NCBI GenBank assembly: GCA_021739765.1
Contig: JAIPBD010000003.1
Location: 124,001 to 188,000, forward strand
DNA from: Melioribacteraceae bacterium
GTDB taxonomy: Bacteria > Bacteroidota > Ignavibacteria > Ignavibacteriales > Melioribacteraceae
DNA length: 64,000 bases
Direction of reading: 5' to 3'
The notes below the pieces were generated by a model. That model searched no databases. It was not told the origin of the DNA and saw nothing but the letters and a program-made list of their open reading frames with translations. Made by a program: the position numbers and the translations under genes. Of this stretch, positions 1 through 64,000 are shown one piece after another (positions within the stretch are counted from its first letter, which is position 1; each line of letters begins with the position of its first letter).

Positions 1-370
1 AAACATAGTAAGCCGATATTTCAACAGGAATTAGCACAAATCCATCAGTAGTTTTTACGGGAATTACCCCAATCGGAGAACCGAGATAGACGCTTTCGAA
101 TTCGGAAGTTTTTTTCATGTACCCGGATCTTACTCCAACAAAAAGCGGATCCAGCAATTTATATCTGAATTCAAAAACATAACTGAACATATCTTCGAGT
201 GGAGAGAATTGGTTTCGAAGAATCTGATCACTTGAGTTTGGATATAGGAAAAGTTTTGCTGTGGTTGTATAACTGTAGCTTGCAGAAATGCTGTAATTTT
301 TTCCGTTAAATTGTCCGTAAGCGATATTAACCGAAAAAAGAAAAACGAATATTAAAAAATTTCTTTTCAT
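1..370 (-). CDS. Secreted protein of unknown function, N-terminal part only
   Basis: An open frame starts at ATG 370 and runs off the left edge of the window, giving about 123 residues. The first 19 residues are basic then hydrophobic (MKRNFLIFVF...) and end in AYG before Q, a good signal peptidase I site, so the product is exported. The visible mature part is rich in alternating aromatic and polar residues (for example YSISASYSYTTT, FSYVFEFRYKL), which suggests beta strands of an outer-membrane barrel or periplasmic beta protein. I do not recognise a family. Nothing can be said about its C-terminus or downstream partner genes. Confidence 0.7.
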   Translation of the reverse strand, partial: MKRNFLIFVFLFSVNIAYGQFNGKNYSISASYSYTTTAKLFLYPNSSDQILRNQFSPLEDMFSYVFEFRYKLLDPLFVGVRSGYMKKTSEFESVYLGSPIGVIPVKTTDGFVLIPVEISAYYV

Positions 371-421
371 GTGGAAAAGATAGAAATAAGATAAAACCTA
401 AGAAGTGTAAAAATATTTATA

Positions 422-450
422 TAAAAAAGGCTGCCTTAATAAGGCAGCCT
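422..450 (-). terminator. Rho-independent terminator of the PpiD-like gene
   Basis: A perfect 10-bp stem (AGGCTGCCTT, 428-437, with its complement at 441-450) closes a 3-base loop. Read on the minus strand it is followed by TTTTTTAT. It lies 7 bases beyond the stop codon of the minus-strand gene at 458, so it ends that transcript. Confidence 0.9.
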
Positions 451-457
451 GTTAAAA

Positions 458-2548
458 TCATCTGAAGAACTTGTGTCGATTATCAACAACATCAGCATCT
501 TCACGAATTGCTGTAAGCCAATCTCTAAAAGCTGTGGATTTTTTCTGTGCCAATAAAGTTTCTTTTAATGACTCTTTACGCAAGTTGTAATTATTCTCAT
601 CAAATTCAGTGCGTCTTGTAACTTTTATCAAATAACTTCCTCTGGTTCCTTTAATAGGTGGTGATACTTTATTCAATTCACCTTTAACCGAATATTGATT
701 AAAAGCATAGTCACGACCGATTCCCGTCACATTTCCGTTTGGTGTGTAATCGGAAGCAGCGGATACTTTCGCTTTAGAATAAATTTCCCGGGCTTTGCCA
801 AAATCATCGTCTGCGCCTAAACTTTCACTAATTTGTTGAGCGATAGCAAAAGTTTTATCAAGTTTCTTCTCATTCCGAACATTTATTTCAATTTGATTTT
901 TTACTTCTTCGAGTGGTTTGTAACCTTCTTCGGTAATATCAGATACCATCACAACGGCGTAACCGGCCGCAACGCGAAAAACTTCACTTATACTGCCAAC
1001 TGAGTTATCAAACGCGAATCTGATTGCTCCTTTGTTTGATCCGAGTCCGGGAATAGATTGTGCGTTCTCAGAAAATGAAGGAGTTTCGCTAATTTGAAAT
1101 TTCATCAGCTCCGCTTCTTTGGTAAAATCATTCTCCCCGGCTAAATACGCGAAGTCGGAAGCACGATTGTAAATCTTATCAACCGTTGTAGGCGAAGCGT
1201 TAATATTGTTAACAATTTTTTCCACAACAAATTTTTGATTGGATTTTCCGGTGACTTTAATAATGTGATAACCAAACCGTGTTTTAATTGGTTTTTGAAC
1301 TTCATCAATTTTACCATTAAAACTGGCATCTTCAAATTCTTTAACCATCGCGCCTTTTCCGAACCAGCCCAAATCTCCACCCTTGGGAGCGTTTGAAGGA
1401 TCTTCGGAATATTCTTTCGCGAGAGCGGCAAATGGTTCACCGGCAATTAATCGATCGTACAATCCATCAACAACTGTTTTCACCGAGTCATCATTTGTAC
1501 CAAGTCTGATTAATATATGCGAGGCACGGACAAATTCTTCATCACTTTTTATTTTATCAACCAATTTATAGAGCGTATAACTTTGGCCTGTAAGTAACGG
1601 TCCGATTAGATCATTTCGATTTGCGGCCATTAATTTGCTTACCGCATTTGCCGGCAAGCTGGAAATTGCTGTTGTATCTAAAGAATATGGTTCGTCGGAA
1701 TAAATTTCGACATAGGTTTTGAAAGTGCTTGTATCACCATCCAACTTTGTAACAATTGAATTGAGGTTGTTAACAATTCCAGTCGAATCGGAATTAGAAG
1801 GTTTCTTATTAAAAAGCACATACTTCAATTTTCTTTGCTCTTTAACTTCATAATCACTTTTGTGTTCGTTGTAATAATCTTCGATCTCAGATTCGGTAAC
1901 TTCGATAGTTGAGTCTTCAATCGAGCTGGATTCAACGGCGACAAACACTGAACTCATCTTAATATTCTTATCAATATAATCTTGTTTTACCTCGCTTTCG
2001 CTAACGGTAACAGTTGCATTAATTATGCTTTGAAGTTTTTCTTGAGTTTTCTGAGCTCGAATTTGCTCTTCAACTTGAATAAGAATGTCTTTGTTTTGTG
2101 GATCGAAAATCGCCGATTCATAAGCGGCTCGGTTAAAGTTGCCGGTAGAATCAATAAAATTGGATCTTAAATATTGTGGTGGATTATCTCCGAGTATAAC
2201 TTCGGTGATTTCTTCGTCGGTAACTTTAATTCCCAAATCATTTATTTTTTGAGCAACCAATGCCTGATCAACCATCAGATCCCAAACTTGATCTCTAAAT
2301 AAATCCATTTGAGATTCTTCAATCTCAGTTCCGTTTTGTTGCTCTTGTTGATTTTTAATATTTTCAACTGTGGCGGAAAATTCTTGATATGAAATATCTT
2401 TGCCGTTAATACTACCGACATTGTTAGACTGCGCACCAACAATATCTGCAACACGTGCATCAGACAACACCATAAACAGAACAAACAAACCACCAACCGA
2501 AATAATAAACCATGGAGCCAAACTCCTCATTTTGGCCATCATCGCCAT
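458..2548 (-). CDS. PpiD/SurA-like membrane-anchored peptidyl-prolyl isomerase
   Basis: Predicted periplasmic folding factor that assists proteins emerging from the Sec translocon. One membrane segment lies at about residues 12-29, with the rest of the 696 residues exported, the PpiD architecture. A SurA_N-like helical region (about 40-180) precedes a clear parvulin (PPIC) domain at about 340-435, recognised by [19 protein letters not shown] and the closing GYHIIKV. A second, degenerate repeat follows at about 450-670 ([18 protein letters not shown]). The start is supported by AGGAG about 9 bases upstream of the ATG; Met codons at 3, 4 and 7 are alternatives. It lies downstream of phoU on the same strand after a 122-bp gap, probably with its own promoter. 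Confidence 0.88.
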
Positions 2549-2611
2549 AACAGAATACTCCTAAAAATTGCTGTTTTAAAAAAGATTCAGATTTCTAATT
2601 TAGAGACGTAT

Positions 2612-2638
2612 CTCCTTAAATGCAATCAAATTAAGGAG
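2612..2638. repeat. Inverted repeat between phoU and the PpiD-like gene
   Basis: CTCCTTAA (2612-2619) and TTAAGGAG (2631-2638) form a perfect 8-bp inverted repeat with an 11-base spacer. No T-run follows on either strand, so a classical terminator is unlikely. It may be an operator, a processing hairpin or a chance match. Confidence 0.35.
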
Positions 2639-2670
2639 TTAGAAAAACTGAGGTATCCGGGAAATGCTTG

Positions 2671-3330
2671 TTAATCAAGTGTTTGATGTTTTAGTGATTG
2701 CGCCTTTACGATGAAGTATACCTCTTCGGAAATGTTTACCGCGTGGTTTCCAAGATGTTCCAATTCATTATAGATTGAATAAAAAATAAGTCCCGGGGCG
2801 ATATTACTTTTCTCAAATTCCATAAATTCTTTTATTAATTGAACTTCATTTTTTATTCGTTTATCCAACTGATTTTCCATTTCAAGAACATCGCGTGCAA
2901 TTTTATGATCATTGCCAATAAACGCGTCAATGGAGTACTTTATCATTTTTCTTGTATAATCGGCTACTTCCGGAAACCTTAAATTTTGATAAAAATCCGG
3001 AAGCGACGTCAATTCTGAGCAAAATTCGACAATTTTAACTGCGATATCACCAATACGTTCCAAATTACTATTTATCTTCAAAGCAGATGTTATTACCCTC
3101 AAATCCATAGCAACCGGTTGGTTAAGGGCAAATATTTTATGGCAGTTCCTCTCATTTTTTACATCGAGAGTATCCACAATTTTATCTGAGTTCTCAACCT
3201 CTTTCACCAATTCAAGATCCCAATTAACAACACAATTAATCGCATTATCCACTTGTTCATCAACAATGCTGGACATTTTGATTAACCGTCGTTTTAGTTT
3301 GTCGAGTTGTATATCAATCGGTCTTTCCAT
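2671..3330 (-). CDS. phoU: Phosphate transport system regulator PhoU
   Basis: PhoU links the Pst transporter to phosphate signalling, usually by contacting PstB and the PhoR kinase. The 219 residues match the family length and contain two PhoU three-helix repeats, with the metal-binding signature E/DxxxD-type segments seen as NSNLERIGDIAVKI (first repeat) and NELEHLGNHAVNI (second repeat). It is the last gene of pstSCAB-phoU, 8 bases after pstB, so it is co-transcribed. No phoB or phoR gene is present in this window, so the signalling partners must be encoded elsewhere. Confidence 0.95.
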   Translation of the reverse strand: MERPIDIQLDKLKRRLIKMSSIVDEQVDNAINCVVNWDLELVKEVENSDKIVDTLDVKNERNCHKIFALNQPVAMDLRVITSALKINSNLERIGDIAVKIVEFCSELTSLPDFYQNLRFPEVADYTRKMIKYSIDAFIGNDHKIARDVLEMENQLDKRIKNEVQLIKEFMEFEKSNIAPGLIFYSIYNELEHLGNHAVNISEEVYFIVKAQSLKHQTLD

Positions 3331-3338
3331 AAAAGCCT

Positions 3339-4094
3339 TTAACCAAACCTTCCTGTAATATAATCCTCTGTTTGTTTGTTAGAAGGATTCATAAATAATT
3401 TAGTTGTTTTATCAAATTCAACAAGCTGACCCATATAAAGAAACGCGGTAAAATCGCTTATTCTGGCCGCCTGCTGCATATTATGGGTGACAACAATGAT
3501 AGTATATTTCTTTTTTAACTCAAGTATAAGTTCCTCAATTTTCGCTGTTGAGATTGGGTCCAGCGCACTCGCGGGTTCATCCATCAGCAAAATGTCCGGT
3601 TCAACCGTTAATGCCCTTGCGATGCATAAACGTTGTTGCTGACCCAAGGAAAGATTCAAAGCGTTTTCATGTAATCTATCTTTAATTTCATTCCAGATTG
3701 CCGCTTGCTCGCAAACGTGTTCGATTATATCATCAACATCTTCATTGTCATCAATTCCGTGTATTTTAGAGGCAAATGCCAGATTTTCATATACGGTTTT
3801 GGGAAAAAGATTTGCCTTTTGGAAAACCATTCCAACCAACCTGCGCAGATTAACAACGTCAATATCCGGTTCGTTTATATCTATATCGTCAATTATTACT
3901 TTCCCTTTTAATCGATATCCGTGAATCAACTCGTTCATTCGATTTAATGTTCGAAGAAAACTTGTTTTACCACAGCCGGATGGTCCTATAATTGATGTAA
4001 CCCGATTCTCGGGAATTTGAATCGAGACATTATTTAATGCCTGTATGTAATTGAAAAACACACTCAGATTTTCAATTTTAATTTTTGTTCTCAT
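3339..4094 (-). CDS. pstB: Phosphate ABC transporter ATP-binding protein PstB
   Basis: Cytoplasmic ATPase of the high-affinity phosphate importer. The 251 residues carry a Walker A motif GPSGCGKT (37-44), the ABC signature as LSLGQQQRL (about 150), Walker B ILLMDEPASALDP and the switch histidine in VVTHNMQQAARI, all intact. Length is typical. It sits 5 bases after pstA and 8 bases before phoU in the operon. Confidence 0.97.
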   Translation of the reverse strand: MRTKIKIENLSVFFNYIQALNNVSIQIPENRVTSIIGPSGCGKTSFLRTLNRMNELIHGYRLKGKVIIDDIDINEPDIDVVNLRRLVGMVFQKANLFPKTVYENLAFASKIHGIDDNEDVDDIIEHVCEQAAIWNEIKDRLHENALNLSLGQQQRLCIARALTVEPDILLMDEPASALDPISTAKIEELILELKKKYTIIVVTHNMQQAARISDFTAFLYMGQLVEFDKTTKLFMNPSNKQTEDYITGRFG

Positions 4095-4099
4095 TTTCC

Positions 4100-5080
4100 C
4101 TAATTAACTTCCTTTAGAATTTTCCTGAATTTATAACGATAAACAATCGCTGTAGCATTTAATAAAACAGTCGTGAAAATTAATACAAGCGCGGTACCAT
4201 ATTGTAAAGGACGAGTTAAAGTTGGATTCGCGGATTGGGTTGCCATTATAAAAATATGATATGAAAGATACATAAACTGTTCGGTTGGATTTATCATCGG
4301 AATGGAAAACAAACCCAAATCGATATAACCGATTGGAAGATTGGGGAGGAAAAACGCGCATCCCAGAAAAAGAATCGGAGCTGTTTCTCCCGCACCTCGG
4401 CTTAAGGCGAGAATTACGCCGGTCAGTATTCCCGGTTTTGCCTGAGGCAAAATAACTTCACGGATCGTTTCCCATCTGCCTGCTCCCAACCCAAATGCCG
4501 CAGCCCGTTGGCTTTGAGGCACAGAATTCAGAGCTTCTGTAGTACTTACGATAATTGTCGGAAGGACTAAAACCGCCAAAGTCGCCGATGCCCAAAGCAT
4601 AGCCGGTTTACCGAATAATAGTCCGGTTTGAAGTATTTCATCCAAATTTTGACCTATCAGTAAAACAAAAAATCCGAATCCAAACAATCCAAAAACAATT
4701 GAAGGTACGGCGGCAAGGTTATTTACCGAAATCCGTATAATCTTTTTTAAAACCCCGTCATGGGCAAACTCATTTAAATAAATGGCTGAAAACACACCTA
4801 TTGGAACGGCGAAAAGCATCATTAAAACAGCGATAAGTATTGTTCCAAAAATTGCGGGTCCAATTCCTCCCTCCGTCATGTTATTCCTCGGCGCAGAGGT
4901 TAAAAACTCCCAGCTTATTACTTCCACTCCTTCGTAAAATATTTTCCCAAGGATATAGAACAAAACCAAGAATGTGATTGCCGTAAAAATTCCGATAAAA
5001 ATGAGAGGAATGTTGTATTCGGTTTTCCAAATTCGTTTTTCTGTTTTAAGATTTTGATATGTAATTTTCCGCTGAGCCAT
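4100..5080 (-). CDS. pstA: Phosphate ABC transporter permease PstA
   Basis: One of two membrane subunits forming the phosphate channel with PstC. It is about 326 residues with roughly six hydrophobic segments and the permease EAA-type loop AAAFGLGAGRWETIREVILPQAKPG. I place the start at ATG 5080, whose sequence overlaps the pstC stop (TGATG), rather than at the TTG one codon upstream; this is classical translational coupling. The N-terminal cytoplasmic stretch is followed by a first membrane helix at about residues 27-49. Confidence 0.95.
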   Translation of the reverse strand: MAQRKITYQNLKTEKRIWKTEYNIPLIFIGIFTAITFLVLFYILGKIFYEGVEVISWEFLTSAPRNNMTEGGIGPAIFGTILIAVLMMLFAVPIGVFSAIYLNEFAHDGVLKKIIRISVNNLAAVPSIVFGLFGFGFFVLLIGQNLDEILQTGLLFGKPAMLWASATLAVLVLPTIIVSTTEALNSVPQSQRAAAFGLGAGRWETIREVILPQAKPGILTGVILALSRGAGETAPILFLGCAFFLPNLPIGYIDLGLFSIPMINPTEQFMYLSYHIFIMATQSANPTLTRPLQYGTALVLIFTTVLLNATAIVYRYKFRKILKEVN

Positions 5081-6045
5081 CAATAATCCATATTTCGTCT
5101 TTTCTTCGATAAAATCAACTCAGCCGTTAAATTGATCACAAAACTGAAAAGAAAGAGAACTATTCCAATAAAAAACAAAGCGTAATAATGTGGTGATTCT
5201 TGGGAAACCTCACCTAATTCCGCGGCTATTGTCGCGGTCATTGTTTTTACACTTTTAAACACATCCAATGTAAATTCGGGGGCGGAGCCGGATGCCATCA
5301 GCACAATCATAGTTTCGCCCATTGCTCTGCCAAATCCCAAAATAATGCTCGCGGAAATTCCGCTAAATGCCGCGGGAATTAAAACATTTCTAATTGCCTG
5401 CCACTTATTCGCGCCTAATGCATAAGCCGCCATTCTGATATCTCCCGATACAGACCGAAGCGCGTCTTCCGTTAATGAGGCAATAACGGGAATAATTATT
5501 AATGAAATTCCTAAGGATGCGATAAATGCGTTCAATCGGAAAACATAACCGAATATCTCTTGGAAAAATGTCGCTCCGGCAACCAACATAAAAAATCCGA
5601 TAATTACCGTCGGGATTCCCGCAAAAAGTTCAATTATAGGTTTAAGTACTTCTCGAAAACGGCTTGACGCAATTTCGGAAATATATACTCCTGTACAAAC
5701 ACCCAGTAGTGTGGAAATAATTGTTGCCGGGAAAGCTGTTAAAAACGTACCGAGAATTAGGGGCAGAATACTGTATTTTGGCTCATCCGAAGTGGGCTGC
5801 CAGGCTTTTTCTGTTACAACGGTACCGTCCTGACTCACAAAATCTTCGCTTAAATATCTATCGAGTCCGATTTTTGAAAAACCGGCAGAACTTTCGTAAA
5901 GCAAAAATCCGAATATCAGCAGCACTAAAATCAGCGCCGCCATACCATTTGTAAAGAAAAAGAAACGGATTAACTTATCACGCATTTGGTGAGCTTGGGA
6001 AATTTTCTGTGAGTATGGCGATTTATATTTTTTCTTGTTTACCAT
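5080..6045 (-). CDS. pstC: Phosphate ABC transporter permease PstC
   Basis: Second channel subunit of the Pst importer, 321 residues. About six membrane segments are visible, and the EAA loop appears as MAAYALGANKWQAIRNVLIPAAFSG. A periplasmic loop of about 40 residues follows the first helix. It is translationally coupled to pstA downstream and begins 5 bases after pstS ends. The family match is strong and no defect is visible. Confidence 0.95.
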   Translation of the reverse strand: MVNKKKYKSPYSQKISQAHQMRDKLIRFFFFTNGMAALILVLLIFGFLLYESSAGFSKIGLDRYLSEDFVSQDGTVVTEKAWQPTSDEPKYSILPLILGTFLTAFPATIISTLLGVCTGVYISEIASSRFREVLKPIIELFAGIPTVIIGFFMLVAGATFFQEIFGYVFRLNAFIASLGISLIIIPVIASLTEDALRSVSGDIRMAAYALGANKWQAIRNVLIPAAFSGISASIILGFGRAMGETMIVLMASGSAPEFTLDVFKSVKTMTATIAAELGEVSQESPHYYALFFIGIVLFLFSFVINLTAELILSKKRRNMDY

Positions 6046-6050
6046 TGAAA

Positions 6051-6950
6051 TTAAAAAGTCTCCGGAAGCGGGATATACTCCATATTTCTTACAATATCCT
6101 GACCCTCTTTGGAAACGATATAATTTAGGAAGTCTTGTACGTCAAGATCCGGTTCACCGTTTGTATAACAATAAAGATATCTTGTTAGCGGATATTTTCC
6201 ATTCCATATAATTGAGTAATTCACCCCGTTTTCATTTAAGGGTGAGTAGGCGTTTACAGAATTATCGTTTTTAATAAATAAAATCTTCAAATCCGACCGA
6301 AGTGAAAAATAGCCGACACCTCCAAAACCAATTCCATTCGGATCATTAGAAACCGCTTCACCTAAGGATGACGTTCCCTGTAAAGCCTGCATCGAGCTTG
6401 TGAAATCTAAGGAGCGTCCGCCTTCCTTCTTGCCGAGAACCACTTGTTTGAATAATTCATACGTTCCGCTGCTATTTTCACGTCCGTACAATAAAATTTT
6501 TGAATCCGCGCCGCCAAAATCTTTCCAGTTAGTAATCTTCCCGCTAAAAATGTTTTTTAAATCTTCGATGGAAAGTGTGTCAATTATATTTTCCGGATTC
6601 ACAATCAATGCAATTCCATCCATTGCGACTGAGGTTTGCTTCGGCATTATACCCAGTTTAATTGCTTTTTCTATTTCATTCCCTTTTAATTCACGGGAAA
6701 TATTCGCGATGTCGGCGGTTCCATTAAGCAGCGAAGCTATTCCTGTACCGGAACCCCCTCCCGTAACATGAATGGATATATCAGGTCTAATTTTCATGTA
6801 TTCTTCAGCCCACCGCTGGGTTAGATTAACCATAGTATCAGAACCACGTATCGTAATAATTCTTTTAGAAATTAGATTTTCTTTATTGCAGCCAAATAAG
6901 AAAATGATCCCCAAAAAGGAAATTTGAATAATTTTATTCACTTTTATCAT
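6051..6950 (-). CDS. pstS: Phosphate-binding lipoprotein PstS
   Basis: Periplasmic receptor that delivers phosphate to PstCA. The signal peptide ends in the lipobox LFGC (Cys about 21), so it is a membrane-anchored lipoprotein. Phosphate-binding signatures are present: RGSDTMVNL near the N-terminus, then TGGGSGTGIASLLNGTADIA and GRENSSGTYELF. It is the first gene of the pst operon. The 182-bp gap to the divergent gene at 7133 must hold both promoters; I could not identify a confident Pho box there. Confidence 0.95.
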   Translation of the reverse strand: MIKVNKIIQISFLGIIFLFGCNKENLISKRIITIRGSDTMVNLTQRWAEEYMKIRPDISIHVTGGGSGTGIASLLNGTADIANISRELKGNEIEKAIKLGIMPKQTSVAMDGIALIVNPENIIDTLSIEDLKNIFSGKITNWKDFGGADSKILLYGRENSSGTYELFKQVVLGKKEGGRSLDFTSSMQALQGTSSLGEAVSNDPNGIGFGGVGYFSLRSDLKILFIKNDNSVNAYSPLNENGVNYSIIWNGKYPLTRYLYCYTNGEPDLDVQDFLNYIVSKEGQDIVRNMEYIPLPETF

Positions 6951-7132
6951 AAGTTTTCATGCAAAATAATAATAAACATTTTCTGAAATCCCGGTATTTT
7001 AAGCAATTCCCCCAAATGTGCGTGCTTTGCAAAATTGCGTTCGGAGAAAATCCCCGATTTAATTTGCAACTAATTTTGAACCTGTTTAACTTTAGCGCCA
7101 GTCAATATCAATAATTAAATTGCAATTCTAAC

Positions 7133-7345
7133 ATGCCTTCATTTTTTAATACTTGGTTGCCGTACATATATTTGTATGGTGTTGGTGGAATTTTCTTTCT
7201 CATGGGAATGGTAATTATTCGCAAAAGCGGAGCCATCAATATGAAGAAAAAGACTCACCGTTATTGGAATAAAGTCTTAATCTTCGGCTTTTTTTATTTT
7301 GTAGCACTTCACGCCTTTTTTACAATCGCAGCACTTTATTGGTAG
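7133..7345 (+). CDS. Small two-helix membrane protein upstream of the symporter
   Basis: A 70-residue protein with two hydrophobic segments (about 8-27 and 47-69) separated by a basic loop (MKKKTHRYWNK). It ends 3 bases before the start of the sodium:solute symporter at 7349, so the two are certainly co-transcribed. I do not recognise a named family. The linkage suggests a small accessory subunit or assembly factor of that transporter, as exists for some secondary transporters, but this is inference from position alone. Confidence 0.75.
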   Translation: MPSFFNTWLPYIYLYGVGGIFFLMGMVIIRKSGAINMKKKTHRYWNKVLIFGFFYFVALHAFFTIAALYW

Positions 7346-7348
7346 ATT

Positions 7349-9493
7349 ATGGAAACTCACTCTAAGGGATTTGAAACATTTCACAATATAGGATCATCTA
7401 CAGATTGGATAGTGATGGTCGTTTACTTTGCGGTAATAATGTTGTTCGGAAGTTATTTCGGCAGATACAATAGAAACACAAAAGACTTCTTTTTTGGTGG
7501 AAGAAGATTCGCTTGGTGGCTAATCGCATTTTCGATAGTCGCAACCGGAGTCGGAAGCCACAGTTTTGTTAAGTATGCTGCCAAAGGATTTGAACACGGT
7601 TTTTCTTCAACGATGACTTACATAAATGATTGGTTTTTTGTTCCATTCTTTCTTTTTGGATGGCTACCGATTATCGTTTATACAAAAATTCGATCTATTC
7701 CGGAGTATTTCGAGAAACGATTTAGCCCCTCCGCCAGATTTCTCGCAACGATTTTACTTCTGTTTTATATGATCGGATACATCGGTATCGGATTTCTTAC
7801 ATTAGGGAAAGCCGTACTTCCTCTTTTGCCCGAATCTTTCGATATGCTCGGAATGAATTTCCAGATCACACTTATGGGCGCGGTAATTGTAATAGCTGTT
7901 ATCACCGGAATTTACATCACTTTCGGAGGTCAGACCGCGGTAATTTTTACTGATTTATTGCAAGGATTTATTCTACTATTCGCCGGAATGTTGCTTTTCT
8001 TTTTAGGTATTTCTTATGTGGGCGGATTCGATACTTTCTGGAATATTCTTCCGACCGAATGGAAACTGCCTCTGGCACATTTTAACGATCCCTCCAGTTT
8101 TAACTTCGTCGGAATATTTTGGCAGGACGGAGTTGCAGGCTCTATTGGCTTTCTCTTCATGAATATGGGTTTGATTATGCGATTCATGGCGACAAAATCC
8201 GTAAATGAAGGTCGAAAAGCAGCCACATTCAATATTCTGTTTATGTTGCCCATATCAGCAATCGTTGTGGGAAACGCAGGATGGATTGGCAAGGCGCTTT
8301 CACTTCAATCACCTGATCTCGTTGCCCCAAATACTTCACCCGACCAAATTTTTGTGGTCGTCGCGAATATAGTTTCTACACCGGGAGTTTTTGGTTTTAT
8401 AATGGCCGCGCTTACTGCGGCATTGATGTCAACCGTGGACACTTTAATTAATGCCACAGCAGCAATTTATATTAACGATGTTTACCGTCCGGCAAAAAAG
8501 TGGTTAAAATCGAAGATTAAATCTGAGAAAGAAACCGATAAGGATGAATTGGCCGCTGCGCGATATTCATCGGTTGCGATAACCGTTTTAGGTGTATTAT
8601 CCGTTTTGGCGTTTAAAAGTTTCCCTACAGTCTATGAAGCTCACGGATTTTTCCATTCAACTTTGACTCCGCCTTTGGTTGTTGCGATTTTTCTTGGAAT
8701 TTTTTGGAGAAAATTTACTGCGGCGGCTGTAATTGCTACTTTTGTAGGTGGCGTAGCTTTAATGATTTTGGGTGCCAGTTACCCCGGTTTGTTAATTGCT
8801 CCTTTTGATCATGGAATCGCGATGGATTCGGCACATCCTTATTCATACATCCGAGCCCTTTATAATCTATTTGTATGTATCGGTGTTGGAATTATTGTTA
8901 CAATATTATCGCCCTCTTTGATAAACCTCAGCAAGAAATTTAAGGATAGTCAATCCGGCAATAATTTGATGATCGCGTTCATTGTTGCATCGGTGATAAT
9001 ATTTTTCATGATGATTTTTAGTAAAGTTATTCTGGGTACAGAGCCCTCAACGGCGATTGTTTTGTTCTTCTTATTCCTCGCTCTTCTAATGTCCTATCTT
9101 GTTGCGCTCACAACCACATACTTTGTTGAATATGATTCTGACGATAATATTGATGGTCTGACGGTCTGGTCAATTGATAAAGCGAAAGAACTTTTCAAAG
9201 GCTCGAAAGTTAATGATGACGAAGGCGAGATGATTTTGGTAAACTGGGAAATATCAGACCACGAAGATGATTTCGTGAGATTCTCAAAATCAGATATGGA
9301 CAAAATGGCGGCAAAAGTCGGTGATCTGGTATATTTATGCGATAAACGAAAATATCTCGGAGGATTGAAATCAATTCACTCCACATTGGGCGAGCCACAT
9401 GATAAGGATGGAATTGTTCAAATTAATTTAGATCAAAAAGAAAGTGGTCAATTTGTAGAGAATCGAATTCTGACCGCCGAAAAGGAAATGTAA
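7349..9493 (+). CDS. Sodium:solute symporter (SSS family) with a C-terminal soluble extension
   Basis: Predicted Na+-coupled uptake transporter of the SSS/SSSF fold. Typical features are the N-terminal helix, then GGRRFAWWLIAFSIVATGVG, IPEYFEKRF, and the sodium-site helix ALTAALMSTVDTLINATAAIY with the characteristic S-T-D. About 13-14 membrane segments fit the family. At 714 residues it is longer than most SSS members (about 500-600). After the last helices (about residue 595) there is a soluble, charged tail of about 115 residues whose role is unknown. The substrate cannot be read from sequence. Its stop is 2 bases from the convergent coaD stop. Confidence 0.88.
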   Translation: METHSKGFETFHNIGSSTDWIVMVVYFAVIMLFGSYFGRYNRNTKDFFFGGRRFAWWLIAFSIVATGVGSHSFVKYAAKGFEHGFSSTMTYINDWFFVPFFLFGWLPIIVYTKIRSIPEYFEKRFSPSARFLATILLLFYMIGYIGIGFLTLGKAVLPLLPESFDMLGMNFQITLMGAVIVIAVITGIYITFGGQTAVIFTDLLQGFILLFAGMLLFFLGISYVGGFDTFWNILPTEWKLPLAHFNDPSSFNFVGIFWQDGVAGSIGFLFMNMGLIMRFMATKSVNEGRKAATFNILFMLPISAIVVGNAGWIGKALSLQSPDLVAPNTSPDQIFVVVANIVSTPGVFGFIMAALTAALMSTVDTLINATAAIYINDVYRPAKKWLKSKIKSEKETDKDELAAARYSSVAITVLGVLSVLAFKSFPTVYEAHGFFHSTLTPPLVVAIFLGIFWRKFTAAAVIATFVGGVALMILGASYPGLLIAPFDHGIAMDSAHPYSYIRALYNLFVCIGVGIIVTILSPSLINLSKKFKDSQSGNNLMIAFIVASVIIFFMMIFSKVILGTEPSTAIVLFFLFLALLMSYLVALTTTYFVEYDSDDNIDGLTVWSIDKAKELFKGSKVNDDEGEMILVNWEISDHEDDFVRFSKSDMDKMAAKVGDLVYLCDKRKYLGGLKSIHSTLGEPHDKDGIVQINLDQKESGQFVENRILTAEKEM

Positions 9494-9494
9494 T

Positions 9495-9977
9495 TTATTT
9501 TTTGGCTGATTTTTCTTTCAATTTTTGAATTACGATTGGTGGAACGAAATCCGAATACTCAGCTTCAAATTGCGCAAGATTTCGGATAATCGTAGAATTT
9601 AGATAGGTGTATTTTTCATGCGGCATAAGGAAAATTGTCGTTAACTCATCGGAAAGTTTACGATTCATTAACGCCATTTGAAATTCGTACTCAAAATCGC
9701 TTATAGCCCTCAAACCTCTTATAATTCCTATCGCTCCCACCTCTTTTGCGTGCTCAACGACAAGTCCGTCGAAAGAATCGATAATTACATTCGGTTTGTT
9801 TTTCATGCTTTCGTGCAACATTTCAAGTCGTTCATCAACGGTAAACAGCGGTTTCTTTGAGGGATTTTTTGCGACCGTAACTATAACTTCATCAAATAAT
9901 GTCGAGGCTCTTTCAACAATATCTATATGCCCATTTGTGACCGGATCGAATGTTCCCGGATAAATTACCTTCTTCAT
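9495..9977 (-). CDS. coaD: Pantetheine-phosphate adenylyltransferase
   Basis: Transfers AMP from ATP to 4'-phosphopantetheine, giving dephospho-CoA, the penultimate step of CoA synthesis. The 160-residue length is typical. The nucleotidyltransferase signature YPGTFDPVTNGHIDI includes the T/HxGH motif (TNGH, 14-17), and IIRGLRAISDFEYEFQMALMNRKL is the conserved substrate-binding region. It lies downstream of rsmD on the same strand; the coaD-rsmD pairing is common in bacteria. Confidence 0.97.
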   Translation of the reverse strand: MKKVIYPGTFDPVTNGHIDIVERASTLFDEVIVTVAKNPSKKPLFTVDERLEMLHESMKNKPNVIIDSFDGLVVEHAKEVGAIGIIRGLRAISDFEYEFQMALMNRKLSDELTTIFLMPHEKYTYLNSTIIRNLAQFEAEYSDFVPPIVIQKLKEKSAKK

Positions 9978-10018
9978 CTATTTTTCCGATAAAATTTTTT
10001 GATAACAGAAAAATTAAT

Positions 10019-10567
10019 TTAGCTATTAACGTACTCATAAAGCAAACTGTCGCCTAATTTCTTAAAGGCCTCTATTCCGAAATTCTCTTCATCACTTTCC
10101 CGGGTTTGCTTCGATCTTTCAATTATAAAAACACCATGCTGCTTCAAAAAGTCATTATTGATTACATTGTGAAAAACTTCATATACATCATCTTTGAAAA
10201 ATGGCGGGTCGGCAATAATTAAATCATATTTTATTTGAGGTGTTTGTGAGCTGAATTTAACGGCGGATGTTTGAAATACTTTACAAAATTTTTCTGCCGC
10301 AAGACCTTTTATGTTCGATTTCAAAACAGACGAAACAGAAAAATTCACTTCGACGAAATGAATCAAGCCCGCACCCCTCGAAAGTGCCTCTAATCCTAAT
10401 GCGCCGGAACCCGCGTAAACATCTAATACTTCAATCTTAGTGAAATCGATTTTATTATATAAATAGTCAAAAATCGATCCTTTGTTCCGATCGGTTGTAG
10501 GTCTGGTAAATTTTGGATTTGGAGTTTTTAGAATGCGGCTTTTATATTTGCCCGAAATAATGCGCAT
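10019..10567 (-). CDS. rsmD: 16S rRNA (guanine(966)-N(2))-methyltransferase RsmD
   Basis: SAM-dependent methyltransferase acting on G966 of 16S rRNA during 30S assembly. The 182 residues show the family opening MRIISGKYKSRIL, the segment RPTTDRNKGSIFDYL, the SAM motif DVYAGSGALGLEALSRGA and the catalytic ADPPF. The start codon overlaps the stop of the upstream PilM-like gene (ATGA), so translation is coupled. Confidence 0.95.
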   Translation of the reverse strand: MRIISGKYKSRILKTPNPKFTRPTTDRNKGSIFDYLYNKIDFTKIEVLDVYAGSGALGLEALSRGAGLIHFVEVNFSVSSVLKSNIKGLAAEKFCKVFQTSAVKFSSQTPQIKYDLIIADPPFFKDDVYEVFHNVINNDFLKQHGVFIIERSKQTRESDEENFGIEAFKKLGDSLLYEYVNS

Positions 10568-11478
10568 CAGATTAGTCTATACGCAATTCCGGCCGCCGCC
10601 GAAAAAGAATTGGATTTTGTTAAGTAAAATTCAGATTCTCGCAATTTGGAATCGACCTTTAGATTTTCAAAAGGTTTTAGCTTCCGGAATGTTATTCCAT
10701 ACTTAATTTCAATTTTAGGAATCAATTGACGGGGGAAAGGATCACCGGTAAGAATAAACAAATCAATGTTTTTTACGGAAACAAATGAATTTGACATTTC
10801 ATCAATTATGTTAACCAGTTTCTCTTCGAGATCAATTGTATCACCTGTTTTAATAATTTTCAACAACCGAATTTGGTTATTCTCGCAAAAAGAAACGGAA
10901 ATACTATTTTCTCCCATATACAATTGAACAACTGTTTTCGCCTGGGGATAATTAAATGAGGGTGTAACGAGCGAAGCAATGTGAGCATTATCTACAAATT
11001 TCAGAACCAGGTTGTTTCGAACAGAGAAATTGTGCATTAACCGCAAATATTTTTTTAATGCGGTCAACACTGTAATTGTAACAGAGTTTTCGGATTCTAC
11101 AGCTCCAACTTTTTGAATTACAAACTCCTCCTTTTCAATTGTAGGATAGAGGACGGATAATTCCCACTTTAAATGCGCCGTTAAATCATCTTTTAATAAT
11201 GCTTTCTCGGTCGGAATTTCAATTAATTTAAAAGTCTCGTTTGGAAGTGTAAAAGAAATATTTTGAGTTGTAACAGGATTGCGGAGTGTAATTTCATCAT
11301 AAGCATTCTGGAGAATATTCAGAATTTGTGTTTCCTTCGAAGATGTATTCCAATATTCCTTGAAATATTCCTCGTCAACATTCTCCAGATGAAAGCCATC
11401 TTCCCTATAACTAACTTCCACCAATTGCAGCTTGGCGTTCGTTAAGTTAAATCCTGCATGACTTTGAAAAAGGGGCAT
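10567..11478 (-). CDS. PilM-like actin-fold protein
   Basis: A 303-residue cytoplasmic protein. It opens with a divergent actin/FtsA-type strand (GFNLTNAKLQLVEV), has a middle segment VQLYMGENSISVSF like the second phosphate-binding strand of PilM proteins, and closes with FSAAAGIAYRLI, resembling the PilM C-terminal helix. PilM normally organises the inner-membrane platform of type IV pili or type II secretion. Similarity is distant, and the usual PilN, PilO and PilQ partners are not adjacent; a pseudopilin-like gene is upstream instead. I infer an ATPase-fold scaffold of a reduced pilus-like system. ATP-binding residues are not clearly intact. Confidence 0.55.
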   Translation of the reverse strand: MPLFQSHAGFNLTNAKLQLVEVSYREDGFHLENVDEEYFKEYWNTSSKETQILNILQNAYDEITLRNPVTTQNISFTLPNETFKLIEIPTEKALLKDDLTAHLKWELSVLYPTIEKEEFVIQKVGAVESENSVTITVLTALKKYLRLMHNFSVRNNLVLKFVDNAHIASLVTPSFNYPQAKTVVQLYMGENSISVSFCENNQIRLLKIIKTGDTIDLEEKLVNIIDEMSNSFVSVKNIDLFILTGDPFPRQLIPKIEIKYGITFRKLKPFENLKVDSKLRESEFYLTKSNSFSAAAGIAYRLI

Positions 11479-11488
11479 TTATATAATT

Positions 11489-12046
11489 TTATTCCCAAGA
11501 TGCTGTATTTTTGAGAGCATTATTGCTCACATCACCGATTGATCCATAACCATCAGGACATTCAATAAAGTAAAGATTTCCGATTTCTTTGGTAGTATCA
11601 ATTCTCACAATTCGACCAAATCTGTTAATTACAGTATCTATTGTTATTGATGAATCAATTTTTAGCGTATAACGGTTACCACTCTTTGGAGAAACAAACA
11701 ATGATTCGGGTACAAATTCGCCAACAGTTAATTTTACAAAAGGATTTGACGCTCTTCCGGTCATTGTATCAATTCCCGCAACAATATTTTGAACCGTTGT
11801 ATCAGTTTTAATAAAATGAATTAATGTATCGAGGTTATCAACATAATTCCCTTTCTGACGTTCCCATAGAATTTCCGCCTGACGAATATTATTCATTCTT
11901 AGTCTTGATTCGGTTTTCCAATATTTTTCCTTCTCAACCACTCTTGTCGGTTTTATAATTGCAACCTGGACCAAAGCAAAAACCAAAATCGCGATAATTG
12001 TATAAAGTACCGCATGAATATACCAAGGCTCATTTCTACGTGACAT
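11489..12046 (-). CDS. Single-pass membrane protein with pseudopilin-like region
   Basis: A 185-residue protein with a short cytoplasmic head, one membrane helix (about 9-29) and a periplasmic part. The segment following the helix (MNNIRQAEILWERQKGNYVDNLDTL) resembles the pseudopilin pattern where a long helix leads to residues describing sampling of a growing chain. No prepilin-peptidase site (G followed by F-T-L-x-E) is visible at the N-terminus, so it is probably not a processed pilin. It lies between the ComEA-like gene and the PilM-like gene with 10-20 bp gaps, suggesting one operon. Confidence 0.5.
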   Translation of the reverse strand: MSRRNEPWYIHAVLYTIIAILVFALVQVAIIKPTRVVEKEKYWKTESRLRMNNIRQAEILWERQKGNYVDNLDTLIHFIKTDTTVQNIVAGIDTMTGRASNPFVKLTVGEFVPESLFVSPKSGNRYTLKIDSSITIDTVINRFGRIVRIDTTKEIGNLYFIECPDGYGSIGDVSNNALKNTASWE

Positions 12047-12066
12047 TTTTCCTCCGAGGAATTAAA

Positions 12067-12510
12067 TCAGTTTTGTTCAATAAAAATATAATCTTTTAAT
12101 TTATGAAATTTTGCTTCACCGATTCCTTTAACTTCCATCAATTGTTCAATCAAACTAAAATTTCCGTTCATTTTTCTAAATTCAATAATACTTTCCGCTG
12201 TTTTTACTCCTACTCCGGGAAGTTTAATCAATTGCTCCTTTGTAGCAGTATTCAAATTGAGCTTTAAAGTGAAATTTTCGGATTTTTTTTGATCAAATTT
12301 CTTCGGTGTAAAATCCAAAAGTTCCTGTTTAGAATCAACCCCTTTTTCTACTATTTTTGAACTACTATCGGCTGAAATTAATGAATCGGCAGCGAAAAAC
12401 AAGCTGTCTTGTTCAGAATAATCAAATTCTTTGTACTCATAGAATTCGTTCTGATATTTTAAATAGAACCCGCCTGACCCGAGAATTACCAATCCGCAAA
12501 TAAAAATCAC
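12067..12510 (-). CDS. ComEA-like helix-hairpin-helix DNA-binding protein
   Basis: The C-terminal 60 residues form a double helix-hairpin-helix unit (LNTATKEQLIKLPGVGVKTA, then LMEVKGIGEAKFHKLKDYI), as in ComEA, which binds incoming DNA during natural transformation. A hydrophobic helix near the N-terminus anchors it in the membrane, followed by an acidic linker. The start given is GTG at 12510. However, the same frame stays open back to a TAG at 12580-12582 and encodes a basic amphipathic stretch (ISRLKKISEKIGFTETEIKI) typical of related proteins, with no ATG, GTG or TTG in it. A start at ATT 12579 or 12570 is therefore possible. Confidence 0.75.
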   Translation of the reverse strand: MIFICGLVILGSGGFYLKYQNEFYEYKEFDYSEQDSLFFAADSLISADSSSKIVEKGVDSKQELLDFTPKKFDQKKSENFTLKLNLNTATKEQLIKLPGVGVKTAESIIEFRKMNGNFSLIEQLMEVKGIGEAKFHKLKDYIFIEQN

Positions 12511-12584
12511 TATTTTTATTTCCGTTTCAGTAAATCCAATCTTCTCCGATATTTTTTTAAGCCGTGAAATAAACCAAATCTATA

Positions 12585-13712
12585 TTAGTTTGCCTGAATA
12601 TTTTTCTGATCTTGAAGTTCTTTTAATAATTCTTTTTCACGCGATGAAACCTTTTGCGGAACATGAATATTCACTCTTACCAGTTGATCCCCTGCGCCAT
12701 GTGAATTAAGATGTTGAATACCTTTTTCCCGCATTTTCAACAATTTACCTGCTTGAATTCCGGATTCGATTTTGAGCTTTGCCCTTCCCGTTAAGGTTGG
12801 AACTTCCACTTCGGTTCCCAAAACTGCTTCCGGAAAACTAACAAATAAATCATAGATTACATTATCACCATCACGCTCAAAAAACTCGTGTTCAAGCTCT
12901 TTAAAAACAACAATTATATCACCGGGTGCTCCGCCATTTTTACCGGCATTCCCTTCGCCTCGTAAAGTCATGTAACTTTGATCGCTGACTCCCGCCGGTA
13001 CACTTATTTGCACTGTCGATTCACTCATTACACGTCCGTCACCGGTACATTTGCGACATGGATTTTTTACAACTTTACCCGAACCGTTGCAATTTTTACA
13101 TGGTTGAATATTTACAAATTGACCGAAGAGAGAACGAGAGACCTGCCTTACTTCTCCGGCGCCGTTACAAACCGGACATGAATGAAAACTGCTGGGATCG
13201 GATGCGCCGGTTCCACCGCACTCATCACATTTATTCTGTTTTTTGATTTTTATTTTTTTTGAAACTCCGGTTGCGATTTCTTCCAGTGTTAACTTTAGAG
13301 TAACCTTCAGATCAGTTCCGGGGGTTCCGGTAGACGATCCCCTTCTCCTACCTTGACTTGATCCTCCAAAAAAATCATCAAAAATTGAGCCGCCACCTCC
13401 TCCGCCTCCAAATGATCCGCCGAAAATATCGGAGAAGTGACTGAAAATATCGTTCACATCCGAAAATCCTTGGAAATCTTGACTTCCCTTCATTCCATTG
13501 TGCCCGAATCTGTCATAACGTGCTTTCTTGTCGTCATGACTCAAAACTTCATAAGCTTCCGCCGCTTCTTTAAATTTATCCTCAGCCGATTTATCACCGG
13601 GATTCCGATCGGGGTGGAATTGCATCGCCAGTTTGCGATACGCTTTTTTTATTTCGTCCGGAGTCGCGTTTTTCCCAACTCCAAGGACTTCATAGTAATC
13701 TCGTTTTTCCAT
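12585..13712 (-). CDS. dnaJ: Chaperone protein DnaJ
   Basis: Co-chaperone that stimulates the DnaK ATPase and binds unfolded clients. All DnaJ type I parts are present in 375 residues: J domain (about 4-68) with HPD in [12 protein letters not shown], a Gly/Phe-rich linker with a run of glycines (about 95-120), four zinc-finger repeats [24 protein letters not shown] and CRKCTGDG, and the C-terminal client-binding domains. It is the last of hrcA-grpE-dnaJ; dnaK is not in the window. The 13-bp gap to grpE indicates co-transcription. Confidence 0.97.
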
Positions 13713-13725
13713 TAACTATCCTTAG

Positions 13726-14415
13726 TTATTCCTTATCATCATTTTCAACATTATTTTCTGTTGCTTCGGCCTCGGGAAGACTTGTACTCACGATAACTTT
13801 AGCGTGTTTAATCACTTTATCCTTGTACATATACCCCGGTTCAACTTCATCTAAAACCGTATCAGGCTCAACGTCACCGGAAGGTTGTTGCATTAATGCC
13901 TCATGCAGATTTACATCGAATTCTTTCCCTTTACTTTCGATTTTCTTGATTCCTTGTTCATCCAGCGTTTTCTGAAATTTATCTCGAACCATATTTAAAC
14001 CTTGTTTTAAAGATTCTACATTTGGAGTAGTCTCAATATGATTTAACGATCTGTTCAAATCATCAAAAACCGGAATAATATTAAGAATAAATCCCTCAGC
14101 AGCATACTTCAGCAAATTCATCGTTTCGATTTCTGTTCTTCGTTTGTAGTTTTCAAATTCCGCTACTTTTCGTAGAAATTTTTCTTTTTCTTCAACAAGT
14201 TGTTGTTCTAATTTTTTAATTTCTTCATCCTTTTTTTGATCTAAAATTTCTTCTTCCTGTTCCAAATTTTCCGCTTCATTCATTTCATTATTCAATTCTT
14301 CATTATCAGAATTTTCTAATGTTTCTGTCTCTTCATTTATATTTTCTTTCTCAGACAATTTCTGCTCCTTTAATTTTTCATCTTCTTTTTGTTTTTTCTT
14401 TTTATTTGAAAACAT
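13726..14415 (-). CDS. grpE: Nucleotide exchange factor GrpE
   Basis: Releases ADP from DnaK, completing its chaperone cycle. The C-terminal 140 residues carry the GrpE fold, with KVAEFENYKRRTEIE in the long helix and NLHEALMQQPSGDVEPDTV in the beta domain. The N-terminal 90 residues are a low-complexity, Lys/Glu-rich coiled-coil extension, making the protein (229 residues) longer than E. coli GrpE. It lies between hrcA (27 bp gap) and dnaJ. Confidence 0.95.
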   Translation of the reverse strand: MFSNKKKKQKEDEKLKEQKLSEKENINEETETLENSDNEELNNEMNEAENLEQEEEILDQKKDEEIKKLEQQLVEEKEKFLRKVAEFENYKRRTEIETMNLLKYAAEGFILNIIPVFDDLNRSLNHIETTPNVESLKQGLNMVRDKFQKTLDEQGIKKIESKGKEFDVNLHEALMQQPSGDVEPDTVLDEVEPGYMYKDKVIKHAKVIVSTSLPEAEATENNVENDDKE

Positions 14416-14441
14416 TTTGAGTCTCCTTAAAATTCAAATTT

Positions 14442-15491
14442 TTAGTCAGATTTTTTAAGAACCTCGGATAGCAATTCCGCAAGGTAAATAACAGAAGCTA
14501 TTGATTTTGAATATTGCATTCTTTTGGGGCCTACAATACCCATTGTTCCACCGATATTACCTATTGAATAATCTTTGGTTACAAGACTGTAATCAATAAG
14601 TTTATCCATTTTCGATTCTCCGCCGATAGAAACTTGAATTTTTCCTTCACTATGGGAAGCATTCGAATCGATAAAATGTATTATTACGTCTTTGTCTTCA
14701 ATTAATTCAATAACACTTTCAATATTATGTTGATCTTCAAATTCTGGCTGTTTAAGAATGTTTTTAGCGCCGCTTAATATCGCCTTCTCATTTGTTTTGA
14801 TATCGGTAAATATTTTGTTCGCCGAATCAATAAATACACGAATAATAGGTTTTAATTCTCCGGAACCGTAATCTCTGAATCTTTCACTAAACGTGTTACG
14901 GATTTCAGAAAATCTTAATCCGCTCAATCTTTCGTTTAAAATTCTTTCCAATTCGGGCACAGTTTTTTGGTCTACATCATTTGCTATTTCGAGCGTAATA
15001 GTTTTAACAAAGCCGGACTTAATGCTGAGTACAACCAAAATTCTTGTTGAGGAAATAGTTACTAACTGAATTCTTTCGAGTATAGCATTTTCAAACTTAG
15101 GAAAAGTAACCAAAGCTAATTGGTTTGTTATATCGCTCAATATCCCGGCTGTTAGTTTGATAATATCTTCAACTTCAAAAGATTCTATCTCCATTGATGA
15201 TTGAAGATACCTTTTCTCGCTGGCATTCAAACGAGGAGGATCCATCAACATATCAACATATAACCGATAACCCTTATCGGTTGGTATTCTTCCGGCAGAA
15301 GTATGCGGGTGATTTAAATACCCGGTTTCTTCCAAATCAGCCATTATGTTCCTAATGGTCGCCGGCGATAAACCAACATTGTATCTCTTCGATATGTTTC
15401 TTGAACCAACTGGACTTGCTGTAAGGATAAATTGGTGTATAACATATCTCAGTATCGATTTTTCCCGATCTGTGAGTTCGTATTCTTGCAT
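14442..15491 (-). CDS. hrcA: Heat-inducible transcription repressor HrcA
   Basis: Repressor of class I heat-shock genes, binding CIRCE operators and kept active by GroEL. The 349 residues show the N-terminal winged helix (TDREKSILRYVIHQFI, then SPATIRNIMADLEETGYL and HTSAGRIPTDKGYR) and the C-terminal GIVGPKRMQYSKSI signature. It leads the hrcA-grpE-dnaJ operon and a degenerate CIRCE element lies 60 bp upstream of its ATG, implying autoregulation. Confidence 0.96.
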   Translation of the reverse strand: MQEYELTDREKSILRYVIHQFILTASPVGSRNISKRYNVGLSPATIRNIMADLEETGYLNHPHTSAGRIPTDKGYRLYVDMLMDPPRLNASEKRYLQSSMEIESFEVEDIIKLTAGILSDITNQLALVTFPKFENAILERIQLVTISSTRILVVLSIKSGFVKTITLEIANDVDQKTVPELERILNERLSGLRFSEIRNTFSERFRDYGSGELKPIIRVFIDSANKIFTDIKTNEKAILSGAKNILKQPEFEDQHNIESVIELIEDKDVIIHFIDSNASHSEGKIQVSIGGESKMDKLIDYSLVTKDYSIGNIGGTMGIVGPKRMQYSKSIASVIYLAELLSEVLKKSD

Positions 15492-15551
15492 TACAAATCA
15501 AATAAAAAATTTTAGTAACCTTAAAAGTATCAAAATTATTGCTCAGTTTCA

Positions 15552-15578
15552 TTAGCAGTCTTCTTTAGTGGATGCTAA
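15552..15578 (-). promoter_or_regulatory. Degenerate CIRCE operator (HrcA binding site)
   Basis: TTAGCAGTC, a 9-base spacer and GGATGCTAA match the CIRCE consensus (TTAGCACTC-N9-GAGTGCTAA) with one mismatch in the left arm and two in the right, and with the exact spacing. It lies between hrcA and divergent purM, where autoregulation of hrcA would require it. Both arms keep the outer TTAGCA/TGCTAA bases. Confidence 0.82.
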
Positions 15579-15667
15579 TAGTTCAATAACCGGGTAATTT
15601 TACAAAATATTACAACCAAAGTTTCTATATTGAATCAGACTATTTTGAAAATTATTTTGACTACAAC

Positions 15668-16660
15668 GTGAATTCTACATATAGAGCTGCCGGTGTTGAC
15701 ATAAAAGCCGGTGAAGAAACCGTCGATAAAATAAAAGATCTGGTAAAAGCAACCCACAATAAGAATGTCCTTACCGGAATTGGCCATTTCGGTTCCTTTT
15801 TTGAATTGGATACCGAGAAATACAAAAGGCCGGTAATGGTATCAAGTGTGGATGGTGTCGGCACAAAATTAAAAATCGCCTTCGTTATGGATAAACATGA
15901 CACGGTTGGTCAAGATTTGGTAAATCATTGCGTGAATGATATTGCGGTTTGTGGCGCTGATCCACTCTATTTTATGGACTATCTGGCATTTGGCAAGCTG
16001 ATACCAACCAAAGCCGAAGCTATTATTGCGGGATTTGCAAAAGCTTGTTCTGAGAACGGTGTTGCTCTTGTTGGTGGCGAAACTGCTGAAATGCCCGGGC
16101 TTTATGATGAAAATGAATACGATATGTCAGGAACAATTGTCGGTGTTGTAGAAAAAGATCAAATAATTGACGGCAGTAATGTGAAAGAAGGTGATATCCT
16201 AATCGGGTTTCCTTCAACCGGTTTACACACCAATGGATACTCGTTAGCAAGAAAAGTCCTTTTTGAAAAATTTACTGTGAATCAAAAGTTTCCTGAAATC
16301 GAAAGCACACTTGGGGATTTACTTCTCGCGGTTCACAAATCCTATTTAAACGAAATACGTTATCTGAAATCGAATTATAATATTCATGGATTTTCACACA
16401 TTACCGGTGGTGGAATTATTGGAAATACAAAAAGAGTTGTTCCAAATAATTTAAAAATCGAAATGGATTGGAATTCTTGGGAATTACCATTTGTTTTTAA
16501 GTTGATTATGGAAACGGGCGAAATTGATATTGAAGAAATGCGTCAAGTTTTTAATCTTGGAATCGGTCTGATTGCAATTACTGATCCGGAAAATGCAGAT
16601 AGAATTACATCTGATCCAAAAGTTAATAACTCAATCCAAATTGGTAAAATCGGAAAGTAA
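15668..16660 (+). CDS. purM: Phosphoribosylformylglycinamidine cyclo-ligase
   Basis: AIR synthetase, fifth step of purine synthesis: ATP-dependent ring closure of FGAM. The 330 residues include the N-terminal YRAAGVDIKAGEE, the ATP-binding SSVDGVGTKLKIAF, GGETAEMPGLY and FSHITGGGIIGN motifs typical of PurM. The start is a GTG at 15668. It is divergent from hrcA and is followed after 5 bp by the TatD fusion gene. No other pur gene is present. Confidence 0.95.
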   Translation: MNSTYRAAGVDIKAGEETVDKIKDLVKATHNKNVLTGIGHFGSFFELDTEKYKRPVMVSSVDGVGTKLKIAFVMDKHDTVGQDLVNHCVNDIAVCGADPLYFMDYLAFGKLIPTKAEAIIAGFAKACSENGVALVGGETAEMPGLYDENEYDMSGTIVGVVEKDQIIDGSNVKEGDILIGFPSTGLHTNGYSLARKVLFEKFTVNQKFPEIESTLGDLLLAVHKSYLNEIRYLKSNYNIHGFSHITGGGIIGNTKRVVPNNLKIEMDWNSWELPFVFKLIMETGEIDIEEMRQVFNLGIGLIAITDPENADRITSDPKVNNSIQIGKIGK

Positions 16661-16665
16661 AAATC

Positions 16666-18024
16666 ATGTTTATTGATACACATGCTCATCTTTTCTTTGA
16701 TAATTTCAAAGATGATTTAGCAGAAGTTTTAGAAAATGCCAAACAAAAAGGAGTAGATTATATACTTGTTCCGGGAACAAGTATTGAAACATCCAAACAA
16801 GCTATTCAACTAGCTGAACAATTTAGCGAAGTTTATGCTTCGGTTGGAATTCACCCCCACGACACCAAAGACTGGTCAGATGATTTTATTGAGGAACTTC
16901 GGGAATTAGCCAAACACGAAAAAGTAAAAGCTATCGGTGAAATCGGTCTGGATTACTACTATGATTTTTCACCAAAAAAGCGACAAATCAAGGCATTCAA
17001 AGCACAAATTGATTTGGCTCTCGAAATCGGTCTTCCAATAATTGTTCATAATCGCGAATCGAATGAAGATATGATGAATATTATTCGGTCATATAAGAAT
17101 TCAAATTTAAAGGCACAATTCCATTGTTTTGCCGGAACGTTAAACGACGCGCGTGAATTGATTAGCATGAGACACTTTATCTCTTTTCCTGGAAATATCA
17201 CTTTTAAAAGGGCTGATTCACTAAGAGAAATTGCTTCAGGTATCGAGTTAGAGAATTTACTTATCGAAACGGACGCTCCATTTATGACGCCTGTTCCTCA
17301 TAGGGGTAAACGTAATGAGCCTTCATATGTAACATTGGTGGCTGAAGAGTTGGCGGCTATTCATAAGCTTACAATTGAGGATGTTGCCAGAACTACAAGC
17401 TATAATGCATACAAATTATTTGGAATTGGAGAGAAACCGAAATTAAGTAAAACTTACAAAATTGGAGAGTCATTATACATCAATGTAACTAATCGATGCA
17501 ATGCGGATTGTGTCTTTTGTGATAGAAAAGGCGAAGCAGTGGTAAAAGGTTATAACCTTAAGATGAAGAAATCGGAGGAACCAACTGCCGATGAATATAT
17601 CAGAGAAATTGGAAATCCAAAAGATTATAAAGAGGTTGTTTTTTGCGGTTATGGCGAACCAACAATCCGGTGGGAGGTAGTGAAAGATGTCGCTCGATTT
17701 GTGAAAGAAAACGGCGGTAAAACACGTATCAATTCTGATGGACACGGGAACTACATAAATAAACGGGATATCACACCTGAATTCGCGGATATTATCGATT
17801 CGGTATCTATTAGTTTAAATTCCGTGAATCCGACACAATATGGTGAGCTTATGAGAATAGATCCTAAATTTCATGCTGAGATGGTTGATTTTGCGAAAAA
17901 AGCAAAAAATTACACAAAGGTGATAATGACAATTGTTGGACTCAACCAGGTAGATTCAGAAAATGCCAAAAAGTTCGTAACCGAAGATTTAGGTGTCGAT
18001 TTTCGCGAAAGGGAATATTTTTAA
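16666..18024 (+). CDS. TatD-family metallonuclease fused to a radical SAM domain
   Basis: Two enzymes in one 452-residue chain. Residues 1-255 form a TatD DNase/hydrolase: metal ligands in DTHAHLF, EIGLDYYYDFSPK and LIETDAPFMTPV are intact. Residues about 263-452 form a small radical SAM domain with Cys278-x3-Cys282-x2-Cys285 (CNADCVFC) binding a 4Fe-4S cluster and FCGYGEPT as the SAM-contact segment. This second part corresponds to the known TatD-linked radical SAM family, normally a separate gene beside tatD. There is no stop codon or frameshift between the parts. Substrates are unknown. It lies between purM and dacB. Confidence 0.9.
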   Translation: MFIDTHAHLFFDNFKDDLAEVLENAKQKGVDYILVPGTSIETSKQAIQLAEQFSEVYASVGIHPHDTKDWSDDFIEELRELAKHEKVKAIGEIGLDYYYDFSPKKRQIKAFKAQIDLALEIGLPIIVHNRESNEDMMNIIRSYKNSNLKAQFHCFAGTLNDARELISMRHFISFPGNITFKRADSLREIASGIELENLLIETDAPFMTPVPHRGKRNEPSYVTLVAEELAAIHKLTIEDVARTTSYNAYKLFGIGEKPKLSKTYKIGESLYINVTNRCNADCVFCDRKGEAVVKGYNLKMKKSEEPTADEYIREIGNPKDYKEVVFCGYGEPTIRWEVVKDVARFVKENGGKTRINSDGHGNYINKRDITPEFADIIDSVSISLNSVNPTQYGELMRIDPKFHAEMVDFAKKAKNYTKVIMTIVGLNQVDSENAKKFVTEDLGVDFREREYF

Positions 18025-18029
18025 AAAGT

Positions 18030-19445
18030 ATGAAATACTTTTTACTTTATTTGCTCTGTTTTACCAAAATTCTTTTTTCTCAAGAAGATCTTTTGGTCAA
18101 ATCAGAAATAGACGATCTTCTCAAAAACAGTTATTTCAAAAATTCCTACGTTGCGATTCAATTCAAGGATTTAAACTCCAACAAATTAATTTACAGCAAA
18201 AATTCGAATTTGTTATCCAGACCGGCTTCTTTATTAAAACTACTAACGACAACAGCTGCCTTAGAATATTTAGGCGAAAATTTCCGGTTCACCACTAAAT
18301 TGTTTTACACAGGAGAAATAAAAAACAACGAGCTTTCCGGTGATTTATACATTCGGGGTGGAGGTGATCCGGAGTTAACCACAAATTCACTGAGTGTTTT
18401 TATTGATTCCCTAAATGCATTCGGAATCGAATCCATTAATGGAAATATTTATGGTGATGTTTCTTTGTTTGATTCCTTGTATTGGGGTAAAGGATGGATG
18501 TGGGATGACGACGAACACACCGATTTTTCTTATTTTTCACCACTTCTTATTAATGACGCGGGGGTTAAAGTAGTCGTTACGCCGGGTTCGATTGGTGAAA
18601 ACCCGGATGTCGAAATTTATCCAAAATCAAACTATTACTCATTTGAAAATCTTGCCGTAACAACTTCAGAAGATACTTCGGATTTGGAATTTAAAAGATC
18701 ATGGTTGAAAAATAAAAACGACCTAAAATTAATCGGTGATATCTCATTTCAAAAAAGAGTGGATTCTCTAAAGATCAATATTGAAAGACCTGATCTCTAT
18801 TTTCTGCATCTATTTGCCGAAAAGTTGGTTGAGTCCGGAATTAAATTTGAAGGAAATTATGATACTCTAAAGATAAATTCAGATTCAAATCCAAAGCAAA
18901 TTGCCACGATTCGAACTCCAATTATAAAAGCAATCAACAAATCAAATAAGAATAGCGACAACCTAAGTGCGGAAATGTTGTTAAGAGCAATTTCGATTAA
19001 AAACTCAGGTCGCCCCGCGACAGCCGAGGGCGGATTAATGATTGTTGATACGCTGATCTACAAACTTGGACAAAATCCGAAAGATTATAACATAGTTGAT
19101 GGGTCCGGGCTATCACATTATAATTTGTTGAATGCGCAGTTGTTGATTGACTTGTTGGAATACATTTATAAAAATGATCTCACCAACAAATATATAATTC
19201 CGAGCCTGCCTATTTCGGGTATAAGCGGGACTCTTAAAAATAGAATGTATTCGAACGATCTGAAAGGAAATGTAAGAGCTAAAACAGGTACACTTAGCGC
19301 GGTAAGTAATTTATCGGGATATCTTACAACTGCTTCAGGGAAGGAAATTGCTTTCGTCATAATGATTCAAAATTTTGCCGGAAAGCAGCGTCCTTATCGC
19401 TGGTTTCAGGATAAAATTTGCAAAATCGTAATTAATGGATATTAG
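18030..19445 (+). CDS. dacB: D-alanyl-D-alanine carboxypeptidase/endopeptidase (PBP4 type)
   Basis: Exported class C penicillin-binding protein that trims or cleaves peptidoglycan cross-links. Residues 1-17 are a signal peptide (cleavage near FSQ). The active-site motifs are present: SLLK (67-70, catalytic Ser67), SDN in NKNSDNLSAEMLL, and KTG in RAKTGTLSAVSN. Total length 471 is typical for the DacB family with its inserted domains. It overlaps prmA by 11 bases. Confidence 0.93.
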   Translation: MKYFLLYLLCFTKILFSQEDLLVKSEIDDLLKNSYFKNSYVAIQFKDLNSNKLIYSKNSNLLSRPASLLKLLTTTAALEYLGENFRFTTKLFYTGEIKNNELSGDLYIRGGGDPELTTNSLSVFIDSLNAFGIESINGNIYGDVSLFDSLYWGKGWMWDDDEHTDFSYFSPLLINDAGVKVVVTPGSIGENPDVEIYPKSNYYSFENLAVTTSEDTSDLEFKRSWLKNKNDLKLIGDISFQKRVDSLKINIERPDLYFLHLFAEKLVESGIKFEGNYDTLKINSDSNPKQIATIRTPIIKAINKSNKNSDNLSAEMLLRAISIKNSGRPATAEGGLMIVDTLIYKLGQNPKDYNIVDGSGLSHYNLLNAQLLIDLLEYIYKNDLTNKYIIPSLPISGISGTLKNRMYSNDLKGNVRAKTGTLSAVSNLSGYLTTASGKEIAFVIMIQNFAGKQRPYRWFQDKICKIVINGY

Positions 19446-20295
19446 AATGAAAAAATATGTCACGATTAAAATAACTGCGGAACCTCAATATTTCGATCTA
19501 ATTTCAGGCTGTATTTGGAACGATGAAGTTGAAGGAATAATTGAGAATGATCATTTTTTAGAAGTAAGCAGTTATAATACTTCCGACGAATTTAAGAATG
19601 AGATTTTAGACACTCTTTCACAGTTAAAAAATAATGGCGGAATTGCTGATTATTCGGTTTCATCCACGATTGGAGAAGAACGAAATTGGAATGAAGAATG
19701 GGAGAAGGCGCTAAATATTGTTGAAATTGGTGAAAAATTCGCGATCAAACCGTCCTTCAGGGAATATGAAAACAAAGAGAATCGTTTTGTATTGGAAATT
19801 GATCCCAAAATGTCATTTGGCACCGGAGAACATCAAACAACCCGATTAATGTTGCTTGCGCTCGAAAAGTATTTAACTCCGGAGGCCAAAGTGTTAGATG
19901 TTGGCACCGGAACAGGTGTATTAGCGATCGCGGCAGTTAAAGCAGGCGCAAAATCTGCCATCGGAGTAGATAATGATGAGTGGTGTTTAATGAATGGTAT
20001 TGAAAACATTGAGAGAAATAATTGCCAAAAAGAAGTGGAAATATTACTTGGTGATATAACAAATGTTGAAGATGAGGACTTTGATCTTGTTCTGGCAAAC
20101 ATAAACAGAAATGTATTAATAGAAATCAAACAAGAGTTGACAAAAAAAACAAAAACCGGAGGGAAACTAATCCTCTCCGGTTTTCTAGAAAATGATACTC
20201 AAATGTTACTTGCTCATTTTGAAAACCACTTTACTCAAACCGAATTACTTCAACAAGATGAGTGGTGTTCGTTTGTATTAAGCAAAAATTATTGA
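19435..20295 (+). CDS. prmA: Ribosomal protein L11 methyltransferase
   Basis: Trimethylates lysines and the N-terminus of ribosomal protein L11. The 286 residues carry the family segment RNWNEEWEKALN, the SAM motif DVGTGTGVLAIAAVKAGA, FGTGEHQTTRLM and LANINRNVL. The ATG at 19435 overlaps dacB by 11 bases; ATG 19447 (MKKYVTIKI) is an equally good start. The 3' coding part (20142-20184) also contains a terminator acting on the opposite strand, and the last 7 bases overlap the convergent MarR gene. Confidence 0.94.
   Translation: MDIRMKKYVTIKITAEPQYFDLISGCIWNDEVEGIIENDHFLEVSSYNTSDEFKNEILDTLSQLKNNGGIADYSVSSTIGEERNWNEEWEKALNIVEIGEKFAIKPSFREYENKENRFVLEIDPKMSFGTGEHQTTRLMLLALEKYLTPEAKVLDVGTGTGVLAIAAVKAGAKSAIGVDNDEWCLMNGIENIERNNCQKEVEILLGDITNVEDEDFDLVLANINRNVLIEIKQELTKKTKTGGKLILSGFLENDTQMLLAHFENHFTQTELLQQDEWCSFVLSKNY
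20142..20184 (-). terminator. Rho-independent terminator of the MarR gene, inside prmA
   Basis: AAAACCGGAG (20152-20161) and CTCCGGTTTT (20175-20184) form a perfect 10-bp stem with a 13-base loop. On the minus strand the stem is followed by a T-rich tract TTTTTGTTTTTTTT, an excellent intrinsic terminator. It lies 105 bp beyond the stop codon of the convergent MarR gene and within the coding sequence of prmA. In the plus direction the T-run is only four bases. Confidence 0.75.
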
Positions 20296-20714
20296 GCTAA
20301 TTTTTCCAAAGTCTGAGTTAATTGTTTTTGCTCAGCATCAGTAAGAACAGAAGTAACATCTCTCATATTCTTTGCATAAGTAGGATAAATTTTACTCATT
20401 TTATCCTTTCCTTTTGCTGTTAACTCAGCCATGATTACTCTTCTATCTTCTTTAGAAGGAACTCTTTTAACTAAACCCTCTTTTTCCAGGTTATCAACAA
20501 CGCAAGTAATGTTTGCGCCGGTAACCATTAATTCTTCGCTAATTCTTTTTAGCGGTACAGCACCTGAAGCAACTAATACTTCAAGTACATTAAATTGAGG
20601 TGCAGTTAGTTTGTGGCTAGATGTATACTTAGCCTGTGACTTTCTCAAGTTGTCATATGCTTTTGAGAGTTTATCCCAAAGATCAAGTGCAACTTTCGCT
20701 TTTGTTTCTGCCAT
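20289..20714 (-). CDS. MarR-family transcriptional regulator
   Basis: Dimeric winged-helix regulator of 141 residues. The DNA-binding part is clear: LTAPQFNVLEVLVASGAVPLKRI, then ELMVTGANITCVVDNLEKEGLVKRVPSKEDRRVIMAEL (wing). Flanking helices give the dimer. A strong RBS (AGGAGAG) precedes the ATG. The gene is divergent from the men operon over a 337-bp gap, so it may regulate itself, the men genes or distant targets. The ligand is unknown. Confidence 0.9.
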   Translation of the reverse strand: MAETKAKVALDLWDKLSKAYDNLRKSQAKYTSSHKLTAPQFNVLEVLVASGAVPLKRISEELMVTGANITCVVDNLEKEGLVKRVPSKEDRRVIMAELTAKGKDKMSKIYPTYAKNMRDVTSVLTDAEQKQLTQTLEKLAQ

Positions 20715-21051
20715 GCTTCTCTCCTTTTGTTTGTGTGTGTGGCTATGAGACCTATGAATATTCTTGAAATTTATAGCAATAAATAATTTCTACCACAAAA
20801 TAATAAAATATCCTTGTTAATGTCAATATTGATGTTTTGCAACTAAGATTAATCAAGTCCTAATTTTTACATTAGGTTAATAGGAAAAAACAATAAAAAG
20901 GACTCTTAAATGATTCTATAAATTAAAACCGATTTATTAGAGAGTATTCCATCAATATATTTTAGTTCAATATAAGACTTTCAAGTAAAATTTGAAACTA
21001 AAGTGCAAAAATTTATATTTAGTCATTTAGTTTATAATAATACGACACACT
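20715..21051. other. 337-bp intergenic region between MarR gene and men operon
   Basis: No gene is visible in this very AT-rich stretch. It holds two candidate operators, a perfect 10-bp palindrome TCAATATTGA (20822-20831) and an inverted repeat CCTAAT-N6-ATTAGG (20859-20876). It also holds a promoter-like element for the men operon (20991-21021). The divergent layout makes it the likely control region of both flanking transcripts. Confidence 0.5.
20991..21021 (+). promoter_or_regulatory. Bacteroidota-type promoter candidate for the men operon
   Basis: TTTG (20991-20994), 19 bases, then TATATTTA (21014-21021) match the Bacteroidota housekeeping pattern TTTG-N19-TAnnTTTG with one mismatch. 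A start of transcription about 7 bases further on would leave a leader of about 24 bases before the menF TTG codon. Confidence 0.5.
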
Positions 21052-22461
21052 TTGAATAATAACATACTCCGTCTCAGTTCATTTATCGATAAAATGCATC
21101 TCTCATTAAACAAAGGTGCAGAAAACGAAATATCGAGTTTTATTTCAGTCATCGATAAAACTGAGATTCGACCGATACTTGAAAGTATTTATAAAGACAC
21201 AAATGAATTTTTCTACTGGGATAAACCTGAATCCGGATTCACGCTTCTTGGAATTGGTTCTACTTATCAAATTAAAAAAAATGGTGACTCGAGAATTCTT
21301 GAAACTGAAGCAAAAATAAATTCGATTCGAGATAAAATTTATCATAATTGGAGCAGTATCCCTTTAAAGTCATTCCCTTTTTTTATGGGTGGAATGAAGT
21401 TTGCGGCAAATGAAAAAAGTGATTTATGGGAAGATTACCAAGATTCAGATTGGTTCATCCCACGATTTATAGTTTTAACACAAGGGATTGAATCTTTTCT
21501 TGTTTTCAATTTTGATTTTAAGTCCGATGAGAAAGAAAATCTATTAAAAGAATTTCAAAATTTTTCTGAACTTATTTCGAATTCTTCCAATACCAAGCTT
21601 TCCAAATTTGATGAAAATTTTGTTGGAATTAAGATCTCGAATAAAGAAACTGAGCTTAATGATTGGGAATTAAAAATAAATGCCGCATTGAATAAAATTA
21701 AATCAGGTAATATTCAAAAAATCGTTCTTTCGAGAATGGTTAGCCAAGATCTTTCTCACAATCCTCCTATTCCATACATAATGGAAATCCTCGCAAAAAA
21801 ATATCCGTTGTGTTATATATTCGCGTTCAAAAAATCCGATTCAATATTTTTTGGCGCGTCGCCCGAAATGTTAGCAAAAGTTGATGATGGTTGGATTGAA
21901 GCAGACGCTCTAGCTGGTTCATCTCCCAGAGGAATAAATGAAGCTGAAGATAAATTATTCGAGAATGAGTTATTATCTTCACCGAAAAACCTAATGGAAC
22001 AAAAAGCGGTAGTTGATTTTATTGTTAACGCATTTAATTCATTCTCTGATGATCTTATATTTGAAAAAGTGCCGATTATACGAAAACTTTCTAACATCCA
22101 GCATCTTTGGACACCAATAAGAGCTAAACTTAAAAAGGGTAAAGATGTCTTTTCGATCATCAAAGAAATTCATCCTACCCCGGCAATCTGCGGCGCACCG
22201 TGGTCTGAAGCATTGGGTTCAATTATCGAAATGGAAGAACACTCACGAGGGCTTTTTACGGGCACGGTTGGTTGGTTTAATTTTTCGGGTGAAGGTGAAT
22301 TTGCGGTTGCAATACGATCCGCTTTAATCAAAAACAAAAAACTTTTCGCTTTTGCCGGATGTGGAATTGTAGAAGGCTCTGACCCGGTTTCAGAATTTAA
22401 TGAAGCTGAACTAAAATTAAAACCGATACTTTCATTGTTCGAAAATGATTCAAAAAATTAA
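21052..22461 (+). CDS. menF: Isochorismate synthase MenF
   Basis: Converts chorismate to isochorismate, the committed step of menaquinone synthesis. The 469 residues belong to the chorismate-binding family: KIVLSRMVS, FGASPEMLAKV, ALAGSSPRG, HLWTPIRAKL and PTPAICGAPWSEAL are the typical catalytic segments, ending in the Mg-binding GCGIVEGSDPVSEFNE region. It starts at TTG 21052 and leads the men operon. The similar anthranilate synthase is excluded by the operon context. It overlaps menD by 17 bp. Confidence 0.94.
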   Translation: MNNNILRLSSFIDKMHLSLNKGAENEISSFISVIDKTEIRPILESIYKDTNEFFYWDKPESGFTLLGIGSTYQIKKNGDSRILETEAKINSIRDKIYHNWSSIPLKSFPFFMGGMKFAANEKSDLWEDYQDSDWFIPRFIVLTQGIESFLVFNFDFKSDEKENLLKEFQNFSELISNSSNTKLSKFDENFVGIKISNKETELNDWELKINAALNKIKSGNIQKIVLSRMVSQDLSHNPPIPYIMEILAKKYPLCYIFAFKKSDSIFFGASPEMLAKVDDGWIEADALAGSSPRGINEAEDKLFENELLSSPKNLMEQKAVVDFIVNAFNSFSDDLIFEKVPIIRKLSNIQHLWTPIRAKLKKGKDVFSIIKEIHPTPAICGAPWSEALGSIIEMEEHSRGLFTGTVGWFNFSGEGEFAVAIRSALIKNKKLFAFAGCGIVEGSDPVSEFNEAELKLKPILSLFENDSKN

Positions 22462-24220
22462 TCGTAATTATTTATTCTCGCAAATTTTTGCTTCACAATT
22501 GGCAGATTTGGGCATAACTAACGCAGTTGTGTCACCGGGATCAAGAAACACTCCACTAACGTTAGCATTTGCCGATAACCCCAAAATTGACTTAACACCT
22601 ATAATCGACGAACGTTCGGCGGGGTTTTTCGCCCTCGGCATCACAAAAAAAAACAAAAGGCCTACAGTTGTAATTACAACTTCAGGCACAGCGGTTGCCG
22701 AGTTATATCCGGCAATTATTGAAGCGTATCAACTACGGATTCCATTAATCATACTTACGGCCGATAGACCAAACGAATTGCAAAATTGCGGTTCAAATCA
22801 AACCATAAACCAAAAAAATATTTTCAAAAATCACATAGTCTGGTTTTTCGAGTCCACAATTTCAAAGCCGGACTATGAATCAATGATAAATATCAAAAGA
22901 CTTGCCGCAAAAGCCTTTGTAAAATCTGTTTCAAAGAAATCCGGGCCGATTCATATAAATTTTCCATTCGCTAAACCTTTAGAACCGTGGGTAAAAATCG
23001 ATACAATTGAAAAAACCGTTGCGGATAATGTTTCTTTTTATATTCCAAGAATTCTAAATCGAACGAGTACTGTAAAAGGAAATCACAAAAACTTTATCGC
23101 CGCTGCCGGGGCAATTCAAAAATCTAAAAAAGGAATCATAATTTGCGGAAATGGGGATTATTCCGATCAATCCATAACTTCAATAGTTGAATTCGCTGGG
23201 AAACTGAATTATCCCATTTTTGCTGATGGAAGTTCTCCGCTAAGATTTGGAAAATTTGAGAAGAGTGATATTATTACGAACTTCAATTCAATGTTACGCT
23301 CCAAAAAATTTACGAGAAAGTTTCAGCCAGAAATTATAATTCAATTCGGTAATGCGCCAACTTCAAATATTTTATTAGACTTTTTTGAGAAATCGAACGC
23401 CTATAAAATTTTAATAAATCGTTTTAATGAATTAAAAGATCCTTCAAGAACAACAAATCTAATTTTGAATTCGACGGATTTGGAATCAATCGAGTATTTA
23501 AGAAGTGAATTGAAAATGTTGGATTCGACTTTTGAATCAAGCCCAAAATGGTCGGACAATTTAAAACGAATGGATAGTTTATGTGAGACTGAAAAAGTAA
23601 ACTTCCTAAAAAAAGAACGTTTCCCATCAGAAACAAAAATTGTAAATGATATTATTAAAGCAATTCCCTCCGGCTGTAATTTATTTGTCTCGAACAGTAT
23701 GCCAATTCGTGATTTCGATTATTTCGCAAGCTCCTCGACAAAAGAAATTAATCTTTTTAATAATCGCGGTGCGAGTGGAATTGATGGAATTATTTCAACA
23801 GCTTTGGGAATTGCCAAAGTTTCGGAAAATCCAACAATATTGGTTTCAGGAGATTTGTCATTTTATCACAATATCAGTGCAATGCAAATTTCAAATCAGG
23901 AAAGGATTAATCTTACCGTAATTCTGATCAATAATGGTGGTGGTGGAATTTTTAACATGTTGCCAGTTTCGAAGGAAAATCCGCATTATGAAAAATACTT
24001 CCACACTCCACATGGTCTGGAATTTTCAAAAATTATAGAAGGATTTGGTGCGGAATATTTGTTACCAAATACATCAAATGAATTTACATCGATGATAAGA
24101 TCCGCTATTTCAAAAAATTGTTTTTCCGTTATTGATGTAAAAACGGACGCGGCGAAATCCGCAACACGAAGAAGATTGTTCTTCAAACAAACGGCTGAAA
24201 TAATTGATCGAAAAATATGA
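22445..24220 (+). CDS. menD: SEPHCHC synthase MenD
   Basis: Thiamine-diphosphate enzyme adding 2-oxoglutarate to isochorismate (2-succinyl-5-enolpyruvyl-6-hydroxy-3-cyclohexene-1-carboxylate synthase). The 591 residues show the MenD opening VVSPGSRNTPLTLAF, the catalytic glutamate region IIDERSAGFFALGITK, and the ThDP motif starting at SGDLSFYHNISAM and reaching NNGGGGIFNMLP. It overlaps menF by 17 bp and menH by 4 bp (ATGA), so the three are translationally coupled. Confidence 0.97.
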   Translation: MIQKINRNYLFSQIFASQLADLGITNAVVSPGSRNTPLTLAFADNPKIDLTPIIDERSAGFFALGITKKNKRPTVVITTSGTAVAELYPAIIEAYQLRIPLIILTADRPNELQNCGSNQTINQKNIFKNHIVWFFESTISKPDYESMINIKRLAAKAFVKSVSKKSGPIHINFPFAKPLEPWVKIDTIEKTVADNVSFYIPRILNRTSTVKGNHKNFIAAAGAIQKSKKGIIICGNGDYSDQSITSIVEFAGKLNYPIFADGSSPLRFGKFEKSDIITNFNSMLRSKKFTRKFQPEIIIQFGNAPTSNILLDFFEKSNAYKILINRFNELKDPSRTTNLILNSTDLESIEYLRSELKMLDSTFESSPKWSDNLKRMDSLCETEKVNFLKKERFPSETKIVNDIIKAIPSGCNLFVSNSMPIRDFDYFASSSTKEINLFNNRGASGIDGIISTALGIAKVSENPTILVSGDLSFYHNISAMQISNQERINLTVILINNGGGGIFNMLPVSKENPHYEKYFHTPHGLEFSKIIEGFGAEYLLPNTSNEFTSMIRSAISKNCFSVIDVKTDAAKSATRRRLFFKQTAEIIDRKI

Positions 24221-25047
24221 GAATTAATTCCGGAGAAGTAAAACTAAATCTAATCTGGAAAGAAGATCCGCGAATTTCTTCAAAACAGCCGATCATGTTT
24301 TTACATGGTTTTACCGGTAACTCATCCGAATGGCATTTTTTTTTTGATAAAGTAAATCCACATTTTAATCCCATCGCAATTGATCTGATCGGGCATGGAG
24401 AATCGGACAGCCCCAACGAACTAAACCATTACACTATACTTTCGATCACAAAACAATTCGATTCGATCATCAAAAAGATTCCCAATAAAATTATATTACA
24501 CGGCTATTCAATGGGAGGAAGGGTATTGCTGAACTACTTATTTCTCACTTCTCTCATTAACAAAATAAAAGCAATAATACTTGAAAGCACTTCATGCGGT
24601 ATTGAGAATCCAATTGAGCGGAAAGCACGGGAAAATTCCGATTTGACTCTTGCTGAAAAAATATTGAAAAACGGCGTAGAAAATTTTATTGACGATTGGA
24701 TGCAAAAACCCATTTTCAGCGGTTTGAAAAATCTTGAATCCTCAGAATACACGTCATTTGTGAAAAAAAAGAAATTAAATAGCAAGATCGGTTTAGCAAA
24801 TAGTTTGAAAGGATTTGGCACCGGGAAAATGGACTATCTTGGAAATCGTTTGAACGAAATCGAAATTCCCGTTTTGCTGCTCAACGGTGAAAACGACCAG
24901 AAATTTGTATCAATAAATAAAAAAATGAAATCTCGATTTATTAACGCGAAGCACGTGATAATTGAAAATTGCGGACACAACATTCATTTAGAAAAGCCTT
25001 CGGAATTTCTTAATTTTGTGAACCATTTTCTAACCAAAATTGGTTAA
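24217..25047 (+). CDS. menH: SHCHC synthase MenH (alpha/beta hydrolase)
   Basis: Eliminates pyruvate from SEPHCHC to give SHCHC. The 276 residues have the alpha/beta hydrolase fold with oxyanion-region MFLHGFTGNSSEW, nucleophile elbow GYSMGG and the catalytic His in NCGHNIHLEKPSEF. Position between menD and menB fixes the role; without context it could be any hydrolase of this fold. Confidence 0.9.
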   Translation: MRINSGEVKLNLIWKEDPRISSKQPIMFLHGFTGNSSEWHFFFDKVNPHFNPIAIDLIGHGESDSPNELNHYTILSITKQFDSIIKKIPNKIILHGYSMGGRVLLNYLFLTSLINKIKAIILESTSCGIENPIERKARENSDLTLAEKILKNGVENFIDDWMQKPIFSGLKNLESSEYTSFVKKKKLNSKIGLANSLKGFGTGKMDYLGNRLNEIEIPVLLLNGENDQKFVSINKKMKSRFINAKHVIIENCGHNIHLEKPSEFLNFVNHFLTKIG

Positions 25048-25067
25048 TTATAAAAAAAGGATAATTG

Positions 25068-25901
25068 ATGTCTTTTAATTGGGAAAAAGCAAAAGAGTAC
25101 AACGACATTCTCTATGAAAAAATGGACGGTATCGCGAAGATAAGCATAAACCGACCGGAAGTAAGAAACGCGTTCAGACCGGATACGGTTTTAGAAATGT
25201 TCGATGCGTTTAATGATGCGAGAGAGGATGAATCGGTTGGTGTAATATTGTTAACCGGAGCCGGACCGGCAAAAGACGGAAAATACGCATTCTGCGCCGG
25301 TGGTGATCAAAAAATTCGTGGTGATAAAGGTTATGTCGGAAGTGATGGCGTGCCTCGGCTAAATATTCTCGATGTGCAAAAACAAATCAGAAGTATTCCC
25401 AAACCTGTTATTGCTTTAGTTGCCGGATACGCGATTGGCGGCGGACATGTTCTACACGTGATTTGCGATATGACAATCGCGGCAGAGAATGCAATTTTTG
25501 GCCAAACCGGACCAAAAGTCGGGAGTTTTGATGGCGGTTTTGGCGCCAGTTATTTAGCCCGGATTGTGGGACAAAAACGAGCTCGCGAAATTTGGTATTT
25601 GTGTCGACAATATAATGCCTCCGAAGCTTACGAAATGGGACTCGTTAACAAGATTGTTCCGGTTGAGGAACTCGAAGCTGAAGGAGTTCAATGGGCGAAA
25701 GAAATTCTTGAAAAAAGTCCACTCTCAATTCGACTTTTGAAATCAGCCTTTAATGCTGAACTTGACGGGCAAGCCGGGATTCAGGAATTAGCCGGAAATG
25801 CAACTCTTTTGTATTATATGAGCGAAGAGGCGCAAGAAGGCAGAAACGCATACAATCAAAAACGTAAACCGGATTTTTCAAAATTTCCGCGCGTGCCTTA
25901 A
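25068..25901 (+). CDS. menB: 1,4-dihydroxy-2-naphthoyl-CoA synthase MenB
   Basis: Crotonase-fold enzyme closing the second ring of the naphthoquinone from o-succinylbenzoyl-CoA. I choose ATG 25068, with AGGA 7-10 bases upstream, over TTG one codon earlier; this gives 277 residues. Signature segments are [11 protein letters not shown] and [21 protein letters not shown]. The residues Q146-T147-G148 are the type I pattern, in which bicarbonate acts as base, rather than the QTDAD type. It overlaps menA by one base (TAATG). Confidence 0.97.
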
Positions 25902-26800
25902 TGAACACAGCATCTTTAAGTGAAATTGGATTAGTTGAAAGATGGCTCCTCGCAAGTCGACCAAAAACTTTATTAGCTTCCCTGGTTCCGGTTTTTGTTG
26001 GCGGATCGATCGCAATATTTAATAATGTTTTTCACGGCCCCGCATTTGCGATAGCATTAATCTGTTCTGCATTAATTCAAGTTGGAACAAACTTCACGAA
26101 TGATTTATTTGATCATCTCACCGGAAAGGATACCGAAAAGCGTGTCGGACCAACGCGCGCGGTCTCTTCCGGATTAATCAAAGTTAGTGAGATGAGATTC
26201 GCGGTTTATTTTACGTTTGGATTATCTTTCGTTCTTGGTCTATACCTGGTTTACCTCGGTGGATGGATAATTCTTTTAATAGGAATTGTTTCAATTTTTG
26301 CCGGAGTCGCATATACCGCCGGACCATTTCCTTTAGCTTATAATGGACTCGGAGATATTTTCGTATTCCTCTTTTTTGGATTCGTTGGAACAGTTGGTAC
26401 ATATTACGTTCAGGCTTTGGAGTTTTCATGGTTGGCATTTTGGGCTTCTATTCCGGTCGGAGCTCTAATTACAAATATTCTTGTTGTTAATAATTACAGA
26501 GATCGAATTGAAGACAGACAAAACGGAAAAAACACGCTTGCAGTAAAATTCGGCGCTAAATTCACACGTATTCAATATGTAACTTTTATGGTGCTCTCTT
26601 ATTCCGTGTTATTTTTGGTCTATGTCACATTTAAACAAAGTTTATTGATTTTTCTTCCGTTAATCTCACTTCCATTAGCCGTTAAATTAATTGTTATGAT
26701 TTACAATTTGGAAGGAACAGAATTAAATAAAGCCTTGGAACTGACCGCAAAGCTATCAGCCATTTATGGAATTTTATTCGCGATTGGTATTCTGATATGA
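25901..26800 (+). CDS. menA: 1,4-dihydroxy-2-naphthoate prenyltransferase MenA
   Basis: Membrane UbiA-family enzyme that attaches the polyprenyl tail to DHNA. The 299 residues have about eight to nine membrane helices and the two Asp-rich diphosphate-binding motifs, NDLFDHLTGKDTEKR (about 67-80) and NNYRDRIEDRQNGKNTLAVKFG. The start codon overlaps the menB stop, and the end overlaps menC by 4 bp. Confidence 0.96.
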   Translation: MNTASLSEIGLVERWLLASRPKTLLASLVPVFVGGSIAIFNNVFHGPAFAIALICSALIQVGTNFTNDLFDHLTGKDTEKRVGPTRAVSSGLIKVSEMRFAVYFTFGLSFVLGLYLVYLGGWIILLIGIVSIFAGVAYTAGPFPLAYNGLGDIFVFLFFGFVGTVGTYYVQALEFSWLAFWASIPVGALITNILVVNNYRDRIEDRQNGKNTLAVKFGAKFTRIQYVTFMVLSYSVLFLVYVTFKQSLLIFLPLISLPLAVKLIVMIYNLEGTELNKALELTAKLSAIYGILFAIGILI

Positions 26801-27852
26801 TTTTGAAAAGGGTTAAATATAAACCTTTTCGTTTAAATTTTAACTCGTCATTTAACAATTCCAAAACTACTTTTGCGTTTCGCGATGTTATTTTTTTTGA
26901 AGCCGAAGATTCATGCGGACGAATCGTTTACAGCGAATCTGCTCCGCTTCCAGAATTTGGGACCGAAACCACAGATTCTATCACCAATTGTTTTGATGAA
27001 GTTATCAAAGATATATTGGGGAAAGAAATCCATTCGTTTGATGATATCACAAATTTATTAGATCCTATCGGAAACAAACCTTCATTGAAATGCGGATTAG
27101 AACAAATTCTGATCGCCCTACTTATTCGTGAAAATCCAGCTTTATTTCCAAAGAGTACAAGTCATTTTGAAGTAAACGGTCTGATAGGATTAAATGATCA
27201 TCAAGAGATCGAAAAAGTTTTGGAGGAAAAAATTAATGACGGCACTAAAGCCATTAAATTAAAAGTGAACCGCGACAATCATATATTTTTATCTCAACTA
27301 ATTAATAATTCAACATTCGCAATAAAAAACAACATTCGTTTTAGATTGGATGCAAACTCGATATTTTCATTCGAAGAAGCTGAACGCGTGCTGAAATCTT
27401 TTGATCCGAAAAAAATAGAATATTTCGAACAACCCACGTCATCGATAAATGAAATGGAAATCCTCGAACAAAATTCTGAGATACCGATCGCTTTGGATGA
27501 ATCTTTAACAAGTTACGATCATGTCGAAAAATTGATAAAGGATTCGCAGATCAAATACTTTATTATAAAACCGATGGTTTTAGGTGGGATACTAAAAATA
27601 AATAGATTGAAAAAAATAGCCAACGATTATGGGAAAAAGTTGATCGTATCCTCCGCTTTGGAGAGCCACATCGGGAAAATACATTTGCTATTTGGATGTG
27701 CGATCCTAAATAATAATGAAACGCATGGAATTGATACCTCTTTTATGTTTTCGAATAATCCGACAAATGATCAATTCCCAACAATATCCGGCAAGGTGGA
27801 TTGGGAAGCCGAACTATTCTTAAATGAAGTGAGGACAACCATTTTTGAGTAA
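26797..27852 (+). CDS. menC: o-Succinylbenzoate synthase MenC
   Basis: Enolase-superfamily enzyme dehydrating SHCHC to o-succinylbenzoate. The 351 residues include the Lys-x-Lys base region KAIKLKV, the metal ligands RLDANSIF, EQPT and DESLTS, and the second lysine near FIIKPMVLGG. It follows menA with a 4-bp overlap and overlaps menE by 8 bp. The divergent sequence is normal for this family, and the operon settles the role. Confidence 0.92.
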   Translation: MILKRVKYKPFRLNFNSSFNNSKTTFAFRDVIFFEAEDSCGRIVYSESAPLPEFGTETTDSITNCFDEVIKDILGKEIHSFDDITNLLDPIGNKPSLKCGLEQILIALLIRENPALFPKSTSHFEVNGLIGLNDHQEIEKVLEEKINDGTKAIKLKVNRDNHIFLSQLINNSTFAIKNNIRFRLDANSIFSFEEAERVLKSFDPKKIEYFEQPTSSINEMEILEQNSEIPIALDESLTSYDHVEKLIKDSQIKYFIIKPMVLGGILKINRLKKIANDYGKKLIVSSALESHIGKIHLLFGCAILNNNETHGIDTSFMFSNNPTNDQFPTISGKVDWEAELFLNEVRTTIFE

Positions 27853-29266
27853 TTCTAAAAATGTAAAAATATCGTTATTTGATGGGGCAAATAAGAATCC
27901 CGAAAAAATTTTTATTTGTTCCAAAGATCGAAAGCTTTCGAACAATGACGTGATCAATGAATCTTTTTTTCTAACAGGGAAATTTCGTCAAGAAGGAATT
28001 TGTGAAAAAGATAAAGTTGTTCTTTTCCTCCCAAATTCAATTGAATTTGTGATCTCAATTTTAGCACTTTGGAGAATCGGAGCGGTTCCAATTCCGTTAA
28101 ATCCCAAACTGAACAAAAAACTATTATCCGAGCAATTAATCTTTTCTGATTCCAAATTTATTCTTTCAACGGATATTGAATTAAAAGTTGATTGTGCCAA
28201 AAGTATAATAATTGATCTCGATCGAACAACAAATCCCGTTCCTTCAGAGTCATTTGTAAATTTAGATTCGGTCGCATTAATGCAATTCACATCAGGTAGT
28301 TCCGGAATTCCCAAGTTAGTTCCGCTTACATTTAGTAATATTTTTGCGAGCATTGAGTGTACGAATTCCCTTTCTCGATTGAGTGAATCGGATTATTGGT
28401 TTGCCTCACTCCCATTTTTCCACATCGGCGGATTTTCGATTCTAACGCGTTCTTTTTTTACAAATGCGTCGGTTTACATAATTGATAATTTTAAAGTAGA
28501 GGACTTCAAATCTGTTTTGGAAGTTGAACAAATAACTCATCTTTCTCTTGTTCCAACAATGCTGAATGAATTGTTAAATGATAGAATTGGATTTCCCTCA
28601 TCCCTCAAAGCAGTTTATATCGGAGGCGCGGCCTCAACCCAAGGTTTACTTAAAGAAGCGCTGGAGCTCGGATTACCGATCTTTAAAGTTTACGGCTCAA
28701 CTGAAACTTGTTCGATGATCTCCGGTTTTCCTCTTCGGGAATTTCCACACAAAATTGAATCGTCCGGTCTGCCTCTAAAAAACGTAAAAATTGATATTGA
28801 TGGAAAAGAAGGCAGAATTAAGATTAAATCCGAAACCATTACCAAAGGATATTACAAACTGGAGGCTTTATCACATAGCTCGTTCACAAAGGGCGAGTTT
28901 TGTTCAAATGATGTCGGTTGGATTGACACAGATGGTTTTTTATTTGTCCAATCAAGAGCTGATAGGATAATCAACAGCGGCGGCGAAAAAATTGATCCGG
29001 CTGAGGTTGAATCAGTTCTGATGCAAATTCCGGGCATCTCAGACTGTGCTGTGTTTGGCAAACCTGATAAAAAGTGGGGAGAAAGTTTGACTGCGGCGAT
29101 TGTGTCAAAGGACAATTCGACTTCCCGCGATTCAATACAAACATATCTTGAAGGGAAATTGATAAATTTCAAAATTCCAAAAGAATATTACTTCGTCGAC
29201 AAAATTCCTAAAAGCGCAATAGAGAAAATTGACTTAAAATCTCTATTGGAGAAGATTGGCATTTAG
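27845..29266 (+). CDS. menE: o-Succinylbenzoate-CoA ligase MenE
   Basis: AMP-forming ligase that activates o-succinylbenzoate for MenB. The 473 residues show the P-loop MQFTSGSSGIPKLVPLT, FKVYGSTETCSM and INSGGEKIDPAEVE, the core motifs of the ANL superfamily, and the C-terminal catalytic lysine region IPKSAIEKIDLK. It starts at TTG 27845, overlapping menC by 8 bp. Its last 24 bases overlap the convergent thioesterase gene. Confidence 0.94.
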   Translation: MSNSKNVKISLFDGANKNPEKIFICSKDRKLSNNDVINESFFLTGKFRQEGICEKDKVVLFLPNSIEFVISILALWRIGAVPIPLNPKLNKKLLSEQLIFSDSKFILSTDIELKVDCAKSIIIDLDRTTNPVPSESFVNLDSVALMQFTSGSSGIPKLVPLTFSNIFASIECTNSLSRLSESDYWFASLPFFHIGGFSILTRSFFTNASVYIIDNFKVEDFKSVLEVEQITHLSLVPTMLNELLNDRIGFPSSLKAVYIGGAASTQGLLKEALELGLPIFKVYGSTETCSMISGFPLREFPHKIESSGLPLKNVKIDIDGKEGRIKIKSETITKGYYKLEALSHSSFTKGEFCSNDVGWIDTDGFLFVQSRADRIINSGGEKIDPAEVESVLMQIPGISDCAVFGKPDKKWGESLTAAIVSKDNSTSRDSIQTYLEGKLINFKIPKEYYFVDKIPKSAIEKIDLKSLLEKIGI

Positions 29267-29644
29267 TCCTTCGAACAATTCAGCCGGCATTTTCACCTTC
29301 TTAAATTCTTTTTTTGAAACACAAACATGTACAGTTTTTACCGAACTATAAATTTGACTATCCCTCTCAAAATCATAAGTAAGCTCGAACGAGGATTCTT
29401 TTAAGCGTGTAACAGAAATCACACAATTAAAAACTTCCGAAGTTTTCATTGGTTTTAAATAATCCGCGGACGAATGAATTATCGGAAGTACAAATTCATT
29501 TGAAGCAAAATAATCGATTTTCATTCTTAATGATTCAAGAAATACTTCGTAAGATTCATGTGCTAGTTTGTAAATTTCGCCGTAGAACAATATTCCTGCC
29601 GGATCACAATTGTAAAAATTTATCCTCACTTTTCTTTGAAACAT
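29243..29644 (-). CDS. menI: Hotdog thioesterase, probable DHNA-CoA hydrolase
   Basis: A 133-residue hotdog-fold protein of the 4-hydroxybenzoyl-CoA thioesterase type, recognised by NCDPAGILFYGEIYKLAHESYE with the catalytic Asp in CDPAG. In this position it most likely releases 1,4-dihydroxy-2-naphthoate from its CoA ester, the step between MenB and MenA. It lies on the minus strand with tail-to-tail overlap of 24 bases with menE, so it is not in the men transcript. The symbol is inferred from context. Confidence 0.78.
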   Translation of the reverse strand: MFQRKVRINFYNCDPAGILFYGEIYKLAHESYEVFLESLRMKIDYFASNEFVLPIIHSSADYLKPMKTSEVFNCVISVTRLKESSFELTYDFERDSQIYSSVKTVHVCVSKKEFKKVKMPAELFEGLNANLLQ

Positions 29645-29741
29645 ATTTCTACTTAATTTGTAATTAATAATTAAAGATATTAAAATAGATCAAGAATTGT
29701 ATTTGACAAACCCTTCAAAAGAATCATTTAATTTATCCTCA

Positions 29742-31046
29742 ATGAAAAATTATCTCTCAAAATTTCTCTTCTTTTCACTTTTTTTAGGAATGCTGGTATC
29801 AACTTTGTCGTTTGCCCAATCAAGCATAGAACTGCGAAAGACATATTACCCGAACGGAAAAATTCAATCCGAAGGAGAGTATAAAAACGATGTAAAAAAT
29901 GGAATCTACAAAGAATATTACCCAAGCGGCGCGCTTTGGAAAGAGTGGAAATACGTGGATGGCAAAGAAGAAGGTGTTTCAACCTGGTATTACGAAGACG
30001 GCACAATAAATATGGAATGGTTCTATGTTAACGGACAAAAACAGGATATTCAAAAATGGTACTACGAAACAGGAGAGCTTTGGGCTGAACCAATGTTTGT
30101 TGATGACATACGTGAAGGATTTACAACAACGTATTACAAAAGCGGCGCTTTGCAAGGAATCTATAATTATTCGAATGGGGAATTAAACGGGCTCACGAAA
30201 ATATTTTTTGAGGATGGCGGACTCGAAGTGGAAAGGATGTACAAAAATGATAAACTTAACGGAATTGTGAGGGTTTATCACGATTATGGCGAACTCGCGC
30301 TTGAGGCCAACTATATTGACGATAAACCGCATGGAACTGCTTATGCGTATTATGCGGATGGATCAATAAAAGTAATTGATACTTATGATATGGGTCAAAT
30401 TGTGAAACGTGAACTTTACGATTACGGAGGCAAATTTGATAAAATCGAAGAATCGTTCAAACAATATTATGATACCGGAATACTGAGAGCGGAATTGTCG
30501 TTTAACGAGGGTCGACCACACGACAGAAATAATTATTTTGATGAACAGGGATTTTTGGAAAGTTCGGTTAATTATGATAATAAATCTATTAACGGCACTC
30601 GATATGAATATCATCCCGGCGGGATTTTATGGAAATCGACCGATTATGTAAATGGAACTAAAGAAGGTCTCGAATTAATTTACAATCTTGATGGAATATT
30701 AATTTCAGAATTCAATTACATAAACGATCTGAGAGAAGGAGACGCTAAAGAATTTTATGAAACCGGTGAGCTGAAATCGAAATTAATCTACCGTGAAGGA
30801 AATTTACATGGTGTCGCTTTGTACTTTTATAAAAATGGAAATCAGTGGGCTGAAGAAAAATATATTCATGGCGCAAAACAAGGATACGCAACCTGGTATC
30901 ACGACAATGGCAATATTTCAGATTTCAGATACTACGAAAAAAATCTTATTCACGGGAAAGCATACAGCTATTCGTATAATGGCAAAATTTTACGCGAAGC
31001 TGAATATAATCGAGGCATGTTGATAGACGAATCAATGTTCAATTAG
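29742..31046 (+). CDS. Secreted MORN/YwqK-type repeat protein
   Basis: After a signal peptide (MKNYLSKFLFFSLFLGMLVS, ending SFAQ) the protein is almost entirely built of repeats of about 21-23 residues, each with a pattern like YYPNGK-x-x-x-E-x-x-Y-x-x-x-x-x-x-G. About seventeen copies are visible. These MORN-variant repeats occur in YwqK-like proteins, whose name as antitoxins is not well founded. I prefer ATG 29742, which gives a proper signal peptide, over TTG 29697. It is probably exported; function unknown. Confidence 0.85.
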   Translation: MKNYLSKFLFFSLFLGMLVSTLSFAQSSIELRKTYYPNGKIQSEGEYKNDVKNGIYKEYYPSGALWKEWKYVDGKEEGVSTWYYEDGTINMEWFYVNGQKQDIQKWYYETGELWAEPMFVDDIREGFTTTYYKSGALQGIYNYSNGELNGLTKIFFEDGGLEVERMYKNDKLNGIVRVYHDYGELALEANYIDDKPHGTAYAYYADGSIKVIDTYDMGQIVKRELYDYGGKFDKIEESFKQYYDTGILRAELSFNEGRPHDRNNYFDEQGFLESSVNYDNKSINGTRYEYHPGGILWKSTDYVNGTKEGLELIYNLDGILISEFNYINDLREGDAKEFYETGELKSKLIYREGNLHGVALYFYKNGNQWAEEKYIHGAKQGYATWYHDNGNISDFRYYEKNLIHGKAYSYSYNGKILREAEYNRGMLIDESMFN

Positions 31047-31112
31047 TATAACCAAATTGAAGCGAAAACAACACTAATTGTAACTAAGTTTAAAATGCTA
31101 ATCCGGTTAATT

Positions 31113-32006
31113 TTAAGCATGAATTGCCATCCCGCTTTTAGCATTTTTAAGATCGATTAAATATTCCGGATTTTCAGTATCAATTATAAAAAAACGAGAA
31201 TCATTATCACGGTTTTCAATGCAACCGCCCGCATTTAGGAATTGGATATCGTTACGCCTATATTCTCTAATTTCGTGACTGTGTCCGTGAAGGACCAAAT
31301 CGAATCCGTGTTTCCCCAAAAATTTGATCACCTTTTTCTTACCGCGTAATTTCATTGAAAAGGATTCTACTCTATCCCAAAGCGGACTATTGGAGGCAGA
31401 AGCTTTTTCTTTTTTTCTGTAAAAGTGGTGATGAACAAGCGCGATTCTACGTTTTGTTTTTGATATTTTTGAATCCAATACGGACATTAATTTATTCGCG
31501 TTTTCCAATTGCAGAGAATCGATCCTCCCGTTGGAAGCAAAAGGATTGTTGAGCTTCGAATAAAATGGAATTGAGTTTAACCCAAGGAAAACCACGTCTC
31601 GTAACTCCTTCACATAAGGAAATATCTGCGTTTCGGATATTCGAATTGTGTCTAAGAATAATTCTTGAAATTGATTTGTAAATAAATCCAGCTTTTCGGC
31701 ATAATTTGTCGCAAGACATTTTGAAGGAAAGTTTACAATATCCATCGCGGTAAAAACTCCGCCGAATATATCGTGATTCCCAACCACAACACTTGTTTTT
31801 TGTGATTTGAAAAGTCCGAAATCTTTTAACATTCGTCTAAATGTCCTAAAATCCTTCTCTTCCGCGTTATCTGAAATATCTCCGGTTATTACAACATGAT
31901 CCACTTCATTCTCAACAGCTAATGCCAAAAGTTTCTCTGTTTGCGAGATATTATATTTTTTGTATAATGAATTGAAATGTAAATCTGAAATGTGTGCGAT
32001 TTTCAA
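31113..32006 (-). CDS. Calcineurin-like metallophosphoesterase
   Basis: A 297-residue cytoplasmic protein with the dimetal phosphoesterase motifs in order: ISDLHF (D-x-H), TGDISDN (G-D-x-x-D), VVGNHDIFGG (G-N-H-D/E), ALVHHHFYRK and LHGHSHEI (G-H-x-H). All metal ligands are present. The family includes cyclic-nucleotide phosphodiesterases, and the substrate cannot be told here. It is transcribed convergently to the MORN protein and divergently from the surface-sugar operon. Confidence 0.88.
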   Translation of the reverse strand: MKIAHISDLHFNSLYKKYNISQTEKLLALAVENEVDHVVITGDISDNAEEKDFRTFRRMLKDFGLFKSQKTSVVVGNHDIFGGVFTAMDIVNFPSKCLATNYAEKLDLFTNQFQELFLDTIRISETQIFPYVKELRDVVFLGLNSIPFYSKLNNPFASNGRIDSLQLENANKLMSVLDSKISKTKRRIALVHHHFYRKKEKASASNSPLWDRVESFSMKLRGKKKVIKFLGKHGFDLVLHGHSHEIREYRRNDIQFLNAGGCIENRDNDSRFFIIDTENPEYLIDLKNAKSGMAIHA

Positions 32007-32122
32007 CTTATACGTTCCTGAATTAACTTAGATTTAAACAACAATTCTAATAAATCAAGGAATAACTGAAGTTAAGAACACGTAAAATATTTATTAATTC
32101 TTTGCTATAAATTTAATTGGGC

Positions 32123-32156
32123 TTAACAGAGGCGTAATTAAAAATTAATATATTTG
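32123..32156 (+). promoter_or_regulatory. Possible promoter of the surface glycoconjugate operon
   Basis: TATATTTG (32149-32156) matches the Bacteroidota TAnnTTTG element exactly; a weak upstream TTAAC starts 26 bases before it. It lies in the 216-bp gap that separates this operon from the divergent metallophosphoesterase gene, leaving about 60 bases before the first ATG. Confidence 0.3.
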
Positions 32157-32222
32157 TAACATATTTTTGAAAACTTAACAATACTTTTTGTTCTTTCAAA
32201 TAAGAAAATTATTGGAAAAAGT

Positions 32223-33245
32223 ATGGATAGAAAAAAGATCCTATTTATTGTCGGCTCACTGAATCAAACTACAATGATGCATAAGATTTCCAAATACTAC
32301 GAAAAGGACTTTGATTGCTGCTTTTCGACATATTACGGTGATGGTATTATTCGTTATGCCGCGGAAAGGGGCGTTTTGGATTTTTCTATTCTTGGCGGAG
32401 AATTCAGACGAAGATCAGAGGATTACTTAAATGCCCACGATTTGGAAATTGACTACAGAGGCGCTAATTATAATTATGATTTGGTTTTTCTCTGTTCCGA
32501 CCTTATCGTTCCAAAAAATATTCGTAACACAAAAATCATTTTAGTTCAAGAGGGAATGACTGACCCCGAGAATTTTATTTACTATTTGGTGAAATATTTA
32601 AAACTTCCCCGCTGGATTGCCAGCACTTCAACTACTGGTCTTTCAAATCGGTTTGATAAATTCTGTGTCGCATCGGAAGGTTATAAAGAATTTTTTATTA
32701 AAAAAGGCGTTAAGCCCCAAAAACTTGTAGTAACCGGAATACCAAACTTCGATAATGTTGCCATTCATCTTAATAATGAATTCCCTCATAAAAATTTTGT
32801 TTTGGTCGCTACCTCCGATTCCCGGGAAACTTTCAAATATGAGAATAGAAAAGCATTTATTCGCAAATGCTTAAAAACTGCAAACGGAAGACAAATAATT
32901 TTCAAACTCCATCCAAATGAAAATTTTGAAAGGGCAACCAAAGAAATTAAAGATATTGCTCCCGAGGCACTCGTTTACACGGATGGGAATATCGATGATA
33001 TGATCGCTAATTGTGAAACTCTTATCACAAAATATTCATCAGTGGTTTATGTCGGAATAACACTCGGCAAGGAAGTTTACTCCTATTTCGATTTAGAAAA
33101 ATTAAAAGCGAAAGCTCCGATTCAGAATGGCGGAACCTCGGCGGAAACAATTGCAAAAGTTGGTTATGATTTATTGTTTCAAACCAAAACGGTTCGCCAA
33201 ACTCGTTCACAACGATACAAATTACAAGAAGCACTAAACGCGTAA
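32223..33245 (+). CDS. GT-B fold transferase, possible CMP-sugar-dependent glycosyltransferase
   Basis: A 340-residue protein with two Rossmann halves, a linker near 165-180 (VVTGIPNFDNV) and a nucleotide-binding C-terminal half. It carries HP in FKLHPNE (230-231), SS in TKYSSVVYVG (272-273) and QEG (109-111). Bacterial sialyltransferases have comparable HP, S-S/T and D/E-D/E-G motifs, and CDP-glycerol glycerophosphotransferases share the fold. Because the next genes make a CMP-activated acid sugar, I infer that this enzyme transfers it. No signal peptide. First gene of a ten-gene run; a UDP-sugar epimerase-like role cannot be excluded. Confidence 0.6.
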   Translation: MDRKKILFIVGSLNQTTMMHKISKYYEKDFDCCFSTYYGDGIIRYAAERGVLDFSILGGEFRRRSEDYLNAHDLEIDYRGANYNYDLVFLCSDLIVPKNIRNTKIILVQEGMTDPENFIYYLVKYLKLPRWIASTSTTGLSNRFDKFCVASEGYKEFFIKKGVKPQKLVVTGIPNFDNVAIHLNNEFPHKNFVLVATSDSRETFKYENRKAFIRKCLKTANGRQIIFKLHPNENFERATKEIKDIAPEALVYTDGNIDDMIANCETLITKYSSVVYVGITLGKEVYSYFDLEKLKAKAPIQNGGTSAETIAKVGYDLLFQTKTVRQTRSQRYKLQEALNA

Positions 33246-33249
33246 TGTT

Positions 33250-34074
33250 ATGAATGATTCCAACATTGTTACCGTAATTCAAGCCAGAGTCGGCTCTTCC
33301 CGACTGCCAAACAAGGTTATGTTGTCACTCTGCGGAAAACCTCTGCTTTTTCGAATGTATGAAAGGGTAAAAGCGGCAACTTTATCCGGAACCGTTGTAA
33401 TCGCTACTTCAAAAGAAAAAGAGGACGATAAAATTGAAGAATTCTGTTTGGAATCAAATATTCTTTGTTACCGTGGAGATATAAATGATTTGCTTGACAG
33501 ACATTATCAAGTCGGGCTAAATTTTAACGCTGATGCCGTTGTTAAAATTCCCTCGGATTGCCCGTTAATCGATCCCCGAATTATCGATAAAGTAATTAAA
33601 TATTATCTGGTAAACAGAGACAAATTTGATTTCGTGAGCAATTTGCATCCTCCATCTTATCCTGATGGAAATGATGTCGAAATTATGTCAATGTCAGCTT
33701 TAACAAAAGCATGGGAGAATGCGACCCGAAAATTAGAAAGGGAGCATACAACCCCTTTTATTTGGGAAAATCCGGATAAGTTTAGAATCGGAAACGTTCT
33801 TTGGGAAACCGGACTTGATTATTCAACAACTTACCGTTGGACGATTGATTACGAAAAAGATTACATTTTTATTCGATCTGTTTATGAGGAGCTTTTTCCT
33901 TCAAATAAAAATTTTAGTATGTATTCAATCATTAATTTGATAAAAGAAAAACCTTATCTCGGAATGATAAACGAAGAATATCTTGGAAATTATTGGTATG
34001 AAAATCATCTTGATGAACTAACTAATATCGCTGAATTCAAACAAAAACGCATACGAACGGTTAACGATTATTAA
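33250..34074 (+). CDS. SpsF-like cytidylyltransferase family protein
   Basis: A 274-residue nucleotidyltransferase opening with VIQARVGSSRLPNKVML, the CTP-binding signature of SpsF, NeuA and KdsB-type enzymes, followed by KIPSDCPLIDP, whose acidic residues bind metal. Such proteins activate acidic sugars as CMP derivatives. The C-terminal part (about 180-274) is SpsF-specific and not found in NeuA. It begins 5 bases after the GT-B gene. The exact sugar is unknown. Confidence 0.85.
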   Translation: MNDSNIVTVIQARVGSSRLPNKVMLSLCGKPLLFRMYERVKAATLSGTVVIATSKEKEDDKIEEFCLESNILCYRGDINDLLDRHYQVGLNFNADAVVKIPSDCPLIDPRIIDKVIKYYLVNRDKFDFVSNLHPPSYPDGNDVEIMSMSALTKAWENATRKLEREHTTPFIWENPDKFRIGNVLWETGLDYSTTYRWTIDYEKDYIFIRSVYEELFPSNKNFSMYSIINLIKEKPYLGMINEEYLGNYWYENHLDELTNIAEFKQKRIRTVNDY

Positions 34075-34085
34075 AAAGGATTTAT

Positions 34086-35432
34086 ATGAACGGTATAAAA
34101 TTTAATGATGAATATCCAACAATAAACAATTCAAATAATCTCTACCAACGTGCACTGAAGCTGATTCCTTCCGTAACACAAACACTTGCAAAAGGGCCGA
34201 CTCAGTTCGTAAATGGAATCGCTCCGAAGTATTTAAAAAAGGGAAAAGGTTCACATGTTTGGGATGTTGATGGAAACGAATATATAGATTTTAACATGGG
34301 AATCGGACCACTATCACTTGGTTATGCCTACCCGGTTGTTGATGAAGCAATCAAAAAACAATTGGAGGATGGAATTACATTTTCGCTTATGCATCCTCTT
34401 GAAGTTGAAGTTGCCGAATTAATGAAAGAAGTTATTCCCAACGCGGAGATGGTTCGGTACAGTAAAACCGGCGCCGATGTAACAAGTGCCGCGATTAGAT
34501 TGGCAAGAGCGTACACAAGACGAAATAAAATTTTATGCTGTGGTTATCACGGCTGGCACGATTGGTATGTCAGCGTCACTTCTAAAAATCATGGAATTCC
34601 GGGACCAATTCAAGACTTAACTAACACTTTCAGCTATAATGATATTGATTCGTTAAGGGATTCAATCGATGATGACACCGCGGCGGTTATTTTAGAACCT
34701 GTAGTTTTCGAAGAACCGAAAGATAATTTTCTCCATAAAGTTGCTGAGCTTTGCAAGGAAAAAGGCGTAGTGCTAATTTTTGATGAAATGTGGACCGGTT
34801 TTCGAATGGCAACCGGCGGGGCTCAAGAATTTTTTGGAATTGCTCCCGATTTGGCGACTTATTCTAAAGCAGTAGCGAATGGAATGCCGATTTCCCTTCT
34901 AACCGGAAAAGAAGAAATAATGAAACTCGCCGAAGACGACATTTTCTTTTACACCACATTTGGCGGTGAAGCTTTATCTCTTGCCGCAACTATGGCTACG
35001 GTTAATGAAATTCGGACTAAAAATGTAACCGAATTTCTCGCTTCACAAGGCGCTAAATTGAAAGATGGTTACAACAAAATCGTTTCCGATTTGGGAATCG
35101 ATTATACAAAAGCAACTGGCTACAATTGGCGTTCAATTGTTACATTTGACGGAAAAGCGGGTGATCCGTTACTTCTAAAATCTCTCGTTCAACAAGAAAT
35201 GATCAAACGCGGCATTCTTTGGGGAGGATTTCACAATATGTCTTTTTCCCATTCAAATGAGGATGTTCAATACACTTTAAAAGTTTACGAAGAAGTTCTG
35301 CCAATTCTCAAAAATGCAGTCGATAAAAACAAAGTCGCTGAATCTATTAAAGGAGAACCGGTGAAACCTGTCTTTCGTAAAACCAGTAATTTTAATATGA
35401 AACCCGTTAGCAACAAACTTAAAAAAGGATAA
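34086..35432 (+). CDS. Class III PLP aminotransferase, glutamate-1-semialdehyde aminomutase-like
   Basis: A 448-residue PLP enzyme: the lysine is K261 in TYSKAVANGMP, the Asp anchoring the pyridine nitrogen lies in IFDEMWTGFR (233), and the substrate-side CCGYHGWHDW is typical of HemL-like members. A role in haem synthesis is unlikely, given its place between a cytidylyltransferase and an SDR in a sugar operon. I infer that it installs an amino group on a sugar or sugar-acid intermediate. The more common sugar aminotransferases belong to the DegT family, which this is not. Confidence 0.85.
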   Translation: MNGIKFNDEYPTINNSNNLYQRALKLIPSVTQTLAKGPTQFVNGIAPKYLKKGKGSHVWDVDGNEYIDFNMGIGPLSLGYAYPVVDEAIKKQLEDGITFSLMHPLEVEVAELMKEVIPNAEMVRYSKTGADVTSAAIRLARAYTRRNKILCCGYHGWHDWYVSVTSKNHGIPGPIQDLTNTFSYNDIDSLRDSIDDDTAAVILEPVVFEEPKDNFLHKVAELCKEKGVVLIFDEMWTGFRMATGGAQEFFGIAPDLATYSKAVANGMPISLLTGKEEIMKLAEDDIFFYTTFGGEALSLAATMATVNEIRTKNVTEFLASQGAKLKDGYNKIVSDLGIDYTKATGYNWRSIVTFDGKAGDPLLLKSLVQQEMIKRGILWGGFHNMSFSHSNEDVQYTLKVYEEVLPILKNAVDKNKVAESIKGEPVKPVFRKTSNFNMKPVSNKLKKG

Positions 35433-35436
35433 TATA

Positions 35437-35610
35437 TTGAATAAGAAAATTTTACCCGCTGCTGGAATCATTATTGTAACAATAATTTTAGTAACAATTA
35501 ATGAGCTTACTGAATTGACTTTTATCAAGGATTATGCGTTGATATTTATTATCTCTGGAATGCTGTTTGGCGTTTTGCTGACAAAATTATCCGGTAGGTC
35601 AAAAGAATAA
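35437..35610 (+). CDS. 57-residue membrane protein
   Basis: A TTG start at 35437 with AAAAAAGGAT about 7 bases upstream opens a frame of 57 codons ending in TAA at 35608-35610. The product has two hydrophobic stretches (about 6-20 and 33-50) with a polar middle (NELTELTFIKD) and a basic end. It begins 4 bases after the aminotransferase stop, so it is certainly in the operon. No family is recognised. It is too small for automated cut-offs and may be missed in most annotations. Confidence 0.65.
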   Translation: MNKKILPAAGIIIVTIILVTINELTELTFIKDYALIFIISGMLFGVLLTKLSGRSKE

Positions 35611-35689
35611 AACAAATAAATTCAGGTGCAGATAAAAAATATACGCCATTAAAACCGGCGTTTCTAAAAACCGTTAAAAAGAATTAATT

Positions 35690-36493
35690 ATGGAATTATT
35701 TTCATTAAATGGTAAGGTCGCGATAGTAACAGGAGCGTTAGGGCTAATCGGAAAGGAACATTGTAAAGCACTTTCTGAAGCCGGAGCAAATGTAGTTGTC
35801 GCCGATTTGAACTTAGAAAAATGTGAAGAGTTTGCTCTGTCATTAAAAACGAAATCTATTGGGGTTTTTCTTGATGTAACCCGTAAAGAAATTTTAGAAT
35901 CCGCACTAAATACGATAATTGATAGATTCGGCAAAATCGATATTCTAATTAACAACGCGGCAATTAATGATATGTTCGAAAATCCAAAAGCGGCCGCGGA
36001 ACAATCTAAGTTCGAAAATTACCCGCTCGAAATCTGGCAAAAATCGCTCGATGTTAATCTTACCGGTGTGTTTCTGTGTTCCCAAGTTTTTGGAAAACAG
36101 ATGGCGGATCAAGGTTCCGGTTCCATAATAAATATTGCCTCAACCTATGGTATTACGGGTCCCGACCAATCATTATATATCGATAAAAACGGGAAGCAAA
36201 ACTTTTTCAAACCACCGGCTTATTCCGCGACAAAAGGCGGAGTAATCGCTTTCACAAAATATCTTGCGGCATATTGGGGGAAAAACGGAGTAAGGGTAAA
36301 TACTTTATCGCCGGGCGGAGTAGAAAATAACCAGGATGAATTTTTCATCGAACAATACTCAAAACGAACTCCGCTAAACAAAATGGCGGAAGTAAATGAT
36401 TACAAAGGGGCTGTTGTTTTTTTGGCAAGCGATGCTTCAAAATATATGACTGGCGCTAACCTAATTGTTGATGGTGGTTGGACTTGTTGGTAA
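35690..36493 (+). CDS. Short-chain dehydrogenase/reductase
   Basis: A 267-residue classical SDR: the NAD(P)-binding TGALGLIG, the NNAAIND segment and the catalytic Y-x-x-x-K in AYSATKGGVIAF are intact; the Ser is in INIAST. It probably oxidises or reduces a sugar intermediate for the amino-sugar or ulosonic acid steps. An 80-bp gap precedes it, the longest in the operon. Confidence 0.88.
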   Translation: MELFSLNGKVAIVTGALGLIGKEHCKALSEAGANVVVADLNLEKCEEFALSLKTKSIGVFLDVTRKEILESALNTIIDRFGKIDILINNAAINDMFENPKAAAEQSKFENYPLEIWQKSLDVNLTGVFLCSQVFGKQMADQGSGSIINIASTYGITGPDQSLYIDKNGKQNFFKPPAYSATKGGVIAFTKYLAAYWGKNGVRVNTLSPGGVENNQDEFFIEQYSKRTPLNKMAEVNDYKGAVVFLASDASKYMTGANLIVDGGWTCW

Positions 36494-36503
36494 AGGAACC
36501 GAT

Positions 36504-37010
36504 ATGTTGAATTTGGATGAGAAAATAAAAGAAAAAGCAGCCAAAATTAAACTGCTTCTAACCGATTGTGACGGTGTATTAACCGATACCGGGGTTTACT
36601 ATTCAGCAAATGGTGAAGAGTTAAAACGCTTTTCCATTCGTGATGGAATGGGAGTCGAAAGATTAAAAAACCACGCCAATGTTGAAACGGGAATCATTAC
36701 CGGTGAAAATTCCGAAATTGTTAAACGGCGAGCTGAAAAACTTATGATAACCGAACTTCATCTGGGTATTAAAAATAAAGTAGAAACTTTTTACGAGATT
36801 TTATTGCGAAAAAATTTGAAAGCCGAAGAAGTCGCGTATCTCGGCGATGACACAAACGATCTTGAAATCATGAAGTTAGCGGGATTGGCGGCATGTCCCG
36901 CCGACGCAACTATTTTCGCGCAGCAGGTTTCGGATATAATTTTAGAAAACCGCGGTGGAAATGGCGCTTTAAGAGATTTTGCCGAGATAATAATTTATTG
37001 TAAAAACTGA
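36504..37010 (+). CDS. KdsC-like HAD phosphatase
   Basis: A 168-residue HAD hydrolase of the KdsC type: LLTDCDGVLTD holds the nucleophile Asp21 and acid Asp23, and GIITGENS and LGDDTNDLEIM are the other motifs. KdsC removes phosphate from 3-deoxy-ulosonic acid 8- or 9-phosphates, the step after a NeuB/KdsA-type condensation. I prefer ATG 36504, preceded by AAAGGAA, to the ATG 39 bases upstream that overlaps the SDR gene. Confidence 0.88.
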   Translation: MLNLDEKIKEKAAKIKLLLTDCDGVLTDTGVYYSANGEELKRFSIRDGMGVERLKNHANVETGIITGENSEIVKRRAEKLMITELHLGIKNKVETFYEILLRKNLKAEEVAYLGDDTNDLEIMKLAGLAACPADATIFAQQVSDIILENRGGNGALRDFAEIIIYCKN

Positions 37011-37026
37011 ATTGGGGGAAATTCAA

Positions 37027-37899
37027 ATGGCAGTAAGGAAAACCGGTAATAAATTAATTGGCGATAATCAGCCGGTGTATGTGATAGCGGAAATAGGAAT
37101 TAACCATAACGGATCTTTAGAAAATGCGAAAAAAATGATTGACGGTGCTGTATTTGCCGGATGTGATGCTGTGAAATTTCAAAAAAGAACACCGGAGGTT
37201 TGCGTTCCGGCCGATCAATGGAATATAGAACGCGATACACCCTGGGGTCGAATGAAATATATTGATTACCGCCATAAAGTCGAATTCGGTTTTGCCGAAT
37301 TTGATCAAATCGATCATTACTGTAAAGAGAAAAATATTGATTGGTTCGCTTCTCCGTGGGATGAAAACGCGGTCACATTTTTGGAAGAGTTTGATCCGAT
37401 TATGTACAAAGTCGCTTCGGCATCATTAACTGATTTTGCGCTTCTAAACAAATTAATCGCGACAGGCAAACCGATTATGCTTTCAACCGGAATGTCGAAT
37501 ACCGACCAAATAGAACAAAGCGTAAAATTAGTAGGAGAAGAAAATCTGTTACTTGCGCAATCAACTTCAAACTATCCGTGTTTGTTGGAAGAACTCAATA
37601 TCAGGGTGGTTTCCACTTATAAAGAAAAATATCCCGATATTCCCATTGGATATTCAGGGCACGAAGTAGGATTAGCTCCTACATTAGCTGCGGTTGCCCT
37701 TGGTGCCACTTTTGTTGAACGACACATAACTTTAGACCGAGCAATGTGGGGATCGGATCAGGCGGCTTCTGTGGAAATTAATGGAATGTATCGACTTGTT
37801 AAAGACATTCGCGATGTTGAACAATCGCTCGGTGATGGTATTAAAAGAGTGTATGAAAGCGAAATGAAATCACTGAAGAAATTACGCTTAGTAAAATAA
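37027..37899 (+). CDS. NeuB-family ulosonic acid synthase lacking the SAF domain
   Basis: A TIM-barrel synthase that condenses phosphoenolpyruvate with a sugar to form a nonulosonic or related acid. The family markers are VIAEIGINHNGSLENAKKMI, DAVKFQKRTP, STGMSN and IPIGYSGHEVG. The protein is about 290 residues and ends just after the barrel (EMKSLKKLRLVK), where sialic acid synthases (about 340-350) continue with the antifreeze-like SAF domain. I use ATG 37027 after GGGGGAA, not TTG 37012. Preceding genes supply the phosphatase and cytidylyltransferase of the same pathway. Confidence 0.85.
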   Translation: MAVRKTGNKLIGDNQPVYVIAEIGINHNGSLENAKKMIDGAVFAGCDAVKFQKRTPEVCVPADQWNIERDTPWGRMKYIDYRHKVEFGFAEFDQIDHYCKEKNIDWFASPWDENAVTFLEEFDPIMYKVASASLTDFALLNKLIATGKPIMLSTGMSNTDQIEQSVKLVGEENLLLAQSTSNYPCLLEELNIRVVSTYKEKYPDIPIGYSGHEVGLAPTLAAVALGATFVERHITLDRAMWGSDQAASVEINGMYRLVKDIRDVEQSLGDGIKRVYESEMKSLKKLRLVK

Positions 37900-37909
37900 A
37901 GGAATAATA

Positions 37910-38707
37910 ATGGAATTCAGCCAAACCCAACTAATAGGATTTGGTCTACTGATTCTCGGATCTTTGATAATAATCTCACTTGAAAGAATTTTCCCTTATG
38001 ATAAAGGGCAAAAAATCTTCAGGAAGGAATTTTTTCTTGATTTCTTCTGGTATAATATTTTTCAAAGCGCACTTCTTGGAATTGTCATTTTTAGTTTTAT
38101 CATTAATTATATTGATTCAACAACCGGGTTATCACGATTTCAAATCGTAACCGATTGGCCGGTTTGGGTTCAATTGCTTTTTTTCACAATTACTCACGAT
38201 TTGTACATCTATCTTTTTCATAAATGGCAGCATAAAAATAAATTTTTATGGCGATTACATGAAGCGCATCACTCACCCAAAGAAGTCGATTGGATTTCCG
38301 GTGCCAGATCTCACGCCGGCGAAATATTGATTAATCAAACAATAGAATTTTTACCTATCGTTTTACTCGGAGCTCCTGCTGAAGTTGTAATATTTAAAAG
38401 TGTAATCAGCGGTGTTTGGGGAATGTGGATTCACGCGAATGTCGACGTTCATTCCGGCAAACTTCAAAAATATATTAACGGTCCCGAGATGCATCGTTGG
38501 CATCATTCCACCGGAAAAGGGCGAAACCGGAACTTCGCTACAAAATTTGCTGTCTGGGATTGGATTTTCGGAACAGCTTATTTGCCAAACGAAAAACCGG
38601 ATGATTATGGACTCAAAACTGAATTCCCTGCTAATTATTTTACTCAATTGGCTTTCGCGTTCCGACCATTCAAAAAAACTGTCAGAAAAATCAACAAAGA
38701 AGCTTAG
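37910..38707 (+). CDS. Di-iron membrane hydroxylase (sterol desaturase/fatty acid hydroxylase family)
   Basis: A 265-residue membrane enzyme with about four hydrophobic segments and the full set of histidine clusters: H104-x3-H108, H117-x2-HH (120-121) and H195-x2-HH (198-199). These bind the di-iron centre that hydroxylates lipids. The next gene is an OlsF-like ornithine-lipid synthase, so a role like OlsE (hydroxylation of an ornithine lipid) is plausible. The family also includes sterol and ceramide hydroxylases, so the substrate is inferred from context. Confidence 0.85.
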   Translation: MEFSQTQLIGFGLLILGSLIIISLERIFPYDKGQKIFRKEFFLDFFWYNIFQSALLGIVIFSFIINYIDSTTGLSRFQIVTDWPVWVQLLFFTITHDLYIYLFHKWQHKNKFLWRLHEAHHSPKEVDWISGARSHAGEILINQTIEFLPIVLLGAPAEVVIFKSVISGVWGMWIHANVDVHSGKLQKYINGPEMHRWHHSTGKGRNRNFATKFAVWDWIFGTAYLPNEKPDDYGLKTEFPANYFTQLAFAFRPFKKTVRKINKEA

Positions 38708-38731
38708 AATAAACGAGCAGAGGTTTAGAAA

Positions 38732-40522
38732 ATGAAAGAAGAAGCATATAAACCGATAAATATCCGAGAGACAATCGAGGAAAAATTTCCTAAGCTTATT
38801 TTGAATAGACCTGATTGGATCGTGAAACTTATCGTCGGTTCAATTAACAAGGTTCTGCATGTTGATCAAATAAACGATTTACTTTCACGCAATCATGGCA
38901 AAAAAGGCATTGAACTTATTGATGATCTTTTCGATGAGCTGAATTTTTCCTATCAAGTTTCAAATAGTGACTTAAAAAAGATACCCGCCGAAGGCAGATT
39001 AATTCTTGTAGCGAATCATCCTATCGGAAGTTTGGATGGACTGTCTCTTTATAAATTGGTTTACGAGTTGCGCAAAGATGTTAAAGTTGTTACAACCGAT
39101 ATCCTGAGTCAAATACAAATATTCAAAGATGTTTTTCTCGGTGTTGATATTGAAACGTTAAGCGAACAAAGGAAAAGTATTGTTCAAATCGGGCGGGCAC
39201 TTCAAAATGAAGAGGTAGTAATTATTTTTCCGGCAGCCGAAGTCGCAAGATTGAATTTTTTCCGGGTTCGGGATTCCAGATGGAACAAAGGTTCGATCTT
39301 TTTCGCGAAAAAATTCAATGTCCCTATTTTGCCGGTTTATGTCCATGCAAGAAATTCCTGGTTCTTTTATCTCTTCTCGATGATAAACAAAGGGCTTTCG
39401 CGAGTTCTTCTCGCTAACGAAATGTATAACAAGAAGAATAAAACTATCAATTTGAAAATCGGTGATCCAATTCCTACAAGAGCTTTCAGTTCAGATGGAA
39501 TTAATATTAAAGCCAAAACTCATCTTCTTAAAAAGCATGTTTACAGCTTAAAATCCGGCAAGGGCGGTTTCTTCGCCACAGAGAAAAATATTATTCACCC
39601 GGTTGACAGCAAAATAGTTCACAAGGAGTTAATGAAAGCAAAATTCCTTGGGAAAACCGGTGACGATAAATTAATAATCCTTACTTCAATGGAAGAATCT
39701 CCGAATGTTGTGCAAGAAATTGGAAGACTTCGCGAATTAACATTTCGCAAAGTTGGGGAAGGAACAGGAAAAAAAGTTGACCTTGACAAGTTCGACAAAT
39801 ACTACAAACACATAGTTGTATGGGATGAAAACGAACTGGATATCGTCGGCGCATATCGTCTCGGTGTCGGTAAAGAGATTATAAAAGATTATGGATTTGA
39901 TGGCTTTTACTCATCAACTTTGTTTAAATATCGCGAGGTTTTTACGCGAGATTACCTGCCGGATTCAATTGAACTCGGAAGAAGTTTTGTGCAAAAAAAA
40001 TATTGGAATACCAACGCGCTTCATTATCTCTGGTTGGGGATCGGAGCTTATTGCGCTCATAATCCCGAAACAAAATATATGTTCGGCCCCGTGAGTATCT
40101 CGAACAGTTATCCCGAGCAATCAAAGAATTGGATAGTGGCATACTGCCAAAAATGGTTCAGCACCGAAACAGAATTCGCCTCCGCAAACCGAAGATTTTT
40201 AATCCACGAAGAAGAACGGGAAAAAATAAATAAAATATTTGTGGGTGAAAATCACAAGCAAGATTACTTCACGGTAAAAAACATGCTTAAGCCAATGGGA
40301 TTCACATTCCCGGTTCTTTATAAACATTATTCCGAATTATGTGATGAAAATGGCGTACAATTTTTAGATTTTGGTGTCGATCCCGATTTTGAAAATTGTA
40401 TTGACGGACTAATTCTTGTTGATATCGCTAAAATAAAGGATGAGAAGAAGGAACGATACATAACTCCTTTTATTCCTGATGCTAACAAGAAAGAAAACCA
40501 ATTTCACTCAACAACTGTCTGA
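38732..40522 (+). CDS. OlsF-like bifunctional acyltransferase (aminolipid synthase)
   Basis: A 596-residue two-domain protein. The N-terminal part (about 70-280) is a PlsC-type acyltransferase with NHPIGSLDG (His96, Asp102). The C-terminal part (about 330-580) is a GNAT-like N-acyltransferase (EIGRLRELTFRKVGEGTG). This order is that of OlsF, in which the C-terminal half acylates the amino group of ornithine and the N-terminal half adds the second acyl chain. The amino acid used here is not known. It is the last gene of the operon, followed by a hairpin at 40544. Confidence 0.85.
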   Translation: MKEEAYKPINIRETIEEKFPKLILNRPDWIVKLIVGSINKVLHVDQINDLLSRNHGKKGIELIDDLFDELNFSYQVSNSDLKKIPAEGRLILVANHPIGSLDGLSLYKLVYELRKDVKVVTTDILSQIQIFKDVFLGVDIETLSEQRKSIVQIGRALQNEEVVIIFPAAEVARLNFFRVRDSRWNKGSIFFAKKFNVPILPVYVHARNSWFFYLFSMINKGLSRVLLANEMYNKKNKTINLKIGDPIPTRAFSSDGINIKAKTHLLKKHVYSLKSGKGGFFATEKNIIHPVDSKIVHKELMKAKFLGKTGDDKLIILTSMEESPNVVQEIGRLRELTFRKVGEGTGKKVDLDKFDKYYKHIVVWDENELDIVGAYRLGVGKEIIKDYGFDGFYSSTLFKYREVFTRDYLPDSIELGRSFVQKKYWNTNALHYLWLGIGAYCAHNPETKYMFGPVSISNSYPEQSKNWIVAYCQKWFSTETEFASANRRFLIHEEEREKINKIFVGENHKQDYFTVKNMLKPMGFTFPVLYKHYSELCDENGVQFLDFGVDPDFENCIDGLILVDIAKIKDEKKERYITPFIPDANKKENQFHSTTV

Positions 40523-40543
40523 CTTTTTTTGACCATCATAAAA

Positions 40544-40567
40544 AAGGCCGGATAAAAACCGGTCCTT
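40544..40567. terminator. Bidirectional terminator between OlsF and DUF4139 genes
   Basis: AAGGCCGG (40544-40551) pairs with CCGG-T-CCTT (40559-40567), with one bulged base and a 7-base loop. An A-run precedes it and gives TTTTTT on the minus strand. It lies between convergent genes ending at 40522 and 40594, so it may serve both. Confidence 0.7.
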
Positions 40568-40593
40568 CTGAAAATATTAATTAAATTAAAATG

Positions 40594-42156
40594 TTATAAT
40601 CCCGGAATAAAAGCATCCTTTGGATAAGTAACAGAATATTTCAACGGAATTGTTTTGCTGCCTCCATTCGGGATATTTAGTTTCCATTCAAGCTTTCCCA
40701 GTTTTTTATTGTATTTCGCTGAAGAAATTTCAATCAGTTCAACCTCTATATCCTCATTTTGCGCAACAGGAATATTATCCTCAACGATCACCTCGAGATC
40801 GCGTCCCTTGTTGTTTGTTATTTTATATTCGTAAGTGAAAATCCTTTCCTTGTCGCCGCCGAGAAATTCATTGTCGGAAAAATCCTTCACTAATTTTTTC
40901 TCGATATTTACACGATTATCTTTTCCGAAAGAAATTTGCCAATCATCAATAATCGCATCGGGATTAATGTACGTTTTACCGATAAAACTTCCATCATAAA
41001 ATACATTTGCGTTGCCGGCAATGTAAGCGGAGAGATCGAAGTTTTTCACCTCAGCAACAAGGAATGCTTTTGAATCGTATTTTGGAACTCCGTAAAATTT
41101 GTAAACGCCCTGCGCTTCGGAATTTTGAAGCATTACAATATGGGGTTTGTTATCGGATGGAATTTCAAAAATTACTTGTGGTATGTAATCAACCGAAAGT
41201 TGATTGTTATCAACCACCATAAGATCTGCCATGCCTTTCGATCTTGATTCCGCTTGCATTATCGCAACCGGAGCATCGTAAACCATCCTTTTTTCGAGTC
41301 GTTGTTGAAAATTTATAAACCAAATTGGTAGATCGGGTTTTGTATTATTTTGATTAGGGTTTCTCGAAGAAATGATGATCTCGGCTTCCTTCCAATTTAA
41401 TCCTGTATTTTGCGTAACATTGGCGAAGTATTCGATCTCAATTTTTTCGGAATTCTCAAATCCGCGAATATTATAACCGGGATACCATCTAGCGTCATTG
41501 CTGAAATATGTAATTAAAAATTCTTTTTCCCCTTCAGTTTCGATATTGGCTTCAACCACAATCTCATTGATAGGCTTATTTAATTTATTGTTTTGTTCTT
41601 GAATCTGTTTTTTCACATTCGCGATACTTTTCTCTAATTTTTCCATTTCCCTTTCGATCTGAGAAATTTCTATAGAAAGATTCAGCATCCGGTCATTATA
41701 ATATTTGGTGATTTCATTAAGTTTCGCCGATGAAAAACTCTGTGATTCTGATTTTTGCCCGTGGGAAGCAATAGTTTGAACTTCTAATTTTAATATTTCA
41801 TCGCGGGCTTTCAATTTGTCGTTCTGATTCCATAATCCATCTAATTTCTTTTCGAGGTTGAGAATTATTTCATCCTTTTCAATCTCTTCCAAGAAATTTG
41901 AACGAATGCTTACCGAATAAATCAAAACTCCATCCGAAGCTTTTACTTGAATGCTGTTAGGATCAACTTGATCTCCGATTGATTGTAAAACGATTTTTTG
42001 CGGACCGGCGTCAAGATTTATTTTTGCCGAGTGTGTAAGCTCCACACCCCGAATAAATACTTTCGCTTTTTCGAGATTTGTTTTTGTTGTTTTTTCTGAC
42101 GCAAAATTAACAGAAGCGATTAGTACAGAAATTAAAATAATCCTTAGAATTTTCAT
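40594..42156 (-). CDS. Secreted DUF4139 (MuiA-like) protein
   Basis: Exported protein: signal peptide MKILRIILISVLIASVNFA. Residues about 25-120 match the small N-terminal domain of mucoidy-inhibitor-like proteins (KAKVFIRGVELTHSAKINLD). A coiled coil follows (about 90-200, rich in EKLEKS and KKQIQEQNNKL patterns), then the DUF4139 domain with ARWYPGYNIRG, VTQNTGLNWKEAEI and KPHIVMLQNSEA. I prefer ATG 42156, preceded by GGAG, over the ATG 24 bases upstream. Function unknown. Confidence 0.85.
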   Translation of the reverse strand: MKILRIILISVLIASVNFASEKTTKTNLEKAKVFIRGVELTHSAKINLDAGPQKIVLQSIGDQVDPNSIQVKASDGVLIYSVSIRSNFLEEIEKDEIILNLEKKLDGLWNQNDKLKARDEILKLEVQTIASHGQKSESQSFSSAKLNEITKYYNDRMLNLSIEISQIEREMEKLEKSIANVKKQIQEQNNKLNKPINEIVVEANIETEGEKEFLITYFSNDARWYPGYNIRGFENSEKIEIEYFANVTQNTGLNWKEAEIIISSRNPNQNNTKPDLPIWFINFQQRLEKRMVYDAPVAIMQAESRSKGMADLMVVDNNQLSVDYIPQVIFEIPSDNKPHIVMLQNSEAQGVYKFYGVPKYDSKAFLVAEVKNFDLSAYIAGNANVFYDGSFIGKTYINPDAIIDDWQISFGKDNRVNIEKKLVKDFSDNEFLGGDKERIFTYEYKITNNKGRDLEVIVEDNIPVAQNEDIEVELIEISSAKYNKKLGKLEWKLNIPNGGSKTIPLKYSVTYPKDAFIPGL

Positions 42157-42299
42157 TTTAGCTCCAAGTAAATGGTTCAATTATTTGTTTTATACTTTGA
42201 TTAACATTCATGGTTCCAATCGTCCGCCCCAACTTTCAAATCAAACTTTCATTAAGTATTTTGCGAATTCATTTTATAGAAAGGATTCCACAATTGCTA

Positions 42300-42509
42300 A
42301 TGATCGAAATTCTCCCGGACAAATGTGACTTTTGCGGATGTTGTGTCGGAATTTGTCCCGAAGACGCAATTGAACTAAAAGAAGCGGAAATTAATATTGT
42401 TGAAGAGCTTTGCACGAATTGTTCTAAATGTATTTGGGCTTGCCCGATTGAAGTTTTTAAGTTCAACAGGAATGGTGTTGGAAAGGTAAATAGTGAAGAA
42501 ATCGTATGA
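42300..42509 (+). CDS. Ferredoxin with two 4Fe-4S clusters
   Basis: A 69-residue electron carrier (from ATG 42300) with two full C-x2-C-x2-C-x3-C-P motifs at Cys 9/12/15/19 and 38/41/44/48. The RBS AAGGA is better spaced for the TTG at 42294, two codons earlier. A longer N-terminal reading from 42210 is unlikely, as it would add a non-ferredoxin stretch. The gene overlaps the following reductase by 17 bp, suggesting that it supplies electrons to it. Confidence 0.9.
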   Translation: MIEILPDKCDFCGCCVGICPEDAIELKEAEINIVEELCTNCSKCIWACPIEVFKFNRNGVGKVNSEEIV

Positions 42510-43662
42510 TGTAGTTATAGTTGGAGCCGGTCCCGCCGGAACAGTTGCAGCCAGATTCGCAGCAGAACAGGGAATTTCAGTTTTAGTTTTAGAAAAAGAT
42601 CGCGACGTTGGGTATCCGGTTCGCTGTGGAGAAGCTATTAGCCATGCCGGAGTCGCGGAATTTATCGAACCGGATCAAAAATTTATTGCCTCAACAATCA
42701 CAAAATTTGGAATGGTTTCTCCCGATGGAACTGAAGTTATCGTTCCGCTTGAGGAGAAAGGCTACGTTCTGGAGAGAAGAATTTTTGATTACGAACTCGG
42801 CAAAATGGCATCTTCAGCCGGTGCCGAAATTCTAACTCGCGCTTACGTAAATGGATTGATGATAAAGGATGACAAAGTTTGCGGCGTAAAATTCGAGTAT
42901 CGCGGGGAAAAGCGTGAAGTTGAAGCGAAAGTCGTAATTGGTGCCGACGGAGTTGAATCGAGAGTAGGACGATGGGCCGGAATTAAAACCTATATCGACT
43001 TTAGAGATATGGAATGCTGCACCCAAATTACCGCTTCAGGAATTCCGATTGGCGATGATACTTGCTTTTTCTATTTCGGACAGGAATACGCGCCTCAAGG
43101 ATATTTCTGGGTTTTCCCCAAAGGTGAAAATACAGCAAACATAGGTCTTGGCGTAAGCGGAATGGTTGGACGAAAACGTTCAGCGCAATCTTTTCTTGAT
43201 CATTTTATGGATAAATTTCATCCGGACGCATCCATTATGACTCGCATAGCTGGCGGAGTTCCTTGCGTTACAACGCTTGAAAAAATTTCCGCTCCGGGAA
43301 TAATTCTTGTCGGTGATGCCGCGCGTCAAGTAAATCCACTTTCAGGAGGAGGAATAGCTTCAGGAATGATTGGCGGTAAAATCGGGGGGACAATTGCCGC
43401 TAAAGCGATTAAAGAAAACAATCTTGATTTGATCTTGAACTACGACAAAGCATGGAATGACAGACTTGGAAAACGCCATGAAATTTTCGATAAAATTAAA
43501 AACGGCATCTACAATTTTACCGATGAAAAATTTAACGATATCGCGCATTCTTTCAATAAAGTTCCGATGGAAAAAAGAAGTCTGGGAAATTTATTTAAAA
43601 AAGCCTTAATCAATAATCCTTCATTATTAGTTGATATCGCAAAAGTTTTTGTATTTAAATGA
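42493..43662 (+). CDS. Geranylgeranyl reductase family FAD enzyme
   Basis: A 389-residue flavoprotein with GAGPAGTVAARFAAEQG (FAD GxGxxG), the CGEAIS segment typical of the family, and VGDAARQVNPLSGGGI (GD box). Members reduce isoprenoid double bonds, for example in archaeal lipids, chlorophyll tails or menaquinone side chains (MenJ). As menaquinone is made nearby and a ferredoxin precedes it, saturation of a menaquinone or polyprenyl chain is a plausible role. The start is a GTG. Its stop overlaps the kinase ATG (ATGA). Confidence 0.88.
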   Translation: MKKSYDVVIVGAGPAGTVAARFAAEQGISVLVLEKDRDVGYPVRCGEAISHAGVAEFIEPDQKFIASTITKFGMVSPDGTEVIVPLEEKGYVLERRIFDYELGKMASSAGAEILTRAYVNGLMIKDDKVCGVKFEYRGEKREVEAKVVIGADGVESRVGRWAGIKTYIDFRDMECCTQITASGIPIGDDTCFFYFGQEYAPQGYFWVFPKGENTANIGLGVSGMVGRKRSAQSFLDHFMDKFHPDASIMTRIAGGVPCVTTLEKISAPGIILVGDAARQVNPLSGGGIASGMIGGKIGGTIAAKAIKENNLDLILNYDKAWNDRLGKRHEIFDKIKNGIYNFTDEKFNDIAHSFNKVPMEKRSLGNLFKKALINNPSLLVDIAKVFVFK

Positions 43663-45173
43663 AAAAAATACTCCTTGAGTTAATTCATAAATACTTCCAA
43701 ACAATTTCTGAAGTCTGGTTCGAAAAAATCAGAGTTTCTTTCGGTGATAAACTAAACGATGCACAAATAAAAACCCTTGTAGGAAGTACGCTCCAAACAA
43801 TTATAAATGTTATTAAAACATCCGATTACAAAAACGCCGATCAATATTTAATTGATAACTACAATCTTTTTTCCGAAACAAAATTAAACTTGCTGGAAAT
43901 AAGCCAACTGTTCAGCAACGGTCGTTATGCGATTGTAAATCATATCGAAAAAGAAATTTCCGACAATTACGATCCATTGATTCTTCTTGGATTTATCGAT
44001 GAAATAATCGAACAAATTTACGCTCGATACGGAATGCTTCACCAAGAAGCACAAATGACTGAACTGACCATCGACCGTGACAGACTCGCCGCAAAGTTGG
44101 AAACGAATCAGAAATACCTTAAAAACATTATGCATTCAACCGATTCCGCGATTATGGTTATTGATGAAAACGAAAAAATAATAGCGTGGAATAAAGGAGC
44201 AGAAAGAATTTTTGGTTATTCAGAAGATGAAGTTATCGGCAGGGAGTCATCACTTTTAATTCCACAAAAACCGGAGCAAAGTTTAGAACTTAGGGATATA
44301 AAAGAAAATGTCGCAAAAATTGGGTTCGTTAATATTCCGGAAACTGTCCGAATCGCAAAAAGCGGAAAGGAAATCCCGGTTCAATTAAACGTAACCGCAT
44401 TACCGGGAAAAAATAAAAGTTATTCCGGACGTTCGGTAATTATTAAAGATGTAAGTGAAGTAAAAAAGCTCCAGGAACAAGTCGATCAATCCGAAAAACT
44501 GGCTGTTATTGGTCAATTGGCGGCCGGAGTTGCGCACGAAATTGGAAATCCTCTTGCATCGATTTCATCACTGGTTCAAATTTTACAAAGAAAATCATCA
44601 GACGATTTTACAATTGAAAGTTTGTCATCCATTAAAGAAAATATTGATCGAATTACCAAGATCGTCAGAGAGCTCGTCGATTTTTCCCGTCCGCCGAGCT
44701 ATGAAAAAAAATTAATCCAAATTACTGATGTTCTAAAAACCGCACTTGGAATTGTGAAGTACGACAAACGCGTGCGCAAAGTAGATTTTGCGACTACATT
44801 CGACCCCGATTTACCATTCATTTATGTTGTCCCCGATCAACTTTTACAGGTTTTTATAAATATTCTTATCAACGCTCTCGACGCGATAGACGGAGAAGGA
44901 AGAATCGCAGTCAGTTCCTGTCATGATTCTAAATATATTTACATCGAAATTGAGGATGATGGAGTTGGGATGACAATCGACGTAATCAATAAAATATTTG
45001 ATCCGTTTTTTACAACGAAAGGAGTAGGGAAGGGAACCGGTCTCGGATTATCCGTAAGTTACGGTATCGTAAAAAAATTACAAGGCGAAATTCATATTAA
45101 AAGTGAATTAAATAAAGGAAGTAAGTTTATGATTCAACTTCCTATTGATGAAAACAAAATTATGGAGTTTTGA
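43659..45173 (+). CDS. NtrB-like sensor histidine kinase with PAS domain
   Basis: A soluble 504-residue kinase without membrane helices. Residues about 5-135 form a helical RsbRD-like sensor domain, then a PAS domain (about 150-268, AIMVIDENEKIIAWNKGAERIFGYSEDEVIG), HisKA with His293 in VAHEIGNP, and an HATPase domain (about 380-500) with DDGVGM and GTGLGL. It overlaps the upstream reductase by 4 bp and is followed by its NtrC-type partner in TGATG coupling. Confidence 0.92.
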   Translation: MKKILLELIHKYFQTISEVWFEKIRVSFGDKLNDAQIKTLVGSTLQTIINVIKTSDYKNADQYLIDNYNLFSETKLNLLEISQLFSNGRYAIVNHIEKEISDNYDPLILLGFIDEIIEQIYARYGMLHQEAQMTELTIDRDRLAAKLETNQKYLKNIMHSTDSAIMVIDENEKIIAWNKGAERIFGYSEDEVIGRESSLLIPQKPEQSLELRDIKENVAKIGFVNIPETVRIAKSGKEIPVQLNVTALPGKNKSYSGRSVIIKDVSEVKKLQEQVDQSEKLAVIGQLAAGVAHEIGNPLASISSLVQILQRKSSDDFTIESLSSIKENIDRITKIVRELVDFSRPPSYEKKLIQITDVLKTALGIVKYDKRVRKVDFATTFDPDLPFIYVVPDQLLQVFINILINALDAIDGEGRIAVSSCHDSKYIYIEIEDDGVGMTIDVINKIFDPFFTTKGVGKGTGLGLSVSYGIVKKLQGEIHIKSELNKGSKFMIQLPIDENKIMEF

Positions 45174-46537
45174 TGAGCGGTAATATTTTAGTGGTTGATG
45201 ATGAAAAAACGATTCGTGAATCTCTAAAAATTATTTTAGACGATGAAGGTTATGAAACTAAAATTGCGGGAAACGGACGGGATGCTTTCGAACAAATCAG
45301 CAGCAACAATTTTGATCTTGTAATAAGCGATATTAAAATGCCGGAAATGGACGGGATGGAACTTCTGAAAAAAACATCCGAAATCGCACCCGAAACTTTT
45401 TTCATAATTATGACAGCTTATGCGTCGGTAAATACTGCCATCGAAGCCCTCCGAAAAGGCGCGTTCGATTATTTAATCAAACCAATAGAATTTGATGATC
45501 TGGTCATCCGCGTAAAAAGACTTTTTGATTACAAAGCACTCTCCATCGAAAACAAATTATTGCGACAAAGAATTGCCCCGAAAGCTGATTTCGGAAATAT
45601 TATCGGCAGCAGTTCTTCAATGAAAAAAGTCTACAAACTGATTGAACAAGTCGCCCCAACCAATACGAATATTTTAATTTCCGGGAAAAGTGGAACCGGA
45701 AAGGAGCTTGTCGCAAAAGCAATTCATTTTAACAGCAAAAGGAAAGACAAGGTCTTCTTACCGATAAATTGCGGCGCGATAGCTGAAAATTTAATAGAGA
45801 GTGAACTGTTCGGGCATAAAAAAGGCGCCTTTACCGGAGCAATGGATGAAAAGCAAGGACTCTTCAAAGTTGCCGATGGCGGCACTTTGTTTCTTGACGA
45901 AATAGGCGATCTTCCATTAAATATGCAGGTTAAATTGCTTAGAGTTCTCGAAGATCACCAATTCTTTCAAGTTGGCGGAGTTAAGCCGATTTATACTGAT
46001 GTGAGAATCTTGGCGGCAACAAATCAGGATCTCGCCGAGAAAACGTCCAAAGGCGAATTCCGGGAAGACCTTTATTACAGATTAAATGTTGTTGAAATAA
46101 AACTTCCGTCACTAAACGAAAGGAAGGACGATATTCCATTTCTGGGAAGTCATTTTATTGAAAAATATTGTACTGAAATGGGCAAAAAAATTCTTGGTGT
46201 AGATAACGAAACAATGAAGGTTCTGATTGGACACGATTGGCGCGGCGGCGTGCGGGAATTGGAAAATGTAATAGAACGGGCTGTTATTTTCGCAGAAGGT
46301 GAAACTATTTCCGTTGAAGACTTATCTGAACAGCTCAGAAAGGATTCAAACTACGAGGAGTTTCCTGAAACATTAAAAGAAGCGACAAGACAGTTTGAAA
46401 AAGTACACATTCAGCAAATAATCAAAAAATTGGATTATAATAAAGAAGAAGCGGCTAAATTATTAAATATTGGTTTATCTTCCCTCTACAGAAAAATGGA
46501 AGAATTAGGAATTCCGACTAAAACATCCGACGAATAG
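45173..46537 (+). CDS. NtrC-family sigma-54-dependent response regulator
   Basis: A 454-residue regulator with receiver domain (phosphoacceptor Asp53 in LVISDIKMPEMDG), AAA+ domain with Walker A GKSGTGKE (171-178) and the sigma-54 contact loop GAFTGA (218-223), and a Fis-type DNA-binding end (EEAAKLLNIGLSSLYRKMEEL). I use ATG 45173, overlapping the kinase stop (TGATG), rather than TTG 45170. It presumably receives phosphate from the upstream kinase. Sigma-54 (rpoN) is not in the window. Confidence 0.93.
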   Translation: MSGNILVVDDEKTIRESLKIILDDEGYETKIAGNGRDAFEQISSNNFDLVISDIKMPEMDGMELLKKTSEIAPETFFIIMTAYASVNTAIEALRKGAFDYLIKPIEFDDLVIRVKRLFDYKALSIENKLLRQRIAPKADFGNIIGSSSSMKKVYKLIEQVAPTNTNILISGKSGTGKELVAKAIHFNSKRKDKVFLPINCGAIAENLIESELFGHKKGAFTGAMDEKQGLFKVADGGTLFLDEIGDLPLNMQVKLLRVLEDHQFFQVGGVKPIYTDVRILAATNQDLAEKTSKGEFREDLYYRLNVVEIKLPSLNERKDDIPFLGSHFIEKYCTEMGKKILGVDNETMKVLIGHDWRGGVRELENVIERAVIFAEGETISVEDLSEQLRKDSNYEEFPETLKEATRQFEKVHIQQIIKKLDYNKEEAAKLLNIGLSSLYRKMEELGIPTKTSDE

Positions 46538-46609
46538 AAGTGATTAAATCAAGCAATTTTTATTTTGATTAAATATCTTGTTGTTTAAATATTTTGCGGG
46601 CATTTAATA

Positions 46610-48067
46610 TTGACCAGAGACGAGTTCAAACAACTCACTAAAAATCTTCCGAATGTTGTTATAGCAATCAGAAAAACTTCCGGTTCGGAAGAAATATACT
46701 ATTCAACCTCGATTGAATCTCTTACAGGTTACACCGATGAAGAAATGGAAGCCAAACCGGGCGGACATTTATCAATTGTGTATGAAGACGATTTTCAAGA
46801 AGTTAAAAAAAATCACTCCGAAATGTACTCTAAATATAACGGCGCTCCCCGGTCATTTGACTATCGAATTGAAAAAAGAAATGGTGATATTATTTGGGTG
46901 CGTGAAGCAATTCAATTCGACGACCCGGATCTTTTAAAACAGACTTTGATTGATATTACCGAATTTAAGACAAGCAATACAAAGCTTCAGAAAGAAAAAG
47001 ACGATATAAACGAAGTAAATACAGCTAAGGACAAGTTTATTTCAATTGTTTCGCATGACCTGAGAGCACCGTTTACAAGCTTGCTGGGATTTACCGAAAT
47101 CCTTCTTAATGAACCGGAATTACCCGAAGAGGAAAAAAGGGAATACCTTAATTATATAAACGACGCCTCCCACAATCAGCTTCATTTGATTAACTATCTT
47201 CTCGATTGGTCGCGATTACAATCCGGTAAAATTTCTGTTGAAGCTCGAAGAATTAAGGTAAAAAGCCTCATTTCACAAATTTCATCCTACCTTTCCGGAA
47301 CTCTCATCAAAAAACAAATTAAATTCAAAATGAATATTCCCGACGATTTGTTTCTTGTAGCCGATGAGAAACTTATCACTCAAGTGATGACGAATTTAAT
47401 AAGTAATGCCGCAAAATTTACTCACGCCGGGAAATCTATTACCGTAACCGCCGACCGGTTTAAAAAAGGTATGGTTGAGGTTGTAGTCTCCGATGAAGGA
47501 ATTGGGATTTCAGAAGAAAATAAAAACAGAATTTTCAAATTGGAAGAAAAGGTTTCTACTTCGGGCACAAATGGTGAAAAAGGAACCGGTTTGGGATTAA
47601 CGCTCGTAAAAGAAATTGTTGAAAAACATGGCGGAGAGATCTGGTTCTATTCAAAATTGAATGAAGGAAGTGAATTTCATATAACTGTTCCAGAAGCAAA
47701 AAATTTAATTTTACTCGTTGAAGATGATGTTTCCACCCGTTCATTATATCAAAGATTACTCTCCAAGATTACACCCAACTTCGAAGTTTGCGAAGCAAAT
47801 AACGGATATGAAGCGATTAGTTTGATCTCGGAAAATATTCCATCGTTGGTTATTACCGATCATTCCATGCCGCTTATGAACGGATACCAATTAGTTGAAG
47901 CCATTCGCGAACGCGAGGAAACTAAACATATGCCAATCATTGTTATATCAGCACAAATAAATCCTGAATTAAAAGAAAAATACTCCGCGCTTGGCGTGGA
48001 ACAAATTGTACTAAAACCTTTTAACAAGGAAGCACTATCACAATCAATTACTGAGATACTCGAATAA
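46610..48067 (+). CDS. Hybrid sensor histidine kinase (PAS-HisKA-HATPase-REC)
   Basis: A soluble 485-residue hybrid kinase: PAS fold (about 10-118, YYSTSIESLTGYTDEEME), HisKA with His149 in IVSHDLRAPF, HATPase (about 250-360) with DEGIGISEENKNRIF and GTGLGLTLV, and a C-terminal receiver starting near 365 (LILLVEDDVSTRSLY) with phosphoacceptor in LVITDHSMPLMNG. It starts at TTG, 72 bp after the NtrC-type gene, so it may be a separate transcript. No output domain is present, so it must act through a further protein. Confidence 0.88.
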   Translation: MTRDEFKQLTKNLPNVVIAIRKTSGSEEIYYSTSIESLTGYTDEEMEAKPGGHLSIVYEDDFQEVKKNHSEMYSKYNGAPRSFDYRIEKRNGDIIWVREAIQFDDPDLLKQTLIDITEFKTSNTKLQKEKDDINEVNTAKDKFISIVSHDLRAPFTSLLGFTEILLNEPELPEEEKREYLNYINDASHNQLHLINYLLDWSRLQSGKISVEARRIKVKSLISQISSYLSGTLIKKQIKFKMNIPDDLFLVADEKLITQVMTNLISNAAKFTHAGKSITVTADRFKKGMVEVVVSDEGIGISEENKNRIFKLEEKVSTSGTNGEKGTGLGLTLVKEIVEKHGGEIWFYSKLNEGSEFHITVPEAKNLILLVEDDVSTRSLYQRLLSKITPNFEVCEANNGYEAISLISENIPSLVITDHSMPLMNGYQLVEAIREREETKHMPIIVISAQINPELKEKYSALGVEQIVLKPFNKEALSQSITEILE

Positions 48068-48073
48068 TTAATT

Positions 48074-48622
48074 ATGGATGAAAATTTAAGAATAAATCTA
48101 AATGACAAATTTTGGTACGCATTTTATACAAAACCACGTCACGAATTTAAAGCACGATCACTAATTTTAGAAAAAGAGATCGAATGTTACTTACCTACAA
48201 TCACCCGTCTGAAACAATGGAGCGATAGAAAGAAAAAAGTTACCGAACCGCTAATTAACGGTTATATTTTCGCTTATGTTAATGAAAAGGAAAGACATCA
48301 AGTTGTGCAAGTTGAAGGAATACTTAATACAGTTTCCTTCAAAGGTGTACCGGCTAAAATTCCAAGCTGGCAGATTGAAAACCTTCGGTTAATGATCGAG
48401 ACCGGGCATCAAGTCGCTCTCGAAAATAAAATTAGCATTGGAACAAGAGTGAAAGTTATTGACGGACCAATGATCGGAGTTGAAGGAATTGTTTATCAAA
48501 CTGAAAATAATGAATCGATGATTGCGATTACTATTGATATATTACGAAGATCGGTTGTGGCAAGAATAAATATCGCGGATGTAAAAATTATTAAAACGAA
48601 TGAAAAGATTGAGAACCAGTAA
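48074..48622 (+). CDS. UpxY/RfaH-like NusG paralogue (transcription antiterminator)
   Basis: A 182-residue NusG-like protein: NGN domain (FWYAFYTKPRHEFKARSLI, then PLINGYIFAYVN) and a C-terminal KOW segment (KVIDGPMIGVEGIVYQ). Such specialised NusG proteins (UpxY, RfaH, LoaP) help RNA polymerase read long, often polysaccharide, operons. It is not the housekeeping NusG, which sits beside secE and rplK. It lies 6 bp after a hybrid kinase and 2 bp before a nuclease gene, not in front of a polysaccharide cluster. Confidence 0.85.
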   Translation: MDENLRINLNDKFWYAFYTKPRHEFKARSLILEKEIECYLPTITRLKQWSDRKKKVTEPLINGYIFAYVNEKERHQVVQVEGILNTVSFKGVPAKIPSWQIENLRLMIETGHQVALENKISIGTRVKVIDGPMIGVEGIVYQTENNESMIAITIDILRRSVVARINIADVKIIKTNEKIENQ

Positions 48623-48624
48623 AA

Positions 48625-49590
48625 ATGATTAATCAAACTAAAATCAAACAACTCAATATCGGGGACGATGTTGATCACTTTCTTCTGGTAAACAAATACG
48701 ATTTTAAAACAACAAAAGCCGGCAAAGAATTTTTAGATCTTATGCTTTCTGACGATTCCGGAATAATTAACGCTAAGATCTGGGATGGCTTCGAACCTTT
48801 GAAGCCAAAATTGAAGAACGGAATGGTTTTGAAAATTAAAGGTGTTGTTACCGAATTTATGGGAGCGCCTCAAATTAAAACCTCTACCTTCCGCATTTCG
48901 GTTGAAAATGATGGAGTATCGGCAAAAGATTTTCTTCCTAAATCGGAACGTCCCCTGTCTGAAATGTTAAACGAACTTTATCAAAGAATAGATTTTATCC
49001 AAAATCCTTTTCTGAAAGATTTGTTAAAACTCGTTTTTGAAAAAAATAAATTAAACCAATATCAAAATGCGCCCGCCGGAAAAGCCTGGCATCACGCATA
49101 TATTCATGGTTTGCTCGAACACACATTGGAAATAGTAAAAATTTGCGATTTGATGTGTGACATCCACAAAATTCTCGACCGTGATCTGTTAATTACTGGA
49201 GCTATTCTGCACGATTTCGGAAAAACCGAGGAGCTCGAATTCGAAAATAATTTCGATTATACAGATAAAGGTAAATTGTTGGGACATATTGTAATTGCGG
49301 CTATCGAAATTGATAAGCAATGTGCAAAAATCTCCGAGTTTCCCGACGAACTTAAAAACAAACTAATTCATCTTGTTTTAAGCCATCAAGGGAAATTGGA
49401 ATTTGCAACTCCCGTTGAACCGAAATTTATCGAAGCAATAGTTTTATATCATGCAGATGAATTAAGCGCAAAAACCAACGCGTATAAATCAGCCGTAATC
49501 AATGATGCCAACAGCGGATCGGACTGGACTAGATACCTTCCACTTGCCGGTACATCATTACTGATTCCGGGAGAATTAAAGAAAAAGTAA
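48625..49590 (+). CDS. YhaM-like 3'-5' exoribonuclease (OB fold plus HD domain)
   Basis: A 321-residue protein: an OB-fold nucleic acid binding part (about 20-100, IINAKIWDGFE) and an HD domain (about 155-300) with HHAYIHGLLEHT, ILHDFGKTEELE, HIVIAAIEI and LVLSHQG metal-binding segments. This order is that of YhaM, a 3'-5' exonuclease of RNA and single-stranded DNA. It begins 2 bp after the NusG paralogue, so the two are co-transcribed. Confidence 0.87.
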   Translation: MINQTKIKQLNIGDDVDHFLLVNKYDFKTTKAGKEFLDLMLSDDSGIINAKIWDGFEPLKPKLKNGMVLKIKGVVTEFMGAPQIKTSTFRISVENDGVSAKDFLPKSERPLSEMLNELYQRIDFIQNPFLKDLLKLVFEKNKLNQYQNAPAGKAWHHAYIHGLLEHTLEIVKICDLMCDIHKILDRDLLITGAILHDFGKTEELEFENNFDYTDKGKLLGHIVIAAIEIDKQCAKISEFPDELKNKLIHLVLSHQGKLEFATPVEPKFIEAIVLYHADELSAKTNAYKSAVINDANSGSDWTRYLPLAGTSLLIPGELKKK

Positions 49591-49609
49591 CTACAAAAAG
49601 AGGTGCAAA

Positions 49610-50383
49610 ATGAGAAAGTCTCTCCTTCCATTAATTACTTTGATGCTGATGTTTTCTTTAGCAAAAGCCCAGAGTGTTGAAGAATATATTGCCAAAGCTG
49701 AAGAATCTTACAAAGTTTTTAACCACCAAGACGCATTGGCAGCTTTAAAAAATGCTGAAAAACTTGATCCGAATAATTGGGAAGTAATTTGGAGGTTGAG
49801 TCGAACTTATGTTGATATCGCCGAAAAACTGCCGACAGAAACAAGCGAACAAGAAGATAAACAAGAATCTACATTTATCACAGCAATGGATTACGCCGAT
49901 AAAGCAATCAAAATTGCTCCCGAAAAATCTGTCAGCCATCTGAGAAGAGCAATTGCCGGCGGAAAAATTGCCCTCTTCAAAGGCGTATTTTCAGTAGCTG
50001 ATGTTGTGAATAAAGTCCGTGATGATGTTGAAAAAGCGATTAGTTTGAATAACGGATCAGACTTTGACCAAGCTGTAGCTCATTATGTTTTGGCTCGCAC
50101 TCATGCTAAGATTAGTGAAAAATGGGCTCCCGCCAGATCAGTTCTCGGACTTGGCTGGGCTGATTTGGAAATAGCGCTTCAACAATACGAACTTGCCCTT
50201 AAAAGGGAAACAAATTTTACAATGATCTACGTCGATTACGCAATCGCCTTGATTCGTGAAGATGAATATGAAAAGGCTCGTAAAATGCTTAATAAAGCCC
50301 TTGAGTGCCCTTTAAGAGATGAAGATGACCCACAGCGTAAAGCCGAAGCTAAAGAGCTCTTAAAAGAGATTGAAGACGAATAA
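49610..50383 (+). CDS. Exported tetratricopeptide repeat protein
   Basis: A 257-residue protein with signal peptide (about 1-20, ending AKAQ). TPR helices follow: YKVFNHQDALAALKNAEKLDPNNWEVIWRLS, ADKAIKIAPEKSVSHLR, and REDEYEKARKMLNKALECP. It probably acts as a periplasmic protein-interaction scaffold. Its stop overlaps the sirtuin start by one base (TAATG), and it follows the nuclease gene after 19 bp. Confidence 0.87.
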   Translation: MRKSLLPLITLMLMFSLAKAQSVEEYIAKAEESYKVFNHQDALAALKNAEKLDPNNWEVIWRLSRTYVDIAEKLPTETSEQEDKQESTFITAMDYADKAIKIAPEKSVSHLRRAIAGGKIALFKGVFSVADVVNKVRDDVEKAISLNNGSDFDQAVAHYVLARTHAKISEKWAPARSVLGLGWADLEIALQQYELALKRETNFTMIYVDYAIALIREDEYEKARKMLNKALECPLRDEDDPQRKAEAKELLKEIEDE

Positions 50384-51114
50384 TGGAAGTCGCTGAAAGT
50401 TTAATTCAGCAATTAAAAAATGCTTCCCGGATTGTTTTTTTTACCGGGGCCGGAATTTCCGCGGAAAGCGGTATTTCTACTTTTCGCGGAAAAGACGGTC
50501 TTTGGCAAAAACTTAAACCGGAAGAGCTCGCCAACTTTGACGCATTCTTAAACAATCCCAAAATTGTTCAAGAATGGTATCAACATCGAAGGGATATAAT
50601 TCACTCCACAAACCCTAATCCGGGTCACTTTGCCATCGCCGAATTTGAAAAAATATTTGATGAGGTGACGGTTGTTACTCAAAATGTTGATAATCTCCAC
50701 AAACGGGCAGGCAGCTCAAACATATTAGAACTGCACGGGAATATTGAAAGAAATTATTGTATCGAGTGCGGAAACGAATTTATTGGAGCCGAATTCGATT
50801 ACAAAACGGTAAATGGCAAATGTAAATGCGGCGGATTAATACGGCCTGATGTAGTTTGGTTTGGCGAAATGCTCCCTTACGAGATTTTTTCGGAAGCCGA
50901 AAAAAAAGCGGCAGAGTCGGATATTTGCTTTGTAGTTGGTACTTCCGCTGTTGTTTATCCTGCGGCAAATATTCCACTGCGGGCGTTACACAACGGTTCG
51001 GTTTTAGTTGAAGTGAATATAGAAAGCACGGATATTTCCAGTCTGGTGCATCATTCCCTTTTAGGAAGATCAGGTGAGATTTTACCGATAATTTTAGAAA
51101 TGCTCGGATCTTGA
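50383..51114 (+). CDS. cobB: NAD-dependent protein deacylase (sirtuin, SIRT5-like)
   Basis: Removes acyl groups from lysines using NAD+. The 243 residues have GAGISAESGISTFRG (NAD binding), TQNVDNLH, catalytic His118 in ELHGN, and a zinc site with CIEC and a CKC pair. Tyr66 and Arg69 (EWYQHRR) are the Y-x-x-R pair that binds succinyl and malonyl groups in SIRT5, so desuccinylation is likely. The fourth zinc ligand pattern is C-x-C instead of C-x2-C. Confidence 0.93.
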   Translation: MEVAESLIQQLKNASRIVFFTGAGISAESGISTFRGKDGLWQKLKPEELANFDAFLNNPKIVQEWYQHRRDIIHSTNPNPGHFAIAEFEKIFDEVTVVTQNVDNLHKRAGSSNILELHGNIERNYCIECGNEFIGAEFDYKTVNGKCKCGGLIRPDVVWFGEMLPYEIFSEAEKKAAESDICFVVGTSAVVYPAANIPLRALHNGSVLVEVNIESTDISSLVHHSLLGRSGEILPIILEMLGS

Positions 51115-51121
51115 AAAAGTA

Positions 51122-51535
51122 TTAAACGTCGATCTCTTCTTCCGCGTAAGTATTATCTGTTTCCAATATTTTTACTTTTACAGAATTTACCGTTTTAGGC
51201 AATCCGCTATTTTTCAATTTTTTCAAAAAATACAAACAGATATTTTCAGCAGTGCTGTCAAACGGTACAATTACTTTCTTGGAATTTATTTTATCTAAAA
51301 ATTCGAGCACTTCGGCGTCATTTTCCTTTACCATAAACGCATGGTCGAGCTCTTCAACCAGAGGCGATATATGTGATTTAACATCGTAATAATCCATCAC
51401 CATTCCGTTTTCATCCATTTCTCCTGAGAATTCGACCATCATTTTATACGAATGACCATGTAAGTTTTTACATTTTCCCTGATGAAAAGGTAAACGATGT
51501 CCCATTTCCCAATTAAATTCTTTTGCGATTTTCAT
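51122..51535 (-). CDS. queD: 6-carboxytetrahydropterin synthase QueD
   Basis: Makes 6-carboxy-5,6,7,8-tetrahydropterin from dihydroneopterin triphosphate for queuosine synthesis. I use ATG 51535 (MKIAKEFNWEMGH), overlapping the queE stop (TAATG), not the ATG 27 bases earlier. The 137 residues have FHQGKCKNLHGHSYK (catalytic Cys and zinc His) and LDHAFM. It lies directly after queE. Confidence 0.93.
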   Translation of the reverse strand: MKIAKEFNWEMGHRLPFHQGKCKNLHGHSYKMMVEFSGEMDENGMVMDYYDVKSHISPLVEELDHAFMVKENDAEVLEFLDKINSKKVIVPFDSTAENICLYFLKKLKNSGLPKTVNSVKVKILETDNTYAEEEIDV

Positions 51536-52173
51536 TACACACCTCTTTCCTGCGGTTCCCAAATAATTTTATGCATCTGTAGTTGATACCGAACATTTAA
51601 ATTGTCTTCTAAAATCCAATTTACAAGCGTAACCGGTTCTAATTCACCGAAAACTACCGAACAAAGAATCGGTACTTTTTTATCCAAGTTATATTCGGAA
51701 AGAATAATTTTCATCCAATCGTAATCTTCTCTCGTTCCGATTACAAATTTCACTTCATCAATCTTTTTTAAGTAAGCAATATTTTCATAATGATTTTTTT
51801 TCATCATTTTACTGGATGGACATTTCAGATCCATGATAATTTTTACTCTTTTATCAACCTCTTTTATGCTCATGTGTCCACCGGTTTCTAACATCACTTC
51901 AAATCCCGCGCTGCAAAGTTTTTCCATTAAAACAAAAGATTCTTCCTGAATCAATGGTTCACCGCCGGTTAGTTCAACCAGATTGCATTTGTATTTCTTC
52001 ACTTCTTTTATGATTGAATCAACTTTGGAATCGTAGCCTTCGTAAAATGCATATTCAGTGTCACAATAAGTGCAACGTAAATTGCAATAAGTTAGTCTGA
52101 TAAATACACAGGGTCTTCCGGCATAAGTGCTTTCCCCTTGAACGGAAAAATATATTTCATTTACTTTCAGCAT
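51535..52173 (-). CDS. queE: 7-carboxy-7-deazaguanine synthase QueE
   Basis: Radical SAM enzyme converting QueD's product into 7-carboxy-7-deazaguanine on the path to preQ0 and queuosine. The 212 residues start with VNEIYFSVQGESTYAGRPCVFIRL and carry the cluster motif C-x3-C-x2-C (YCNLRCTYC) and LTGGEP. Together with queD it covers two of the four preQ0 steps; queC and queF are not in the window. I see no preQ1 riboswitch in the short upstream region. Confidence 0.93.
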   Translation of the reverse strand: MLKVNEIYFSVQGESTYAGRPCVFIRLTYCNLRCTYCDTEYAFYEGYDSKVDSIIKEVKKYKCNLVELTGGEPLIQEESFVLMEKLCSAGFEVMLETGGHMSIKEVDKRVKIIMDLKCPSSKMMKKNHYENIAYLKKIDEVKFVIGTREDYDWMKIILSEYNLDKKVPILCSVVFGELEPVTLVNWILEDNLNVRYQLQMHKIIWEPQERGV

Positions 52174-52209
52174 CTGATCTTTCTTGTGATTTTATTTGCA
52201 TAACTTGAA

Positions 52210-52240
52210 TTGACTTAGAATTACAATAATACTATATTTG
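52210..52240 (+). promoter_or_regulatory. Bacteroidota-type promoter of rpsT
   Basis: TTG (52210-52212), 20 bases, then TATATTTG (52233-52240) match the Bacteroidota consensus TTTG-N19-TAnnTTTG well, with a full -7 element. It lies 33 bases before the rpsT ATG, leaving a leader of about 25 bases. Confidence 0.6.
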
Positions 52241-52273
52241 TAGACTTTTTGAAAATTTATTCTAAGGGTAAAA

Positions 52274-52531
52274 ATGGCGAATCATAAGTCGGCGAAGAAA
52301 AGAATTCGTACGAATGATAGGAAAAGAATTAGAAACAGAGAAGCATTGTCGCAAATTAAGACTCTCGTTAAAAAAACACTTACGGAACAAGATCCCGATA
52401 AAGCCGAAGTTTATTTAAAAGATACTGTAAAAAAAATCGATAAGAATGTTAGTAAAGGTCGACTACACTTAAATAATGCTGCCAGAAAAAAATCGAAATT
52501 AACCAAACACGTTAATAGCTTATCTGCTTAA
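52274..52531 (+). CDS. rpsT: 30S ribosomal protein S20
   Basis: Small-subunit protein that binds 16S rRNA early in assembly. The 85 residues open with MANHKSAKKRIRTNDRKR and are rich in Lys and Arg, with the family's helical pattern. It is monocistronic, with its own promoter and a strong terminator at 52551. Confidence 0.97.
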   Translation: MANHKSAKKRIRTNDRKRIRNREALSQIKTLVKKTLTEQDPDKAEVYLKDTVKKIDKNVSKGRLHLNNAARKKSKLTKHVNSLSA

Positions 52532-52550
52532 CTTTAATTCTTTATTAAAA

Positions 52551-52577
52551 AGGGGACGGTCAACGTCCCTTTTTTGT
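52551..52577 (+). terminator. Rho-independent terminator of rpsT
   Basis: GGGACG (52553-52558) and CGTCCC (52564-52569) form a stem with loop GTCAA, extended by outer A-T pairs, and are followed by TTTTTTTG. It lies 20 bases after the rpsT stop. Confidence 0.9.
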
Positions 52578-52612
52578 TTTAAACAAATCTTCCAAAACAC
52601 AAAATGATTTAA

Positions 52613-52650
52613 AAAAGCAAAGGGTGATCCCCCCATTCCGAAATCACCCT
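52613..52650 (-). terminator. Rho-independent terminator of the DUF5916 gene
   Basis: AGGGTGAT (52621-52628) and ATCACCCT (52643-52650) form a perfect 8-bp stem with a 14-base loop. On the minus strand the stem is followed by TTGCTTTTTT. It lies 36 bases beyond the stop of the gene ending at 52687. Confidence 0.8.
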
Positions 52651-52686
52651 TAAATCAAGGATATGCACCCAAGAATTTTTTATTAA

Positions 52687-55332
52687 TTACATATTGAACC
52701 AATAAGAGAATTTAACAAGGAAAATATTATTTGGTTCCGAGTTCCATAAATTGCCAAAATCACGCCCAAATTTTAACTCGCCCGGGTCGTCAAAATTTAC
52801 TTTATCATGCGACCAGACAAAGTACAATATTGAACCGGGATCTACTTCCCATCTTAAAATCACATTTCCCCGTAATGACTTAAAATTAAAATTCGGATTA
52901 GAAACAGAAATTTCAGAAGCTGCACCATTTCCATCCGGGTCTATTCTGTATTCTTCATTTGAAACATCATATTCAATAGTTGATCCGTTCTCCCCATATC
53001 TATTATATTCCGCGCTTGAAGGTTTTGCTAATTCTTTAAGATTTGTATAATCTCCAATTGCGAGCAGAGGTTGGAAGTAAAGTTGTAAGCTTAATGTTGG
53101 TGAAAACGTCCAATTCAAACGGATATTGCCCGAGAAGGTTTCTTGTTTCAATTCAGCAAAAATGTAACGATTACCAAATGTGTTAACGGCAAAATCATCT
53201 TCTATATTTGTAACCCATTGATTTCTATTATTTCTGAAACTGTATGAAGGACCGACAGAGACGTTAATTTGGGAATTGGGTTTCCACAAAAGATCGTAAC
53301 CAATACTGTAAGCACTTCCGCCAATTGCGTCTCCGGCTATTGAAAAATCCAATTCTGAAGTCAATTCTTTCCTGCTATCTGTATAACCGGAAACATATAT
53401 TTCATATTCAACCGGTTCTTTTACTAAAGGACCGCCTCTTGTGGCTGATTGATTAAGGGTTGGTAACGAATGCCAACCTTGCATGTTCAATCCCCAATAG
53501 TTTAAAAATTGAAAATTCATAAATGTCATAAAGAAACTGCTGATATTGTCTCCATCAAAGTTATACGATTGCGCGTGAGCCGCGTAAATCCATTTTCTTC
53601 TAAAAATACTATCCGGCTCATACCATCTATATCCCATCACTAAATGAGCGTTTATTTTATCTGCATTCCATTGGAATCCGAGATCGTTATAATCGAATCC
53701 GGGAGTTACAATTCCCAAAGCTGAGTTGACATAAAAGTTGCCTTTTTGTTTATTCAATTGAACCCTGGAATATAGCCCGGTTAGCGAGGTGCGGGATTCA
53801 TCATATTTCGCGACTTTTTTATCTGGACGTTGATAGTATCTATAAGGTTCTTGCTGAAGGTTTTGCATGAATTCCTTTGATCCGCTTACATACGAGCCGA
53901 CCGCGTAAGCTGTTATAATGTATTCTTCCTCATCATCAAGAAAAGACCAGCCATCAACACCAAAAGTGTAAGCCTGTTTGGATAAAATATCTGTCAATTC
54001 CTGAGTGCGTAAATCTCTATTGACAGATGTAAAAATCATACCAACAGCTTGTTTACCATCGTTCATCTCTTTTCTTGTTCTAAATACGCCATAATGGGTT
54101 AACGGTTCAACTTCGATATCAGACAGGACTCCCCCAAGACTCGATGTTCCATAAGTCCTTTCTGTTACAGCGGATAGAGCACCAATGGACCATGTTTCAT
54201 CAATTTTTCCGGAAAGTTTTGCGGCACCCAATATTCTAGATTCATTTGGATAATCAACGTAGTCGCCTTCCAAATTTCCTTGGGGCGATCTGCCAATTCT
54301 TCTTGAATAAAACAATGTAGGATTACCGAAATTAAATCCCCAATTATTATTTGCGCCTCCGGATGCAAAACTGAATATGTTAGAACCTTCGATAAAAAAC
54401 GGTCGTTTTTCCGGGAAAAATGTTTCGAACGCGCTTAAATTTACTACCGCGGGGTCAACTTCAACTTGGCCAAAATCCGGATTTATTGTTACATCAACAT
54501 TAAGATTAGTTCCGATACCCAATTTCAAATCTGCGCCGAGTGTCGTTTTATACTGGTTTCCTTTGTAGAACGGATCGCCCGAATCATGCCGCAAATACTG
54601 AGCTTTTTGAACTAAGTAAGGTAGAACTTCAATTCTCTGTTTTGGTTGAATTCCTTTCAATCCTTCAAGGGTCGCGAAATGCGAAACGAAACCACTTTCT
54701 TCTTTGGGCACCATTATAAAATAATCTTCTTCATTATTACGTTTGATGCTTCTTTGGAAATTAATTCCCCATTTCATATCATCAGATTCTTTAAATCTTA
54801 ATTGTGAAAATGGTATTCGCATTTCCACACACCATCCGTCTTCCATCACGTTAGTTTTTGCTTCCCAAATCCCATCCCATGAATCATCATTCCAACTGTC
54901 GTTGTAAAGCGTTCCATCAGTTAATGAACCTCCTGCGTTTACACCGAAGTAATAACCGGTTCTTCTATCGAAATATGGATCGACATAAAAAACGAACCAA
55001 TCAGAATCAATCCAGTTATCCCTTCTTGCAAGACTCGCATCAATCTCGGATGGATTTGAATCGTGCAATTTTGCGGCAACGTAAACATATTCATCGTCGT
55101 ATCCCACCCAAACTTGAGTTCTTTCGGTCGGTGGATTTCCTTCTTTTGGATCACGTTGTGTAAACTGTTCCATAGCCGGCAAATTCCAGGAATTTTCCAA
55201 TAACTTACCATCAAGTATAATTTTTGTATCTATACGATTGGCCTTAACTTTTTCTTGATTGCCGATTTTGTTGGATGGATAAATTGAAGTGCAAAACAGA
55301 ATTAATAATAGAATTGTAAATGAATTTTTCAT
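52687..55332 (-). CDS. DUF5916 outer-membrane protein with CBM9-like domain
   Basis: An 881-residue exported protein. After a signal peptide (MKNSFTILLLILFCTSIYP) there is a CBM9-like beta-sandwich (about 30-220: IILDGKLLENSWNLPAMEQF, WVGYDDEYVYVAAKLHDSNP, GWCVEMRIPFSQL). Then comes a long beta-rich DUF5916 part, recognised by NVDVTINPDFGQVEVDPAVVNLS, FFPEKRPFFIEG and a C-terminal aromatic NIFLVKFSYWFNM typical of barrels. Such proteins are common in Bacteroidota; their substrate is unknown. Its start follows the strong RBS GGGGGAG, which may be masked by the leader at 55335. Confidence 0.88.
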   Translation of the reverse strand: MKNSFTILLLILFCTSIYPSNKIGNQEKVKANRIDTKIILDGKLLENSWNLPAMEQFTQRDPKEGNPPTERTQVWVGYDDEYVYVAAKLHDSNPSEIDASLARRDNWIDSDWFVFYVDPYFDRRTGYYFGVNAGGSLTDGTLYNDSWNDDSWDGIWEAKTNVMEDGWCVEMRIPFSQLRFKESDDMKWGINFQRSIKRNNEEDYFIMVPKEESGFVSHFATLEGLKGIQPKQRIEVLPYLVQKAQYLRHDSGDPFYKGNQYKTTLGADLKLGIGTNLNVDVTINPDFGQVEVDPAVVNLSAFETFFPEKRPFFIEGSNIFSFASGGANNNWGFNFGNPTLFYSRRIGRSPQGNLEGDYVDYPNESRILGAAKLSGKIDETWSIGALSAVTERTYGTSSLGGVLSDIEVEPLTHYGVFRTRKEMNDGKQAVGMIFTSVNRDLRTQELTDILSKQAYTFGVDGWSFLDDEEEYIITAYAVGSYVSGSKEFMQNLQQEPYRYYQRPDKKVAKYDESRTSLTGLYSRVQLNKQKGNFYVNSALGIVTPGFDYNDLGFQWNADKINAHLVMGYRWYEPDSIFRRKWIYAAHAQSYNFDGDNISSFFMTFMNFQFLNYWGLNMQGWHSLPTLNQSATRGGPLVKEPVEYEIYVSGYTDSRKELTSELDFSIAGDAIGGSAYSIGYDLLWKPNSQINVSVGPSYSFRNNRNQWVTNIEDDFAVNTFGNRYIFAELKQETFSGNIRLNWTFSPTLSLQLYFQPLLAIGDYTNLKELAKPSSAEYNRYGENGSTIEYDVSNEEYRIDPDGNGAASEISVSNPNFNFKSLRGNVILRWEVDPGSILYFVWSHDKVNFDDPGELKFGRDFGNLWNSEPNNIFLVKFSYWFNM

Positions 55333-55334
55333 AC

Positions 55335-55386
55335 TCCCCCACGAAGTTTATTCTCAACACAATTCTTTAGACTCGTCAGGGGGGGA
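55335..55386 (-). promoter_or_regulatory. Leader hairpin that may mask the RBS of the DUF5916 gene
   Basis: In the minus-strand RNA, TCCCCCCC followed by TG and ACGA (55373-55386) can pair with TCGT and GGGGGA (55335-55344). The second arm contains the ribosome-binding site just before the ATG at 55332. The loop is about 28 bases. Base pairing of ten or more positions around the RBS suggests translational control, for example by temperature or a factor. Confidence 0.4.
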
Positions 55387-55436
55387 TTTGGTTGTCTTGA
55401 TTTTCTTAAAAAATGTTAAAATGGGATTTTTAAGCA

Positions 55437-55470
55437 AAGACCATAAAACTGAGTTCGGTTTTATGGTCTT
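55437..55470 (-). terminator. Long hairpin after the ECF-operon lipoprotein gene
   Basis: AAGACCATAAAAC (55437-55449) and GTTTTATGGTCTT (55458-55470) form a perfect 13-bp stem with an 8-base loop. On the minus strand it is followed by TGCTTAAAAA, so the T-run is weak. It lies 15 bases after the stop at 55485 and probably ends that operon and protects the RNA end. Confidence 0.7.
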
Positions 55471-55484
55471 AAAATGTAAAAGGA

Positions 55485-56048
55485 TTAATTATTCGATGCC
55501 ACTTCCATTGTTCGTTTTTTTAGTGCCCAGTCAATCATCCCTTCGAGATTTCCTCGCATTTCTGCGATAACCATATTCTCATCCGCAAAGGTTACAAGTA
55601 AAAGTCTATCGTAACTATCCTTCGATTCTCTGAGAAATACAATTCCCAGCTCATTACCATCTTTAAATTTTACGAAATATTCGTAGTGATTATTTTCCAA
55701 TTTATATATCAGATCATCCAATACTTTCACTTCTGGTGAGTTTCTGGAATGGTCTCTTTTCTCGAAAATCGAAAATTCTATAAGATCAATCTGCGCAAAT
55801 AAATCGTCGACATTTTCACTTTCGTCATTATTTTTTTCCGCGACACGGATAAATAATCCAGCTACGGACATCATTGAACGGCCGATTCCGAATTCAAATC
55901 TTTTCACATAATCTTTGTCGACCCTTTGAGCGACACTTTCCCGTATACTTTTAAAGTGGGAAGTAACCCCGAAACAGCCGGTCTGAAACAGACCGACTGT
56001 TGAGATAAGTAATAATAGACTTATTCGTTTAATCTTCATCTTTGTCAT
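55485..56048 (-). CDS. Lipoprotein of the ECF sigma operon, DUF4252-like
   Basis: A lipoprotein of about 187 residues: basic start, hydrophobic stretch and lipobox LFQTGC. The mature part resembles DUF4252 proteins in its layout (an acidic middle, then KFKDGNELGIVFLRES and NMVIAEMRGNLEGMIDWALKK). I start at ATG 56048, with GGTGGG just upstream; ATG 56039 is equally possible. It overlaps the preceding gene by 20 bp. The last gene of the sigma operon. Confidence 0.7.
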   Translation of the reverse strand: MTKMKIKRISLLLLISTVGLFQTGCFGVTSHFKSIRESVAQRVDKDYVKRFEFGIGRSMMSVAGLFIRVAEKNNDESENVDDLFAQIDLIEFSIFEKRDHSRNSPEVKVLDDLIYKLENNHYEYFVKFKDGNELGIVFLRESKDSYDRLLLVTFADENMVIAEMRGNLEGMIDWALKKRTMEVASNN

Positions 56049-56604
56049 TTTTCCCACCATTGATTTTTTCAAGGTTTGGAATGTCAAATTTGTCCGATAA
56101 CCTGCCGATAGTTTCAAGATCAATATCACCTACGATATTAACAAATGTCGCTTGGTCGTTTTCATCCATAGCGGCGACAACTAATCCGGCTATAGTTTCT
56201 TCAGGAGTTGTCTTGATGTAAATATTTACATTCTCCTCTTTACCCTTTATTCGAACAATTCTATCCCACGATTTTTTATTCAAATCCTTGTCGATAGAAT
56301 TAATACGATCGACGACTTTGTCTTTGTTATTGGCGGAAACTTCAAAACTATTTACAACAATTAGTTTCAGTCCGGCGATTAAATTTGCCAATTCTTCATC
56401 TTCGCCTTTTGCCATCTTTGAAACCATTCTTAATAATTTGGCTTCAAGAATTACTTCTGCAACGCTTCCGTTTTCATCCGCTAAATCGAGATTACCAAAA
56501 TTGACATATCCCGGTTCATTTGAATAATCATTTTGTTGAGCGTTTATGTTAATCATTGCGGCGAATGTAAATATCGCCAATATTGCTAATATACGGAGTT
56601 TCAT
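56029..56604 (-). CDS. Exported DUF4252 protein
   Basis: A 191-residue protein with signal peptide MKLRILAILAIFTFAAMININA and cleavage before QQ. The rest matches DUF4252 (GYVNFGNLDL, VEANNK-like SANNKDKVV, NIYIKTTPEETIAGLVVAAMDEN and NIVGDIDLETIGRLSDKFDIP). DUF4252 proteins are typical of Bacteroidota and often sit beside ECF sigma and anti-sigma genes, as here. Biochemical function unknown. Confidence 0.85.
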   Translation of the reverse strand: MKLRILAILAIFTFAAMININAQQNDYSNEPGYVNFGNLDLADENGSVAEVILEAKLLRMVSKMAKGEDEELANLIAGLKLIVVNSFEVSANNKDKVVDRINSIDKDLNKKSWDRIVRIKGKEENVNIYIKTTPEETIAGLVVAAMDENDQATFVNIVGDIDLETIGRLSDKFDIPNLEKINGGKNDKDED

Positions 56605-57137
56605 TTTTCTCCCCCTTCTTCTAATAAGTTGTTAACTATGTTGATTCCTTTATTTAATGGCTTGCTTACTTTGTTTGTTAAAACATCTTCTTTAATTGTA
56701 TCCTTTGATTTCACGAAAAGATGACTAACAATAAGCAGAGCTTCTTTTACTTGTTTGTCCGCAACTTCAACTTCTTGCGGTGTAAAAAGTGATTCCGGTT
56801 GCGGTCGATCTATAAAAATCGTAGAGATTATTACAATTGAAGTAACCGCCATAATTGCCGCCGTATAAGCCGGTTTTGTAAAAAGCAGTTCATAAAGATC
56901 GAGAAAGAATCTGTTTTTTACTTTAATCTCTAAATTGCTGATTGAATTAGAAATAATTTCATCCGGGCAATCTTCGAGTGTTAATTTGTGAACATCGGAA
57001 GCTGTGCTAGAGTATTCATCATAAATTGCTTTCGCTTCAGAATTTTCGGAGATTAATTTCCTAATTTTCATTTTATCGAAAAGACTACCTCCCCCGTATG
57101 CAACTTCGATAATTTTATTTATTGTTTTTTCTTCCAT
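56601..57137 (-). CDS. Putative anti-sigma factor, single-pass membrane
   Basis: A 178-residue protein: a helical cytoplasmic N-terminal part (about 1-85) resembling the sigma-binding helices of anti-sigma factors, one membrane helix (about 91-109, AAIMAVTSIVIISTIFI), and an external part of about 70 residues. No zinc-binding HxxxCxxC signature is present. It starts 1 base overlapping the sigma gene stop, so sigma and anti-sigma are translationally coupled. Role inferred from this linkage. Confidence 0.75.
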   Translation of the reverse strand: MEEKTINKIIEVAYGGGSLFDKMKIRKLISENSEAKAIYDEYSSTASDVHKLTLEDCPDEIISNSISNLEIKVKNRFFLDLYELLFTKPAYTAAIMAVTSIVIISTIFIDRPQPESLFTPQEVEVADKQVKEALLIVSHLFVKSKDTIKEDVLTNKVSKPLNKGINIVNNLLEEGGEK

Positions 57138-57670
57138 TACAGCACCTCTTGCGCTTCGTAATTTTTAAGTTGTTCTTGTAATTTCTTTCTTGCTCTCATT
57201 AAGTAAACTTTTACACTATTTACCGGTATTCCTAAAGTCTTTGAAATTTCCCGATACTTAAAACCGTTTATCTCGTACAGTACAAATACACTCTTTAAAT
57301 TTTCGGGAAGTTTCTGAATTTCCTTTTTTATTTTCTCTGACATAAACTTCACATGTGTTTGTGATTCAGGCTCATTTTGTTCATCTGATAAATTATACAT
57401 GTCATCAAATTCCTCACTAATTGAGATTTCTCTGGAATACGAAATCGATCTTCGTCTGAGGTAATCGATACAAAGATTATGCGTTGTTCTCATAATCCAT
57501 GATTTCGCTTTCAAAATGTTGAACGAATTTTCTTTATCCCATATTTTAATTAAAACTTCCTGTGTAACGTCGTCAGCGTCCATTTTATCTTTCATCATAT
57601 ACAAAGCGTATGTATAAACAATGTTTGAATATTGTTTAATAAGGAATTTGTATTTGATTTCTTTATTCAT
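57137..57670 (-). CDS. ECF (sigma-70 family) sigma factor
   Basis: A 177-residue extracytoplasmic-function sigma factor: region 2 (YALYMMKDKMDADDVTQEVLIKIWDKENSF, AKSWIMRTTHNLCIDYLRRR) binds the -10 element, and region 4 (ENLKSVFVLYEINGFKYREISKTLGIPVNSVKVYLMRARKKL) binds the -35. It leads the four-gene operon sigma, anti-sigma, DUF4252, lipoprotein. The signal it answers is probably sensed at the membrane by the anti-sigma. Confidence 0.93.
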   Translation of the reverse strand: MNKEIKYKFLIKQYSNIVYTYALYMMKDKMDADDVTQEVLIKIWDKENSFNILKAKSWIMRTTHNLCIDYLRRRSISYSREISISEEFDDMYNLSDEQNEPESQTHVKFMSEKIKKEIQKLPENLKSVFVLYEINGFKYREISKTLGIPVNSVKVYLMRARKKLQEQLKNYEAQEVL

Positions 57671-57681
57671 TCTGATATAAA

Positions 57682-57708
57682 GACGAAATGAGTTAATTAA
57701 TTGTTACA
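57682..57708 (-). promoter_or_regulatory. Possible ECF-type promoter upstream of the sigma gene
   Basis: On the minus strand, TGTAAC, 17 bases and CGTC resemble the ECF pattern (AAC at -35, CGTC at -10). The -10 lies only 11 bases before the ATG, so transcription would start almost at the gene, leaving little or no leader. This fits an autoregulated but nearly leaderless gene, or a chance match. Confidence 0.3.
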
Positions 57709-57765
57709 ATCTTTTTTTTCTTCTATGTACTTTATCTATTACGATGCAATTGGTTATATTCAAGT

Positions 57766-58269
57766 ATGAAGGAACTCGACTTTAAACCCGCTAAATCGAA
57801 AACCGATTTTAGGCAAAATTATAAATTACATGATTTGGCAGAATGGAATGGTAAAAATCTCCTAACCCAATGGGGAATAAAATTTGCCGATTTTGGTGAG
57901 GACAAACGTTTTCATAAAGTATGGGAAAAAGGCGGCGATAAACCGGATACGGTATTGGAATCGAACAATAAAATCGCTTTTATTGATTGGAAAGGAAAAA
58001 GCAAACCATTTTGGATAATTAACAAACGTGCTTACAAATCTTACATTCAATGGTCTGAAAAACATAATGCCCCGGTTTTTATCGCATTTTTTGTCTTCGA
58101 CGAAAGGAAGAAAATCCTTGAAAAGAGAATCGGCTCGTTGATAAATCATAAAACGCAGCTTGTTGAAAAAAAACAATGGGATAAAAATGATACTATCAAG
58201 TTTACCGAAGAACTGCCCGAATTTAACCGCGTAAACCTAATTTCTTTGTGGAGAACTTTTTATGAGTAA
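57766..58269 (+). CDS. PD-(D/E)XK nuclease-like protein of unknown family
   Basis: A 167-residue protein. Residues 60-76 read PD-TVLESNNKIAFI-DWK: Pro60-Asp61, then Asp74-x-Lys76 after a hydrophobic strand, the core of the PD-(D/E)XK nuclease superfamily. It is followed by a helix with conserved-looking Lys/Arg/Tyr (NKRAYKSYIQWSEKHN) and a strand (PVFIAFFVF), as in that fold. It overlaps the next gene by 8 bp. No restriction methylase or phage gene is nearby. The nuclease call is from motif only. Confidence 0.6.
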   Translation: MKELDFKPAKSKTDFRQNYKLHDLAEWNGKNLLTQWGIKFADFGEDKRFHKVWEKGGDKPDTVLESNNKIAFIDWKGKSKPFWIINKRAYKSYIQWSEKHNAPVFIAFFVFDERKKILEKRIGSLINHKTQLVEKKQWDKNDTIKFTEELPEFNRVNLISLWRTFYE

Positions 58270-58798
58270 TGCTGAAAAAGAAGCGGTTGAATCTCTTTTC
58301 AGAAACGGTACCAGTTTTGATGATTTGTTCGACGCTTTTCGATTTGCGCTTGAAAAACAAATCGAGGATATAGATTGTTACAAAATTCTAATAGCGAACC
58401 CATGCTTAAATTCCAACGAAGTTGATTTGTTTATAAAAAAGCTGGTCGAGACAATTAAAGGAAAAGCTTTTGAGATCTATCTTTGGGCGGGTGAAGTTTA
58501 TTTTGGTTCAATCAATCTTAATAATATTTCAAAATCGCTTGAGTACTTTAAGCTGGCATTTTCAATCCATAATTCTTCACAACCTCTTCATAAAGCCATT
58601 GATTTGTACAATGTGGATTTTGAAATACAAACAAACAATTCTGTATTAAAATTCGTTGAGGAGAATGTTGAGAAAGTTGATGACCGCGGGTATTTATACG
58701 ATGATTTAGCTAATATCTACAAACAGAAAGGTGATAATCAGAAGTACGCGAAATATCGCCGGCTTCAAGAAAAATTCCTAAAGGATAAACATCAGTAG
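58262..58798 (+). CDS. Helical repeat protein, partner of the nuclease-like gene
   Basis: A 178-residue, mostly helical cytoplasmic protein. The last third reads like a TPR pair (YLYDDLANIYKQKGDNQKYAKYRRLQEKF) and an earlier part (KSLEYFKLAFSI) also looks TPR-like. No enzymatic motif is seen. It overlaps the PD-(D/E)XK-like gene by 8 bp, so the two are translationally coupled and may form a complex. Its end overlaps the convergent patatin gene by 7 bp. Confidence 0.65.
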   Translation: MSNAEKEAVESLFRNGTSFDDLFDAFRFALEKQIEDIDCYKILIANPCLNSNEVDLFIKKLVETIKGKAFEIYLWAGEVYFGSINLNNISKSLEYFKLAFSIHNSSQPLHKAIDLYNVDFEIQTNNSVLKFVEENVEKVDDRGYLYDDLANIYKQKGDNQKYAKYRRLQEKFLKDKHQ

Positions 58799-61494
58799 TA
58801 GTATCCGATCGTGAAATAAAATTGTGTATCTCCCCAAACCAAAATGTTTTCGGGAATCTGTCTTTTTATCAGGAAGCTCTTACCAATCGCAAATTCAGCA
58901 GGCCCGATCGGTGTATCAAGAGATAGACTTAAACCAAGTCCGTGACGTAAATCTTTGAATCTTATTTGTTCTCGTTGACTCCAAACTGAACCAAGATCAT
59001 ACCTAAATTTTAAATAACTGTCGAAGAACAGCTTTACCGGCAAGGTGTATCGGTATTCAAGCGAGGAGAGAAAGACTTGCCGTCCACGATATTCGCTATC
59101 ACGAAAACCAAAAAAGTGATTTTGCCCGCCAAACGAAAATTGCTGACTGAGAGGTAAGGTCTCATCTCCGAATCCAAGCACAAATCTTGCGTTAAGATTA
59201 TGGGATAAACTGATTGGGAAATAGGCTTTATAATCCATTTCAAATTTTGTAAAACTGACGTCACTGCCTAGATTCTGTTGAGCCGATTCCCAACCAAGTT
59301 TAAAAAGTACACCCCGGTTCGGAAAAGGGAATTTGTTTTGTGAATCAATGAGCAAATTCACTCTAAGCATTGCGACAACAATGTTGTAAGTATCTCCGGT
59401 ATAATCCAGCTTATTAGCAATTTCATCGGTTTGAATTTTGAATTCACCAAATAGGCTTCCAATTTTTTCAACTTGCGCTCCTAATCCGGCAGAAAAACCA
59501 ATTCTTTTCTGTCTGTATTCTCCCACCTTAGAACGCGAGAACCTGTTAGGGAGTGTAACTTCATCGTTTTCATAAAGATTATAATCACGAAACTCATGAT
59601 AAGCACGTATTTTATATGTCAGGTATGTATCAAACAACCGATTCGCACGATTCTCTAAAATCAATGATCGATTTCTCAATCCACCGGTAAATATCAATCC
59701 CAATTCTGACCCGGTTCCGAATAGGTTTTCGTCACGAAGATCAATTAACACTTGAGTTTGGTTTTCATTATCAATGCGTAATCCAAACCGCATTAAACTG
59801 GATATTTTTTCTTCCAAAACAATATTTAAGTCGTAATCGGAATTCGTTCTGCTCACTTGCAATTCGATGCTGTTAAATAGATTAGTCGTTCTTAAATTAG
59901 CCAGCCCTTTCTCAACTTCACTATACTGAAACAGTTCTCCACTGCTGAAATTGAACTCTCGAAGAATCACATCATCCATAGTTTTATCATTTCCGATAAG
60001 ATTTATCGATGCAATTCTGCCTTCGATAAAATTGAGGTCCAACACACCGGTGTTTCCATCAAACTGAAAATCGGTTAAAGTAGCAAGAGAAAATCCGTTT
60101 GCTCGATATTCTTTCAAGATGGTTAGTATTAAATCGAGCACGATATTATTATTAAAAGTAAACCCTTCAATTTGTCCTGTTATTGAATCAAATTCACTTA
60201 CATCAATAGATTTTATACCATTTAGATTTATCTGATTGACTTTAGGATAGCTTTCAGTTTTAAAAATTATTTTTACCGAAGATCCCGAATATTCAATATC
60301 AGCAAAGACATTTAGGAAATTTCCATCTCTTAAAATCTTAGCTATTTCAAGCAAAATTTCGGATTCGAATATTTCCTTGTAATCAGAATACTTATAATTC
60401 AAATAATCGTTCAAATCATGATTATCGGCTTCAATTGAAAAATTCGTGTAACTAATATCGTTAGCGCAGAGTTTTTCCCGAATGATATTATCGGTAAATT
60501 GCCGGATTTCATCAATATGCTCTCTTGCCTCAATTTCACCCAGCGTTATAAGTTCAGCAAGATTTGTGAAATCGGAATTTTCGTGAGTTCCAATATTCGG
60601 CTCAATTACGAAATCAGCGGCAGCCAATTCTTGATCATTTAAAATTTTCATTGGAATGCTTACCATCTGGTCGGCGATATTCCAGGGTAATTTTAATTCT
60701 TCTTCCGATTTAAGCGGTGAGCTTGTATTTACGGCAATTATTAAATCGGCTTCATTTTCTTGTGCTATTGTGGTGGGAATATTTGAAACCAATCCGCCAT
60801 CAACCAAAAGAAGCGAATCTTTATAAACCGGAGCAAGCAACAATGAAATACTTGATGATGCACGCAAAGCGAGGGCTAAAGAACCATCTTCTAAAACGTA
60901 AGGTTCCCCGGATATTAAATCTGTGCTTACTGCTTTAAAATCAAAAAGTAATTCATCAAATTTTTTGCGAACATGAATCGGAGCATTTAGAGTCACCAGG
61001 TTGAGATAATTTGATACTTTTTGTCCGGTATTAATAGAAGTAGGAATAACAGGTTTTAATCCATCAAAACGAATGCTGAAGATTGCCCTATCCTCGCTGA
61101 GTTTTTGATCGACGAACAATTCATACCGATTGGCTTCTTCGATCGAAAAAAATTCATCCCAAGGCAGATTTCTAACAATAGAATCAATTTCATTTATAGA
61201 ATAACCGGCAGAATACATTCCCCCGATTAAACTGCCCATACTAGTTCCGATAATTGATGAAATCGGAATTCCCGCTTCATCTAAAACTCGCAATACGCCT
61301 ATTTGGGAAATGCCACGCGCCCCGCCTCCACTTAGTACTAAGCTGATTTTAGGATAGTTTGTAGGGATTTGTTGAACTAATCCAAATGGTAATGGTTTTT
61401 CTTTTAGTTCAAACGAGAGGCGTTTGCTTTCTACTTGTGCAAGAAGTTGAGAAAACAGGAAAAGAAACAATATGACAGGTTTTATTATCCGCAA
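58792..61494 (-). CDS. Patatin-like phospholipase fused to POTRA and BamA-like barrel
   Basis: A 900-residue outer-membrane protein of the PlpD (type Vd) kind. After a signal peptide (about 1-20) there is a patatin domain with SGGGARG (55-61), nucleophile Ser85 in GTSMG and Asp232 in DGG, so the catalytic dyad is intact. POTRA-like repeats follow (about 410-560), then a 16-strand-type surface-antigen barrel (about 570-900) ending GDTQFYFTIGYYY with an aromatic C-terminus. It may hydrolyse phospholipids at the outer membrane. Confidence 0.9.
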   Translation of the reverse strand: MRIIKPVILFLFLFSQLLAQVESKRLSFELKEKPLPFGLVQQIPTNYPKISLVLSGGGARGISQIGVLRVLDEAGIPISSIIGTSMGSLIGGMYSAGYSINEIDSIVRNLPWDEFFSIEEANRYELFVDQKLSEDRAIFSIRFDGLKPVIPTSINTGQKVSNYLNLVTLNAPIHVRKKFDELLFDFKAVSTDLISGEPYVLEDGSLALALRASSSISLLLAPVYKDSLLLVDGGLVSNIPTTIAQENEADLIIAVNTSSPLKSEEELKLPWNIADQMVSIPMKILNDQELAAADFVIEPNIGTHENSDFTNLAELITLGEIEAREHIDEIRQFTDNIIREKLCANDISYTNFSIEADNHDLNDYLNYKYSDYKEIFESEILLEIAKILRDGNFLNVFADIEYSGSSVKIIFKTESYPKVNQINLNGIKSIDVSEFDSITGQIEGFTFNNNIVLDLILTILKEYRANGFSLATLTDFQFDGNTGVLDLNFIEGRIASINLIGNDKTMDDVILREFNFSSGELFQYSEVEKGLANLRTTNLFNSIELQVSRTNSDYDLNIVLEEKISSLMRFGLRIDNENQTQVLIDLRDENLFGTGSELGLIFTGGLRNRSLILENRANRLFDTYLTYKIRAYHEFRDYNLYENDEVTLPNRFSRSKVGEYRQKRIGFSAGLGAQVEKIGSLFGEFKIQTDEIANKLDYTGDTYNIVVAMLRVNLLIDSQNKFPFPNRGVLFKLGWESAQQNLGSDVSFTKFEMDYKAYFPISLSHNLNARFVLGFGDETLPLSQQFSFGGQNHFFGFRDSEYRGRQVFLSSLEYRYTLPVKLFFDSYLKFRYDLGSVWSQREQIRFKDLRHGLGLSLSLDTPIGPAEFAIGKSFLIKRQIPENILVWGDTQFYFTIGYYY

Positions 61495-61571
61495 AATGAA
61501 TTCCTTTGAACCGGAAATTCAAATCTAATAAAGCGAATTAAAAAAAAATGTTATGTAACGCATAAAACTAC

Positions 61572-63455
61572 TTATTTCTTTTTCCGTTTCCCTAAAGATT
61601 GTCCGCCCGCTTTTTGTTTTGCTTCTGCGGCTTCCATCATTTTTGTCATAAATCCTTTTCGTTTTTTAGGATCTTTGATCGGTACAAGCTCTACGCCTTT
61701 ACTTGATTGGTTAATATAATACTGTTGACCAATGGAAAGTAAGTTGAACATGAAGTAGTAAAGATTCAGTCCGGATGAAAAACTCATAAACAGAAATGTG
61801 AACATAAAGGGCATCACATAAACCAGAGCCTTTTGTGTCGGATCTTTAACGGTCATTTTTTGCTGGAAAAACATTGTTATTCCCAACAAAGGTGCAAGTC
61901 CGCTAATCTTATCAACTCCAACCAAAGGAATCGTGAATGGAAGTTCATAGATTATATCCGGTGAGGAAAGGTTTGTAATCCACCAAATAAAGGGTTCATG
62001 GCGGATTTCGATTGCGACATTAAAAAATGTAAATAACGCGAAAAGTATCGGCATCTGCAACAACATAGGCATACAGCCACCCATAGGTGAAACACCATAA
62101 GTGCCGTATATTTTCATCTGTTCTTTCTGGAGCTTTTGAGGATCACCTTTGTATTTTTCTTTCAACTCGGTGATTTTCGGTTGAAGCATTTGCATTTTTT
62201 TCATTGACTCATAACTTTTGTGAGTCAACGGATAAAGTGCAATTTTAATAATTATCGAGAATACGATAATCACAAACCCGTAATTGGGAATAAATCCATG
62301 CAAAAAGATAAAAAGCGGGAGAAGAATATATTCCGAAATTGGGCGGATAATTAATTTTAGCCCGGGGAACCCTCCGAAATCGAAGATGGCCTCGTAATTG
62401 TTTTCGTGACTAGTTAGGATATCGTATTGAATCGGTCCGATATAAAGATCAAACGTGTTTTTTTGAATCCTACTATCATTAAATGGGACCTTTAAACTAG
62501 CTGAATAGTATTCACGATCACCAATTTGAGTATCCTGAGTTTTTACTCCTTCAAAATATGCGCCGCCTTCCGGACTCGCATTTTTCGGTGCAATAATTAC
62601 CGCAAAATATTTGTTTCTAATCGAAACCCAATCAACTTTTCCATTAATGTCCTTTGTTACTTTTTCACCAACCGATGAAGCATCGATTACAACGGTTTCG
62701 TCGCCGGAATATGCTATCGCATTCGAATAATTAGCTTCATCAACTGAATTTTCCTCAACAAAATTTAATCCTTCCGACCAAACAACATCATAACGATAAC
62801 TACTTATCAGGTTATCAAGGTTTTCTAATTCTACATCAAACTTGGAATCGTATTTATTACCGTAGAAGGTGAAAATCTTTCTTATTACTCCACCATTACC
62901 AACATCATACGAAAAGATAAAATTAAGAGAATCCGTTCCGCTCAATTCGTATTTGTACTTGGGTCGATTTAGATCAAAATTGAGTTCTGCAGTATTAACC
63001 AGTTGACCTTCTTTCGTAACAAAAAGCACATTTAGATCGCCACCGTTTTCGGTATTAACCAACTGAACATGTGTATTGTAAAAGTCATCTTCCGGATATT
63101 TTTTATGATACCAAGTTTCATACTCTTTAAGATATATTTTTCTAAATCGCGCGCCTTTAGTTGTTAGCTCAATCCTATACAAATCGGTATCAATAGTGAT
63201 GATTCTCGGCTTTTCTTCGGTTTCATCTTGGATCAGTAAATCTTTGTCCGCGACGGATTCCGCTAATTCTTTCAGATTCGTTTTCGGAAGCTCGCTTTCG
63301 GATTGGACTTTGGGGGAATCATTTTGAGATTCCTGAGTTACTTGATTTTGATCTGTTATCGGTGGTTGTTGATTGGGATCGGGCGCGTTAATATATAGCC
63401 AGGCTACTAAAATTACTCCGATTAATACAAATGCTATTGTCGTTTGCCTATCCAT
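61572..63455 (-). CDS. yidC: Membrane protein insertase YidC
   Basis: Inserts membrane proteins, alone or with Sec. The 627 residues have an N-terminal helix (about 7-24), a large periplasmic domain (about 60-340), then the conserved C-terminal 5-helix domain (FPGLKLIIRPISEYILLPLF, KEQMKIYGTYGVSPMGGCMPMLLQMPILFALFTFF). The end is basic. It follows rnpA after 74 bp; no yidD gene lies between them, as found in many bacteria. Confidence 0.96.
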   Translation of the reverse strand: MDRQTTIAFVLIGVILVAWLYINAPDPNQQPPITDQNQVTQESQNDSPKVQSESELPKTNLKELAESVADKDLLIQDETEEKPRIITIDTDLYRIELTTKGARFRKIYLKEYETWYHKKYPEDDFYNTHVQLVNTENGGDLNVLFVTKEGQLVNTAELNFDLNRPKYKYELSGTDSLNFIFSYDVGNGGVIRKIFTFYGNKYDSKFDVELENLDNLISSYRYDVVWSEGLNFVEENSVDEANYSNAIAYSGDETVVIDASSVGEKVTKDINGKVDWVSIRNKYFAVIIAPKNASPEGGAYFEGVKTQDTQIGDREYYSASLKVPFNDSRIQKNTFDLYIGPIQYDILTSHENNYEAIFDFGGFPGLKLIIRPISEYILLPLFIFLHGFIPNYGFVIIVFSIIIKIALYPLTHKSYESMKKMQMLQPKITELKEKYKGDPQKLQKEQMKIYGTYGVSPMGGCMPMLLQMPILFALFTFFNVAIEIRHEPFIWWITNLSSPDIIYELPFTIPLVGVDKISGLAPLLGITMFFQQKMTVKDPTQKALVYVMPFMFTFLFMSFSSGLNLYYFMFNLLSIGQQYYINQSSKGVELVPIKDPKKRKGFMTKMMEAAEAKQKAGGQSLGKRKKK

Positions 63456-63529
63456 GATACTTTTCCGTTTTCCTGACTGCTTAATTTTTCATTTATTTGA
63501 ATGGTTTTGTTTAGCAAATAATTCTTATG

Positions 63530-63952
63530 CTAACTTGTCTTACCATACTTGTTTACAATTTGATTCGTGATTTGGCGAATTAAATCAATCGCGTCCGGTT
63601 CTAAATTTTTCAATGCAATTTTTGGGTTTTTCTTTTGATTGATCGAATAAAGGGAAAACACAAGAAGGAGGAGAAGATTGTAATTTTGAGAACTTTGTTT
63701 CAACTCTAATTTGTTTTTTCTGTAAGATTCTTTTAATAATCTTCTTACTCTATTTCTCCAAACTGCTTTCCCGGACTTTCTATGAACAGCGAAAGCAGCC
63801 TTTACGCCGCTTTCTTCCGAATTTTCTTCGCAATAATAAGTTACTTTTAGATTACCTTGTTTTGAAATTAGGACTTTTCCGAAAGAATATACTTTCCGAA
63901 AATCATTTTTGCTTTTTATTCTCTCTTGTTTGGAAAGTCCAAATTTCTTCAA
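63530..63952 (-). CDS. rnpA: Ribonuclease P protein component
   Basis: Protein subunit of RNase P, which matures the 5' ends of tRNAs. The 140 residues open with LSKQERIKSKNDFRKVYSFGK and carry the RNR motif in AVWRNRVRRLLKESYR. The start is TTG at 63952, 5 bases after the rpmH stop; no other start codon lies between. rpmH-rnpA-yidC is the classical arrangement near oriC. Confidence 0.93.
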   Translation of the reverse strand: MKKFGLSKQERIKSKNDFRKVYSFGKVLISKQGNLKVTYYCEENSEESGVKAAFAVHRKSGKAVWRNRVRRLLKESYRKNKLELKQSSQNYNLLLLLVFSLYSINQKKNPKIALKNLEPDAIDLIRQITNQIVNKYGKTS

Positions 63953-63957
63953 AACTA

Positions 63958-64000
63958 CTAGGAATCACTTACAGTTAATCTTTTTCTTCCTCGAGCACGT
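63958..64000 (-). CDS. rpmH: 50S ribosomal protein L34, C-terminal end only
   Basis: The minus strand from the right edge encodes RARGRKRLTVSDS followed by TAG at 63958-63960, the standard end of L34. The rest, about 35 residues, lies outside the window. It directly precedes rnpA, as in most bacteria. Confidence 0.9.
   Translation of the reverse strand, partial: RARGRKRLTVSDS

Follow-up and report, generated by a model that had tools for sequence, protein, structure and literature searches.

A conserved operon of Ignavibacteria that carries ulosonic acid genes and lipid-type genes, a candidate pathway for an acidic glycolipid

The gene clusters for sialic, legionaminic and pseudaminic acids contain a NeuB-family synthase and a cytidylyltransferase, both of which are shared by the operon described here; LegB/LegC, PseB/PseC-type genes, a sugar N-acetyltransferase and the SAF domain, however, are missing among its nine genes. 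In the 8-amino-Kdo pathway (KdnA/KdnB) an ulosonic acid is oxidised and then transaminated, which route would resemble the operon only if the latter's class III aminotransferase (AT3) and SDR oxidoreductase acted on the sugar; the operon, moreover, uses NeuB and not KdsA, and KdnA and KdnB belong to aminotransferase and dehydrogenase families different from those of AT3 and the SDR. With ornithine- and glycine-lipid synthesis (OlsF, OlsB/OlsA, OlsE, GlsB/GlsA) the operon shares the OlsF equivalog and, through its hydroxylase (FAH), the OlsE superfamily; but FAH scores far under the cutoff of the OlsE model NF052566 (114.2 of 475 bits) and follows NeuB and AT3 more closely than it does PF13444 acyltransferases. 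The phosphorylated route to Kdn of Bacteroides thetaiotaomicron and Prymnesium parvum has in common with the operon a NeuB-type synthase, an HAD phosphatase and a CMP-sugar synthetase, whereas the portion of the account available describes neither a class III aminotransferase nor a split transketolase, an SDR or a hydroxylase (PMC6200933); and the operon's HAD falls below the Kdn-9-phosphate phosphatase equivalog cutoff. The cell wall teichulosonic acid of Streptomyces is, according to the available parts of two accounts, a galactose–Kdn polymer (PMC7831098, PMC11481543). Streptomyces loci share with the operon a SAF-less NeuB (65–68% identity), a CMP transferase and an HAD—the last two fused in L149 and L145—but hold no match to the operon's glycosyltransferase-like gene (GT), AT3, transketolase halves or FAH. 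In L149, the one locus checked, a polysialyltransferase-like PF07388 gene and the CMP/HAD fusion lie beside NeuB, and we presume that this locus makes teichulosonic acid.

The window, by which we mean the whole stretch of 64,000 nucleotides analysed, carries the operon on the plus strand at positions 32223–40522 (Table 1). The sequence-only reading had rightly recognised an operon there, but had counted ten genes where we find nine, with gaps of 4–79 bp. Among 197 genomes of the window's class (Ignavibacteria), the recurring order of the core is GT–CMPt–(split transketolase)–AT3–SDR–HAD–NeuB–FAH, the split transketolase, usual in the core, being absent from the window. Of 59 class loci, 53 have the SDR close to AT3 and only 33 have HAD there, which latter count speaks against the glycolipid reading proposed below. 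Because those 59 loci were fetched for their NeuB, the presence of NeuB beside AT3 in that set is not an independent count, and we took the independent association from a genome-wide search for AT3.

Table 1. Genes of the operon and the divergent gene upstream of it, in window positions.
Gene	Position	Strand	Assignment
GT (ORF1)	32223..33245	+	GT-B fold glycosyltransferase-like, 340 aa; probable CMP-ulosonate transferase
CMPt	33250..34074	+	SpsF/KdsB-like cytidylyltransferase, 274 aa; PF02348, E 3.8e-31
AT3	34086..35432	+	HemL-like class III aminotransferase, 448 aa; PF00202
TM57	35437..35610	+	Accessory small membrane protein of 57 aa, identified from sequence; TTG start
SDR oxidoreductase	35690..36493	+	267 aa; PF13561/PF00106
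HAD	36504..37010	+	KdsC/Kdn-9-phosphate-phosphatase-like; start presumed, TTG at 36465 also possible
NeuB without SAF domain	37027..37899	+	290 aa; PF03102 only; TTG at 37012 also possible
FAH	37910..38707	+	Di-iron fatty acid hydroxylase superfamily, 265 aa; PF04116
OlsF	38732..40522	+	Bifunctional N-acyl/O-acyl aminolipid synthase of 596 aa; added in certain lineages
Calcineurin-like phosphoesterase	31113..32006	-	PF00149; divergent; operon membership uncertain

That the ulosonic acid pathway is an unusual one, as had been proposed from the sequence, is upheld by the scores of NeuB, in which PF03102 is the sole Pfam domain and which reaches 242.4 of the 399.65 bits of the NeuB_NnaB equivalog cutoff and 206.3 of the 340.25 bits of that for PseI, as well as by the usual companion genes missing from the operon. 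The best solved relatives are 6oew for CMPt (E 2.7e-40) and 3e81 for HAD; the latter protein passes TIGR01670 (141 bits, cutoff 107) and, with 160.6 bits, does not reach the cutoff of 180 for the Kdn-9-phosphate phosphatase model NF058599, which is still its best-scoring NCBIfam model. In AT3, K261 and D233 are invariant (11 sequences including the window), the match to NF004856 remains under the cutoff (398 of 486 bits), and the score of 241 of 527 bits for the hemL equivalog TIGR00713 weakens the identification of this enzyme as a true HemL.

AT3 was present in 62 of the 197 class genomes, all 62 of which also had the SAF-less NeuB; NeuB relatives of at least 53% identity occurred in 65 of the 197 and stood apart from the NeuBs near 35%. 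FAH accompanied AT3 in 56 of the 62, versus 2 of the 135 other class genomes, while all 15 AT3-positive genomes of other classes held both NeuB and FAH, so that the functional link to lipid-type chemistry that had been suggested for these sugar genes finds its support in the hydroxylase. These figures depend on genome lists and presence cutoffs that we chose from the result tables (the cutoffs being NeuB 53%, AT3 55%, FAH 50%, OlsF 44%), leave out the NeuB of G065 (46%, with an internal stop), and were compared within the class by Fisher tests that ignore shared ancestry. In six class genomes, and in G736, G942, G650 and G654, FAH lies away from the operon and still tracks the sugar genes; its neighbours at those sites gave no lipid clue, which counts against a glycolipid, as does the lack of FAH in 6 of the 62 AT3-positive class genomes and in two further family members. 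Also against it, FAH occurs with a partial NeuB and no AT3 match in G003, and without AT3 or NeuB in G114; in its favour, two Chlorobiaceae genomes and one of Streptomyces have NeuB and no FAH, nor any AT3 on the loci read. Eleven histidines of FAH (H96, H104, H108, H117, H120, H121, H135, H175, H195, H198 and H199) are invariant in 10 sequences including the window, and its structure model was poor (pLDDT 67), with no significant match in Foldseek. Since FAH follows AT3 and NeuB in class genomes, and does so more closely than it follows PF13444, we rejected a role for it as the plain OlsE partner of OlsF.

OlsF itself exceeds the cutoff of NF052615 (711.2 against 620 bits) and has both acyltransferase domains, PF13444 and PF19576. 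An OlsF of at least 44% identity was nevertheless absent from 53 of the 62 AT3-positive class genomes, and a PF13444 acyltransferase of any kind was found in only 19 of them (none in 43, at E 1e-8). The sugar genes and an OlsF-type synthase do not, therefore, form the obligate joint system that the sequence-only reading had put forward, and which by the refuting condition set in that reading fails for OlsF: the sugar–lipid association stands for FAH, and for OlsF it is lineage-specific and no general rule.

Outside the class, the core was found in Chloroflexota—to which we take Promineifilum to belong—and on a Methylomagnum plasmid, both without FAH, and in Myxococcota with FAH. It is also present in L115, a record that bears the name of Melioribacter roseus, a species available in culture. 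Sampling for AT3 returned 1 of 188 Myxococcota and 1 of 251 Chloroflexota, each time the seed genome, and therefore the operon is rare there. Haloarchaea gave five AT3 matches (42–46%), and in the two of those loci that were opened the other core genes were absent; a Hymenobacter plasmid has a NeuB at 63% without the remaining core genes.

The genes attached to this core vary. OlsF lies downstream of the operon in six class genomes including the window, with an SMR gene between in three, and is attached also in L121, L129 and L213; LplT–OlsB–OlsA is attached in Methylomagnum, L084 and L090 have divergent PF13444 genes close to the operon (the former also with an OlsA-like acyltransferase), L124 and L155 (which ends upstream of HAD) have GNAT and PhyH genes, and L122 has a GNAT gene. 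An SMR gene occurs in seven loci, and tblastn placed a PF03706-type gene immediately upstream of GT in 12, four of which were confirmed by Pfam. Members of these two families take part in polysaccharide export and drug efflux as well, which versatility weighs against a glycolipid; yet the joining of OlsF, OlsB/OlsA, GNAT and flippase-like genes in separate lineages makes a role in lipid chemistry more likely than the count of OlsF on its own would imply. What the genomes record directly is a gene content, its conservation and co-occurrence, and the recurrent attachment of lipid-type genes, in which a core pathway is combined with interchangeable modules.

We consider that the operon may be a conserved route to an acidic membrane glycolipid that carries an ulosonate, to which reading we assign a probability of about 0.45; the best, though unproven, description of the product is an amino-containing ulosonate glycolipid that is variably acylated. 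The sugar is probably of the Kdn type, given the Streptomyces relatives of NeuB at 65–68%, the neighbours of the one in L149, and the best, though below-cutoff, match of HAD, to Kdn-9-phosphate phosphatase; such an enzyme is in keeping with the phosphorylated route to Kdn in the part of its description available (PMC6200933). In the scheme that follows, we infer every substrate, the order of the steps and the final linkage. NeuB would join PEP to a phosphorylated aldose that bears no acetyl group (probably mannose-6-phosphate) to form a Kdn-type acid 9-phosphate, from which HAD would remove the phosphate; CMPt would then form the CMP-sugar and GT transfer the sugar from it. AT3 and the SDR, usually with the split transketolase, may oxidise and transaminate either the ulosonic acid or the acceptor, which would thereby gain an amine—an amino group on the former being possible and unproven—while FAH would hydroxylate the acyl or acceptor part and, in the window's lineage, OlsF would either supply an N-acyl/O-acyl aminolipid or acylate the new amine. 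That these steps would yield a new class of bacterial membrane lipid, an acidic aminolipid in which an aminated Kdn-like ulosonic acid has fatty acyl chains on the amine or on the hydroxylated acceptor, loosely comparable to a bacterial ganglioside, and with each lineage adding its own acyltransferase, hydroxylase and flippase to one core shared by several phyla, is a doubtful extension. The sugar pathway occurs in about one-third of the sampled class genomes (62 of 197) and in four phyla and, if its product is a lipid, would provide a new head group for phosphorus-free lipids and a gene set for lipidomics.

Somewhat unlikely, in our judgement, is that the ulosonic acid is destined for a surface polysaccharide, LPS or a protein glycan, with FAH and the flippase-like genes serving lipid A or a lipid carrier and with OlsF an ordinary ornithine lipid synthase settled nearby. 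CMP-ulosonates usually go onto surface glycans; ORF1 has a weak, below-cutoff match to the surface-carbohydrate model TIGR04396, the Streptomyces relative L149 adjoins a polysialyltransferase-like gene, and a PF13444 acyltransferase is the exception among AT3-positive class genomes. Nevertheless, the core has a single glycosyltransferase-like gene and no polymerase, acyltransferases are attached in several distinct arrangements, and FAH accompanies the pair of AT3 and NeuB. That two unrelated pathways, for the sugar and for an ornithine lipid made by OlsF and an OlsE-like FAH, merely share one transcript and no product seems improbable, since 42 of the 58 class genomes with FAH are without a PF13444 gene, and since in seven of the nine class genomes with both AT3 and an OlsF of at least 44% the OlsF adjoins the operon or a solo NeuB copy (in an eighth, G049, adjacency is presumed; in G194 OlsF is not adjacent); the score of OlsF above its equivalog cutoff, the weak OlsE match of FAH and the five AT3-negative class genomes with an OlsF of at least 44% are what such an arrangement has in its favour.

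In the least probable of these explanations ORF1 is a 2-epimerase/hydrolase of the NeuC kind, from which NeuB receives a sugar of the N-acetylmannosamine type, with a sialic-like product and the transferase elsewhere. The nearest folds to its AF2 model (pLDDT 81) are indeed WecB/NeuC, with TagF further down, which likeness tells against a glycolipid as well; but its weak Pfam matches, to Epimerase_2 and Glyphos_transf, are below cutoff, profile comparison with a single NeuC gave nothing significant, and an HP motif replaces the catalytic His motif of NeuC in an alignment read by hand (H230-P231 and E110-G111 being invariant in 12 sequences including the window). In known NeuB enzymes, furthermore, the SAF domain, absent here, contacts the N-acetyl group.

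The matches listed from the open-licence literature included no published account of the operon, which is a weak negative. Three proteins had no match in PADLOC, three had none in PHROGs, and repeats were only short and weak. TM57 has one clear relative, of 84% identity, located between NeuB and FAH (L037 and L116, probably one contig), and the divergent calcineurin-like phosphoesterase is present in 15 clustered loci, often adjoining the operon within the family. Promoter-like sites numbered 34 versus 28.6 in shuffled sequences, and terminator-like sites 12 versus 7.4.

The gene run that the sequence-only reading had singled out on the plus strand is real, and more general than could be seen from the sequence alone, although the ten genes counted there are in fact nine, the number which that reading itself had named. 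The genes, whose families were checked with Pfam and NCBIfam, are separated by intergenic gaps of 4–79 bp. No SAF domain was matched by the window's ulosonate synthase (NeuB), which enzyme, when used as a query against the host genome, retrieved only itself and a partial match of 28%. The 57-aa membrane protein has a relative of 84% identity in loci L037 and L116 (probably one contig), there located between NeuB and the di-iron fatty acid hydroxylase (FAH).

Features with coordinates in the window and in two loci of relatives (L225, L209)
Feature	Position	Strand	Content
Operon	32223-40522	+	GT (ORF1, GT-B glycosyltransferase-like), CMPt (cytidylyltransferase), AT3 (class III aminotransferase), TM57 (57-aa membrane protein), SDR (oxidoreductase), HAD (phosphatase), NeuB, FAH, OlsF (aminolipid synthase)
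Run just upstream, probably a menaquinone operon	21052-29266	+	Chorismate-binding enzyme, three-domain TPP enzyme, AMP-binding ligase (names MenF/MenD/MenE inferred)
Possible menaquinone side-chain saturase pair	42210-43662		4Fe-4S ferredoxin, then geranylgeranyl-reductase-like FAD enzyme
Endonuclease/exonuclease/phosphatase-family gene	L225:12134-13003		The one tested with PF03372
Endonuclease/exonuclease/phosphatase-family gene	L209:8566-9486		Assigned by eye

Among the 197 genomes of the class Ignavibacteria searched, 65 carried NeuB relatives of at least 53% identity, well apart from other NeuBs at ~35%. AT3 was present in 62 of the 197, invariably with NeuB (62/62), and FAH in 58, 56 of which also had AT3; six AT3-positive genomes of the class had no FAH, and G003 and G114 possessed FAH without an AT3 match. 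FAH was also missing from G893 and G903, two more AT3 carriers that belong to the family of the window. In the sample of 395 genomes from the phylum, AT3 occurred in 53, including 15 outside the class, all of which contained both NeuB and FAH. When 68 class loci were fetched by their NeuB, the window being left out of the count, AT3 lay on the same strand in 59, near which we found GT (57), CMPt (57), SDR (53), the C-terminal half of a split transketolase (48), FAH (48), the N-terminal half (46), HAD (33), and OlsF (5). Several of these 15 genomes have the pathway dispersed. It is split in G701 and G858 into the transketolase halves with AT3 at one site and HAD-NeuB-FAH at another; in G645 the genes from GT to AT3 are separate from SDR-HAD-NeuB-FAH; and in G736 and G942 NeuB and FAH stand at separate sites, even from each other. 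That these genes are scattered in several genomes yet jointly present shows that their co-occurrence is more than mere hitch-hiking in one operon.

Beyond the phylum, the core gene set is accompanied by FAH in Myxococcota (L128, plus the partial contig L154), whereas contigs L122 and L124 from Chloroflexota and a plasmid of Methylomagnum ishizawai (L192) carry it without FAH. The core is rare there: sampled searches for AT3 recovered one genome out of 188 in Myxococcota and one out of 251 in Chloroflexota, the seed genome each time. NeuB had HAD as its sole companion in seven Chlorobiaceae loci; Streptomyces carried NeuB relatives at 65–68% identity, with a weak HAD match in most of these loci. 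In a NeuB tree of 117 rows each of these two groups formed one clade inside this SAF-less family.

In the majority of loci the transketolase halves are two genes between CMPt and AT3, both being absent from 11 of the 59 class loci and from the window. One of the 11, L080, has at that site a 652-aa transketolase-like ORF matching the two halves at 34% and 26%, as if a one-piece enzyme stood in their place. The host genome gave only long, distant matches (at most 34%) to the N-terminal half; either a housekeeping enzyme performs this step in the host, or the product is a different one.

The well-predicted structure of ORF1 (pLDDT 81) has UDP-GlcNAc 2-epimerases as its nearest folds, with TagF-type transferases lower in the ranking; a sequence comparison with one NeuC gave no significant match. 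An HP and EG pair is invariant in ORF1, and its likeness to bacterial sialyltransferase motifs favours, short of proof, a CMP-sugar transferase.

As to the sugar, the top-scoring model for HAD was Kdn-9-phosphate phosphatase, yet below its cutoff. Of the Streptomyces loci, L149 alone was scanned with Pfam; its NeuB has as neighbours a polysialyltransferase-like gene (PF07388), a putative transferase (DUF6716), and a fusion of cytidylyltransferase and HAD. The Streptomyces NeuB locus is presumably the source of teichulosonic acid. Two papers describe that acid as a galactose and Kdn polymer of Streptomyces walls (PMC7831098, PMC11481543), and a third describes a phosphorylated Kdn route with a synthase followed by a phosphatase (PMC6200933). 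The simplest inference is that the pathway yields a Kdn-type acid from a phosphorylated hexose, and AT3 with SDR then suggests an oxidation and a transamination that would place an amine on either the sugar or its partner.

The proposal that sugar and lipid genes form one joint system is partly supported. FAH, whose histidines are conserved, tracks AT3 and NeuB more closely than it tracks the PF13444 acyltransferases, and it is absent from three genomes (two Chlorobiaceae, one Streptomyces) that carry NeuB and in whose locus, as read, no AT3 was seen. What speaks most for a lipid product is the repeated attachment of different lipid-type genes across lineages: OlsF downstream of FAH in six class genomes, the window's included (an SMR gene intervening in three of them), as well as in L121 and L129; OlsF after an SMR gene, with FAH absent, in L213; OlsF facing a solo NeuB copy in G039 and L118; LplT-OlsB-OlsA attached to the core in Methylomagnum; divergent PF13444 genes in L084 and L090; GNAT in L122, L124, and L155, the last two also with PhyH; an SMR gene in seven loci; and a PF03706-type flippase-like gene directly upstream of GT in 12, four being Pfam-confirmed. 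The chief point against it is the lack of any PF13444 acyltransferase in 43 of the 62 class genomes with AT3.

A calcineurin-like phosphoesterase of ~260–270 aa follows FAH in L062, L086, L087, L091–L094, and L189, and the two endonuclease/exonuclease/phosphatase-family genes adjoin the SDR-HAD-NeuB-FAH or the FAH-SMR part. Some relatives carry a solo second copy of the SAF-less NeuB, which adjoins a convergent OlsF in L047 and L118; an ORF shared with L101 suggests the same for L052.
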